Part shown: piece by piece, positions 1-64,000 of the stretch
Numbering within the stretch: position 1 is the first letter of the stretch
How the letters are laid out: every line of letters starts with the position of its first letter
DNA from: Cloeon dipterum
Taxonomy: Eukaryota; Arthropoda; Insecta; Ephemeroptera; Baetidae
Assembly (NCBI RefSeq): GCF_949628265.1
Contig: NC_088786.1
Location: 11,718,001-11,782,000, forward strand
Direction: 5' to 3'
Length of the DNA stretch: 64,000 nucleotides
Notes under the pieces: model-generated
Database searches by the model: none
What the model saw: only the letters and a program-made list of their open reading frames with translations
What the model was told of the DNA's origin: nothing
Position numbers and translations under genes: made by a program

Positions 1-673
1 AACACGCCGATATTGTAAGAAGCCCATTCTGGTTCTGTAACAGATTTATATAATTTAATATTTGTGTTTATCACCCAAGAAATTTAATCACTTAAGCATG
101 ATAAGACTAATTATTAGAGTATGTGGGGACAACACCACATCCTTGGTTGGAGCGTTGGTGGTCAGGAAGTCGACATTATCAGAACAAAGGCAACTTCTTT
201 ATGGATTTAAAAGCTTTTACTTAAGAAAAAAGTTAATCATTAGTTTAAGGCGTATCTACATTAAATTCTTTGACTGGCGGTAGACAGCTATGTGCTTTTA
301 CAGCTAGTTCTGCCGTAATGTCTAGGCCAGACGAGCTGGCCGCCGCCAGCCGTAGCTTGGATTGGCCTGCACATGCCATGTCAGAGAATCTAATGTAGAA
401 ACTAACACCTTTCATTAAATTTGTGTAGTTGAGATCTCAAAGTAGGAATAAAATGATTTTTGAAATAGGGCCTCACTTTTGCTACCGCACTCGTTGCATT
501 CAGAATTGCCAGGCCTCCGCGCCAATTCGGCGAGCAAGTTAACGTTCCGATCAGCAGACATCGGCATTAATTTTAGGCCGTGTCGTCGGTGTCTCCAAAA
601 TCAGATGATGTCGGGTCTGTGTCGGAACAACCCAGGGCAGCCTCTACTGAAAGTCATGACTGGCGCTCCCTAA
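1..673 (+). CDS. 3' end of an unidentified upstream gene (partial, tentative)
   Basis: Bases 1-14 end in a good splice donor (GTAAGA at 15-20). A strong acceptor, with TTTTACAG just before 304, opens an exon reading SSAVMSRPDELAAASRSLDW and onwards, up to a possible donor at 395. The frame can continue in phase from an acceptor at 467-468 to a TAA stop at 671-673. A polyadenylation-type AATAAA lies at 682-687. Other frames of 470-710 also look coding-like, and the exon at 304 could instead end at the TAG at 396-398, so the final exon is not settled. I recognise no domain. It could be the last exons of a gene lying mostly outside the window, or a chance open stretch. Confidence 0.3.
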
Positions 674-681
674 AATCCCGC

Positions 682-687
682 AATAAA
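682..687 (+). terminator. Candidate polyadenylation signal AATAAA
   Basis: The canonical hexamer lies just after the proposed stop codon of the upstream gene. It is the only support for a transcript end here, and a single hexamer is weak evidence. Confidence 0.25.
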
Positions 688-1229
688 GATTTCAGTTTAA
701 ACTGTTTGTAATTTCTCGGAAGTTCAACCTGGTGCCAAGGCAGTGCTTTTTACCTGCTGCGTTCTGAGAAAGGGATCGGAAACCCTTAGAAGAGCCGGTG
801 TGTTGTCGTCGTTATCTCGAGACCTCTAAAAGAAACGTATCACTCTAGAAGAATGACTTAAGTGTCCGAACACAAATGCAAGTTGATTTGTTTGGTGATA
901 AGAATGCGGTATAGTCGCTCCACCGCATAAAAAGTAGGCGCTAAATGTTAAAAGCTCGCTAAACAGGCAACTAAAAGACGACAAGCAAGAGCGACTTGTG
1001 TGGTGATGCTGATAGATAAGTAGTGATGTCATGTCAACATAGGGAGAGCTAACCACGCCTCCTTCCTCTCCCTCGCTGCAAGAGGACTGGCGCGAAAATT
1101 AAAAAAGTCCTTGTGTGCCTTACAGACGCAAAATTGAAATAATGTTTGGCATTTATGAAATTTAAAGATCAAAAAACAGCTGAAGTATTTTTTTAAATAT
1201 GATCAAATAATTCCAGACACTAACCGAGT

Positions 1230-1863
1230 CGAGTAAAATTGTCTGGCGAGAACTGTCGGCATCTGGTGGCTGCTGGACAAGTCAGCCAAGTAGAAGAAGG
1301 GGTAACTCCTATATTTTTCGAGGAATGGGTTGTGCGAAAAATTCCCCTCCTGCGATGGGCTGGGGCTCGAGGGCCGCGGCCGCGCAGCAAGTCAGCAACC
1401 AGTCGGACAAAACCGTGGTAACGTGCTCCGTCGGTGTGACGAGCGCAGTCAGTTTATCCGTCAGGCCGTCAGCGAGAAGCAGTGACGACGTCTCCTTCGC
1501 AGGAGGCCGGGTTTGCACTTAATCACCGAGTTGATTTCAAGGGAATAACGCCTTGCAATTAAGCCGTGTGCCGACTGATCGCGAAACAAGAGCCAGCCAG
1601 CTCCGCACTTATTCGTGCTCGGTGATTATGCAGCTGAGAGCAGGCGAGCGCGTTCGGCGTCGACCGACCGACCCTGCGGGCGCTCGTCGCCATTAATGCT
1701 CGTGTGTTTGCAAAGGCTGTGCTTGTCGCCGCGCACCGACGACGACACGTCGACGCAAAAGCAACAACCAGCCACCGTGCAACTACAGCAACAGCAGCAG
1801 CAACGAGTTTCGGAGCCGGCAGCCGAGCAGCGGACCCAGCAGGGCAGCCAATCCTCCTCAGCC
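1230..1863 (+). promoter_or_regulatory. GC-rich promoter and 5' leader of foraging exon A
   Basis: Composition changes sharply from AT-rich flanks to a CpG-rich block that runs into the first coding exon. I see no convincing TATA box, so it is probably a dispersed-start promoter. The in-frame ATG at 1696 lies inside this block and could extend the protein N-terminally by 56 residues, including a run of six glutamines. The ATG at 1864 has the better initiation context (CAGCC before ATGG). Confidence 0.45.
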
Positions 1864-2189
1864 ATGGCGACCGTGGCGGCCAGGGCGGCGGCCAACCTGA
1901 ACACGACGGCCACGGCGGCCAACAACAACAACGTCGACCCGCAGGCTGTGCTTGCGGCCAAAGAGGAGCGCATCAAGGAGCTGGAGCAGCAGCTGCGTCT
2001 CCGGGACGAGGAGATCGTCGAGCTTCGCTCGCACCTCGACAAATTCCAGAGTGTATTCCCGTTCCACGCGGCGGCCGGCTCGCCTAGCGTGGCCGCCCGG
2101 CCGCGTAAGCAGAGGGCTCAGGGCATTTCGGCTGAACCCGTGCAGGAACTCGGCCAGCACAAGCTCCCCGTCTTCCCCAAGAATGACAG
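1864..2189 (+). CDS. for: foraging first exon A: PKG I-alpha-like zipper and autoinhibitory motif
   Basis: The exon begins at an ATG with a good context and encodes 108 residues plus two bases. It ends at a GTGCGT donor in phase 2, which fits the shared exon at 14712. Residues about 33-60 form a leucine/isoleucine heptad ([12 protein letters not shown] and [15 protein letters not shown]). They closely resemble the I-alpha zipper that mediates homodimerisation. RAQGISAEP at about 84-92 is the autoinhibitory segment that occupies the catalytic cleft in the absence of cGMP. The first 30 residues are Ala/Asn-rich and poorly constrained. A longer product starting at ATG 1696 is possible. Confidence 0.9.
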
Positions 2190-5100
2190 GTGCGTAGATT
2201 TGAATTTTAGCATTAGTCTTTCCTATATCCTTTATTTTTAGTCCTATATTCTCCGAAAATGCAGAACAGTAACTAAGTAAATTGGACAAGAAAAACAAGT
2301 CCACACCTTTCTCTCTCCAGTTTATGTTCCTTTGCTGCCCTTATTTATTTAATGTTTTTACGCTCTCCCCTTGTGTTTGTCCCTTTCCCAACTCTGGCAG
2401 GCAACGCTGGCCGGCCGCTGTTTATTTGATTTTGAAATGAACGATCAGCGGGCTCTATTTTGGCCCGGTTTGTTTTTTCGCTCTGTCAGCTAATTCAGCT
2501 GAATGAGTGCGGCTGAGCAAAAGACGCGCGGTGCTCCAAAGTGCCGGCCGCCACGCGCAACAGGTTGACAGCGCTGCTTCCCGCATTACGTTCGTGTTGG
2601 AGGGAGGGCGAAGGGTGCTGGGGCTGCAACCGGCGCATCTCCTCGACTCGTTGCATAATGTATCGCGTGCTGTCGGCAAATTCTGCTCTAGTGTACAGTC
2701 GCAATCATTTTCATTTGTACAGCCAAAGAATATTTTAGCTTTGCATTAATAGATAATTAATTTTAACTATTATTTCAAAGCGGAATCTTACAAAGATGTT
2801 CGGTTATTTTAAAGCCCTTCTAATTTTAATCTAATAACTTCCCAATTAATTCCAGGCAAAAAATACTCATTAGATTGACCTTCGCGCAACGCTTTTTAAA
2901 ATGAGGCCTACTGGACAATTAACATGACTAAAGTTTGATAAAATTTAGGCTTTCTAAGAAATGCAAATTTCGTATCAGATGGGGGACGATAACTGTGTTC
3001 AAAAATTATTCCATGAGTTTTTAACAGAAGTTGAACAGAAAACACGTAATTTTAAAACAGAGAAAGTGAGGACAGATTGGTCACATGATAAAAACGTAGC
3101 TTTGATCCGCTTTATTGTGATATTCTGATCTAGAAATGATAGCGTCTGCGTGCGCTGTCCAAATTTATCATCTCCATCTTCAGACGTCGCTCTAAACCAG
3201 TGTTTCTCCGACTTGCATCTGATAGTATCTTATTTAGGTAGGGCCTTCTGAATTGTGGACCATATGAGGATTAAAAAATTAAAAAAGAAACCTTATGAGT
3301 TTTATCCAGCACGATTCCCTCTGTTTTTCCTGATAGAAATTAGTTTCCTCATAGGCTATCCAGTTACGAGGGACTCTTGTAACTTAATTCCAAGTACATT
3401 TTCTTTTCGCTTCTCGACTGTTTCATTTGTTTGAGAAGTTGTTCGTAAATTTCATTTGCTGTGACAAAAGAGCAAACAAAAGCGACATTGTCCAACACGG
3501 CACACCCAGCAGAACACGCGCGGCTTTGTCGTCGCGGCACGGGGCTGAGAACGAGAGCACGAAAAGGATTTTTGCATGCAAACCCATAAAATTGCAAGAC
3601 GAGCACAGGAAAGTGTAATTTGACGCGCCTTCGCGAATGATGCAACTTCCTGGCTGCTTCGGCCAACTTGATGTACACAGTGGCGATGTTTGTTTGTTTG
3701 TTTGCTCGAATTTGTTCCGAGAGGAGGAAAAGGCGGCGCAGTTTATTGCCCATAATCAACTCAGCTTCGTGCGTTCCAGAACAAACAAACAAATGAACGA
3801 ACCAACTCGTCATGCAGGCGAAAACGAAGAAATTAGCTAAACACCGATTATTAACTGTTTTATGACTCCTCCGGCGAAAACGCTCTGGAGTGGTGTTTGT
3901 CTTCGTAACAGTGGTACAGCTCGCGCGTGCATACTCAAGTGGAAATTATCTTGCCTTAATTATTTCTGTTGAAGAACCTAGTAGTATTAAAACAGTAGTC
4001 AATTCCGATAGTGCTTATCTCCTTATGGGATTATTTTGTTGCTTGACGCTTACACAGAAATCGTTCTAAATTAACGGATCATATCAGCTTAATGTCCAAT
4101 GATATTCAACAAGTGCTTTGATTTACAAATTTTTGACATGCTTTGAGAAACACAAGGCAGTATCAGCTAAACTGTTGAATAAAAATTAAAGATATTTTGC
4201 CATGGAAATGCGTTCTTCGAGTAAGATTTCTCTTGAAAGGTCGTTTTAATGTGATAGAGCCGGGGAATATAATACCAGATAGCTTAATCTGTTTTTATCA
4301 ACTAGGAGTGCGGAGCCAACAGTTGCAAACTAGCCTTTTGCTTTTCCCATAACCGAGCAGGGAGTATGGTCTGAGAAAAATAACAAACCAAAGGTATATT
4401 ATCTACCGGCCGACATGAAAGGAGTGTGTACTTTTCATGCTTGTCGTCGCATTTCAGACCTCAGTGGCACGCTAGAACACACTCGTATTACAAAGCTGGA
4501 AATGCATGCGTCGCGGTATTGCGTAAGAGTGCAATTTTTCCATAGCAACGAAGGTGATCTCTTGGTAAAAGGGACTGCTGAGAGTATCTCTCAGTGAAAC
4601 TCTTTGGAGTCATCAATCAATCGTTAAGTCAATTTCACGGAAAGTTTCTCGCAACTTCTTCGAGATAATATTAATTAACTATCAATTTTGATTGGTGCCA
4701 ATAAGCAATAATCACTACAACATTTTACAAGCCTAATAAAAGTTAGCTCTCGACGCGTTCTATGGGAGATCATTTAGGCTATCTATCATTCGATTTTTTA
4801 TCGGTTCTTTTTTTGCTCTTTTTATCCCTGCCCGATGACCGGGAAGGGCACGCACTGCACTAGCACGAATGCTGAAACCCGGGTCCCAATAACACCGCGA
4901 ACGGATAACATGGGTGCGCCAGGCCGTTCAGGGACCCAGCCCACTGAAGGGCCACTTGCATTGGTTCATCTCTTTTTAGATGGGTGACCCTCTGATAGCG
5001 AACAAATCGCGAAAATTGCGTGATCCAAAACCATCGCAAACGAATAACATGGGCGCACGTGCCTCATTGGAGGTAACCCAGTTGAGGAAAGGACCAGCTC

Positions 5101-5832
5101 GTGTTACTGCCCCCGCACCGGGGTCTTTTATTGAAACGCAAGACATTCTCCCCGTGAAATTCATTCATGCATGCTGGAAAGGTGCAAAGCAGTGGGTCGG
5201 AAAGTTTTCGCAATCCTACAAAATCCAAATGGACTCGTCATTGCAATGCAAGAGAATCAAATGTAGGCGCAGAGCATCCCGCACTATATAGACACCCAAA
5301 CATCACTCAGATTCTCAACAAGGCGAGCCAATGGCTTGTTGGTGGAACGAGATTTTCTTTTGGTGTTTTAGAAACCTATCCCTCCATGCATGATTCATTG
5401 AGAGGATTGTCATTCTGTGTTAAAAATACATTTACTGGACCGTGTTTAACGTCAGGGTTATACGACTCAATTTCGTCGGAAACTACAACGCTATCGTATG
5501 ACTTGCATGTTTTCATTGTGTTTTTATTGGTAAATTTTGCACAGACATTAATAAGAATTCCTTTGAACTAAATAATGGATTTCAATTTTATCGTGAAGTA
5601 CTTACGTTTCAATTATATGGAAAATAAATGTGGCATCGTGACCGTTTTTAAAGTTATATTTAATTAATTTAAAATAGGAGCCTATTATGGTTTTCGTGGG
5701 CTGCAAAGAACTGATCATAATCTGCACCATAAAAACGTGTGAAATGAGAGCAGGGTGGTAAAAATTGTGATCTCCGCTGAATTTACTGTTTATTGCACGC
5801 AGACCATTAACAACTGCAGACACACAAAGTCG

Positions 5833-5893
<61 letters not shown>

Positions 5894-8800
5894 GAGTGTC
5901 TTTTTTATTTAACGTTTTTATTGCATGCAAGATACATTGGTAAATTAGCGGAAAGGCGTAGTCGACTGGAGCTCGCGTGCAATGACTGCGTTTAGCACCT
6001 CGATCGACTCACTGATTAATTGGCGTCGATAAATATAGCACTCAATATGGGACACTGGCGTCGACGATAAGGGGAAAATCGGATCGGACGCTTTCAGCAA
6101 AGGGCGCAGGCCGATAAGACAAAACTTGCGCCTGTTGCCTTCCAGGCTGACCCTAATTCGAGCCGCACCGCCGACTTGGATTTATTGGTGCTTCCTTTTC
6201 AGGTTTCGACACCGCCGCTTTTCGCGTTTCAATTAAAAAGCCTTATTATTTCTACCTCAGTCACCGTTATCTGCCTTCTAAATGATGCTTGCGTCTTCAT
6301 GTCACACGTTCTCTGCTATGATTAATTAAATGTTAATTTTTGCACAGGATGCGGCTGTTTGGGAAAAGCAAGGAGAAATTTACACTTTCGAAATTTCACT
6401 AGTTAGTAGGAAACGCAAAATATCCAGATATTTTATGATTGTTGCTAAAACATCATTTTTTATGAATTGTGTCACCACGCAGAAGCTCCTTTGAGACGGA
6501 GGCTAAAAATGTGCGGACATATCGCTAAGTTTAAAAATAGTAGCGTTGAGGTAGTCGTGTCTGTTCCTCTTGCTTGCCACATAGTCTATTATTAGTGAAA
6601 CTTATCGCAAATTAAGTCAATGATAGAGCACCTTTGAAATTATGCCAATATTTAGTTAACCAGGCATGCAGTCATTCGCTTGAAGCGTGTTTCTGATTGG
6701 CTCTCTAAGCGTTCACTCGCAAACACCGGTTTGTTGTTCACTTACGATTTCATAATTCCCACTTTTCCGTGGTCAAAAGAAATCTCTTATGTCAACATGC
6801 CCGACATAAATTACATCTTGTAATACCGCGAGCGAGCCGAGTGCGCGGCAGACAAAGCGAATTCGCTTAATTAAACTTTAATCTGTGACATATCACACGT
6901 ATCGAGATATTATGTGGCATCTCGCAGATGTCATATCTTTTGAGGCGAGACGTGTGGAAAGTGGAAAATAAAAGCGAGTGGAGCAGTTTGTGTGTCTGCT
7001 GGCAGGTCGGGTCTTGCGACGTGTGCAGACTGCATAATTATGAAACGGCGCTTTCGGGAAGAAAGCAAACGACGAGCGCGCGCGCTCACACACATACACA
7101 GTTTTCCTCGGCCAGCCAGGTGTTCGTTCGTTTTCTCCTGCACTAAATAAAAAACAGGCAAGCGAGAGTCTGAGAATTAGAAATAAACACATGAGCCGAT
7201 GCGGCGTTGTTTGAAAGCCAGGTAATATATGGTTGCGCTCATGTTAAGCACGGGTCCATTTTATCGGGCGGCATTATCTTTATTGTGCACCAAACAGGCC
7301 AAGAGCGAGCGTAAACCATTTTTTATCACCCGCTTGCCAGATCGTGAGCACTTTTTTGAGACATTTTCATTTCACCACTAAATCTGCGATTATCATTTTT
7401 TTAGAGGTACCAAACATCCCCATTGATGGGAGAGAATTAATTTTTTTCGTGTCATACGGCTAGTAAGACAGCTTTGGCGGTATTGCAAAATGAGGCAAAG
7501 AGAATGCAATAAAAATGAATTAAAAACCAAGCCAATATTACTAGGTTTTGTAATGTTTCCGGAAGCTCAGGAAAACCCAAATTAGTTTTACATAATAGCA
7601 TACATAGTATCCTATAAACAAAAAAGCATTTTTCAGGGAAATCCTGTGCATTAAGCAAAGTAAATATTTAGAGCAACTGTCAAAGCTTTATTTACACAGG
7701 TAAATTCTGTAAAAAATGCTACCATAATTAACTGATCTTAAACGGTTTCAACAGTTCTTGATTGCTTGAGGAGTAATTGATTTTAGCACTGGAACAGTGC
7801 AGCGGTTGGTTCGCGTGGTCAGCAAGATTTCCTTAATTACAAACCTTTGACGTAGAACACGCTGTTCATGAATAATAATAAGCATGTCGGTCAAGGGGCG
7901 AACGTGTTTTCACCAAACTGCGCTCGGGCGCCGAGGAGAAAATTTTTAAATTTTAAATCACTGCTGCTCGCCCGCCCGACATGCACACACCGCTTTAAAC
8001 GAAAGACGTATATCGTATATTTCGTTGTATTGCTGGCGGCAGCAAAAACTGAGTCGGCCCTTGCTTCCACCACTTATCAAGCTAACCTACAGCGTGCGTG
8101 CGGCTCCTGCGTCGGCCCGCCGACAGCTAGCTCTCTGATTACCTGTGCGTGCGATAACCTCGATTCGAATTTTCCGAAAAATAACAAGAAAAATGTACTA
8201 GACATTCACAGAAGAAACTTATTTTTAGACTCATCTTTTGCTAAGTGCGGTCAGCCAAATTACTTAATTATTAGTTTGGTATTTCCCATGTAAATTGCCA
8301 ACAGTAAAACAATTTTCCAACTTAATGCTCAAATCGTTTATTGGCCCACTTCGAAAGTAATATAGGTTTAGAATTACTCTTTTAAGTTAAAAAAACTGAT
8401 TGCATGAAATATCTTATTAAATACTTCGCCTGCAATACTTTTCATTTTCGCTATATAGTGGGACTCAATCTTGCTCTGCGCTATTTGCAATACATACTTA
8501 TGTATTTTCTCTGATGCAATGGTTCAATCCAGTTGGAAACGCGATACCTGACTGAAGACTCGAGTTTAGCAACATTGAATGGATGGGTGACCGTCGGCTT
8601 TGGTGTCACCCATAAATCAATTAATCCGATAATCCACAATTAAAAATAACGTGCGTTGTGAAACTCAGCCGAGAGACCATGGGCGTTTTCGCTCGCTAGC
8701 TCACGCGCCATTTAGCTCGATAGCCTTTGGTAATTATCCATTAAATGGCGCTGTTTTTGACACGACACTCACATTACCATTAATTTTACTCTCGATATCG

Positions 8801-11800
8801 ATTGATTCCGCACAACGGGATTTCAACGCTCGAAAACGACACTCTTAACAGTCGAGATGGAGACCGCGATGAAATGAAAGCAAAACGCATTATCATTATT
8901 TGATGTTGTGTGGTTTTTTGAAATCGCCAATCTATTTTGTTAAGCGTTGCGTAAGTTGTTATTCTGTGTTCACAACGTGATTATAATTTTCCATGCTTGT
9001 GCGAGCTTTGCGCTTTGCAAAGCGAAAAAGAAACGACACCGCGTGTTGCGTCCGCGCGTCCTTTTGCAAATACATGCGCTGTTCCATGCAAATTATGCAA
9101 GCTTCCCCGTCATTTTGCTCTTTCCTGATTCGCTGTTGTAAACAATAACGAGGATATTTATAAATTTAAAATACCTAGAAACGGAAAAAGAAAAATTTTA
9201 TTTTAAGAGCACACGCGTTCCTTATCGTTGCAGGGTTTATTTTTAGAATATTCTTTCCAGTTAGTTCCTTCTTTGGCTGATCTTTAATTTCAAGCGCGTT
9301 CCGTTATTGATAAAAGTAGCATTGTAATTATTTGACCGGAGATTGAGTCAAGTGGCCGTGCTCGGAATTGGAATCGTCTTCCACATTCAACGTCTGATTG
9401 AAGAGAGTTGGAAAGAGTAGAAGGCGTATATTATTTACATGATGAGCCGCCGATCCCTCGGCAATAATTCTTTTGTGTGCTCGCGAACAAAGCAAGGAGG
9501 GATGCGAAATTTAGTCTCCGACGTTGGCTAGCCTCTCTCATCAAAAGGCTAATTGAGGCTAACAACGTGTGATTAAAGAATGCTCCAAATACGCGTCAAC
9601 CCCGCGTGCATTGCAAAACAACACTTATTCGTCACAGGCACGGACTGGCCCATTTTCCATCACGCATTCCGCGCCTCTCGATCAGCCTCGCAGCCTTTTA
9701 TTTCATTTTATTGTGATTGGGGCAAAAAAAACTAATAGTGTTTTTGTTTCCGGCTCTGACGCAATTCTGCGGAAAGCGGCCTCTAGGCGGACGCGTGCGC
9801 ACGAAAATCTGCGTGTATCTGTTTTGCAAAAAGAAAAGAATTAGATAGAAAACATGTCAAGGATAAATTTGTTATTAATTCGCAGCTGTATATACCTATA
9901 TAACGTGTACGCGCAGGGAAAAGTATATTATAACAGCCTCTCGATGCAATTTTCAAACGAGCAGCCCGACTGACTGACTGACTGACACACACACAGGCGG
10001 CCATTAAAGATAATGATTCTTCTAAAATAATCATGCGAAGCAAGTTGCTATTACGCATTTTGCTGGCGGCCAGATAATTTTCGCAAATGCTTTCTACAAA
10101 GGGGCCGCGGGCGCTGTCCAGATGGCGCACTCGCAAAGCGGCAACTGGAATCGAAAGCGAGCCCGCCCAGCGCAGAAAAACGGGCAAAACTATAGCGTGC
10201 AGCCAGCCAGACGTGATATATGACTAACCTTTGCTATTTCCAGCCTTTTGGCGGTTCAGGGCAGGGACGTGTCAAACAGTCAATATATTTTTCAGCTACT
10301 TCGGATTCTCAACCGCTGTTAACATATTTTTTGCTCTACTAAATCAACCAGGGATTCGGGACCAATTAAAATAAAAAAGAAATGTAAATGATCGGTATAA
10401 TTAAGCGGCGATACTCAGGTTTGTTAATTTTTATGGGAAATTGCTGCAGGTTTTTGTAGAACAACTATGTTAAGCCGCCTAATGCCCCTATGTTTAGCTG
10501 ATAAATTTTTACCTTGCAGATAAAAGCGACCTTCGTTTCTTGCTATTTCCGTCGCAGTAATCATTTTTTGTAAATCAGTGTCACCCAACGATTTCACTCT
10601 TATTTTCCACTCTTTTACGACTCAAATAACATTCATTTTCCCTAAATCGAACTTTTTAAAAATTCGTGATGTTTGATAATTTTGAGGCAAAAAGTTTGTA
10701 TTCCTACTGGGTTGAAGTTAATACCGCCTATTGTTCACAAAACTAGTATAATCATCCGAAACGTGTTATTTTGTTATTTTATTTTGACAGACATTTCGGG
10801 CGTTTTCAAAGGCAGAAATCTCCTAATGCCCACCGAAACTAATGCGACCATTGTTCACGTCCCCCGTAAGAAGCAATAAAAGAAGCTAAATTGGTGCAGC
10901 ACTCGTGGGTGGATGATTGTTGCACACTTGGCGCGCGAAGCCCACTTTTCCAACACTAATTGCACGTGCTCGCGCGCGCGGACCGCCCTGACGCCCGCGC
11001 CACGCACAATCGCCTCCTGCGTAATTATATTCTGGGCTTGGCTTTCAACCAACGTCAAAAGTCGACGTCTTTGCAAGGTGGAAACTTCAGCCGGTGTACG
11101 GAAAATGATATGCACATGACACTTTGCGAGGAGAGAGAAAAAAAATTAAGCGTGTATGTATGCATGGGAGCCAGCGTCGCTCGCTCTGTGAAATCGCGAT
11201 TGACACACAAGGTGCACGCCGGCTCATCGCGGTAATCGCCTTTTTTGTCCCATTTATATTCTCCTAGCCGCGTAAAAATAGCACACGCTTCTCCGTGACA
11301 TTCAAAGTGACTACAACTGCCGAGCAAAAAATGACTTTCGGTTAAATGAGAGGTTTCTGACGATTGCACTTCTCTCTGTACTTGCGAATAGTTTTTACGA
11401 TGGAAGAGGCTTTCGGAGCCATTTAGACAGTGTTATTGCTATTTATTGATTTATGACATGTACCAAGAGGTGTGTAATTTCGCATTTGTAGCACGTCCGC
11501 ATGCAACGTGTAACGTGTTAAATTTGTAGGAGTCGTAAATACTTTCGTCGGGATGACTGGAAAGAGAAATTGTCAAAACAATGCTGGCAGCCTTTGTTTT
11601 GGAAAATCTATGGAAGAGATGAAAGCTCTTTCGCGAATTTTTCAAGCAAAGGGTTGCAGCCAGCTTGTGGTTTGCACGAAAGAAAAAAGCGACTGTCCTT
11701 TATTTGGTCAGGTGAAATCTTAAATTAGTTTGTACCCCTAGAAGGTCATTATTATTGCGAATCGTAGAATTGCCTAACATCGAATGTAAAAAAAAAATAC

Positions 11801-14800
11801 AAATATGGAGTCACCGGCGAGTTTTGTGTAGAAAAGAATGCTAATGAGCAGACTTCTACGTTATTAAAACTATTGATTCGATTGTACCTTTCATTGCACA
11901 CGTATGAATTCAAATATAATAAAATGGGTTGGCCTATATTTGCTCGTATTTTATAATTTACCTGTCAAAATTCCAACGCCTTTGGTAATGCCGCCAATAC
12001 CTAAATCACACAGCCTCCTACTTGAAATAACTCGACAATACCCTCGGGATAAATTCACCTGACTGTATAATTTTCATATTTTCTCTTCATAAAGTCAACG
12101 GTTCCAAGAGAAGCTCCTGGCTTAACGCTAAAAACTATATTCAAATCGCGGTATTAAACCATAAATATGGACAAACGCGCGTAGGCCAATTTGCCTATCG
12201 CCCTCTGGAGATTAATTAGACCAATTATTCCGGAAGCTTTTTTTAGTTGCAGCGTGTTTATTTTGGCCGCGATTAGCTCGGATTTCTGCGCGCGTGTGTC
12301 CACATGCTGGAGCCGTGTTTTACGGTTTGCGACGCGAGATAGCACCTGGCACCGTGGATCAGCGCCGCTCGCATTCAAAGAAAATGGGATGGCGCGCGCG
12401 ACTGTGTGTGTCAGCGGCATCAGCAGATGCACGGACGGTCGGATGGACGGGTGGGTGGGTAGGCGGGTGGTTGCGGCTTGTCGCGACCGAGTGTGCAGTT
12501 GCGGTCGCGTTGCGGTCGCGGCGCCATGGCCACCCTGCGCGAGCTGCAGCGACTGCTGGCCGAGCAATTAGACGAAGTGCGGCGCCGCGACGCCGTCGTC
12601 GACTACCTGCAGCGCGAGCTTAGGGAACGCGACCGGCTGGTCGACGAGCTGCGCAACCAAATCGACAAGTTCCAGCAGGTGGTGCGTCCGTTGACGCGCG
12701 ACGTCGTCCACCTCCAGCAGCAGCACGCCGATCCCCGCCAGATTCGGCACGCTCGCTCCAAGCGGCAGGCCATCTCGGCCGAACCGCTCGCCGAACAGGG
12801 CTGCCAGCTGCCTGTCGACCCCGTCCACAAGACGGAACCGTGAGTCGGCAACCGCTTTTTGTATTTTTGAAAATCGAACGATTCCGAATTCCCCGAGATG
12901 ATTATAACGCTGTCAAATGCGTTCAGGGACTTCAGGGGCACGCTGATGTAGGGTTGTAATTTATTTTCATCCAATTAGATTTTCATCGACTTTTGTTCAT
13001 TTTGCAAGTTCAAAAATATTTATAGTCTTGAATCTTGCCAAAATTTTATATTCTGATATCTACATCCCTCCAGCTAACGCCAAGGCTGAAGTTTAATTAC
13101 TGTCTATATATCATTTAAAAAATAGTTCGCAAGAAACAAATTTGCGTTGAAAAATACAGTGCATTTTCCAAACGGATCATTGCAACTGAAAAATGTTTAT
13201 TTTAACCGCCATTGGGTTTTGACTACCTCTCCTCTATTAATAGAGATGGTTGCTCTTTTGCTCCAAAACCATCGAGTTTTAATAATTTCAATATGTGTGC
13301 GGTTGGCACTAACTCAAAGTCTTGTGTCGTGGAGGAGTTAAATAGTTCCGCAGCGAAATAAAAATTTTGCTTTGATGGAATAAAAAAATGGCCAAAGAAA
13401 CTTAAAACGGGCATTCGGCCATTCGCGTTTTAAATTTTCGTTAGCTTAAAAATAACCATATTAGAAATTAGGGTAAGAATAGATTTTATCAAAATACAAC
13501 TATTTAAAATTACAAAAAGATGCACGCAGCTAAATTTGTTTCAATGCAAACTTTGCCTAGCTTGCCGGAGAAACCACTTTCTCCAAATAATTTCTTCACG
13601 AAGCTATGCAACTTCTTGACAGTCGTGTCAATACGGTTGCCTACCTTCGCATGCTCTCCTTATAGAACTAACTTTAGTTTAAAGCTGACTCAAATAGTGT
13701 GCATTCTTTGCTATTTCCTTAAATATTTTATTTGGCTCAACATTTTAATTCTGAATTATGCTGTGCTGATGCGTGCTAACTTTTAGTCATCTCGGTAATC
13801 TCTATTTATGACGAGAAATAGAAGATGCGGCTCTATTCAAAATACAATTCTAAATTTAACTAATGGAAATCACAACTACCAACGAGATCAAAGCAAGTCT
13901 CTTCACCCGACGATGCGTGTCACAAACAATTGTGATCGGCTTGCAAATTTTCAGCCCAGTTTTTTTCTAATTTTTTCTGAAAAACGAAAATGGTTTATGT
14001 AAAGTGATGCAAGCCGAATGAGAGTTGCAGGCGCCCGACCCGACGCCCTCAATCGCAAGAGAGGGAATACACATGTGTTTGCTTTTTGGTTTGGCAGGTA
14101 CCATGCGCCCAGGCCTATGGTTTTGACAGCTCCTCCTTGCGCCACTACTGCTCATCTGTGTACATATTTCGCGACTTTGCACATTACGCACTTGTCAACT
14201 TCCTTTTGCGCTATCAATTTGGTATGAAACATGCACGTGCGGGTGACGGATCAAATTTAAACATGCCGTACAAAAGCAGAACGCTGAGTAATTGAAAGGT
14301 TTACTTGGGCGTTGGCCCATCTTTTCAAGCCGGATATTTCAATTTACTCTGTCCTTACAGCGAGAAACGCTCCATTATTCAGTATTCCATACATAAAACA
14401 TATTCATCGTTAATTCGCGTTACGAACGACTGAGTCTTTCATTTTTTATTCCATTATAATTGGCAAATATGAGAAAAAGATGTTTGCGCAAGCAATCAAG
14501 TCACAAAAGCGTCAACTTTATAGGCAGAGAAAGCTTGTTTGATTGATGACAGGAAGATTAATATCATACAAATCCATCGGAGCAATTATTGCAGTCCAAT
14601 TACTTATATCTTGTGACCATCCCTGACTATAAAAGTCACGTTCTGTTTCAATTGAATATTCTATATAATATGCGTCTTAAATGAGTAACTTATGTTTTGT
14701 TTTTGTTTCAGGTCGCGCGATCTGATCAAGGCGGCCATCCTGGACAATGACTTCATGAAAAATCTGGAAATGACGCACATTTCGGAAATCGTGGACTGCA

Positions 14801-17800
14801 TGTACCCAGTCGAGTACAAGGCGGGTAGTCTAATCATCAAAGAAGGCGACGTCGGCAGCATCGTCTACGTCATGGAGGGTACGCTCTCATATTTTTTTGA
14901 TCACCACATGCACACACGAGGCTAGCTATTTTTGAATCGCGTCAGTCGGAGCTTGGAAAAATCCATCGCTGGGGGTAAAAGCCGAAGTCTTATGCAAAGA
15001 TCGTTGAGACGTGACTGACTGGAGGAGAACTACGCATGAAGGTCGGAGAGGCTCCGTTTGAGCAAATTTGGAGAGATAATGATTTGTTGTCCTTCTGAGC
15101 AAATTGCGTCCATCAAACTAACTATTCTACAAAAAATTTCATATGTCAGTCGCTTGTCATTTAGGTTTGAGTCACCCTTTGCATACTCTCGCAAAGCTTC
15201 TTGTAATGTACCGCAGGAACGCCACAGCGATGTGCTGCACAATGAAGTAAAAGCGTATTAAATCGGTATCAAGTACAGTACTGCATATCGGCTGAAACCC
15301 GACTCCAAATATGGTGGTACATGCACTCTTCTTGGATGTAAACGCATATTGTCAGCAGCTCTGCCGCGCAATCACGATGAGCAAACAAATGAAAGTGATA
15401 CGAAGCACACGCGGAGAAAATGAAAACGCAAGTTTACGGTTGTTTGAGCCGCTGTTTCCTTGTATCACTGACACCGATTTCAGCCAGGGCAGTAATGAGC
15501 TTTACACCCAAAGTGATGCGCGAGACTCGATCGCCATCATCTCTGCCCCAGAAAGCGATCCGTGGCGTGCGCGTTCATTGTGCGGGCGAATCGCATAAAT
15601 TATATCAATAAAACCGGCGAATGCTCTGCTTATAGCTGGCGTAACCAGACCTCTTTATATGTCTACGTTATGATTTCGATTATTTGTAAATCGAGTTACG
15701 TCACCCGCTCTCGCGTCACCATCTGCATAAATATAAAGCTTTTGGTGAACTGAGATTTTCCTCGATTATCGTTGCATTTTGTCCTCTTTTGGCAGTGAAA
15801 CCTGTTCATTCGCCTTCAGGTCTTTCCGAAACAACTTTTATATATTTAAAACTCCTTGTTATGAATCATCCGGACCGAGTGCAGGTTGTGAATCCGAGCG
15901 TCGATGAAAAGCAACAAGTGCCCTTTACGTGAACGCGCGCGCACTTGGTAATAGCAACAAGTTAGTATGTATTGTAATGCGTTTGATATAAAAACCGGGC
16001 GAGTGTAACATCGAGGTCGGCGCCCCCACCTGCGGACTGGTTGGCGGCGGCAGGAGCAGGATCCTGACGGTGCTTCCCCTCTTTCGAGAGCGGCCGTGAG
16101 ACGAGCGAGCAGCTCGGTGCCTCGATCGCCGAGAGTCCGGAGGAGAGTCGAGTTGCTCGGTGCCGAGTGTGTGAGCCAGTCAGCAGTTCTCCAGCCGGAC
16201 GACGATGCGGTGACCTCGGGCCATGCTCGACTGCACGAGCGTTTTGCGACACCATCCGGGCCGCGCCGTGGAGCTGGACGAGGCGGCCGTGGCCGCCTCC
16301 GCTGGCCGCCTGCAGTCCCAGGCCGACCGGCTGGACGCGTACGAGTCGCGGTGGCGCGACTGCGCCTCGGACGGCGGCTCGAGCGGCGGCGGCGGCCAGA
16401 CCGAGGCCGACGCCGTCCAGCAGCTCGACTCGCTCGTCTACCAGCGCCGGCCGTCGCCGATTTCGACCGCCGAGCCAGGGTCAGTATGTGCTCGCACTTT
16501 CACTGTGCGAGTAAACCAACTTTTCCGCCAGACGGCTTTCCGCACTCCGCACCCACAGGTTGGAAACACGCTCGTCTCGCCGCTGCTAAGCCTCATTGTG
16601 CATTCACCGCTTCTCGGATTTCATTGTTGGAATTTCGACTGGGTGGGTGGAGCTGGGAAGTCAGAACGGGTTAGCTGTAAACTATGAGAGTGCCAAGACT
16701 GTGCTATGCATTCAATTTGTTCTGCTTGACCGATTCAATACCTATGTTTTACTTTTGATATTAGGCTCTTAATCATGCAAATATTCTTTAAATGGTGTCA
16801 ACGTTGGCATTGGTCAGGAAAACGCTGCTACAGCAGCTGACAGTCAGCGCAATGTGAAAGTTTTTAAACAAATAGTGGAAGGAACTCGATTGGCTTTGTT
16901 TATATGGAATGGATTTAAAATTCTTGTTAAATCCGAGGTGCAGCAAAAACGAGTTTGTTTCCGACCCTGTCGGCGCAGCTGTTTGAAAGTGTGTTACCGC
17001 GTTCTGCAGGACTGAGAATAATTATATCAACGGTGTCGACCCTTCCTGCAAGTACGAAAGCACTCTGAAACGTCTGAGCGACCTCTGCAGCCTCACGCCA
17101 GATCATCTAGTCACAGGATCTCACTCCGACTTTGAGCCGCAAGAAGAAGTTGGCGATGACTCGCAGCGCCACTTCGCGCCCAATGAATTCCTGATCAGCA
17201 CCGCCGACAACCGGCGACACCGACCGCTTCCGCGGCTTCCGTCCACGCGGCCCCCGCCCGAGGACAACAATTCGTCATTCTGCATTCCGCGGCCCAAACT
17301 CATCGTGCCGGTGCACGCCAATCCGCGGAAGCGGCGCACCGGCAACTACCTGCTCACCAGCCTCGACTCGCCGCCACCCGCCACCGAACATCCCTCCAGG
17401 AGCTCCGGTAATGCCTGGACACGATGCTTTATTTGTTGATGTCTCGACTATCGGGATTAAACTAGGTCGCATGTGACACGAAATTCGATAAGGCTTGCAC
17501 CAATGTAAAGGCCAAAAATATATAGCATACAGTTAGCAAGTCGTGGTTCAAGACACATTGACTCTGTGTGACGCAATGTTATATACGGCCACTTATTTAG
17601 AACTTAAATTAAATATCCCCATGTTGGAATTTTTAAAATTTGTACTCGGCATCACGGTCGCAAAGCTGCCAATTTAAGCTAAACGAGCCAAATCTCCTTC
17701 ATATAAGTTATAAATAAACCAATTGCTATGCAACCATGTCCCATACAAAATTAGCGATTCAATTCCACAGAAAAATTAAGCTGGCGAAACGTGATTCAAA

Positions 17801-20800
17801 AAAGTTGTTCTTTAAACTTCTCTTGAAAGACGCTTAAGTCATACTCATTTAAGGAACCGAGTTAGAAAATGAAAGGTTTTATTAATGTCACTTAAATTTC
17901 ACCACACACCTGTTCTCACTTTGAATATAATTCCCCAAGTGACTCGCAATCGGGTCATTTTGCGTATTTTTAACCTGCCAGGTTCTGAATTTTGCGGTTT
18001 GCCGCTCAAGCAAGCAATTTATTCGTTGCATAACTTGGTTATGATGGTTCAGGGATCGAGTGCGAATACTCCAAATATATATTTGAGTGCCAAGTGCTTT
18101 TAAGCAGCCTCTTAATCAGATCTCAAGTGCCACCGTTCTTGGCGAAGAAGAATGAGTCCAGAGCGGTGAAAATCTAATTTCCTCCGCTTAACCTCGTTGA
18201 AACGGAGAAGGCTCAGGGGCAGAGCGATCTTTTTACTGATCGGCGAGCTCAGCGAAATGGGAATTTTGCTGTACGCGATTACCCAACAATGGTCTGAGTC
18301 ACGCTTGAAAGTGCAGAGGAGCTTTCATACAGCAACTTCGAAATACGAGAGAGCAGTAAATAATGCCTTCAGTATCCACTCATTCGTTTTACTTAGCACG
18401 TCCATCGCCAGCCGGCCGGGCTAATGGCACACTAAACCATTAAATCCGTCGCTTTTTATTTTTAACACACTCTTTCGGTAGCGGTTCTTTGTTGTTGTTT
18501 CCATTTGTTTCGCGTGCTCCCGATTTTTTAGCGAACGGGTTAAACGTTAGATTCGTGGCGTTTTCTACTGAACGTGTTTCGGCTTGCAGCACGCCAGGGA
18601 TATAAATAGAGTTGTGGCTCTTGCGGCAAGTTTTCGCACACCGTTTTGTTTGCTCTTTTTGATGGCTTTCACATTCCTTCGCTCTTTATTGGCAAACACT
18701 TCATCAATAAAAGTGATGCTTTGAAAGCAAACAGGTCGAAAGGAAACTTTTAAATTTCCTGACAATGAGCTGGGAAAATCCAGTGTTTTCTGCGTGCTGA
18801 TGTAGAGCTTTCATGAAATCTGAGGAGTTGGAAGTAACGAAGTCGATTTCGTGCAGGAAATGCTGACGGCGCGAGTTGGAAACGAAAAAAATGCGTCTGA
18901 CCAGCAATACGGAAGTGCCAGCCGTTCTATGATAATCTGTTTCTGCGCTCGCGCCGTTCACTCGATCTGATGGCGCGCGAAGTGTGTTGTTTCAGCGATT
19001 CGATTAGAAACCTGCGATTTGCTCTGCGTTGCCCCTTTTCGCGCGTTGCTTTTAATAAAAAAGGAACGGATCGCTGGAAGAAGCGACTAGCCGACTTTCT
19101 CTTGGCGCACGTTCTTACCAAATAATTGCACTGAGTGTGAGACGCAAAAGGCCGTGAGTCAACAGGCGTCCCTTGCACCTCAAGGTTGCTTTTTGCCGCC
19201 GCACCGCAATCAGCAGGTGCTTTTTATGTTATTTCAGCCTCCTTCCTCATTTTGCTCCATTTTCCTGCTACACTCTGGATTGCCACGTTTTTTATGATTC
19301 GGACGTCACAATTTTTCTCTTTCATGTTTAAGGGCGATAAGAAGCTTAAAAATTTGCTCTTTACTTACAACGGCAAGCTGCATTATTTTTTTAATTATGC
19401 TATTAAGAGCAGTTGTTACCAAATTTTCATCCAATTTGTCGTGTTTATAACTACAGCGACTCGAGACCAATCGTTGCATGAGAAAGTGCTCCACGCGAGT
19501 TACGGCTCCCAGTTCCCATTGCATTGTTTGCGTCAGTTCTTTCCAGATGACATAACGTGCTCACCGAAAACGAGTCAGCTTGCGTCAAACGCAGCGAGCA
19601 GTTAAATTCAACCAGGCCCATCACTTAATTTCGCCTATTAGTGCTCCTTAAGCAAATGCGCACGCAAAGGCGGAAACAGTCAAGAGTGTATTTGACATGA
19701 TCCATAATTATAACTGCTCAAGCCAAACGGATCGTGAGAATACGCCCTTGGTTGTCTTTGCCGCAGTCCGTATGGCGACTAGAAGTGAATGTTTTTTACT
19801 GTAAAAACTCGTGCCCTTTACAAGATCTCGTGCTATTGAACTGTAATTTTTATCTTTCTCCGTGTACTAATATTAAAATGACGGAGTATGCTCTCGTTTT
19901 TAATTTAGTTTTGATTAGGGGTTGCCAGAGAAAAGAAAAATGATAAATAGTTTCCTCCAGAGTTTAGTCAACGAAATATGCGTACTCTAAAAACCTGTAG
20001 ACACTCAGTCAATGTTTGGTTTGGTGCCTTTAAATATCACCTTTTTCTTAGAATCAATTTGCTAATCTCGACGCGTTCCGTTTTCCAGAGGGTCGCGTAG
20101 AAGTGTCTCGCGATGAAAAGTACCTCAGCACCCTGGCGCCAGGCAAGGTGTTTGGCGAGTTGGCCATCCTGTACAACTGCAAGAGAACGGCCACCATAAA
20201 AGGTATAGAAACTATAGAAGTGTCTTCTGTTAAATTAACACAAATTTTCGTTTTTTTCTCGTTATTTTGCTGTTTTATCGTCATTTCACATTTTTTTCTT
20301 CGCTGTTTCAACATGCCTTTTAAAAATAATCGAAGATTGTTATTTTAAAAACCGCGATGCTTAAAAAATATTTGATACCAAGTTGGAACTCTAATTCCAT
20401 TTATTTAAATTTTCTCGTGCGGTAACTTTTTTTGAAATTAGTCAATTAACTGTGGTCCACATAGAAAGTAACGAAAAATTTTGAAAAATAAATTGAAACA
20501 ATATTATCATAAATGTCATCTTTATTATTTATAACTTGTTTACAACTTTTATAACAGCCGCTACCGACTGCAAGCTGTGGGCGATTGACCGACAGTGCTT
20601 CCAGACCATTATGATGAGAACTGGCCTCATTCGCCAAGCTGAGTATACCGACTTCCTGAAAAGGTGACAATTAGCATGCAGTAATTGCAAGCCAGTTTCG
20701 ATAACTCGTTACATCATTTTGCAGTGTTCCTATTTTCAAAAACTTGCCAGAAGAAACGTTGATCAAAATATCAGATGTTCTCGAAGAGGTATACAAAATG

Positions 20801-23061
20801 AATTTAAATTTATATTACCAGCACACTAATTTTATCAATTGATCCATTTAGACTTTCTACAATGAAGGCGATTACATTATCAGACAAGGCGCTCGAGGGG
20901 ACACGTTTTTCATTATAAACAAAGGAAAGGTAAAGGTTTAGAAATTTTGTTCGCTCTTTCACACTAACTCTATTCCATTTTTCAAGGTCAAAGTCACCAT
21001 CAAGCAACCAGACACAACCCAAGAGAAGTACATCCGCACCCTACACAAAGGAGACTTCTTTGGAGAGAAAGCTCTTCAAGGGTAAGTTTATTTCTTAAAT
21101 CTAGCTGATTTTTTTCTGCTTATTCTGTTAGAGCAATTAATTTTTCAACTAATCGAATTTTCAGGGATGACCTGCGCACGGCCAACATTATCGCTGATGA
21201 TGCCGAGGGAGTCTCGTGTCTGGTCATTGACAGAGAAACTTTCAACCAGCTGATTTCTGGCCTGGACGAAATCAGAACTCGCTACAAGGACGAAGTGGTG
21301 GAAAGGAGGAGGTATGCAATTCTTGATTGAAGACACATTATTATCCAAAACACGCACGTCCTTCTTGTTCTCTCTGTTTTTTATGCTCACAATTACTAAG
21401 GAGAAAGCGAGGTGAGAGCATTGCAATCACGCCAACTTGTGCCTTTTCCAATATCAAACACCCATTTGAATCTGATTGCGTTTTTCAGGATTAATGAGGA
21501 GTTCAAAGACATCCGGTTGCAGGACTTGCGCATTATTTCCACCCTTGGCGTCGGAGGATTTGGTCGCGTCGAGTTGGTGCAAATTAATGGTGACAACCAT
21601 CGCTCTTTCGCCTTGAAGCAGATGAAGAAGGCGCAGGTATGTGCCGTAAGATTCTCGTTTGTTCTATTATTAAATTTGTGCTCTTCAGATCGTGGAGACT
21701 CGGCAGCAGCAGCACATCATGTCCGAGAAGGAAATTATGGGCGAAGCAAACTGCGATTTTATTGTCAAGCTGTTCAAGACTTTCAAGGACCAAAAGTACT
21801 TGTACATGCTGATGGAGTCCTGCCTTGGCGGGGAGCTGTGGACCATTCTGCGCGATCGTGGTCACTTTGATGACTCAACCACGAGGTTCTACACAGCCTG
21901 CGTTGTGGAATCGTTCGACTATTTACACAGCCGCAACATCATTTACCGCGACCTCAAGCCAGAAAACTTGCTGCTTGATAACAACGGCTATGTCAAGCTT
22001 GTTGACTTTGGATTTGCCAAGAAACTTTTGGTAAGTGCTGATAAAATAATAACACGATTTTATTATTTTATTTTTGTATGACTGAAATCTGATCGGTCTA
22101 AACTTGAAATTTCAGCATGGACGCAAAACATGGACCTTCTGCGGCACTCCAGAGTACGTAGCGCCTGAGGTTATTCTAAACCGTGGTCACGACATCAGCG
22201 CTGACTACTGGTCGTTGGGAGTGCTCATGTTTGAGCTCTTGACTGGCACTCCACCTTTCACTGGCGCTGACCCCATGAAGACATACAACATCATCTTGAA
22301 GGGAATCGACGCCATCGAGTTCCCGCGCAACATTACCAGACATGCTATTGCACTCATCAAGAAACTCTGCAGGTGAGATAGAGGAAAGCTTTGAAGTTTT
22401 TTGAAGGAAAAATCTTTGTTGTTTTGTCATTGCTCATTTGATTAACAATTTTTTATTTTATTTTAGGGACAATCCAGCTGAAAGACTTGGATACCAGAAA
22501 GGTGGAATAAGCGAAATCCAAAAGCACAAGTAAGTAAAATTGTTTAAAATAGTTGTATTATATAATTTGTTGTTCCTACCTATTTTTCAATAAATTGCCA
22601 AATTATTCCCTGTCACAATTGGCTTACGTGGCAGTTATCCATATAATTAAAGTGCTAAAAATAATAACAAAAAATACACATTGAATTAGTGAAGAGTAAT
22701 TTGCTCTTCCCCATCTGCATGACTTGCAAAAATGAATAAATTTAAGAGAAACACAATCTCGCTTCGATCAGCTCGGGTCTTTTTGCTCCCATAAAATTAT
22801 TTTTCAACGATTGAAATAGAGTATTGAAGTAGAATTCGTCAATTCAACTTTTGCTTAATCCTTTGATACTAATTCTGAGGAACCTTTTTACTTAGATGGT
22901 TTGACGGCTTCAACTGGGAAGGGCTAAGGAGCCACACTCTGATTCCACCAATTCTCCCGCAAGTCAAGAGTGAGATTGACGTATCCAACTTTGATGAGTA
23001 TCCTCCTGACGCCGAGGGAATTCCTCCAGACGACGTCTCAGGCTGGGATATCGACTTCTGA
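1864..23061 (+). CDS. for: cGMP-dependent protein kinase (foraging), whole locus
   Basis: This gene encodes a cytosolic serine/threonine kinase activated by cGMP. Isoform A joins 1864-2189, 14712-14878, 20089-20202, 20558-20663, 20725-20788, 20852-20929, 20987-21081, 21165-21311, 21489-21636, 21689-22030, 22116-22372, 22467-22529 and 22896-23061. It gives 690 residues with every junction in phase, and isoform B from the exon at 12526 gives 686. The order is leucine zipper, autoinhibitory segment, two cyclic-nucleotide-binding domains, kinase domain and the C-terminal tail ending GWDIDF. This is the standard PKG I architecture and about the usual length (mammalian forms are 671-686). In insects the gene controls feeding and foraging behaviour. 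Alternative promoters choose the N-terminus, which in PKG I sets dimerisation and anchoring. Transcripts probably end near AATAAA at 23755-23760. Confidence 0.95.
4885..4920 (+). repeat. Partial extra unit of the dispersed repeat
   Basis: This stretch begins CCCAATAACA and runs through ATAACATGGGTGCGCC. It repeats the part of copy A at about 5023-5058 and resembles the equivalent part of the 60.9-61.2 kb copy even more closely. It suggests a tandem or nested insertion of a second fragment directly upstream of copy A. Confidence 0.5.
4964..5317 (+). repeat. Dispersed repeat, copy A
   Basis: This segment matches the segment at 60895-61230 (reverse strand) along its length and the segment at 48279-48470 over its second half. 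Shared blocks include GATGGG(T/C)GACC, GGACCAGCT, GTCTTTTATTGAAACGC, ATGGACTCGTCATTG and CAGATTCTCA. No terminal inverted repeat, poly-A tail or target-site duplication is evident, so the class is open (degenerate non-autonomous transposon or SINE-like). A 103-codon frame starting [13 protein letters not shown] spans most of it, and the opposite strand is also partly open. Confidence 0.7.
5837..5890. repeat. (TA)27 dinucleotide microsatellite
   Basis: An uninterrupted AT/TA run of 54 bases sits in the long foraging intron. It is a simple repeat, likely length-polymorphic, with no sign of function. Confidence 0.98.
9968..9994. repeat. (GACT)n followed by (AC)n microsatellite
   Basis: About four GACT units run directly into an AC dinucleotide tract within the foraging intron. 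It is a compound simple repeat. Confidence 0.85.
12290..12525 (+). promoter_or_regulatory. GC-rich promoter and leader of foraging exon B
   Basis: A local GC/CpG-rich block in otherwise AT-rich intron DNA lies immediately 5' of the ATG at 12526. That exon has no splice acceptor for its own frame and opens with its own initiator, so transcription probably starts in this block. No TATA box is obvious. Confidence 0.45.
12526..12839 (+). CDS. for: foraging first exon B: PKG I-beta-like zipper and autoinhibitory motif
   Basis: This alternative first coding exon starts at ATG in the context GCGCCATGG. It encodes 104 residues plus two bases and ends at a GTGAGT donor in phase 2, joining exon 14712 in frame. 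Residues 1-60 ([20 protein letters not shown], then [20 protein letters not shown]) form a heptad coiled coil. They resemble the mammalian PKG I-beta N-terminus closely in sequence and spacing. KRQAISAEP at about 79-87 is the I-beta autoinhibitory motif. The full B isoform is 686 residues. In mammals the I-beta zipper selects different anchoring partners from I-alpha; the same division of labour here is inference. Confidence 0.9.
14712..14878 (+). CDS. for: foraging shared exon: first half of cGMP site A
   Basis: The acceptor TTTCAG and a donor at 14879 bracket a conserved exon reading [20 protein letters not shown] then [10 protein letters not shown] and [12 protein letters not shown]. It is the start of CNB-A: the N-terminal helices and the first beta strands. 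It accepts phase 2, so exons A and B both fit. It ends in phase 1 and joins 20089. The third N-terminal unit lies downstream of this exon and therefore cannot include it. Confidence 0.93.
15987..15994 (+). promoter_or_regulatory. TATA box upstream of foraging exon C
   Basis: TATAAAAA is followed within about 20-30 bases by the start of a GC-rich block leading to the ATG at 16223. The position fits a focused promoter for the third isoform, with a start site near 16015-16025. Confidence 0.5.
16223..17407 (+). CDS. for: foraging alternative N-terminus C (exons 16223-16479 and 17010-17407)
   Basis: The first exon starts at ATG and encodes 85 residues. They include a glycine/serine-rich stretch and [11 protein letters not shown] (about 75-85), reminiscent of the PKG autoinhibitory motif. 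It ends at GTCAGT in phase 2. The second exon has no internal ATG start in frame but is fully open. It is proline/arginine-rich ([19 protein letters not shown]) and ends in phase 1 at 17407. That phase joins 20089 (reading [12 protein letters not shown]) but not 14712, which is upstream. The predicted isoform is 744 residues, with a new 218-residue N-terminus and only the second half of CNB-A. The unit cannot be inserted into A or B transcripts without a frameshift. Confidence 0.75.
17408..20088 (+). other. foraging intron; possible further promoter, otherwise no gene seen
   Basis: AT-rich intron before the CNB block. Apart from a TATAAATA box at 18601 I find no exon with matching splice phases and no coding-like frame. 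Confidence 0.55.
18601..18608 (+). promoter_or_regulatory. TATA-like box inside a foraging intron
   Basis: TATAAATA in a locally GC-richer context, about 1.5 kb upstream of exon 20089, could mark a fourth start site. No coding first exon follows, so it is weak. Confidence 0.25.
20089..21311 (+). CDS. for: foraging shared exons: cGMP sites A (second half) and B
   Basis: Seven short exons (20089-20202, 20558-20663, 20725-20788, 20852-20929, 20987-21081, 21165-21311, with introns down to about 57 bases) are all in phase once the listed boundaries are used. The phosphate-binding cassette of site A reads [17 protein letters not shown] and that of site B reads [17 protein letters not shown]. Each has the Arg-Thr pair that favours cGMP over cAMP. 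The switch region between them reads [19 protein letters not shown]. Binding of cGMP to both sites releases the autoinhibitory segment from the kinase. Confidence 0.95.
21489..23061 (+). CDS. for: foraging shared exons: AGC-type kinase domain and tail
   Basis: Exons 21489-21636, 21689-22030, 22116-22372, 22467-22529 and 22896-23061 encode the catalytic half. Visible motifs are the glycine loop GVGGFGRV, the ATP-binding lysine in FALKQMKK, the catalytic loop YRDLKPEN, the metal-binding DFG in LVDFGFAKK, and the activation loop [15 protein letters not shown], whose threonine is the usual phosphorylation site. The AGC C-terminal tail ends [12 protein letters not shown] followed by TGA at 23059-23061. 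All key catalytic residues are present, so the enzyme should be active. Confidence 0.97.
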
Positions 23062-25840
23062 GTTATTTCCACACTGTCGCATAACTAATATTTTTGTACG
23101 ATTTACTCGGCTTGTACATAATTATTACGATAGGCAGCAACTTAAGCTAGCTGACGGAGGTTGGACAAGAAGAAACGATTTTGTCCTCGCACATTGAAGT
23201 GATTAGTGCTTAAGTGATCTTCGCCAGACATCTTTTGTTTGGCACCGAGTCTATATGCATTACGTTTTTGTATATGGAAAATCAAATTCTATTAATTGTT
23301 GTTTGCGCTTTAAGATGGTTAGAGAGCCATGTGGCGTTTAAATTAACCAAAATACGTCAAAAGCGATGAGCAAGTTTGCAATCGCAATCATTGGAAAGTT
23401 TTGATTTTTGGCTTCGGAAACCCAGCGTAATAATACTTTTCAAGCTTGCCAATCCAGATAATATTGATTAACAGTTGACTGTGAAAAGCTTGATATTTTT
23501 GTGAAATGATTCACACGATTGTTCAATTTGATTAATGGTTTAACTGCAATTATTTCCTCTGTGCCTTTTAGATTGTCTTTTATACATATTTCAGTTGTTA
23601 AAGAGTTCCCTTTGTCGTTGATGATGAACATTGTGAAGAAAACGGTGCAGGGCACCCTTGCTTGGATGGAAACTAACACTAAGTGTTAAAATTAAAATTT
23701 CTTATCTCGGAAGTGATTTATTTTGTGACTTTATAGTTAAAAGGCTACTTAAATAATAAAGACGTCTTCCAAATTGACTATAAACACGAGAGGATGCCTC
23801 AAGTGCTATGAATTCTATAACTGTTCCAAAAGATTTTTGAAAATAATTCACAACGCCAATGATATATTAAAGCAGCACCAAGATAACGCGAGTGCCTTTT
23901 TCTATTATAACCATGAAGTGAATCGTAAACCAGTGTCTTTGGTGATGCAGCAGAACTCTTTGAGGTGAAAGGGTGGAAAGTTTCTTAAGTGTCCTTGTTA
24001 CCTCTGCAGCAGAGGCTCTGCTCCTTTGAATAGCGTGAATTAAATGAACTGACCTTGAGTAAAACTTAATTTAGAAAAGCTTACATTTATTTAACTATAA
24101 GCTGTTTTAGATTTCAAAGAGTGGACATTTTTTGAAATTTTTGACGATTTGATATTGAAAAAGTTCACTTTTTGGTGTCAGCGCTTAAAAAAATGAAAGT
24201 TAATTCTTAGAACCGTAGCACAGCTTTAAATATGCAGAACACTTTACTTCAACTTAAACCAATTATTGTTGTTTAAAAACGATATTCTTGTTACAAATTA
24301 AAACAAACGTTCCAATTCCAACAGCATATAATGTAAAGATTTTGTCAAATTTTGATATTTATTGATGCTTTCAGTCATCCTTGTCTTTTTCAAGCACATA
24401 ATGTATAATAAAATTCTCCTCATTTTTCTTATTGTCTGTAAGCAATAAACAAAAATTAAAGAAACTAACAACCACACCATCAATTTATATGATTATACTA
24501 TTTGTATTTGCAAGACAATAACAATCGGTTAATTTATTGTAATGAGAAAATAAAACTAAAACTTTAAAAATTTATTTTTTCTTAAACCTAATAGTTGTCC
24601 TTGGTTTATTTATATTTAGGGACGATTTTTTATGACTAACATAACACATCATTGATAATTTTTTGTTATGAGTGAATTGAAATCAGCCAAAAATAATCAG
24701 CATTGTCTGTGTTTGCGTGATAATTAAAGAAATTAGTGATTTTTCTGCAGATATTACAGCTAATTTAAGAAGAAATGCTGCACATGTATAAACTTGAATA
24801 GAAAAAATATTATGCTTAATTGACGAAGAAGAACGGAGGAAAAGGCGATACCAAAGTAAAATATAAAAATTGTCATCTGTGCCCTATACACAAATTACGT
24901 TCTTCTCAATGGACATGAATTCTTCTAGGCGTTTCTATCCATTTAAGTTTTTTCTGCATTTTAAATATCTGCCATTAATCTACTGAAGCAGAGTAGAGAA
25001 GGGAGAGAGAGAGAGAGGATGACACCCACGTGCATTCCCCCTCTATTTTGTATACCTGTTTTTCACATCAGAAAAGTAATAATATAACGTTGGGGATCAG
25101 AGCGAGTCTCTGGTTCAGGGCAGAATTTGTTGATAATCGCGCATCAACAGATCCGGCCCGCCCACACAGGTTTCAAAAGATATATAGGCCGTTACATTGA
25201 ACGCTATAATGTGGCTTTGAGAGCAATCAAATGACGTGAAATTTTACTAAACTCCGTAGGCAACCTTAATTTTATAATTATTTAAATGACTTTTTCCAAA
25301 ATCTTGAGTTAGTTAAAGGTTTGTTTTGAAGAGGCAACTTTTTAAATAAAAAGTGCCTCGATTCAGCGTATAATTTGGAAGTTTTTCGAACGGGTGTCAA
25401 ACAAAAATAAAATTTCAAAAACTTATAAAGGAATAATAAACTAAAAATTAAAATTATTTTTTATGTCTTTGTGTTTTGGAGTGTTAAAGAAATAATGTAA
25501 TCAGAAAAATTAAAGGGCGAAGCGCACTAGATTCGCGAATAAATAGGCAAAATGGATCCAATATCAAGAAAGGAGATGAATTACAAAAATATTACTCATG
25601 CTAAACTCAAAATATATATCAAATTATACATTTTTGGTTCCTAAAAACCTGTCAAAATCAGTATGAGTTGAATATATGAGCAAATAAGATAGAAATATGG
25701 GTCTGAACCTTTTTACAATCAAAATTTGAAGAGAAAAATAAATGAAATAATGGAATTGCGGGAATCGCGGAGTATTAAACGTATCTCTTTTCATATGATA
25801 GTGCCTCCCGCCCAAACCGGTATAATTTAGCACATATCGG
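23062..25840. other. 3' UTR of foraging and AT-rich intergenic DNA
   Basis: It contains a likely foraging polyadenylation hexamer (AATAAA at 23755-23760) and a short GA microsatellite near 25005-25017. I see no gene. Confidence 0.5.
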
Positions 25841-26081
25841 TAGGCACGGGCGGAAGGCGTGTCGTGATTGGTGCTAGGCAGCGCCTGCTGGAAGCGAGCG
25901 CTGCGAGGGCGAGTGGCTGGCTGGCGAGTGACCGAGTGTAATGGCGGAGCTCACGTCTCTTGCCGCAAGTGCCGTGTGTTTTTTCTGCGTCGTTTCTTGC
26001 GCCCAGGCGCCGCAGCTGGCCGAATTCGGGCCGATGGCCCCGGCTGCCAACTTGTCCCGCGTCTGAAGCAGCCCAGCAGGT
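25841..26081 (+). other. GC-rich non-coding leader exon with a GTGAGT donor
   Basis: A CpG-rich block ends in CCCAGCAG followed by GTGAGT, a near-perfect splice donor at 26082. It looks like the untranslated first exon of a + strand gene. The next + strand gene is Mrtf, so this may be a distal alternative promoter for it. It contains a 41-codon ORF, listed separately. Confidence 0.45.
25941..26066 (+). CDS. Short ORF (41 codons) in the leader exon
   Basis: ATG in the context GTGTAATGG opens a 41-residue frame ending TGA at 26064-26066, just before the splice donor. The N-terminus has a hydrophobic core (LAASAVCFFCVVSCAQA) that looks like a signal peptide with an AQA cleavage site, leaving about 20 residues. 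It could be a small secreted peptide, an upstream ORF damping translation of the spliced message, or chance. No family is recognised. Confidence 0.25.
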   Translation: MAELTSLAASAVCFFCVVSCAQAPQLAEFGPMAPAANLSRV

Positions 26082-29000
26082 GAGTCGGCCTCCCTTTGTG
26101 CGCTTTTTCACCCGTGTTTTGCCTCCGCCCTCCCACCTTTCTTCCGTATTTACGCTCCATAGGCCTGTTCGCCTACTTCTTTTTCTTCGATTTTCCTCCC
26201 TTCGGCGGTCCAAACAGCCTCAACATCCGCGTCGGCCGCGAACTGGAACGTTCTGTTCGGCCGTCGGACGGGTCAAAAAGCGATGATTTGGCTTCGACGA
26301 CAGAGAAATCGAGCGAGCCAGAGGCAGAAGGCGCATTCGTCCTTGGGCAGATCGTGGGCTGTTTTGCAAGTGGCGCAGGTAGCACGGCTCTCGGCAACAC
26401 CTGCCAAATATTTGCCGATTTGCGCTGGTAGCGTCGGTCGAAACGCCGAAATGAGTCCAGGACAGGCCAACAGCATCCTTTGGTTGCACGATCCGACGCT
26501 GAAACGGCTCTTCCGTCTCCTGCCACTGCTCTAATTTGTAAACAATCGGATTGCATTTGGCGTCTTATCTCCGCCGACGGGAGCCACCGACGCACGGTGT
26601 CTGCAGAATTTCACCCCACTCCCACCCTTCGTGCCACGACCCCCAGAGATTATATGCTGCAAATCGACCGCGGTTTAATTCACATTTTGATGAATTACTC
26701 ATCGCTGTCAGTGAGCTGATCTATTTCTGTTCGACTCGTCCAACTTGCAAAGCGTAATTATTGTCTGAAATTTGGTCTGCCACTATTGCAGCCCTATTTA
26801 TTTGTGCCCAGCCGTCCTGGAAACCGTCTCTCGCACCCCTTGGCGGTGGTTTCCGGACGAGGGTTTATCGGCTGCAGCTCTCGATTGTTGCAACAATGAC
26901 AGATGGTGCATTCACTTCACAACTTTACTGCTTGTTGGCTGTGGCCCCATCATTTACCTGTGATGTCAAGTTGCGTCTAGAGTAATTCGCGCCTCGCACA
27001 CACGCTGCCGACGGCGCTAACGTCACTCCGCGCGATAATTTTTGCACTGTCTCTGTGCTAAAAGTGTTTTCCTCTCTGCACTCATTGTTAGTTTATCAGA
27101 CCGTTGACAAGGACTGATAAATTTTGACAGTTTTTGCGAAAAACAAATAATGTCGAGCCTAATTTGGAATACATAATTATCTAATTTTGTTTAGGATTAA
27201 TACATTTTTCCCAAATTGCCCATTTTGGTTGATGAAACAATTTCTTTATAAGCTTCATAATCAACTGATTTTTTAATATAATTAGATCAACCAAAGCCAC
27301 CAAGATTAAAAATTAATTATAAATGGACCACGCGAGGATAAAAAGAATCAATCAAGTTTTGGCTGTTAATCCTTGTATTTCACACTTGATCGATGATAAA
27401 TAGAATCTCTCAACCGCTATCTTTATTTGGAGATTTCTCACCTTTTTGAAAATAAAATTACTCAGAAGGTTTCAAAATTTCAAAAGAAGAATTTGAAATT
27501 AGGATGTCCTGCTGAACGATCAAGAAGTGTTTAAAGTTTTTTCATTATTTTGTTTTGAAATTAAAATCTAATTAGCACTTTAGTTGAAAAAGCATGTTTT
27601 TGTCTGAAAAATGTAATTTATTTGTCATGAATCATACAACATATATTTTGCCCAAAATATTGCTCTAATTTTCTATTTAACTATTAAGACTTTATTTGTA
27701 AGTTTTTCTGAAAGTGATAGGCTTTGGATAAATAAATTAAATATAATTATTTAAATTAACAAAAATTTCAAACTCTTCGAAAGTTAAATGGGGCTCTCAA
27801 TTCGTCCTAACATCTGTATTTTTTTAACTAAATAAAACTAATGGACATCATTGTGTCTATCTGTTTAGCTTAGAAAATAATTGTAGCGCTTTTAAAATTA
27901 AGATTATCAGGTTGAAGGACACGCAGAGTAAGTGAGATGTTTTTTTTATTAAATAAACAAAAACAGGTTTCTTGACAAAAAATTTGTGATAAAAGCCCTT
28001 TCCCTGGAAAAATACCTGTGCTTACTCGTAGCACTAGTCTTATTTATAATACAGTTGGTCAAAATCCAATTGGAATCGGTGCTAGAAACTTAGCCTTCAG
28101 AAAAGCTAGTTGCGTTCGTGTTTTCTAGAATCAAGGTTACGTGGTTGATGGCAAAAATATTCGTCTAGGTTATTTTTCGCGTCTGCGGAAATTATCTTAA
28201 AAGATTTCTGATTTTTAAGTCTCTAATACTTATTGATCCATCTCACCAAAAACTATACGCTGGTCAACGCTGGAAATGCAACAAATTTTTTGAAAGATTA
28301 TTCCTTTTCGTTAAAATCGATAATTTTATTTAAATGTGTTATGCCACACATCGCACTGAAACGCGGAATAAGGAACTTTTTACAAATTAATCGCTTATTT
28401 GAGTTATGAACAGACTTTCCGCATTTTATTTAACCTTGTGAGTTTGAATGTGAATGATCAGAACTATTTGAGCAACTTTAAGCGTGAAGCCCACACCTTG
28501 GAAGTTATTTGAGGCGTTGCTCTTTTTCTGCTGCGTCTCGCGAAGCCAAGCAACAATGAGTAAAAAGATTGTTGCAAGGAGGAAGAGCGATCGGCAGCGC
28601 CCAGGCGGCCGGAGCGCACACCTTGGAGTGGGACACGGACTATGCGGGCCGTGTGCGAGTGAGTGAGTGAGTTTGTGTGGTGCCCGCGGCCCAATTTGAA
28701 AGCGAGGCAAAGCAAAATGCGCGTACGTAATTATAACTCGCATGTGTGGCGCTCTTAACGAGACGAACGCAAACAAACGCCTCAAGCCGACTTTTTCTCT
28801 TTTTTCTCTCTCACTCTGCGCGGCGCGCGCTGTTTCTTTTTGGGCGCGAGCCCAAATGCTCTATATTTGGCACCAAATATTTGTGATTGCCGTCGCTTCC
28901 CCTTTTGCCTTTTCCCCCGCTCGCCTTGTACAAGCGGCCCGACAGAGAAAAAGACAGTGCAGCCGCCGATTCGGTCCAAAAGCCTGCTTTGCTTACCCGA

Positions 29001-32000
29001 CTTTTTACAACTTCAAGTGTGACCAACGAATGGTGGCGAATACTTTTTTAAAAGCTATGCGAGAATGTCCTGGGCATAGAAGCAGAGCTGAATAATGTGT
29101 TTTTAACGTCTTTGTTTAGAAAGAATGAAGACGAAAATTTGTAGAGCCAAAGTTACGTTTCTATTTCGAAAAAAATCGTCTTTGCGCAAGTTGCTGATGC
29201 TGGGAGCCGCGACTAGATGTCGTTATCTTGATTAGGTGCTAATTTTGTATTGTATTCAGTGGAAGTCATCCTTTCATCGATTTCAAACGCAGTTTTAGCG
29301 TTCTGAAAGTTATGCTCTGCAAACTAACAACAATGTGCTAACCTGACAGAGCTGAAAAAATAAATAATTTCTAGACGTTAGAGAATTTATGGTGACCACA
29401 ACCCACAGCAAATTGTGTCCAAACTGGTCTAACAGAATTACGAAACAATTATAATTACACAGCACCTGAATTGGATCCCCAATCATAATTAAAATGCCTG
29501 AAACACATTAATCAACGGTGGCGCCTCCCGTTGCTGCATTCCGCACCCACAAAACGTGGATTCAGCTATTTTGCACTCTAATTTTAGCATGAGCCGAAAC
29601 AAAATCAATTAAGAAATGAATAAAATGCGTCCACGTTTTTTAATCCGGATTTTATGTGCTATTCGTAGAATTTTCTTTTATTGGGAGGCTCTTCTACCCA
29701 TTCATAAAGGTGAACAACGCTAACTTTTTCTGCACTCCAACAAACGACTATTCTTCGGTGAGTCTGGCTTATTTCACAACTTGCTCCAGAGAGCGTCGTC
29801 CATCAATGAATCGGTATTTGGGCGAACGTGCGCGGCTCCCTGCCCCCTGCGCGATCAGAATGCCGCGGCAGCCAATGCAGAACGGAGGCGTTCGGGCTGT
29901 TTTTCAGCGAAACGTAAACAAGCGAACAACGGGCCAGCGGGCAAACCGCAGCCGAAACGAGAAGTCGTAACGCCGCATAAATTAATGCCACGTGGCCAAA
30001 AATAGCCACCGAATTTCAGCGAACTTGGAGGAGTGCGTAGGCGCTTTGCACCAGATCCACCGCCTTTCTTATTGTTGGGCCATCGCATTAACGACTCCAC
30101 CTCGACCGCAGTTTTACTTGGCTCGCCGTACGGAAACACAATTTTGCCACTCCCCGTGTCTAGCCGCCGAATTTCGATGATTTTCAAAGTGCACTCTTGA
30201 GTCATCAGCTAGCTAACTAAACTTGTCAGCACAAGGAAATTTTATCCGAGCCATCTTTTCCGCGTGTGTGCTCTAGTTACTTGGGATTTTCCGTTACTTG
30301 CTATTTAATCTTACTTTGCTAGTGTCTATCAGAGAAATCCATTTAATTGCTAAAAAGGATGACTAGAGCTTCAATTTGTTCAAACACGACCATTAATTTT
30401 AATGGAGACGAAAAAATTTGCAATCGTATTGTCACATAAATATTGAAGCGGTCGTCAATTTAAACATAGAATATTAATTTTTACTCACATTACAAAAGTT
30501 TCTTTTGATCTGATATTTTAGGTGGCAAAAATGATAGTCATCAATGTACCCGCACTTTGAAAATAATTCAGGTACATCTTAGTGACGTACAAATCACAGC
30601 ATAGGCGCAATGCCTTTCAGTCTCACAAGCTTCTAAAGCTATATTTAATCACAGCTACTTGTTATCACAGGTTTTGCGGGTACCAGACCATCAATGGAAC
30701 AATGCATATTTCGCCCTCAAAAGCTGCAACAGCAGAGTGAAGACCACGTTTGAACCAAATCTTTCAACGTACTTCTTTAGTTTATGTCCAGCTCATCTCG
30801 GTCAAAACCTAGTGATATTTCCGACTTTCAATTTTTTACCGATTATAAAATAAAGTAAAATTCCCATTCTAGTTTAGGTTAATTAATACAACGAAGACAA
30901 AGCAATTTGCGAGTGAAGATAGCGATAGTAAAAATGCAACGTTGCGAGCACATGCGCTTAGACGATTGAATACTTGTCTTTTCACTCCTCTTGTCATTTC
31001 ATAGAATTGTAAAGCATTCACTCGTGTTGGATGCGGAGGTGTAGAATAAGCTACGCCAACACAAGGCGAAACAAGTGGGGAGGCTAAATCAGCCAGTAAA
31101 AAATTAATAATGTTCGTGAGCAGAATTTTCATTCCTTTTCGAATGGGGTCACAAAAACACCTTTCCAAATAGTTTGCTACAGGCAACTTCAAATGAAAAG
31201 TCCCAGATTAATCTGTAGAAGAAATTGCCAAGATAAACAAATAATAATGATTTTTAGTGCCCCCGAGTGCTCGACTGTTCGTAATAAAAGTCTGGAAAAG
31301 TGTCAAGAAAACTTGTTTTCTCACACTGCAAGTGCAAAAAGTGTGCTATTTTTCTCTTTTTTGCCGGAATTCGCATTTAGTACTGTTTCTCAATCGTGTC
31401 GCTCGCGCCAAGCAACTATTTGCTTTGATTCTCTTTTCAAATCCTTTTTCACTTTCTCGATTCGCGCCGACAAACAGAATTAACGCTTAGTCACACGCGC
31501 GCACTCACTCTCTACCTGCAAGCAAACAAGTAGTGCCGTACGTGCAGGCAAGACAACAAATTTAAATCTTCTTTCTCGGGTGAGAGTATTTTGGTTTTGC
31601 GGCCAATAGGCGAACAACGCAAAAAGAAAATGACAAAGTGGGGGAGAGGCAAAGGGAGCGCGAAGCACACAAGCCGTCCGTCCGAGAGCGAGCGCTTTCG
31701 GCCTTTTTTCTGCTTCTTTTCGCCGTCCGGCCGCCTGCCTTTTGGCCCGACTTTTCGAAAATTGCGCAAGCAGTGCAGGCGAGCAACGCGCGTGAAAGTT
31801 GCCATGTGCTATGCGGCGTTGCGTAAGCTGCGTGCATTGCCTTCTCGCATGTATAACTGTACGCCGCCGTCGAGGCGGCTGCACCGACCATTCTATTTCT
31901 AATGCTCTCTGGCTGCGATTTGAGCGACTCAGCCGTCCGTCGCCTCCTTGTCATATTCGAGACAGAGAGCGACCGGTCCTTCCACGCGTGAATGAATGGG

Positions 32001-33230
32001 ACATGAGACTGCCCTCCGAATCGATTCGCTTTGAGGTAGAGGTACCTGCCTATGCCCACTCTGTTCGCTAGATCAAGGCTTCCGTATGAGACATTTCGTG
32101 ACGAATTTTTCAATGTAGCGAGCTTATATTGTAAACAATCAAAATAATCTGCCGTGTATTGCACGCATACATCAAAATATTTTTTTATTCATCAATTTCA
32201 ACTATACTTTGCACTTTTCCAGCTGCAGTGTTAGTTAGTTTCTCAAAGGCCTGTTCAAAAGCAAAGAACTAGGTGAACACAAGTGGCTCTTTACTGAGCT
32301 TTACATGCTATTTTTAAACTGCATTCTTTTCAGCCCGTCGAATTGAACCTATTGTCAGATTATGCAAGAGTGCTGAGAGTTGAGAGACAATTTCAGCCTT
32401 TCAGATGAAAACCGACTGAATGCATCATGTTATATCATATTATTATTGTTGGAATTGCGACCGGTGTCTTGCTGCTCGTCCACAATTGGGTCTCAACAAT
32501 CATGTCCGATTTAGACGGACCTGACGTGACAGTTTGCGTGAGAAACTCAAGAAGTCTAAATTATTGAAAACACTCGCCCGGTGCTCAGTAAAAAGTCCGA
32601 CGTTGAGTCAGTAGCGCGCCAGAGAGCATGTCAACTTTGTGATAAATTTTACGTCACCAACAAAAACACGGCAGCGCGCGCCTTCGCGACGACCAAGCGG
32701 ACTATCTAAAAATATTGAAGCGCGCCTTTGGTGTGCTTATGTCGCGCCGCTTAAGCCAGCCGATGTTGATTTATCGCACTTGTTACCAAATTTATTTCCG
32801 GACGCGCATTAAATTTTCAGCGGAAACTACAACGTGGCTTTTTCGAAGTGCAGAGCGAGTGAAACTTGGAATCGAATTTTTAAAGACTGGCATACTTGAA
32901 CGAGTCCATTATTTTAAAATCATGGAGACAACGCATAAGATGGTGCCACAAGCTGTTCAGATTTCTGGATTTCTTGGGTTCTATACGTGTATTACATTCC
33001 ATACGATTTAGTGACAGGTGACATCTGATTTAAGCTGAATTTTTAACTCTAAGAATTTTGCTCTTTCAGTTATTGCCCTACCAGTACAGACTCATTTTGC
33101 ATAGTTTGAGTCAGCAATCAACAACCAACTCAAAATAGAGGCTCATGTTGGAAAATGCTACTAATTCTTCTTGACAGTCGTTGAATGGCTAAAGAGTGGA
33201 CATAGTGGTTTTCGCCCACTAAATGAAAAG
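26082..33230. other. Long non-coding stretch with scattered GC-rich islands
   Basis: It is mostly AT-rich. GC/CpG-rich islands lie at about 26160-26520, 28590-29000 and 31480-32070. The last contains overlapping open frames on both strands (up to 200 codons on the minus strand), but these have low-complexity Arg/Ser content, no splice support and no recognisable domain. The islands may be enhancers or alternative promoters of Mrtf. Confidence 0.4.
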
Positions 33231-33615
33231 CAAATGAGATCGGACGGCGAAAAGACGGACGCATAGGCCAAAGTGCGGGCGGAGGAGTGTGTTCACGGCG
33301 CTTTGCTTTCGGCGAGGCCGCTAGCTGGCTCGTTCTTTAGCCGGCCGGCCAGCCAGCCAGCCAGCCAGCCAGAGGCAAGAATTCTGGCTCTGCGCGGCGT
33401 GCGTGTGTGTGTTGGGGCAGCGGCGGCGTGACGCGGAGGAGAAGGAGTGGGTCGGTCGGGCAGGCGTCCAAAATACTTCGGCAGATGGCCACCCCTCCGT
33501 CGGACGGGCGCCCTCGGAGGCAGTCGAGTGCGGCCAGAGGTGCGGCCCGAGTCGTGCTGTGCTGAGGCCAGGCGGGCGGACGATGGCCGCGAGCGGGTGG
33601 TGACCCGCGCGCAAG
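33231..33615 (+). promoter_or_regulatory. CpG-rich promoter region of Mrtf
   Basis: A strongly GC-rich block includes an AGCC tetranucleotide repeat (33348-33372). It directly precedes the ATG at 33616. No TATA box is seen. Confidence 0.45.
33340..33372. repeat. (CCGG/AGCC)n simple repeat
   Basis: CCGGCCGGCC runs into about six AGCC units inside the Mrtf promoter island. Confidence 0.85.
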
Positions 33616-36600
33616 ATGCCGGTCAGCACGGCAGCCGCCGCCTCCGACGCTGCCGTTCTCAGGCCGATAATTCACCCTACGACGCCGCCTGTCTCCGCCG
33701 CCCCCATCCTCCTGCAGCAGTCACCGTCGTCTGACCCCGGCAGCCCCGAGTCGGCCTCCGCCTCGCAGGCCGACTGTCCCCACTGCCAAGGTGCGTGCTG
33801 TGTTTGCGTGTGTGTGCCTGCCTGCAGACGACAACACACACCCCCGTCCCGTCCCGTCGCACTTTCCGCATTATTCCTCGCTTGCTCACCACGTTTACAC
33901 TGAGCACCAGCTGGAAATCGTCAGCTGAGTGCAGGTAGGGAGAGCAAGGGTGGCCTTTGCTGCTGCTTCCAAGGTGCCGACAATGACGCACCGCACGACA
34001 TTGAGCTATTTTTCGTTTCGGTGGATGAAAAATCGCGTAAACCGTTTGATACTTGGCCAAATTAACTAGATTTTTTCTTTATTACGTCCTTTTTATAAAC
34101 AAGTCGTTTATTTCGATCTTCTCAAGTAATTAATGTTTAGTTTTAGCTAGTCTGAAGTTGGCATGTTTGTCGTGAACGTTTGTCGACAGCTGCTTGGCCA
34201 AAATTGGATCTCAAACTACAAAACCTTATTTTCAATTTAATGAATTAATTAAAATGCGTAATTAAATGCTGTTTTGCAAAGTTCTTAAAATACGAGGAAA
34301 TCTTTATAGACGAAGTGCGAAAACCAAGCAAATCATTTTAACTTTCATCAAAGACGTGCAACTGTTTGAAAAAAATGTATACAATGAGAGTAAATAAGGA
34401 GTCGCATTCTTGAATACATCCATATCAACCATTGAGTTGCAGCTGCAACGATTGAAAATTATATTTTGCAATTGCGTTATATGGTTTATCATACGTTTAT
34501 TTAGTTTTGTTAAAGTCTCTTCGTCTAATATTGTATCTAGGTATGACTCCTATTCCTTTTTGCAGGAAAAAATAAAACAAATGATGATATTATCTAGAAC
34601 ATAATCATTCTGCAAAAAAAACCTTACCACCTGCGAGTTTCGCGGAAGGCCGCAGCGACCTTATTCGCTTTCCTGTGTGCGCATTTCTCACATGAATCGC
34701 TCTGTTTTGCGTTCGTTTGCGTGTGCTTTTCATGTTGAAAAAGACTGGTTCATTGCGAACAAAACAAAAAAGCAAACGACCCACATAATTGTTGAAAATA
34801 GCCAGCGCTGTTTCCTTCCGCCCGCCTAACGTTCGACGTTGGTCCAGAAAAAGAAAACAAACTGACGAGTTTTCAGTCTCCACAACGCGGAGAGTGAGTA
34901 AACCCCGTCTTCTGCCTTCGCCTTGAAACCGTGATCCAGAGACAGTACATTAAAGAAAGGACTAATTTGATTCGATAGTTGGCACTGCTTTCTACTGAGC
35001 TCAGATTAAATTATTCGAGAGAAGCTAGATTGTCGAATTATTAAATTCATTTACAAACTCTAGTTTAAATAACAAATGAGTTACTCCCAAGAATTTCCAT
35101 TTATTGCTCGGAATATAATAATGCCCTTTTCATTCAGAATTGAAATAATATCGTGGAATAATCAAAAATAATTTGGAAAGCCGTGGTATTGGTAACAGAT
35201 CGGTCTAAAAAGTTTCATTAGTTTTTCCACCTTTGAATTTTTCCCACCTTACCCAGCCTCCTGTGCTGGCTATTGCACGTTGCAATGGCAACGGAAACAT
35301 TACCAAATTGTTTGCGTTCTTCTATTCTAGTAAAAATACCTCAAATTTGAGTAAGGATATGTCAGTTAAAAATTGAACGTTATCAGCAAATTTTTATGAA
35401 ACTCACGCCATGGGATATTTTATCAAGTTCTTGACTTTTCTGCATTAGGGGGCTCTTTTCGGGTTAAAATAAATTATCGAGCTTTTTATGTATAGTTTCG
35501 TCATTGTAAAATGAAAGCTAATCTCTAAAATAAATCTCTGGATGCAGATCAATACTTCAATTTAAGTTCGTGCAATCGTTCCCTATTCGCTGAAGACACT
35601 GAATAAGGTAGGTGGTCGAATATATTTTTGACTGGACGGCCAAAATTAGAAGACGCACTCCAATGCAATATTACAGTAATGTAAGCCACATCGAAGCCTT
35701 AACAGATGTAAAAAAAACACTGAAAACTAACCTACTATGTTAAATGACTGAATAGTCATTAGAAGTTGCTTTAGAAGTTAAAAAAGAGAAGCAACTGTAA
35801 AACTTGAAAATATTGCTCGTTAACTCAGTTTCTTTCAATTAAAGCAAACTTAAAAACTAAAGTTATTGATGTGCGCCTTAGAAAGCGATGGAAACTGTGC
35901 CGCTTAGCATATCATTGAAGCGGGAAGCGTACTATTCCAGGGAGATATATTCTACGTCTTTTTTGTTCCGTGTCCGTTTTCCAACACATTAATTCAAGTC
36001 ACGTCGATGTTTCATTTATTAAGTTGTCATGGGTTGATAATCTACCGTTCCCACAAGGTAATTAAACTTAGGCAACGGATTATTGGAAAATTTCTTCAAT
36101 CTTTTTAAAGGTCTGGAACGAGTAAAACACTACAAAATTAGTTTATTAATAGATTGCAGAACGGAGTAAATTCTAACTTAAAAACCACAGAGTAAAATGA
36201 TCTTCATCTATCTATCGGCTAGTTAAAGATAAAATTTACCGGCGAACATAATCACCATCTTCCGATTTTTAATGCTTGAATAAAATTAGATGGGTGGGGC
36301 AGAGACACGTCTCATTTTCACGGCTTAAATCCGAAACATCATCATCATTTATGCTTGCTTGACTTGCTTTGATTCACTATCCACTTTGGTGCCGAATCGG
36401 CAAACAGTGAATAAATAATCGCCGAAACAGGCGCAGCTAATTCTAGCTCGGAGCAGACTAAGCCTCCCACGCTAATTACAACGCTGGTGTCTGCATTACG
36501 CAACGCCTCGCCGACATCGCGCAGAAATGATCTTTGCGAATGCAAACAACACAACCAACGTACGACTCTTTGGCTAGTTTTGTGGTTTCAATGTCTAAAA

Positions 36601-38399
36601 TTATAATAGGCGCCGTTTTTAAGCGACGCCTTCGCCATCGGGAAACAACAGTCTCGTTTAAAAAAACTCAGTATGTTAGTTTGTTACTCTCTAGACTTTC
36701 GTGCGTCATTGAACAGTGGGAAAGTAAATCAATTTAAATTTCTATTTTAAAATCGAGTCGTTTAATTAGCTATTGGAAATTCGACTTGAGTTAGTCTAAC
36801 TTTTTCAAATGTTTTAAAAAATCCTAGGGCTTTCACTCCCAAATCTCGTTGAGTTTGAAATCGGTTTTAAATCTTAGTTGCGTTTTTCAAAAATATTCTT
36901 CGGCAATGGAAACCAACTTTTGAATATCATCTTGAAATTGCGGAGAGATGATCTCCTCCCGCGCCCGAAAATGACATCCATTGGCACAAAAAGCAGTAGG
37001 GAGTCTATTCTTTGTGTTTGTCACTGGTCACGTGACGTTCTGGTTTCCAGCGGCCGAAGCCATGCACACCTGTCGTCGCCGCTAACTCTCGAGCCACAAA
37101 TACTCATCTGCGGGCACGCAAGATGCTCGCTCTCCCTCGCATTACACATTATAAACCCTCTCGCTTGGGCGCTATCCACTAGTGATTTTTGACGCGGATT
37201 TGTCCGGAAGCAGCAGCACCCAACAACGCCGCTTGATCAAATAATGTTGAAATTCGGTGTAGAATACCGAAAAACGGTCAAAAATGAAATTCGTGCGTTT
37301 TACAACGTGGTCAATTGAAGTTATAAGGAAATACGCTCGACAAAAACAATGCCTCTTGTGAGAATCGAACTCACGACCCCTGGTTTACGAGACCAGTGCT
37401 CTAACCTCTGAGCTAAAGAGGCTTGGCGTCGGAGGCGGGTGTCCGTGTTGTACATAACGAGAGAATCGCGGCGCTTGTAGCGACTTCCACTCGCGGTGCT
37501 AGCGTCGCCACCATGCGTCGAACGGCAGAACACGAACCACGAATACACAGCAGAGCTCTCGAAGGGGAGGTGAAGCAGCAGTGACTCACTCGGCGCACGG
37601 TGCGCGCTGTCCGCCCACGAGTCTGATTCCCTCTCGAGCCCTATTTTTGATAGAAACGTCTGGTCAGACAAACTAATTAACCGTCCTCACCCTCAATTCT
37701 CCGCTTGAATAAAATAAAAGTGCGTTAAAAGGAGATAACTTACAGTTCTGATAATTTACTTGAGATGTATACAACGACACCCTAATTAAAACTTCAAAAT
37801 GCAAATGAATATTATCCAACCTGAGCTAATTCAGTTTGTGGTCATCTTTTTATGTTCCTTCATGGTAATGGAAATAATCACACGGATGTTTTACCATCTA
37901 GATACTGCGTGTTCAGCAGTGTAGTGTGACAGTTATCTGTTCATTCGGTTAAATACAAATATTTACTTTTAATTTGCACTGTGATGCCACAATCAAAACA
38001 GAAAAAGTAATCTAATCAGCAACTTGGTTTGTTGCAGCAGAATACGGAGGTGCCGGGCCTGTGTATTGGCGTATCCAGCTGGACAAAGATCTCCTAGAGA
38101 CCATACTCTCGATCTACCCTGAGTGGTTCAAGGTTGCACTGCTATTTCTATTGTTTGTGTTTACACATCCCAAATTAGTCTGAGCGAGGCCGCCTCAGAG
38201 CGGCGCACCTTCGCCTCTTGCAAGCACTTTTTTTTAATTTTAACTTTGTCTCTTTCACAGGAGTGCAATTTGGACTTGTTGAAGATGGCTGAGAGCGGCC
38301 AGGCTAGCGAAGCGGATTCGGAAGGGACACCAAAGTCACCTCCGAAAGCCGAAGTCGACGAGTCGCCGCTGCAGAAGTGCATGGATAAAAATAAAGAAT
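33616..38399 (+). CDS. Mrtf: Mrtf N-terminal exons
   Basis: Exon 33616-33790 (MPVSTAAAASDAAVLRPIIH onward, Ser/Pro/Ala-rich) ends in phase 1. It fits an acceptor before 38041, giving EYGGAGPVYWRIQLDKDLLE and IYPEWFK. A third exon (38261-38399) adds an acidic Ser/Glu-rich linker leading to RPEL1. The middle exon is enriched in hydrophobic and aromatic residues and is not part of the known MRTF core. A transcript starting elsewhere could begin at the methionine in KMAESGQ (exon 38261). Linkage of the first exon rests on phase and position only. Confidence 0.55.
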
Positions 38400-41300
38400 G
38401 TAAGTGGCTAATCTGATAATGATAATCATAAATCGTCGTTCAATTATATTCAAATCAGAGGAAAAGCGGTAGTCTAGTAAAGGACTAATTTTTTTTATTG
38501 TGGGCGCTTCTCGCGATCCCACACATTAATAAGATTAAAAGAGGAAAATCAGAGCTTGTTTCTTAACGACAACAGAGTGTTTTGAGTTATAAAAAGTAAG
38601 AAAAAAAGAATTTGCTACTTTTCAGGTAAAAACGTCGAGCAAGCTCATTAAATATAAAAATATTTGTCAAAAATAAGGTTTCTCACTTAAAACGGAACAA
38701 TTAATATATTTATCAATCCAAACAAGTTTTCCTGTGTTCGCAATAGCCGCCTAAAATTCTATTCGTGAACCATGTATTACAGTTTTGTAATAATCGGAGA
38801 AACAGGAGATTTAGACAAGGACGCACGCGATGAAAAGATAAAGGGTTTAAAGCCCGCTGCATTGAGCGTTGCTCGCGGTCAGTTCGTTCAGCCAGCCAGC
38901 CGCGATTAACCTTTGCGTCGGGGCTTACGTTCGCTCGCGTCTGATATCTAGAGGAAAGAAAGGAAGAAGAAAACGGCAGCGCCGGGCGGAACAACAAACG
39001 TGAATTCGAGTTCTCGCGACACCTTGCGCGCACTCATTAGTATGTGGCTGGGACACTACTTGTCGGTGCAGCGCGCAGTTTGTGTATTTATTAGCGTGAT
39101 CAATGACCCTGTAGTGGCAATGCTCAGGCTAAACTTCCTCTCGGTAATTTCCTCGCGGATCCCAAGACGTGCGACTGCACCCACCCACTGGCGATCGTCG
39201 CCCCAGGTGCCGAGTGCCATCCGTATTTTGTTTTTTTCTTCCACTCACTTGTCCGCCAGCGGTGGCCAGCGATGGTCAAATTCACAAATTACTTTTACGA
39301 TCCAATAAGTCAATGTTGCCGAAACGATGTTTCAGCTCTCAAAGTGAAGCTGATGCTTCGCAGACCAATCAACCAACTTGTGGCCCAAGGAATAATGCCG
39401 CGTGAGTACACTTTTTGTTTTTGACAGCCATCCGGATTACTCGCAACCAGAGGTTCACATTTCTTTGAAAAAAAAAAAATACTTATTGCAATTTTCTTTC
39501 AAAAAACCTTCATTTCTTTTTCTATTCTAAACTAACCCAGTTAAATTTTGAAAAAAAATAACCATTTTCAAATAGAAAATATATTTCTAGTCTTTTCCTT
39601 TATGGCAGATGGGCATCAGACCTCAAAAAAATTTTAAACTCTATTTTATTAATGAAAAAATCTACTTCATTTGGATGCGCAGCGTTGAAGACTCCTCCAG
39701 CATTCCACGAGGTACGCCAAAAATTGGAGCGCGCCAAGACTGGCGATATGCTAAAAGCAAAAATCCAACAAAGGCCAGATCGGCAAGAACTAGTCCGGCA
39801 GCACATCCTCGAAGGTAAGCAAAGTTCTTTCAGCACTCGTCTTTTGCGACAGGAATGGCATTCATATCGTTCTCTCTGTGCAGATGTAGGGCATGTGGAC
39901 CCATCGCTGGCTGAGAGGCAGCGCATGCTGAAGAAGGCGCGTCTGCAAGACTCGTTGAATGACCAGCTGTCGCACCGACCTGGCCCGCTTGAGCTCATCC
40001 AGAAGAATATCCTGCACACGGATGAAACCATTGAGAGGGCCGTCAAAGGTAGGCATTTTTCTTTTTTTTGCGGATTTCAACAGAACAAAAAATTTTGCAC
40101 ATGTTTCGTTGATCAACTTTATTTAAATTTTTTATTTTGTTTAATACTGATTTATTTAGGATTTTCAGTTTCTCGAATTGATCTATAAGTATATACAAAT
40201 CATGGAAATTCATCCATTTTACAGAGGGCCAGATTGCATTCCGCGCGACGTGCGAGGGCCAGCTGACGAAGCCGCAGCACCCGAATCGCTACATCACCCT
40301 TGAGGAAGACTCAAGCTCAGAGGGTGGACAGTCTCCTCCGCAGTCGGCACCGCCATCAGTACCGCCAGCAGCCCTACCTTCAGCGCCGCCACCGCTGAAG
40401 CCCGCGGCACCGACACTGCTATTGTCAGCGGGAATGTGCTTTGAGCCGGCAGGATGCAAGTCTGTTGTGATGCCCGTGTCGGTGGTGCAGTGTCCGGAGG
40501 CGGCGGCCAGCCCCAGTCTGACCACCTCACTGTCCTCGCTCAGTCCCATCAGCTCTGTGGCGTCGCCCAAAAGCGCGTCACCGTCGCCGGCGCTGGTCGC
40601 GACGCCTGCCGTAATCACAGTGGCGCCGCTCTCGGTGGCCTCGATCTCAGCGCCGCCGTCGCTCACGGCGCCTACCACGGCCGCGCTTATGGCGGCACAG
40701 CGACCCTCCTCCAAGGCTGAAAAGGAGCTTCAGAAAAATCGCAAGAAGTCCAAGACCAAGACGCAGCCCAAAGCGCGGACCATCAAGTTTCATGAATACA
40801 AAGTAAGTTTGGGATGAATTTCAACCAGCAGAAAGTAATGTTTGGTTTCCTTGATTATTAGTTGGAAAAATTGGAAGATGTCACGTTTAATTGCTAATGC
40901 TCGAAGTACTGTTAATACTGTTCAAAAAGCACTAATAAAAATAATTTTTTAGCTTTGTTTTTAAATATTTTGCTGAAGTCAAAACCATAGACACTAAAAA
41001 GAGCACTGTGATGTGATTTTACTAAATGCCTTTATACGCTGCATTCCAGGGTCCACCAAACGCTCAAAAATCGCTCAACAGTCCAACTCCGGTTGAGACG
41101 TCGTACGAGCTCCTCTTGCAGCAGCAGCAATTGTTCCTCCAATGGCAGTTGGAGTGGCAACACAAGGTGAATTTCTAACCAGAGTTTCAAATCCTGTCAA
41201 TGTTTAATTCTGTTGTACAGTTTCCGCAATTAATCCTGCCCGCGTCCAAGAAAAAGCCCAGCTTAAGTGGGGCTGAGACCAAGTTCTCCAACCTGATCGC

Positions 41301-44300
41301 CGTATCGACGTCTGCGTTGCCGCAAATCCAGCCGGCGACGCATAGCCCAATCGCCTCGCCGTCGCAGCAGCAATCGTCCTCCAACAGCATGAGCAACATC
41401 CTTCCCTCGCCCGCACCGCCCACCACGCCCACCTTGCCCCCGGCCACCCCTGAAAGCATCAGAGCCGTTTCGAAACTAGAAGATATGAAAGGTACTCATT
41501 TAGAATGGATATTATTACTTAAAATTGGCCTGAAAAATTGATATCTATATTTATATCGTTTTTAAAAAGTAAACGTTTGCTTTGATTTGTAATTTTATGT
41601 TATTTTCAACAGTAAATGACCTCAAGGCTGAACTCAAGAGGAGGAATTTGCCTGTGTCAGGCTCGAAACCACAACTGATCGACCGGCTGAGGCCATACAG
41701 TGACCAAATTATGTTCCAATCAGACAAGCAACCAGCCACCCCAGGTTCTGTGTCTTCCACTTGCGGCATTTCCAACCCCAAGTCGTGCGGAACCCTTGCT
41801 CTTGGAGATGAGTCCTTGTCGGATCTTTCCTCGATGGACACCCCTTGCTCACCGGCCACCGAGACGCCCTTGTTGGGTCTTGAGGCAAGCAGCCCTGACA
41901 ACGCGAGTAGAAGCCCCACTTCGCCACACCCTTCGTCGCCACTGTCCTTGATCGGCGGACCTGTGTCCAACGCGCCCTCCACCCTGCTTTCACCGGCCAC
42001 CAACATGGATGTGGACAACGACCTTGAGATGGCCTCAATGGACACTACCGACGCTCCATCCTCGCCACTGTCCAACCCTGTTTCACCCGCGTCTCCTTTT
42101 GCAGCGGTGCTGTCAAAGACGGTCAGTGAGGAGATCATTAACCAGCAGCAACGCAAGATAGAGCAGCTCCAACGCGAGCTGCAAAAGTCTCAGCAGCATA
42201 ACCAGCAACACAAGGTGAGGGTGAGACCACTCTGCAGAATACCTTTTGTTAAAAACAGTTATGTGATGTGGGAAAACGCACTAGTTATTTTTCCAGCTCA
42301 ATAATGCGAGTTTTTATTATTTTGCTTATTCTATAAAAATGCATTATTCTAAATAACAGAACAAAAAATAAAATTTTCAACCAAATTCAATGACACCATA
42401 ACAACTCTTCATTTGAGCAGCAAAATTTGTGCAGAAAATTCATTTTCTTGGTCATCTAACCAATATTATATCATTAACTCAGCTATTTCATGTAAATTTG
42501 CAAAGTTGACACAACCTCACTGAAAAATACTTTTTTGCAATTCAGTGGGAGTTAAAAGAAAAATAGGGGATCTTATCGCTGATCCCAGTTTTACAAGCTC
42601 CTAAGTTATTTCTCTGTTTGCAGTCCAAGGAGCAGGACAACTCATCGACCAAAAACCAACTTCAGCAGCACCTGCAGCAGAAGCAGCAACAAAAGCAGCT
42701 GCAGCAGCAGATGCACAAGTTGCAGCAATTGCAGACGCTGCGGCAGCAGCAGCTGCAGCAGCTGCAGCAGGACAACGTTGCCGCCACAACCACGGTCCAT
42801 CAGCAGCAACAGCCGATCCTGCCGCAGGCCCTGGCCTCCAGCGGTCACCTGCAGCAGCAACAGCAGCAGCAGCTCAACGTCAAGGCCAGTCTGGCCGCTT
42901 TTCTTCTGCAGCAGGCGCAGCAGATCTCGGTTGGGCAGCCGCAGCACCCCTTCGTGCTCAGTATCACCACCACAGCCCCCACCGCCACCCCCGCGTCCAC
43001 CCCTGTTGTCAACAATAATAACGTTGTCATCAACAACAATAACAACAACCTGGTGAACAACCGCGAACAGAGCGAGCAAGAGCAGAAGCAGCACAAGATC
43101 AATCAAATCAACTTGCTGCAGAAACAACGCTCCAATTCTGTTGCTGCTCAGCCCCAATCTCCGCAACAACAACAGAGGTTGGTTTTCCCTTTTTAGTCCA
43201 TAAAAATTATACTTCAATCCTTCCAATAATTTAAATAGGAGATCAATTTTTCTATTCATGAAGATCCTTCACAAATTGTTTACGCACCTCAAAAAATTTG
43301 CTTATTTAAAGTTGTAACTTCTTAAAACGATAGCCAAGAATCTTTTATTTATTATAATTGTAATTAATTTTAGATCAGCTTCAATATCCAGTTTCCGGGG
43401 CTCATTTGACCTGCAGCAGTCGCCTGCACCTTTGATAGAAGTGGCTCCTCCTAAGGTAGACAGCAAGTCGCCACCTCCACCAATTTACGAAGAGGCGGCA
43501 AAGCTACTTAAAGTGCACATCAAACAGGTACTTCTGCTTTGCACTTTACTTGGACCAAGAAATGACAACGAATTTTAATTTCAGGAGGCGAACGCATCAA
43601 AACAGAAACATATAAAGAGTCAAATCGTAGATGACGTGCTAGAAATACTTATTAAAAATGGAGGCAAGTGCATCTTCTGCAAATAGATAGAGATCTTTTT
43701 TCTGACGGAAGTTTATTCTCATATCCATAGAATTGCCTCCAAGTGCTGCTCAAGTGCCTGTGACACCGACCACGCCGGGCAACTTTGCGAACCATGAGCT
43801 GGCTTTCAAAGCTGGTGGTGTGCAAGAGACCAAGCCGCCCCCGACGCCGCCCCCGCTGCCGGCAGCCTCACTCCAAGACTCTTTCACCCTCAATCTGCAG
43901 TCCATGATCAGTGATTTAAATGTTCCGGACGCAAAGGTCAGTTTCCCGTCACAAAGTTGAAAGGAATGAGGTTGATTTACTTACATTTTTATATTCTAGA
44001 CGTTGGAGAAAAGTGATAACACATTTGTGATGAGCCACCTCGACTTAATTTTGGGCCAAACTGGGAACAACCCCCAGCCTATGAGTTTACCCTGCAACAA
44101 CTTTAATCAAAATCAGGTATGATTTTAGTAAAACTTTTTTGTTCCTTATATTTTAACTTCTTTGATGGTAAATTTGTCCAAAATTAGAGAGTTAAAAAAT
44201 TCAATTGTAAATTTTGTCACCAAGTACATGAAAAAAAAATGAAAAATAATTTCAAGTCTAAATAATATTAAATGTAATTTAACCCTTACAAGAACGTAAA

Positions 44301-44931
44301 TTAATTCAGGGATTTTGTAAGATATGATAAATTTGCTATGGAATTGGATATAAATTTGATTTTGCTGCAAGAAATTCGTGAAGCACTGAATCATTGTGGT
44401 ATAATATGTATTTGAAAGAATGACTGAAAAAATCCTTTAAATCAAAACACTGCTCAATTATTTTCTAAATTAAACTAATATACCTTGATATCATCTTTAC
44501 TTTAAATCATCATGTTTCAGGTGCCTATGGTGCTGGCGACAAATCCGACAGTGGATCTAGGTTTGGACCTTGAGTCGATGGACTTTGGCCAGCTGGAGCC
44601 GATCAAGCTTGAAGGTGCTGACCTGGTAGACAAGTCTATTGAAGAGCCGATGGAGGGGCTTGTGTCGGGTGGCGACTTGCCCATGGAGCTAGACATGTCC
44701 GAATGGCTCGAATCGATGCTGCCGAGCACAAGTCAGCCGGCGCCAGTGTCATCGCGGGGTCACCTTGGCACCCATATGCCAGCGGCCCCCACAGACATGG
44801 ACACGTACGACCCCCTGCTGAGCAACAGCCAGGACGTGTTTGACCTGTTCAACTTTGAGGACGCCGACCTCAAGATGTCCTCGGTGGACATGAACAACCT
44901 CATCTGGGACAAGGCGGACTACGCCGCCTAA
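33616..44931 (+). CDS. Mrtf: Myocardin-related transcription factor, whole locus
   Basis: The protein is an actin-sensing coactivator of serum response factor: G-actin binds the RPEL motifs and keeps it cytoplasmic, and falling G-actin lets it enter the nucleus. Sixteen exons: 33616-33790, 38041-38132, 38261-38399, 39336-39401, 39683-39814, 39884-40048, 40225-40802, 41050-41166, 41221-41491, 41613-42214, 42624-43177, 43374-43527, 43585-43663, 43731-43936, 44000-44116 and 44521-44931. All join in phase to give 1285 residues, a length in the range of the family. Order: three RPEL motifs, a basic region, a Gln-rich box, a SAP domain, a leucine zipper, a Gln/Asn-rich stretch and an acidic C-terminal activation domain. 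The N-terminal first exon is the least certain part. Confidence 0.92.
37342..37346 (-). terminator. Pol III T5 terminator of tRNA-Thr
   Basis: Five T residues on the minus strand begin four bases after the tRNA 3' end. Confidence 0.7.
37350..37422 (-). tRNA. tRNA-Thr (anticodon CGT)
   Basis: Read on the minus strand, the 73 bases fold into a complete cloverleaf. The acceptor GCCTCTT pairs with AAGAGGC. The D stem is GCTC/GAGC and the anticodon stem CTGGT/ACCAG carries loop CTCGTAA. The variable loop is GGGTC and the T stem GTGAG/CTCAC encloses TTCGATT. The discriminator base is A. Anticodon CGT reads threonine ACG codons. The internal A and B boxes look intact. A TTTTT tract lies a few bases past the 3' end (37346-37342), as expected for an RNA polymerase III terminator. 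There is no intron. It sits antisense within the first Mrtf intron. Confidence 0.96.
39336..40802 (+). CDS. Mrtf: Mrtf exons encoding RPEL1-3 and the basic region
   Basis: RPEL1 reads LKVKLMLRRPINQLVAQGIM (exon 39336-39401). RPEL2 reads MLKAKIQQRPDRQELVRQHI (39683-39814). RPEL3 reads LNDQLSHRPGPLELIQKNIL (39884-40048). The linkers PLKTPPAFHE and KLERAKTGDM between them are also typical of the family. RPEL motifs bind monomeric actin. The last exon (40225-40802) holds a long Pro/Ser/Ala-rich stretch and ends with the basic segment KKSKTKTQPKARTIKFHEYK, matching the conserved basic region used for nuclear import and SRF binding. Confidence 0.95.
41050..42214 (+). CDS. Mrtf: Mrtf exons encoding Q box, SAP domain and leucine zipper
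   Basis: Exon 41050-41166 carries the short glutamine box (LLLQQQQLFLQWQLEWQ). Exon 41221-41491 is a Ser/Pro linker. Exon 41613-42214 opens with the SAP domain (VNDLKAELKRRNLPVSGSKP then LIDRLRPY), a DNA-binding helix pair. It closes with a coiled coil (EEIINQQQRKIEQLQRELQK) that in this family drives dimerisation. Introns are 54-250 bases long. Confidence 0.93.
42624..43177 (+). CDS. Mrtf: Mrtf Gln/Asn-rich exon
   Basis: One 554-base exon made largely of CAG/CAA and AAC/AAT codons, giving alternating poly-Gln and poly-Asn tracts of about 185 residues. It keeps phase with both neighbours (in at phase 0, out at phase 2). The leading half continues the coiled-coil pattern of the zipper. The rest has prion-like composition. 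Its CAG density makes repeat-length variation likely. Confidence 0.9.
43374..44931 (+). CDS. Mrtf: Mrtf C-terminal exons and activation domain
   Basis: Exons 43374-43527, 43585-43663, 43731-43936, 44000-44116 and 44521-44931. They include PPPPIYEEA (a PPxY-type motif seen in the family) and the conserved helix VDDVLEILIKNGELPP. An acidic C-terminus follows (MELDMSEWLESML, DVFDLFNFEDADLKM), ending in TAA at 44929-44931. The intron after 43663 begins with GC rather than GT (GCAAGT); using it restores the frame exactly and yields the conserved ILIKNGE sequence. Confidence 0.93.
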
Positions 44932-47569
44932 GTGAATCGGTGGATGACTCTTACGTTTCAACTGGAGACCAACTTTTGCCATAGTTGAATCATTCATATG
45001 TGATCAAACAATGTGGCTTCGATCTCTGCGGTTTCGAGCTGCTGAATGTTAACTGCGTGCTGGAAATGGTGGGCCGAAATCTCAACTTCTCGATTGTTAG
45101 CAAGGAACCTTCTACGCCTTTTCAAACATTTCATTCAAAATATATCAGAAATGTTTTAATTTAGATTTGGTTAGTGAACTGTGGAGGAAATACTTAGCAT
45201 TAAGGAAAAGAAAATTAATTCTGAAATATTCAGAAATAGGGTTCCGCGCTCTCTTGTCTGTCCATTGTCGATTTAATAATTCAGGGGGTTGCTGAGAATT
45301 TGAAAAAGCGAAGCATTCCGAACAAAAAGCTTGAAGCTCTTTTGGACCACGAGTCAAAATTGATGGGGTCGTATCCAATTCGTCAAGCCCACCACTTAAC
45401 ACGCAGGACTTTCAGCTGGCTGGAGAGCAGGCAGTTTTTGACAGTGCACGAACTCGCGAGCAGTGAGACTTGAAATTATATTATCGAGTGCGCGTGAAAG
45501 AAGCAAGAGCTTTGCTGCTGCTGATGTGGTGATGAATGGTAATGGGACGTTGCGCACCCTTGCAAGACTTATTAAAAGAAAATGCCACCACGTGGTGCTA
45601 GAAAATCGCGTTTGTGTGCCTTATTTGGAAAGAAAATGTTTACATCGAGTTCTCTCACACATTTTTTACCGTTTCCTTTGGTTGTACGCTAATTTGCGTG
45701 ATTTTAACGAATTAATTTACAAGAACGCGGGCAAGAAATTTGCATAACCCCGGCTCAACGCAAGAAAGCAACATGTGTGCAGATTGCGCTAGTACTTTTT
45801 TCAAATAAAACGAACTTTTCTGCTGCAAATCTGAGACGTTTGCAACACAATCTTGGTGCCAATCACACGGGAGATTAAGTTACATCCCTCCGCTGATCAC
45901 TCCTCATTATTTGCCAATTTTTGCTACACTAATGAACGACTACTAATTACTAAAAGTAAACAAATCTTGCTGTGCATCGTGATAAAACAAAATAAGAAAT
46001 TTATGTAAAAACCATTCCCGTAGCTAACAATTGTTAATTTTTATCGCGGATATTTTATTTATGAAAGCGAAAGAGAGAGAGCACGCGCGTTTTTAAAACT
46101 CACAACACAACACATGGTACTGCACACGCGGCCACAAAGTAGGAAACAGGCAGGGGCCAGTGTTTACTTGACTGACACACGCATACACTTGCAAAAGTAA
46201 TTTTATTAAAAGTAGTTTTCCTCCCTCGCCTCTCAGTCGTGCTTGGTCTAATTTGAGAGTGTGAGAGAAAATCGCGCGAGAGCAAAATATATAGGAATCA
46301 CGCGATTTTTCCACTCAATTAAATCGTTCTAGTGTTTTTTGATATTACCAAATAAGTTTTCAGCATTTCAAAAGATGAAAATTGTTCTTGAAACGTGTTT
46401 CCGACTTATGTTGTGTCTTCCTAGAGATGAACGATTGATCTGTGCTTTAAACGAAAATGTTGATTTCTTGTCTTAATACTTTCGCTTTGTTATTAATTTA
46501 GCGTTGATCAAAAAGTAACAAATAAACATTCTTCTTTTATCCAAATCTGGCGTTTTCTCTCTTAAAATCTAAAAACCCTCTATGCAAATATCATAAACAT
46601 CTGGCAATTATCTTAGCTGTGAATTTATTAAATATCTTTGTCTGAACTTCATTAAATTTGTGGACATTATGTTGAAGGAAGGTAACAGGGAGTATTAATC
46701 GTGTTTGTTCTATTGAACCTTACATATTTCAGTTTTCTTGTTATTAATATTATTTATTGAAACTATTAGATTTATAGCAAATTGAGTTATGTCGGTTGTG
46801 TATAATTTGTGTATGAGAAATAAAAGGCAGTTTTGGCCAAATGAATGCGTGTTTCCATATATTTATTGTGTTGAGTCGCCAGAGTCGTGAAAATACAAGG
46901 TACAATTTGGTTTCTTGAGGCCTGCTGGCGTCTTCAGTTTAGAGTGGACACGAGGTGTGTCGCCTCCTGTCGCGTATTTTCTTGCCGATCGCACGAGTGA
47001 GTGCGGCTGGAAGAAGCAAATCGATTTTTCCGCAGAGGGTTCACAGGGGTTCTTTCAACGCTTTCGTGTTCGATCAACTTGGCGCCGCAACTTAACAGTG
47101 ACCACAACCATCAACTGAGTGTGCGCGCGCCTCGCAAAAATTAACTCGCTCCTCGCGGCTAGCCTGAAGAAATAAAATACGCTTTGCAGATCAACTGGAC
47201 TCTGGGGTTAGTCAATTCGCACCTCCTGCAAAATGAATGTTTGAATTGAACGGGGAGAGGGCAGGGAGGGATCAGCGGGACAAGGAAAGGGTGATGGAGA
47301 CAAGAAACACCTACAAGCAATAATTATACACAAGATGAGTGCAAGAGGAAATGGGTTGGCGTGAGCAGACAAAAGGAAACCAAAAACCAAATGCTAGCAA
47401 CAAGAACTAAGATGATTTTTTTGAATTTTCTTTTTCTTTTTTTATGTCATATTTGTTTTGCCAAGTTGGAGCACAGACCATTGTTGGCTGGCTCCGTCCG
47501 AGAGACAGGATTCGTTGCTGGCAGCTGCTGCTCTCTCGCTATTCCTCAGACTGTCTGGAGCTTATCCGT
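44932..47569. other. Convergent 3' region between Mrtf and Acn
   Basis: 3' UTRs of two tail-to-tail genes, with several AATAAA hexamers on the + strand (for example near 45806, 46519 and 46820). I see no coding gene. Confidence 0.5.
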
Positions 47570-47899
47570 TCAGGCGTTAGAGTTCTGCCTGTCGGAGAGG
47601 CGCCGGGGCCTTGGGCTGCGGCTCCGCGGCCGACCTCTCACCGGCACCGGCGAGCTCCTTTTCTTGTTGAGCTCGGCACGCCGCCGCTCATGCTCTTGCA
47701 GCCGCCTCAGCCGCATTTTCTCCTTCAAGGCGATCTGAAAAGCAAATGGTGAGGAAACAAGAATGAGTTTGCGGTGAATTAGCTACCTGCTCAGCACTCA
47801 ACGGAAGCCAGTAAATGCAAGGAGTTGCTTTGGTCTTGCGGAATAAGTCATCCAGCATCTTTGGAGGAGGCTCGTCTTCCTTCCTCTTTGTCTTGCGCT
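47570..47899 (-). CDS. Acn: Acn exons encoding the RNPS1/SAP18-binding motif and RS tail
   Basis: Exon 47899-47787 contains [20 protein letters not shown] and WLPLS, the RSB motif that assembles the ASAP complex. The last exon (47734-47570) encodes a basic coiled segment and an Arg/Ser tail. Confidence 0.94.
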
Positions 47900-50800
47900 C
47901 TGTAATTATTGGCAGTGCCCCTGGTTAGCAAATCAACTTCATCAAAGATCAAGGTGGAATAACTCTCAAGCTCGCATTAATCAAATTAAAATATCATAAA
48001 TATAAGGAATACTAGAGGAATGGCTCTGGTGCTGGGGAAAAAACAACGACCACAGCATAAACCGTTGAGGATTGAGGATTCTGAACTACCAGCCGTTGAA
48101 AAAGGTAACTGCATAAATTAACACTTTTTATGTTCTTACAGTCTCACGTCACTGTTAGAGGTGATTTTTTTTAATTTTTATTATATTTAAATGATTTTAC
48201 AAATTATGAATGCTTTACATTTTCGGAGCAGATAATTAATGTAGAATTGTCCTCAGGAAAATTCTTAAAATACGTAAGTCCAGAAAAGAACCACCTCGTG
48301 TTACTGACCCCGCACCGCAGTCTTTAATTGAAACGCTAGACATTTTCTCGTAGCAAGTAGAGTTGGAAAGCTTTCCCAATCCTCCAAATCCGAATGGACT
48401 TGTCATTGCAATGAAAGAGAATCAAATCAGACCCTGAACGTCATTTGCATTCTCACATAGCAAGTGCATGCAAAGCAGGCGCTCAACAATGAGCAATGCG
48501 AGCCAACGACTTGGTAAAACTAACCAAAAAACTCATTGATTTGCATTGGATAATTATTATATTAAAAAGATGTACTTGGTGGCATTGGCATAAAAATACT
48601 CACGCGGAGAAGGAGAAGCAGAGCGTTTGCGTCGTCGTTCCTCGAGCTCCCTCCTGGGCGGCTCTGTCTGGCTAAGTTTGTGCAAATCCCACTCTCGGAT
48701 CACTTCAGCCTAGAATTGAATACATATTTGTCACATCGCGTGGCAGAACAAATGGCCAAATGTGTACCTTCTTTCGCATCAGGGCTGCGCGTTCCTCCAA
48801 GTCACTCTTGTTGGAAGATTTGGCCTCAACCTCTGGCCTGCTAACCACCTCAGGTTTTTCTGAAAAGCATTTGATTAAACCAAGCACTCACATACCAAAG
48901 GCGATTTTTTAATTCTCTCGTGTTGCTTTTGTTGCTTACCTGGTGCATCAGAGCCATTGGAAGTGACAATAGGTTGCTCAACCCTCTTGACCACAGTCTC
49001 CTCAGGCGCACTAATGTACTTTTCCATCAAGTCTCGGCTGGCAAAGTCCACAAGCAAACGCTTCTGGTTGGTCACGGGCCAATTGATGCCATGCAAAGCT
49101 TGCCTTGTGGTACTTGCCTGCTCTTCAGTTTCAAACTAAAAAATCAAATAACTGAGTAATCCATTCACAGAATTGAAATAAAATGAAAAAGCAGATAGAA
49201 TAAAAAATAAACTCACTTCAACAAAGCATCTGGACTTGATCTTATTCAACCAAATTCTGCCTTCCAAAATAGTTCCAGTGCGACTTAGGAGATCCTTCAG
49301 CTGCGGAAGCGTGAAAGGCCTCACCAAATTGGTGATGTGCAGCACGGTCGACAGCTCAAACTTCGGAGGGGTCATAGGTTGCTTCGGCTTGTTCTCCGTG
49401 GACATGTGCACAATTGACACCTTGCGCGGTCCTGCAAGAATCAGAGGGAAAACGGCATTAACACCAATTTCTGGCGTTTTTCCAGCACACACACACACAC
49501 CTGTTTCCTCTTTCGCCGCGTCGTCCGTGTACGCCGAGGGCATTGCCGGCGCCATGTCCATTGGGGTTGGGAGTGGCTCCTCCTCTAGAATTTTCTTCAC
49601 CTCCTCCTCAGGGGCGAATGTAGCGTCTGGAATAAGTTCCTGTTTGGACAGTCGGTTAGTTAGAGGCAAACCACATCACAAATCGTAAACCCCTACTTTA
49701 AGAGAGTCTGTCGAGATAGCCACTGCAGCGTTGATCTGCAAGCCGGCCGCGTTGCTCAGACCCCAACGTCTCTTCTTCTTGGGTCCGTCCAAGCTGGTGT
49801 CAGGCTCCTTGTTCCCTTCGGCCAGTCTGTAATTTAGTTGGGAAATGTTGACAGTTAGATCCTGGTTTCATTTCGGATTGAGATTTGAGATGCGCTACTT
49901 AAATTAATTAATTTGGGAGGATAAAACATGTAACAAGGATCGCATTGATGACTTGCCTGCTACGCTTGAGAGACACTTTCTCAGCCTTCCTTGGTGGCTT
50001 TGGCTTGACAGGACTCTCCTCTCTTTTCTCAGACTTTTTCTTTCTTGAAGGACTAGGGCTGCGTCGGTCACGTCGGCGTTCTCTCTCCCTTGAGCGGTCC
50101 CGATTGCGCCTGTAAAATATACATTTTCAATTCAGAGAGAAGAAATTCACACGAGCATGATTTTTATAACACATAAAAGCACTTTCTTACAAATTAGAAT
50201 TTCATTTGTAAATCGCTCTCAAAAAAAGCAAAATGTAAAATGGTTTTGGAAGGTTACTTAACTATATTATGCGATGCAATGAATGCATTCCTCAGTAAGT
50301 GTTTTTTTATCATATTATTACCATAGTCTGAACCATTAAAGTAAAGGTTATGAAAAACTACTAGCTCATATGAATTTGTTGCAGACATACCTGTCGCTTC
50401 TGCTTTCATCACTCCTCCTCTTATTCTTTTCGTCACTTAGCTGCCTTCGTCGCGACTGCTCTGACTGTCTCTTGCCCGTGACTTCGTCAGCACTGTCCAC
50501 TTCATCCTGTTCAGAGATGTCGCCGCACACAACTTCGCCAGGACTTTGCACCACCTTGTCTTCCTCATCGCCAGCAGTCGCTGCAGCAACCTGCTCCTTA
50601 CCTTGCGACTCGTCAACAGTACTTGTTTCCATTGGTTCATCCTGTATCTGCTCTTTTTCTGGAGACTTCTCCTTGACCTGTTCTTCAATCTTTTCTGGCT
50701 CTTTGGCCTCAGGTTCATCAGACGCAACTTCAGGAACAGCGGCCTTTTCTGGCTCCAGAACTTGTACTGGCTCAGCAATTTTCTCAGGATCAGCAGTTTT

Positions 50801-52493
50801 TTCTGGCTTAGCGATTTTCTCTGGTTCAACGACAGTTTCTTGTTCTTCAACCTGTTCTAGTTCAATGACTTCGACAGGTTGAGCGATCTGTTTGGGCTCT
50901 GCAGCCTTGACAGGTTCAGTAATCTTTTCAGACTCTGCAGCCTTGACCGGTTCAGCGATCTTTTTGGGCTCTGCAGCCTTGACAGGTTCAGCAATCTTTC
51001 CAGATTCTGCACCCTTCACAGGTTCCAATACTGGTTCCGCGACTTCAACAGGTTCTAGAACTTTATCGGGTTCAGCAACTTTTTCAGGTTCTTCAACCTT
51101 TTCCTCCGCTACAGGAGGTGGTGGCTCAACTTTCTTCACAGGTTCAGGATCAGGCTCAGCAATCTCCACCTCAGCAGGTGCTGCAGCAGCTTGAGGTGCA
51201 GGAGAAGGCTCCTTCTGAACAACTGGAGCGGCAACCTCTGGAACGATTTCCTGCTTTTGCTTCACCACCTCAGGAGCTTCCTCCTGAACAGCCTTTCCAT
51301 CAGCGACAGTCACAACTTCTTCTGGTGGCGCGACAGAGGGTTCTGCCTTTTCTTCCACCTTCGCCGCTGGAGGCGCAGGCAACTCCTCACTGTCCGAAGA
51401 GGAGTTTGACGACGAAGAGGAGGCAGACTCCTTCTGCTGAACCGTCTTTTTCTGCGCCTTACCCGCTCCGCGGGTGGGTCGGGTGCGAGTCCTTGGAGGA
51501 CTGCTCTCAGCCGGTTGGTCCTCATCTTCATCCTCAGGCTCAGTTGTGCTTGGGCACACAAGCCAGTGACCGCTGGGAGTCCGACTCAGTCTAAAAAATT
51601 CAAATGCAAACGTAGTAAATTTAACCTGTCTATATTAAGGATTGATTTAATTAGTGTTTGGGAAAATCCCACAGCCAATGGGACTAACGCATACAAATCA
51701 AAATAACTTACTTAGTTGCTAAGTGGATAGGTGGCATTTTAGTGGGACTTTTATCTACAGCCTCATCAGGTTTTACCTCTTCAGCGGCACCTCGTCTGCA
51801 ATCCCATTTCATTAATGCAATGTACAGACAATGGAAATGATTACTAACCTGCCCCTAGTGCTCCTTTTAGCAGTTTCAGCTGCTGGCTCAGTCTCAACCG
51901 CAGCAGCCGAGGCTGCTGAAGCACGTCCACGTCTAGCAGGCGTCTTTTTGGGCTCACTGGCTACAGCCCGACCCCTTCTGCCCCTTGTTGGTGGAGGAGC
52001 CTCCTCCTTCATAAATGAAATTACAATTAGACCCATAAACCGTTATGTACTCAAATGTATCTCATTAAATTAGGTACTAAAAAGCCTATAAGGAGAATTA
52101 AGAAATATATTTCTGAAAGACAGTCAGAGATTTAACAAAATAAAATTACAGTTGAAATTGTAGCTTTAAATCAAAGTAGTTAATCTTACATCAATAAAAT
52201 TTTGAGGGGAGGACATTTTAAAAATGAAAACTTTCAAACTATAGCAAAAATCAGATGCGTACAGCGCTTGATTCGTCACTGTTGGAGGCTTCAGCCGCGG
52301 CTGCAGCAGCAGCCGCCACAGCCGCCGCTCTGCCCCTCCTCTTAGTTTGCGGCATGACCTCTTCCTCCTCTTCTTCCTCGTCACTCCATTCGGCTGCTTT
52401 TTGCTGTTTGACAGCTCTGCTGGAGCGCCTGGTTGGTGTTGCAACAACCTCTTTTACGCTGCCTTCCGTTGTTTTCCGTGTGCGCCGTGGCAT
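47570..52493 (-). CDS. Acn: Acinus (apoptotic chromatin condensation inducer / ASAP complex subunit)
   Basis: A nuclear scaffold that joins SAP18 and RNPS1 in the ASAP complex on spliced mRNA. Minus-strand exons: 52493-52263, 52006-51849, 51795-51712, 51590-50391, 50109-49957, 49826-49697, 49639-49501, 49431-49217, 49135-48940, 48859-48768, 48709-48604, 47899-47787 and 47734-47570. They give 993 residues in phase. Features: an acidic and basic N-terminus, a Glu/Pro/Lys repeat region, an Arg/Ser stretch, the KKKRRWG motif, a C-terminal RRM, the RNPS1/SAP18-binding motif and an RS tail ending SDRQNSNA. I do not see an N-terminal SAP domain, which the mammalian long form has. The stop is TGA at 47572-47570. 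Confidence 0.93.
48279..48470 (+). repeat. Dispersed repeat, copy B (truncated)
   Basis: Matches the second half of the other copies, beginning at CAGAAAAGAACCA and including TCGTGTTACTGACCCC, TGAAACGCTAGACATT and TGTCATTGCAATG. It lies in an Acn intron (47900-48603), antisense to the gene. The 5' half is missing. Confidence 0.65.
48940..49639 (-). CDS. Acn: Acn exons encoding the RRM
   Basis: Exons 49639-49501, 49431-49217 and 49135-48940. The RRM (about residues 724-806) begins [20 protein letters not shown] and continues [20 protein letters not shown], then [20 protein letters not shown]. The [10 protein letters not shown] and KIKSRCFVE segments are diagnostic of Acinus. RNP1 is non-canonical, as in other Acinus proteins. 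Confidence 0.95.
49489..49500. repeat. (CA)n tract at an Acn splice donor
   Basis: A CA dinucleotide run, read as GTGTGTGTG on the coding strand, directly follows the exon ending at 49501 and so forms the start of the intron, including the GT donor. Confidence 0.8.
49957..52493 (-). CDS. Acn: Acn N-terminal and low-complexity exons
   Basis: The first exon starts [16 protein letters not shown] in the context GGAAAAATGCC. It has a run of Glu followed by poly-Ala. A conserved block ([20 protein letters not shown]) follows. The 1.2 kb exon 51590-50391 encodes acidic, proline- and lysine-rich repeats. Exon 50109-49957 is Arg/Ser-rich ([18 protein letters not shown]). The intron after 49957 starts with GC (GCAAGT), and the frame is kept only if this donor is used. 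Confidence 0.88.
50885..51028 (-). repeat. Four tandem 36-base coding repeats in Acn
   Basis: CTCTGCAGCCTTGA-type units start at 50897, 50933, 50969 and 51005 (+ strand reading), spaced exactly 36 bases. On the coding strand each encodes a 12-residue unit of the form [12 protein letters not shown]. Similar, more diverged KIAEP units flank them, so the acidic region seems to have grown by unit duplication. Confidence 0.85.
52190..52216 (-). CDS. Acn: Candidate alternative first exon of Acn (9 codons)
   Basis: Within Acn intron 1, ATG in the context AAAATG opens MSSPQNFID and runs into a consensus donor GTAAGA in phase 0. This is the phase needed by the next exon (starting 52006, EEAPPPTRG). 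It would replace the 77-residue first exon and give a 925-residue product. The evidence is context, phase and donor only. Confidence 0.35.
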
Positions 52494-52523
52494 TTTTCCC
52501 CACTTTCCGAATCAACTTCCTGC

Positions 52524-53150
52524 CTGTGCCAACAAATCAAAATCGAAAATTAAGTATCACAGTGTCACTACGAGCGTTGTTTGATACGTATTATCAAGCA
52601 TGTGTACAATATCAGCGAAAACTGATAGCTCTTCACCTTCCACCTTCACCCGATTTACAATTTCTTCTCAGGGTTTGAAATCATATGTATTACAATAAAT
52701 GTTTGGTACTTAAGCAAATTTATCATAAAAATTATAGCTTGGAGTTACATAAGTTGCATAAAACCCGTAAAACTGTTATCAGAAATATGAAACCCACGCG
52801 GACGCGCGAGCCATCTCGACAAACCAAAAACAAATGTTTACAAAGCTTACGAAAACTTGTAATTGCAGTTTGGAGAGAATTGTAAGCTAGCAATATGAAA
52901 TTGAAAAATAGAAGAACTTTTTAACAAAGAAATGGTACAACTTACAGTAGAAAATCACGAAGTAGACTATTTTTACGAGAATCAAAACAAATTTAAGCGG
53001 TTTCTGAAGGCATCGTCGCCATCTTCATCGCATGGTTTGTGGGCGTGACTCTGCCTCTGCCGGTGCCCGTATTAATCGTAGGATTTTTTTTGCAACAACG
53101 CTGTCGTCAAAGACAAGAGACCAAAATTGAGTGTGCTGTGCTGCTACCTA
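52524..53150. promoter_or_regulatory. Divergent promoter region of Acn and the MEIOB-like gene
   Basis: Acn's start exon is preceded on the minus strand by an acceptor (ending at 52524). A consensus donor (GTAAGTTG, reading down from 52945) lies upstream, indicating an untranslated Acn leader exon ending at 52946. The + strand gene has a leader donor at 53658 and an acceptor at 53794-53795. Both genes are therefore probably driven from about 52950-53600. Confidence 0.4.
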
Positions 53151-53220
53151 TCTGGCGACCCTGAACTGCTTTTAGTTGGATTCTTACTGGATTCATTCAA
53201 ACACCTTAAAAAATAAACAA

Positions 53221-53236
53221 TACATACATACATACG
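53221..53236. repeat. (TACA)n microsatellite
   Basis: Four TACA units in the intergenic space between Acn and the MEIOB-like gene. Confidence 0.8.
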
Positions 53237-53814
53237 TCCTGAGAGCCGTATATATTTCTGTTCACTCTAACATCACTTTTGATTATGGGTCAGTCCGAAT
53301 AAAAAGCTTGTTACCTCAACCGTTCCCAAGGTTTTATAGAAGTTGAGGTACAATCATAACGATAACTACATAATTTGGAGTCACCGAGTGTATCATAATA
53401 TCATACCAGTGAGTATGAGTTATTATTACCCTTATCGTACACACCTCGTTTTCTTAAGAATATAATTATTTTAGTACACATAATATAACAAAATAATATG
53501 TGAATAGATACATATATAGTACCGAGAAGTGTAAAAGAGGTGGTAATTACATACATACACATGCCATTGCAAAATAAACTTTCATAGATTTCTTGTCTGA
53601 TTGACAGGTGATGTCGATAAACCTGAAAGCACTGAATTTAATCATTTGAAGTCTAAGGTAAGTAATTACGATAGACATGAACTCGTAACATAAGCGTATT
53701 AGTATTATATTAATTTAAAAAATGTCCTTTTTTCATAATTTAAACATAACCTTTTAACAGTTGTTGCACTTTTTTACTTTTGCTTTTTGATTCAGTGTGG
53801 TGCTAAAGAAAAAA

Positions 53815-55277
53815 ATGAATCGCTGCTCTAACGCAAATTTTGGGTCATCGCGGACAATGATGCTTCAAGCTTTCACGGGTAGACTGGTGTCTAAAAAACT
53901 AGAGACGGACTCTTCGTTTGAAAAGAAACCATTCCTACTCTTCAGTTTGCTCTGCGAAGATAGAAATCCTGTTAAGTTTCGTGCCATTAGCGGAGATGCG
54001 CTTTTTCTCAACAAGATGCTCACATTAAATCATGGCTATGAAATAAACAATGTCAACTGTGCCGGAATGTCATATCTAGTGAAAAGAAGCCAAGTCCAGG
54101 TGTCCAGAAAAGTGACTGAAATTCCCATGCTGGCCTTCTCATTTAGGAGCTTGAAACGAGTGAATGAGTGGGAGGAGACAGATCAAACCTATGGAGGTAT
54201 AAATAAGATATCTTGTTATACTTTGAAGAATACTTGCTTTTCGTATTCGCAGACATCATAGCTTTGGTTGAAGATGGTCCTGTGGAGAAGCCAAACCAGT
54301 GTCTCAAACTGTATGTAGACCTAAATCTAATGGCACCAGAGCTAGGATCTAAAACGGTAAAAAATTAAAGAAGTCAAGGGTAGGAGGTTCTTAAATTTAA
54401 TATTTCATGCAGGTGTCTGTTGAGTTATTCAAGCAAGATCTCCCGGATTTCAATCCTCCAGCCATATTGGTGATAACCAGTGTCAAGAAAAACGAATTTC
54501 TGGCAAAAGCTGCCCTTAGATGCACTCATGAGACTCAAATCATAGTATGTGTGTTCTGCTCTCCTAAACTGCATCTGATTTGTGTTTTTACAGGTCAACC
54601 CTTACTGGTTGGACGAATTTCATGAACTGTATCACTGGAAGTGGGGTTCACCGAGTAATAAGTTACACATTGAGCTTGGATCTTTTTCTGAAGCAAAGTT
54701 TTTGCGCTCATTTTGGGTCTCTTTGGATGCTGTTATGAATTGTGTGGTCATCACGAACATTGGCCAGGTCCACATCTACTGCACTCTTTGCAATGTAAAT
54801 ATTGAATGTTCTTTGCATGCCTCAAATAAGCTGTTGTTTTCAATTCTAGAAACCTCTCATATCATTAAGTAATGGATGCTCTGGAGGATTGTGTCATTTG
54901 CGCAATTATAATTTCTCCGTAGAGGTAGGATTTATATCACTATAACCTGTAGTAATGATTTAAAAACTTGTGATGTGTGCCATATAGGTTAAATTATCTG
55001 ATGGACACGCCAATCTGGATGCACTCCTCTTAAATAGGGTTGTCTTCAAATTGACTGGATTTGATCCTGAGAAAAAGGTGTATGATTGGATAGTGAAACT
55101 CAAAATACAGAAGCTGCTATTTGTGCCATTGAATGTACTCTTAAGCTTTCCTTTTAATAGTCCATGTGACAAGAAGGTGGGCGCAACTCTCTTTTAGCCT
55201 GAGAGAGTTCCTAAATGCTGATAAACATTTTTAATTTACAGGCCCTAACTGTGGTGGACGCTGAAATACAAACCTGA
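53815..55277 (+). CDS. MEIOB: MEIOB-like OB-fold single-strand DNA-binding protein
   Basis: Seven exons (53815-54196, 54253-54356, 54413-54544, 54594-54794, 54850-54924, 54988-55176, 55242-55277) join in phase to 372 residues. The first ATG after the leader intron is at 53815. Residues about 18-115 resemble an RPA-like OB fold (LLFSLLCEDRNPVKFRAISG then YEINNVNCAG), followed by TYGDIIALVEDG. A second OB-like region ends KAALRCTHETQIIVNPYWLD. A zinc-ribbon pattern of Cys269, 272, 283 and 288 precedes FSVEVKLSDGHANLDALLLN, as in the third OB fold of RPA1 and MEIOB. The order and spacing fit MEIOB (hold'em in flies), which stabilises single-stranded DNA during meiotic recombination. Other RPA1 relatives or POT1 cannot be excluded. 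AATAAA lies near 55452. Confidence 0.6.
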
Positions 55278-56120
55278 GAAATTTAACCAGTTTAAACACC
55301 CCTGAAACTGTACAGCATTGGTGAGTAGAAAATTTAAATTTAACATCTTTTAGGGCGTACTATGAACAATTTAAAGCTTTTTTGCTGCCAAATCCTTGTG
55401 AAATTTTCATTAATATCTTCTATCAACTGTATTACTGTCTGAAACACGCTAAAATAAACACGCGTTTAAAGTTCAATAGCAGCCAGCTGCCTAATTTTTT
55501 GCTAGCGTATTAGAACACACAAAGGCTGAGAGAGGATTTTGCCAGTACAAACCAAAATGCTTATAAAATTTCTTATGATCTATTTCAATCATGATAAGAC
55601 TGTTTTTTATTCCTGCCTCAAATCAAAAATTAATTTTTCAATATAGCTCATTTTTAAACAATAAAAAACTACGCTCAAGTTGTTTTAAATCACGTGCTAA
55701 ATTTTTTTATTGCTACCATGTATTGATTCTAAAATCTAAATACCTCTTTTTCAGCTTTTAATATGGTTAAAAGTATTTTTTAATAAATGTGATGAATATT
55801 TTACTGTGGATCTTTATACCGTTTGCTACGCTATGTCGGTCATCAATGATAAATTGATAAAAAAATTTGCTATCACTGGAAACTTCCACAGCAATTTAGA
55901 GCCAAGCAAAAAGCAGAGAGCCTTGAACGTGATTTTGATCTTTCATTATGCAAAATATGGCGTAGTTTATTTATAACTTAAGTAACTCTGATAATATATA
56001 GCTACAAACTTTTTATATGCGAAATAAGTATTTTATTAAGGGGTGAATAAAGTAACTGGCGCTTAAAACTCTAAAAATTATTAATGCCATCGAAAAAGTC
56101 ACTCAAGGAATGTTTCATTG
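55278..56120. other. Intergenic AT-rich DNA
   Basis: 3' flank of the MEIOB-like gene with a polyadenylation hexamer near 55452. No gene seen. Confidence 0.5.
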
Positions 56121-56128
56121 TTTAAATA

Positions 56129-56259
56129 AAATCCGGACATGTAATTTCCTCGTTGCTAAGCGCATCAATTTATTATTCCAACTTCATATGTAAAGTTGAA
56201 ACTAGTTGGAAAATAAATTGATGCTTTTAGCAAATGCAATGTCCAGATTTTTTCCAACA
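56129..56259. repeat. Imperfect inverted repeat (foldback element), about 50-base arms
   Basis: The left arm (AAATCCGGACAT, then GCATCAATTTATTATTCCAA) reappears reverse-complemented on the right (TTGGAAAATAAATTGATGC, then ATGTCCAGATTT). The short loop lies around CATATGTAAAG. Arms match over most of their length with a few substitutions and small gaps. This could be a MITE-like foldback element or a hairpin transcript. Confidence 0.75.
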
Positions 56260-56280
56260 AAATTAAAAATTTTCAAACTT

Positions 56281-56355
56281 AGGTGCATCTTGTTCCTTAT
56301 GCGTATGAGCAACACAGGTTTTTGACCCCATCAGAAGTTATAAGATGCACCTTAG
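56281..56355. repeat. Second inverted repeat, AGGTGCATCTT arms
   Basis: AGGTGCATCTT and AAGATGCACCT are perfect reverse complements separated by about 50 bases, with weaker pairing extending inward. It lies directly beside the larger foldback and may belong to the same or a neighbouring element. Confidence 0.6.
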
Positions 56356-56839
56356 AAATAAAAAGCAATATGGCAAGCCAAGCGAATGTTGTGTGTTCTC
56401 GAAAATGTTGGTCTTAGGCAAGTTAGCCTCGACGAAACGAAAACCAATGAATCGAGTAATCCTTCATCCGTTTAATTTGATAATTTTAATTGGTGTATGC
56501 ACTGGTTATGAGCACTTAAAAGATCATCGACGACGCGGAATCGGCACGTAGTCCAATGCGCGTGAGAGAGCCGTCGTCAAGCAGCACGTTTTATTCTCGC
56601 TGCCCCGCAGCACTCACGTTGGCGCTTATATATGTACGTACGTGCGATCGAGAGATACATTATATTGTATAAGGTCGCCGAGGCCGAGAGAACTGGTTTC
56701 CCAGCCAGACTTGCCGTATCAAACAAAAGTTTCAAAAACATCTTAGGGACTGATCAGTGGGTATGCTTGCGCGATTGGAAAAACAAGCAGCGCGCCTGAA
56801 CAAACCGGCGGCGCCGCCAAGCCGAGAGCTCGAGCCGTG

Positions 56840-56926
56840 TTAAATAGCCGCAGCGCGCTCGGCGACAGTCCAGTCAGTCTCCAGTGCCCTCGCGCTATCT
56901 TTCTCTCTCTCTCTCTCTCTCCCTCT
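56840..56926 (+). promoter_or_regulatory. Core promoter: TTAAATA box, TCAGT initiator and CT tract
   Basis: TTAAATAG at 56840-56847 is about 30 bases upstream of an arthropod-type initiator TCAGT (56873-56877). A (CT)n tract (56902-56922, GAGA-type on the other strand) follows in the leader. The spacing is right for a focused promoter of the gene at 56960. Confidence 0.55.
56902..56922. repeat. (CT)n tract
   Basis: About ten CT units in the leader of the gene at 56960. As a GAGA-type element it may position nucleosomes. Confidence 0.85.
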
Positions 56927-56959
56927 CAATCCTCTCGCAACTTTATTAACTCGCATTTT

Positions 56960-58272
56960 ATGCGCTGCCGACCCACGTTCATCCTGCAATCTAGTCGACA
57001 ACTGCCCGATCTCATCACCTTGGATTACTGCTCAGGTACTCACACCTTCCGTAATGTTAGTGCCAATCTCTGCCACTTGCTGGGGCCTCTAAATCGCGAT
57101 TTAATCGTACTTTTCGGTGCTCTCTTTTTTTTAAACTTGAAAGTCATTCGAATTGCTCTCGACTTTTAATAGTTGCGTAATGAAAGCGTTGATCTCTTTC
57201 CTGAAGAAGCCCTCGAGGTAAACTTATCCTCCCCACGACAGTGCTCACTTCAAACTAAAAAGTGTTCAACAATATTTACCTTCGGGCACTTTGGCCGGGA
57301 GAAATTATATCGAGCGTTCTCTAAGGAACATGTGTTGGGATCCATTTTTAGAAGAAATGGGGCACGTCACAGCCGTTGAGAACCTTTAGCCGTTGAACCT
57401 TACACCTTATCGTTTGATCTCTTTTTCAACGGAACATATTTGCTGCTTCAATGTCCTCGTGGCTAAAGATGGCAAAGTGCAAAGTGGCGTTGGCCATATG
57501 CCTAAAGTTGCTTCAATTTTACATCAGCCCCCTTATATGGAAAAATCCGAAAACATCTAGATTTGTCTTTCCACGATGATATTACAACATAATGCCCTCC
57601 TCCAAGACTTAAAGGAATTAATCGTTGTTTAATAAATTTGCAGAAATAAAGACTTCAACGAAATTGGCCATGGCTTCAATTCCTCAGGGTGCTTTTGCAA
57701 CCTTCAAGATCAGGGCCAACCTATCTCAAAAGGAAGATTGGAGTAAAAGAGATGATGACTCCAAAAAGCCCAAAGACAAAAACTACTCGTATCCAAAGTT
57801 CGGCCAAGAATGTAAGGAATGAAATTAAAATAATCAAATTATTTAATTAGAAAAATATCCAAGTGCTCTACTCTGTATAGATAAAATGCCTTGCTGGAAA
57901 ATCCACCAGCTATAACTTTGATTTTTCTCAAATCCATTTTTCTGCATTTTTCAAAATCAAAATTATTTGTCCAGATTTTCTCTATTTGGCTTATTTTTGT
58001 CCATAGTGCTTGATGCTTTACCAGTGAAATACAACGGCAAACTGATGAACAGCATCTGGGGACAGTACAACAAGTACTCTGTGCATAACTTCAAGCAGAT
58101 GAAAGGCGATGCCCTCGTGCACAGGCAGCCCCCAGTTGACGAAATGTAATACACCCATAACGTATATTTGGACCAGAGAGATATTAATGTACTTTATTTC
58201 CTTTATAGGATTGTCAATGGAATGTCTGCCTGTGCCAGCAACCCTACATTCTTTGCCAACAAAAGTGGATAA
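56960..58272 (+). CDS. Small unrecognised gene (148 or 114 residues)
   Basis: Four exons (56960-57035, 57644-57811, 58007-58145, 58209-58272) join in phase from ATG 56960 (MRCRPTFILQSSRQLPDLIT) to TAA at 58270-58272, giving 148 residues. A start at the internal ATG 57670 (MASIPQGAFATFKIRANLSQ) gives 114 and has a GCCATGG context. The middle is rich in Lys/Asp (KRDDDSKKPKDKNYSYPKFG); the C-terminal half is aromatic and polar (YNGKLMNSIWGQYNKYSVHN). There is no transmembrane segment and no recognised domain. An AATAAA near 58426 fits a compact gene. The strong promoter elements suggest real expression. It may be lineage-restricted. Confidence 0.6.
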
Positions 58273-58923
58273 GCTTTTGTTGGCTTAAAATGTAGTAGAA
58301 ATTTAATGTAGGGGCATCGTTCCATGTTATTTAAAGAGCATGATATATTTCACAATTCATTTTTGTGTCAATTTATCAAGCAAACTGGATAACACTATTA
58401 TCAAACATGAAACGAATAGTGGAAAATAAAAATTAAAGAAAAATTGAATAACGTTTGACTTCTTCAAAGTTTAAAGATATATAAATGCTACCCTGCACAC
58501 CAATATAAACTAATATAAATAATTTTTTAATTGATGAAATCTTGTATTTTACAAAGCTTTAAGCTGTTGTAAAATTAAACATGTTGGGAGTATTATGAAC
58601 TGATAATTATGACTGTAATAAAATTAACTTTTAAAGTCTTAAACCAATGTTATAGTTTAAATAAAGATAAATTAAAAAAAAATAATTACTGTCTCTTTAA
58701 TGGTACGTCTAAAATATAAGCGATTGATCATTAATGTGTGCTTATCTGCACAGCACTCGTGTATATAGCTAAAACTAAATTCAGCCCCTCCCTTTCCTGA
58801 ACACAACCAAGTCACAGCTGTAGCTGAATCAGGCAAGGCTATTGACATCATCTCTGATTTTCCTCTTCGTTCTTCTGCTTCAGACAATAAAGCATTCCAT
58901 ATTTTGGGGACTGGACAGTAATA

Positions 58924-60515
58924 ATGTCCGAAACGGAGAGTAGCGGTGACGAATGCGTGCTGAAGTGCAAGAAACCGGCGTTCGTTCTCTACCGAAACCG
59001 CGAGGAGTGGAAGGACGTGGTGCCGATTCCGCAAGCCGATGTGCCTAACGCCGTTGTCGCAATTAATTATTCAGAGAAATGTATTTCACGTTGACTTGTA
59101 TTCGATTGAGCGTTATTGACTTCCTTTTCGCAGTCAAAGATGTCTACGACTATTTGAGAGCCGTTCTAGCCAAACAAGAAAAATCCGAACGAGTACTTAA
59201 GCTGACTGAAGATGCACTGAACTTAAATCCAGCTAACTACTCGGTCTGGCAATACAGGTATATAACGCAGAAATTTAATATTATTAAAAGTAACTGGAGT
59301 GGAGCGTTAAGCCACAGTCATCTTAATATTATATAATATACATTTTTTACAAAAAAAATGGTTTAAATTGTTCGATAAATAAATCTACACGCACTTCGTA
59401 AATATATATTTTTGTGAATAGTATTCACTCCTTAGTGCAAATTAAACATTTATTCTGACTATAATCACAGAGTATATATTTCATTTATTTTACAAAATGC
59501 AAATAACGAATTATGTACATACTATTTTTACTACAACTAATAAAGCAAAACTAAGAACAAATTTTCAATTCTGTGCTATATTTTCATCGTCAATTTCTTT
59601 CAGGCGTGTGATTTTAAGATGTCTGAAAATTGATCTGCGTAGAGAGCTGGTATTCAGCGCCAAAATGATCCACCAGCATCCAAAGAATTATCAAGTCTGG
59701 TAAAGTAGCAGTTAGTTTTTTCGTTACTCTCAAAACTGATTTCTTTTGTTCTTGAAGGTACCATAGGAAAGCCATTGTGGAGATGCTGGGCGACCCATCG
59801 GCAGAACTCGAGCTCACCAAAAATGATCTCGAATACGACAGCAAAAACTACCACGCCTGGCAGCACAGACAATGGGTCGTCCAGACCTTTGGGTAAATTC
59901 ATGGCTTTCCAGGTTGAATGGCATAATCATGGGTGTTTTGTAGGATGTTTGATGGTGAGATGGTGCTGTGTGACACGATGATTGAAGCGGACATCAGAAA
60001 CAACTCTGCCTGGAACCACAGGTTTTTTGTAATAAGCAACACTACCCGCTTCACGCCCCAAGTGGTCGCTGCGCAGGTCGACTACACCCTTCAGCAAATC
60101 AGCAAGGCGATCCACAACGAGAGCGCATGGAATTTCTTGAGAGGGTAAAATTCTGAAGTTAATCTTCAACTCATTTGGTGCGAATTATTTACTGAATTCT
60201 CCTTGTTTGTTTTAGCATTCTCTGTCAAACCAAAGATGGCATATCTGGAAACATCAAAGTGAACACATTCTGTGAAAATCTGATTGCGTCCAAAAACATC
60301 TCACCACAGTTGCTAGCTTTTCTTGTCGACATCAACATGGCGCTTGCAAAGGAAGACCAGAAGGCTCGGGAAAAAGTGAAAGAAGTAAAGTTCTGATTGG
60401 ACTCTAGGCTCATTTTCGCTGATTAACTTTGATTTTTCAGCTGTGTATGCAACTGGCCACAGACGTAGACACCATAAGACACAACTATTGGAATTATTTG
60501 GCCCAGACAGTCTGA
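58924..60515 (+). CDS. FNTA: Protein farnesyltransferase / geranylgeranyltransferase I alpha subunit
   Basis: The shared alpha subunit that pairs with FNTB or PGGT1B to attach isoprenoids to CaaX proteins such as Ras and Rho in the cytosol. Seven exons (58924-59080, 59134-59257, 59604-59699, 59758-59892, 59944-60144, 60216-60384, 60441-60515) close in phase at 318 residues, slightly shorter than mammalian forms, mainly at the N-terminus. Prenyltransferase alpha repeats are visible: NYSVWQYRR (about 87), NYQVWYHRK (about 122), [10 protein letters not shown] (about 156), [10 protein letters not shown] and [10 protein letters not shown]. The lysine just before NYHAWQ (about 155) corresponds to the catalytic Lys164 of the mammalian subunit. 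The end ([14 protein letters not shown]) is followed by TGA. Confidence 0.95.
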
Positions 60516-60894
60516 AATTGATGCTGCAATAGCTGAAATTTGTGCCAGGACAAGAATGGTCCGTTGCTCTCAGCCACTCATCTTGCTTTTATTCAATCTT
60601 TTCGTAATTTAATTTCTACTTATTGGGCAAATTTTTTATAGATGGTTGACACAGTTGTTAATATTATCAAATCATACGAACCACAATTTGAGTTTTATGA
60701 ATCAAAAAATTTAATTATATGGAATGATTTATTTGTCTAAAAGCAATTAAACTCATTTTCACGGCCAATCATAAGTTTTAATTTCCTTAAAAACACTGCT
60801 GGTATTATCTCATAGTCATTTGGCTGTAACATTTAAATTGTGGTTGTGCTTAAAATGACACAGCTTCGGCTCATATTCTTAAACTTATGAACCA

Positions 60895-61230
60895 TGCAAT
60901 GTGAGAATCTGAACGAAGTTTGGTGATCGAGTGCGGCTGTTTTGTGCCTACATTTGACTATATTGCATTTCAATGACGAGTCCATATGGAAGAATTGCAT
61001 TCTGTAGCCTGACTCGCTACTTGCTTCATCACACCTTTCAAGCATATGGGAATGAATGTCCTGCGACAAACGTCTAGCGTTTCAATAAAAGACCTCAAAG
61101 CGGGTGCAGAAACACAAGCTGGTCCTTTTCTGACACGTGCACCCATGTCTTTTGTTCGCAATGTTATTGGGATGTTGAGTTTTCGCAAGCTGTTCGCTAC
61201 CAGGGGGTCGCCCATCTCAAAAGAGATGGA
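60895..61230 (-). repeat. Dispersed repeat, copy C
   Basis: A reverse-oriented copy of the element at 4964-5317, with matching blocks throughout (GATGGGCGACC, ATAACATTGCGAAC, GGACCAGCTTGTGTT, GTCTTTTATTGAAACGC, ATGGACTCGTCATTG, CAGATTCTCA). An 88-codon frame shares MGDPL(I/V)AN, DMGAR and RKGPA with the first copy. It lies between the farnesyltransferase and transporter genes. Confidence 0.7.
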
Positions 61231-61667
61231 CTGCAAAAAGATTTTTAAATTTTTTGTTAAAAAACCTTTAAAATACTACTTAACGATGGTACCTGATAAA
61301 ACTACCCTTGGTGAAACCTGTAACCAGAAACCAGATAATGCCTCTTCTTTAATACAAATTTAATTATAAAATTCAGCTCATTGTCAATTGTCTTCAGCCG
61401 GATATGAAATTTAGCAACCTACACAAAGTCAGTTAATCCAATTATTATAAAATATTCGTCAGCAAGGGCTTTAAAGCAATCTTTTCTCCACACAAATTTA
61501 TCCGTTTACAATAATCTTTTCAAAGCACATTCCGCTCGGGTGTTATCAATCAACGTCAAAAGTAACCTAGAATTTCGCTGCTGGTAATAAAAGCAAGGAA
61601 ACTGTAGACTGCAAAAATACTCCATACTTTAATGATTTAACCAACATGACTAAACTCTCAGTGCGGT

Positions 61668-63746
61668 TCACTTGTCCGGCTGGACGCGCAGTTCGATCAA
61701 CGAGGCGGCCTCGGGGCCCTTCTGCTCCGGGTCCGCCTTCTCGGTCTTAAAGCAGTGCATGGCCGTGAGGGCAAGGCCGCCGAGGATGGAGGGCAGGCCG
61801 GACAGGAGGAAGGCTAGCTGGTAGGAGGAGGTCTTGTCGTAGAGCATTCCGGCCAGCGGCGGGCCCAGCGTCATCGGGATAGACATGAGGCCCAGCAGGA
61901 AGCCGATGGCTTGCGACGCGCCCTGCGGGCCGCACAGGTCAAACGCGATCGGCCCGATCAGGCTGATGAAGCAGCCGTCGAAGATGCCGATGCCCAGCAC
62001 CAGAGCCACCATCCACGGCCACGTCGGCGCCCACACCATCAGCATCGTCAACGCGCCCATTGAAATGAATGACACCTGCGAATGAGAATTTCGTTTGGAC
62101 AAAATCTAATATAATCACAAAAAGGAATGAACTTTTAGGATTCTACAATTTAGTTTTTGACGAAACCATGTATCTGTCTAGCTTTTCCTGATGTGAACCA
62201 AAGCTTTTTTCAATTTAGCTGATATTTTGTTTGTTCAACCAGACAAATCGATTGGTTGGTTTCACTTTCCAGAAAAAAATAACAAATTTCCCACAAGGGT
62301 TCGTTCCGCAGCTTGTAAGTTTATAACTACTAACCGTAGAGCAAAAAACCAAACATATTTATTTGTAAGCTGAAGAAATTTATATTTTACCAAATAGATT
62401 TTTTTCATTTTAAATTTCAGATAAAAATAAAAGTTAATTTAAGATTTAATAATAAATTTTTCATCATTTTTTCTTAGTGATAAAAATGGAGCTATGTGAC
62501 ATGGTAGTCATTTTCCTACTGTGGTTATTTTTACTCTATATTCTATATTTCATAGTTTCTGGGTAATTTTCATCTGAGCCCTTCCTGGGTCTTTTATGAA
62601 TAACGATCGTGGCCACAAACTTTCAATTTCAAAGATTTTGTTAATTTTGCTTGTTGAAGGATATCATTGAATTTTATTCAATTTTAAATGCGTTAAATTT
62701 TTAGATTTTACACCAAAAATTATTATATGTTTGGACCAATTACTTATTTTTTATTACAATTTTCTTTATCTATTTCCTAATGATTTTTAGCTAAAGCAGT
62801 TTTATTGAAACTTTCTCTCTGCTGCTCTAAGTGATACGAAAAATAAATGGCCAGCACTAAATGCGCTGATTTTCATATTTAACAACAAAAATTTCATTAA
62901 ATTTGCATACATATTTCTCTATATGGGGATATATATTGAAATAGATTGATCCCAATATTTTTACATCGAAATAGGAATAACGGCTCTCCAGAGGCCACCA
63001 TTTATTTATTATAGACGAGGAAAGCGAATTAAATTTGAATTACACTACACTTCACACAAGTTCATGAATTCGAAATTTATACGCGCAGTCGCGCAGTTTA
63101 TCAAACAAATCCCCGTGTGATGTGCGCGTATTTTTCCCGCGGAATTATCAACAAATTTATCCATAGCGGTTTTTGCGTGCGGTTGCTAGGGCAACAAATC
63201 CTTTTATGGAGTTTAGGGCGCGATGGAGCATGACGCGCGGGTTGCATAATATATTTTTACCTGCTGCAGCAGAATGCGGTCGACGCGTGGCAGATCCCCA
63301 ATTTTGCCGAAAATAAGACGGCCGAGTCCTGAAGTGAGGCCGATGCACATGATTAGAATCTTGCCGTCCTCAGTCGGAAATCGCTCATCCACGAATTTGA
63401 CCTGCGTGCACGCGGTAAATGTGCAAAAGCCCGTTTTTAGCGTGTCGTATGTGTCATACCATGTGGACGTACGGGACAAAGTAGCCAAAAAGGGAGCAAG
63501 GAATACAGATGGTCCAGATGACGTATCTCTTCACCCGCCAGTTGTCACGGTTGATGATGGACTGTTTTTTCGTCGTCGGCGATTTCTCTGCTGTCGCCTG
63601 TGATCCTTTGGGCGGCGTGAAAAGGAAACTGGCAGCGGCCAAGCCAGCCATGCAGATTGCCAAAAAGCGGAGTGCCCAAGGAAGGTCTCCTTCTTGCAGC
63701 AAAAAACTTAAAATCGGAGGCAGAGCTATGGTGAAAACTGAGCTGC
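61668..63746 (-). CDS. SLC16 monocarboxylate transporter, MCT10-like (3' part)
   Basis: A plasma-membrane transporter of the major facilitator superfamily. Minus-strand exons 63746-63460, 63401-63261 and 62075-61668 are in phase. They give the C-terminal 277 residues; the first exon here enters in mid-codon (acceptor after 63746), so the N-terminal part lies beyond the window. Visible: the transmembrane segments around SVFTIALPPILSFLLQ and FLAICMAGLAAASFLF, a charged cytoplasmic loop (STTKK-like), then hydrophobic helices including GIFDGCFISLIGPIAFDLCG, GASQAIGFLLGLMSIPMTLG and LLSGLPSILGGLALTA. The GIFDG...GPxxASQAIG pattern is closest to MCT8/MCT10 (karmoisin-type) members. The substrate could be aromatic amino acids or related compounds, but that is inferred. 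The stop is TGA at 61670-61668. Confidence 0.85.
62076..63260 (-). other. Transporter intron, AT-rich
   Basis: The intron between the last two transporter exons. No gene or recognisable repeat seen. Confidence 0.6.
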
Positions 63747-64000
63747 CTGTGAGAAAAAAGATTAATGTTATTTTTCTTTTTGCATTTTTTTCATGTTCCT
63801 ATTTGAATAAAGAAAAAACGTAACAATAAAAAAAATTCGATTTACCTTACATGCTCAATTATTTAATTATTTCATAAGCTTTCAGAATGTTAATTCAAAC
63901 GTTGTGCAAATCAAAGTTTGTTTCAGAATCATTGAACACACATTTTTTTTAAATGCAAGCTGTTGAAGGACAATCTTATTGCAATTGATTTTCTCATGAG

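Follow-up and report, generated by a model that had tools for sequence, protein, structure and literature searches.

The question raised by this locus is whether the foraging/PKG I gene of Cloeon dipterum carries a third N-terminus that leaves out part of the first cGMP-binding site (CNB-A), and how a kinase built in this way would be controlled. The window, that is, the whole stretch of DNA analysed, comprises 64,000 nucleotides (NC_088786.1, 11,718,001 to 11,782,000), and all positions refer to it. The preferred reading, to which a probability of roughly 0.88 is assigned, is that the unit 16223-16479 plus 17010-17407 is a third alternative first-exon unit of the gene and corresponds to the FOR P2/P4 (FOR-T2) class of Drosophila. 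The resulting form, called here isoform C, is of a kind already described in fruit flies and as a type is therefore not new.

The gene and its alternative N-termini

The gene has three alternative N-termini in the window, giving isoforms A, B and C. It encodes a tandem CNB pair followed by a kinase and is closest to PKG I: in the PDB, residues 1-362 of isoform B matched PKG I best (7lv3, E 1.1e-113); the Pfam families cNMP_binding and Pkinase were both found in isoforms B and C. The alternative N-termini of isoforms A and B each contain a zipper and an Ai. The PKcGMP_CC family matched exon A at 2.7e-14, and in exon B it scored 25.2 bits, under the 35-bit cut-off. The length of isoform A becomes 746 aa when the ATG at 1696 is taken as the start. 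The features are as follows.

1864..2189, + strand: exon A, alternative N-terminal exon with zipper and Ai (RAQGISAEP); isoform of 690 aa
12526..12839, + strand: exon B, alternative N-terminal exon with zipper and Ai (KRQAISAEP); isoform of 686 aa
14712..14878, + strand: exon encoding the N-terminal part of CNB-A, present in isoforms A and B, skipped by isoform C
15987..15994, + strand: TATAAAAA, weak candidate for the TATA box of a putative third promoter
16205..16213, + strand: minimal upstream open reading frame (ATG CGG TGA), in frame and just ahead of the main start
16223..16479, + strand: exon C1, with start codon, a heptad-patterned stretch (V16/V23/L30/L37/W44) and an Ai-like motif at its end
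17010..17407, + strand: exon C2, linker with a conserved 23-residue block, counterpart of the region specific to Drosophila FOR P2/P4
20089..20202, + strand: first of the common exons, encoding the C-terminal portion of CNB-A, phosphate-binding cassette included
20558..23061, + strand: the other 10 common exons, with the end of CNB-A, CNB-B, the kinase domain and the stop codon

Predicted splicing of isoform C and the domains retained

The frame of C1 is open from the ATG at 16223 to 16479, where the donor AGG/GTCAGT follows; C2 has the acceptor TTCTGCAG/G and the donor CCG/GTAATG. C1 can be joined to C2 without loss of frame, and C2 stops after the first base of a codon, in agreement with the phase 1 given in the initial annotation. 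Its statement that this phase fits only the exon at 20089 proved too narrow: 2 of the 11 common exons, 20089 and 20558, take it, because the exon at 20089 is 114 nt long. The junction to 20089 is preferred since it gives a common part of 526 aa, nearly equal to that in Drosophila (527 or 528 aa, obtained by subtraction from published lengths). A splice from 17407 to 20558, which would remove the phosphate-binding cassette as well, is compatible in phase but leaves 488 aa, and it is considered very improbable. Through 20089 and on to 23061, the 13 exons are translated with no internal stop into exactly 744 aa, the length originally predicted.

Among the 42 ATG-to-GT pairs in 14879-17000 that are able to feed 17010 in phase, 16223-16479 has the highest donor score. 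An alternative C1 donor after 16483 was rejected, as its junction with 17010 reads GAC TGA, an instant stop, and its donor score is also lower. The translation of C2 holds no in-frame Met. The donor at 17407 is weak, lying in the top 12% of the GTs of the window, whereas the 13 other donors of the gene lie in the top 0.1-4.2% by a matrix trained on those same 13 donors. Downstream of the conserved block, just two GTs precede the stop codon, at 17408 and 17435, and neither GCAAG nor GCAGG occurs there. This weak donor would suit the view that 17010-17407 is part of a different gene lying within the intron, or an open frame that arose by chance; the homology specific to FOR P2, the in-phase join and the agreement with Drosophila in the length of the common part speak against it and make it the least credible of the readings considered. 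No second copy of C2 was found in the genome, the DNA search giving 1 match; at the protein level (E up to 10), C2 retrieved itself and one match of E 8.2, taken as noise. Neither of the telomere repeats TTAGG and TCAGG was found.

The N-terminus of isoform C is long and without a recognised domain: Pfam gave two matches in C1, both under the cut-offs, and none in C2, and the best PDB match of the 218 residues had E 0.35. The junction residue, E219, is equivalent to E159 of PKG I beta. The lost part of CNB-A extends to I beta position 158; the claim that the N-terminal half of the site is absent has to be corrected in that the phosphate-binding cassette is kept. The kinase domain and a complete CNB-B are present, as had been proposed. 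The Pfam kinase scores are nearly equal (239.1 bits in isoform B, 238.6 in isoform C), and that of cNMP_binding is 142.4 bits in isoform B against 116.2 in isoform C, where two cNMP_binding stretches are still found, so that part of CNB-A remains recognisable.

Relation to Drosophila FOR P2/P4

The comparison was made through two antigen stretches of Drosophila P2 rather than the whole P2 sequence. Residues 286-362 matched 17230-17346 in tblastn with E 2.5e-10; against the N-terminus of isoform C they scored 109, the best of 2000 shuffles reaching 52, and by the same alignment score C2 ranked first among the 379 open reading frames of the window, the next having 44. C2 thus carries sequence specific to the P2/P4 N-terminus, the core of which is the block FCIPRPxLIVPVHxxxRxRRTGN, identical in 18 of 23 residues between C2, where it ends in RKRRTGN, and Drosophila FOR P2/P4. 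Beyond these 23 residues, similarity to P2 was not detected, and the score of the second antigen (191-227) was reached by 135 of 2000 shuffles. This homology supports the third N-terminus originally proposed.

Drosophila FOR P2/P4 (FOR-T2; exon 7, promoter pr4) resembles isoform C in having its own N-terminus, an incomplete CNB-A and the shared block, and in both CNB-B and the kinase are intact. Some differences are evident: FOR-T2 has 894 aa (PMC3524188) and isoform C 744; the P2/P4 N-terminus is ascribed to exon 7 and a splice variant, that of isoform C to two exons; and P2/P4 is described as devoid of Ai, whereas isoform C has an Ai-like motif. Drosophila FOR P3 (FOR-T3, 742 aa) was rejected as the counterpart; it is a member of the P1 class, which has zipper and Ai, and its likeness to isoform C in length is a coincidence. 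FOR-T2 transcripts were seen on Northern blots (PMC3524188). The P2/P4 protein of the fly was undetected in whole-body lysates with P2/P4 antibodies, which counts against the preferred reading, although carcass and fat body did show it.

A foraging isoform whose first cGMP site is incomplete is thus not peculiar to Drosophila melanogaster, and it has retained one short N-terminal block; the persistence of a truncated form argues for a function. As to the 17010 exon in other insects, the counterpart in Drosophila P2/P4 stands, and no example of a foraging isoform with truncated CNB-A outside Drosophila was met in the literature searched, most subscription papers lying outside its scope. The search on the conserved block returned PMC10299703 alone, and that on DG2P1/DG2P2 gave nothing on those isoforms among the matches listed (the best 25 of 672). 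Apfor1 and Apfor2 of the pea aphid, from the accessible text, likewise arise from a single foraging gene with alternative 5' exons and, like isoforms A and B, have a zipper, an autoinhibitory domain and two CNBs. A form of type C is not reported in that text, although two or more additional transcripts, which were left uncloned, appeared on Northern blots.

Possible control of isoform C

Transcription of isoform C would start in the intron that follows the first CNB-A exon, and a transcript begun there cannot contain the exon 14712-14878. In the product, CNB-A would have lost normal cGMP binding and with it the cooperative two-site switch, cGMP would act through CNB-B alone, basal activity would be raised, and a separate promoter would limit the isoform to particular tissues. 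The chances of this single-site mechanism appear about even. The suggestion of altered cGMP control made in the initial annotation finds support in the homologous Drosophila FOR P2/P4, described with the same property: according to PMC10299703, P2 and P4 are without the conserved ILz, Ai and complete CNB-A and may have higher basal activity, selective cGMP-dependent activation is speculated to persist, and biochemical analyses are yet to be performed.

A constitutively active kinase with little or no cGMP control, comparable to PKG gamma, is possible but less probable than the single-site mechanism. PKG gamma, a proteolytic product corresponding to PKG I beta delta 1-167, is reported to be constitutively active, and PKG I alpha delta 1-77 is described likewise (PMC10299703). 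The PKG gamma cut lies about 9 residues beyond the isoform C junction at I beta 159, a point that also favours the preferred reading, and Drosophila P2/P4 is said, in the same text, to lack Ai. PKG gamma, however, arises without a new N-terminus, whereas isoform C has its own, in which the Ai-like motif or the conserved RRTG could inhibit the kinase; CNB-B is intact as well, and the activation by cGMP speculated for P2/P4 in PMC10299703 points in the same direction.

Autoinhibition of isoform C by its own N-terminus, through the Ai-like motif of C1 or RRTG, with release by cGMP at CNB-B, is a more doubtful reading. The 11-residue motif originally noted as the isoform's own is indeed present at residues 75-85, at the end of C1, although it differs from Ai by one extra residue and by the Ser of RRPS, which resembles a substrate site. 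The pattern IS.?AEP occurred in 126 of 200000 shuffles, and together with a basic pair in 3 of 200000, both patterns having been composed after the motif was seen. The fly Ai is contained in the Drosophila P1/P3 antigen. This antigen scored 51 against the N-terminus of isoform C, a value reached by 1 of 2000 shuffles, and its tblastn match at 16367-16483 (E 0.36) took in the Ai-like motif together with a stretch rich in Gly. C1 also shows a heptad run of five steps (shuffle P 0.009), or of four with L/I/V/M only (P 0.028), these tests, like those of the motif, being post hoc; PKcGMP_CC gave no match in C1, though the run and the motif are there. No conserved Ai was found in Drosophila P2/P4 (PMC10299703), which also weighs against autoinhibition. 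Both the Ai-like motif and RRTG go beyond the fly descriptions, as far as these were available, and their regulatory roles are hypothetical.

RRTG lies 22 residues ahead of the junction, within the block common to Drosophila, and its Gly occupies the position of the pseudosubstrate Gly in PKG I alpha; the pattern R[RK]x[GA] appears in 25% of shuffles of the isoform C N-terminus. It is tempting, if rather unlikely to be right, to regard the 23-residue block as a substitute autoinhibitor, with RRTG as a pseudosubstrate and Gly at the acceptor position, just ahead of the truncated CNB-A. On this reading, isoform C would act as a cGMP switch with one site and no cooperativity, equipped with an inhibitory arm of its own; it would not be a deregulated kinase. 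The block is a concrete target for studying how a PKG with one working site is regulated.

A separate promoter for isoform C is suggested more by the parallel with Drosophila, where P2/P4 is assigned to promoter pr4 (PMC10299703), than by the TATA box. The box postulated at 15987 is present, but as promoter support it is weak: the + strand of the window has 10 copies of TATAAAA, another TATAAA is found at 15732, and 16000-16040 contains no match to the initiator TCA[GT]T. The ATG of the minimal upstream open reading frame is the sole ATG in 16010-16222.

The foraging gene and its three N-terminal units

The foraging/PKG I gene was rebuilt on the plus strand of the window, which belongs to a genome of 190 Mb in 10 contigs. 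Its parts are as follows.

1864-2189 (alternatively from ATG 1696), plus strand: N-terminal unit A, ending 2 bases into a codon and joined to 14712
12526-12839, plus strand: N-terminal unit B, ending 2 bases into a codon and joined to 14712
14712-14878, plus strand: upstream exon of the first cGMP site (CNB-A)
16223-16479 and 17010-17407, plus strand: N-terminal unit C (exons C1 and C2), ending 1 base into a codon and joined to 20089
20089-23061, plus strand: 11 common exons

The products, all devoid of internal stops, comprise 690 residues for isoform A (746 from ATG 1696), 686 for B and 744 for C, in agreement with the coordinates, phase and length of isoform C in the initial annotation. Open frames of the type (IY)n on both strands at 5602-6008, in the long intron after exon A, represent an AT-rich simple repeat.

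Matrices trained on the splice sites of this gene rated the acceptor at 17010 as good (top 0.8% of AGs), the donor at 16479 as fair (top 2.8% of GTs) and the donor at 17407 as weak (top 11.9% of GTs); the 13 other donors of the gene, which also trained the matrix, fell within the top 0.1-4.2% of GTs. The stretch from the conserved 23-residue block of C2 to the stop codon contains just two GTs (17408, 17435) and neither GCAAG nor GCAGG. Translation of C2 revealed no in-frame ATG, therefore an upstream start is needed, and 16223-16479 had the top donor score among the 42 in-phase ATG-to-GT pairs of 14879-17000.

The phase of unit C had been held to fit only 20089. Comparison of the 11 common exons showed that 20558 takes it as well, because exon 20089-20202 is 114 nt long. 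The isoform descriptions in PMC10299703 and PMC3524188 give Drosophila FOR P1 1088 residues with an N-terminal domain of 560, and P3 742 with one of 215, so that by subtraction the common part comprises 528 or 527 residues, respectively. The common part in the window gene is 526 residues if joined at 20089 and 488 if joined at 20558; judged from these lengths, 20089 is the preferred exon.

Kinship with Drosophila P2/P4

The antigen sequences behind the antibodies to Drosophila FOR isoforms are listed in Table 1 of PMC10299703. The P2/P4-specific antigen (P2 residues 286-362) matched 17230-17346 (tblastn E 2.5e-10). Its alignment score with the C N-terminus was 109, compared with a maximum of 52 among 2000 shuffles and a runner-up of 44 among 379 window ORFs (stop-to-stop, at least 60 aa). 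The identity is centred on the conserved block, 18 of whose 23 residues are those of Drosophila P2. A second P2 antigen (191-227) gave no significant match to the C N-terminus, its score being equalled in 135 of 2000 shuffles, and no second copy of C2 was found in the 10 contigs searched. On this evidence isoform C corresponds to the P2/P4 (FOR-T2) class of Drosophila, with a probability of about 0.88.

The feature is real, and most of its details had been read correctly; the isoform class is already known. In PMC10299703, P2/P4 is assigned promoter pr4 and its protein was detected in carcass and fat body, not in whole-body lysates, and PMC3524188 shows the transcripts of FOR-T2 (894 aa) as a Northern blot doublet. 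What isoform C adds is that the class and a short block are kept beyond Drosophila melanogaster.

A separate promoter for isoform C is supported chiefly by the exon position and the Drosophila parallel. The TATA box proposed for it, TATAAAAA at 15987, is present 236 nt upstream of the start codon, but TATAAAA occurs 10 times on the plus strand of the window and no TCA[GT]T initiator was found in 16000-16040; a further TATAAA lies at 15732. The sole upstream ATG in 16010-16222, at 16205, opens a two-codon, in-frame upstream ORF (ATG CGG TGA, 16205-16213) 9 bases ahead of the C start, and translational control of isoform C by it is possible.

CNB-A and motifs of the C N-terminus

When isoform C is aligned with the PKG I beta of 7lv3, the junction Glu corresponds to residue 159 and the cassette Arg to 192, in a numbering that sets the pseudosubstrate Ala as 78 by our reading of the construct offset. 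The phosphate-binding cassette is kept and the N-terminal part of the barrel is gone, the segment SRDLIK to VYVME being the product of the skipped exon 14712-14878. Pfam cNMP_binding still recognizes two stretches in isoform C, with 116.2 bits versus 142.4 in isoform B. We infer that normal cGMP binding is lost at CNB-A; for the mechanism proposed for isoform C the chances are about even. PKG gamma, which lacks I beta residues 1-167, is described in PMC10299703 as having an incomplete CNB-A and being constitutively active.

Isoform C does carry its own motif at residues 75-85, as had been noted, resembling the autoinhibitory motif (Ai) of A and B but having one extra residue and Ser where Ai has Gly/Ala. 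The pattern IS.?AEP arose in 126 of 200000 shuffles, and in 3 with the basic pair as well, both patterns being defined post hoc, once the motif had been noticed. The fly Ai is part of the P1/P3 antigen, which matched exon A (E 2.9e-13) and, at E 0.36, the end of C1; the antigen's score of 51 against the C N-terminus was equalled in 1 of 2000 shuffles, in a match that spans a Gly-rich stretch as well. The C1 heptad run V16-V23-L30-L37-W44 had a shuffle P of 0.009 (0.028 with L, I, V and M only), compared with 0.006 for exon A and 0.0001 for exon B, and a profile search of C1 gave no coiled-coil family match. Within the conserved block, RRTG (Gly197) shows a pseudosubstrate-like layout 22 residues ahead of the junction; since 25% of shuffles yield such a pattern, only its conservation lends it interest.

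Other genes in the window

Pfam recognizes RPEL repeats at 39562-40185 and a SAP domain at 41573-42301 in the plus-strand frames of 39562-42301, which are probably a myocardin-related transcription factor gene. Of the minus-strand frames at 49139-51634, the longer (422 aa) is rich in EP/K repeats and the other has 179 aa; neither had a Pfam match, and they are possibly an Acinus-like gene. The minus strand also carries a tRNA-Thr (CGT) gene at 37350-37422 and a Major Facilitator Superfamily frame at 61671-62105 (Pfam MFS_1, E 2.7e-15).
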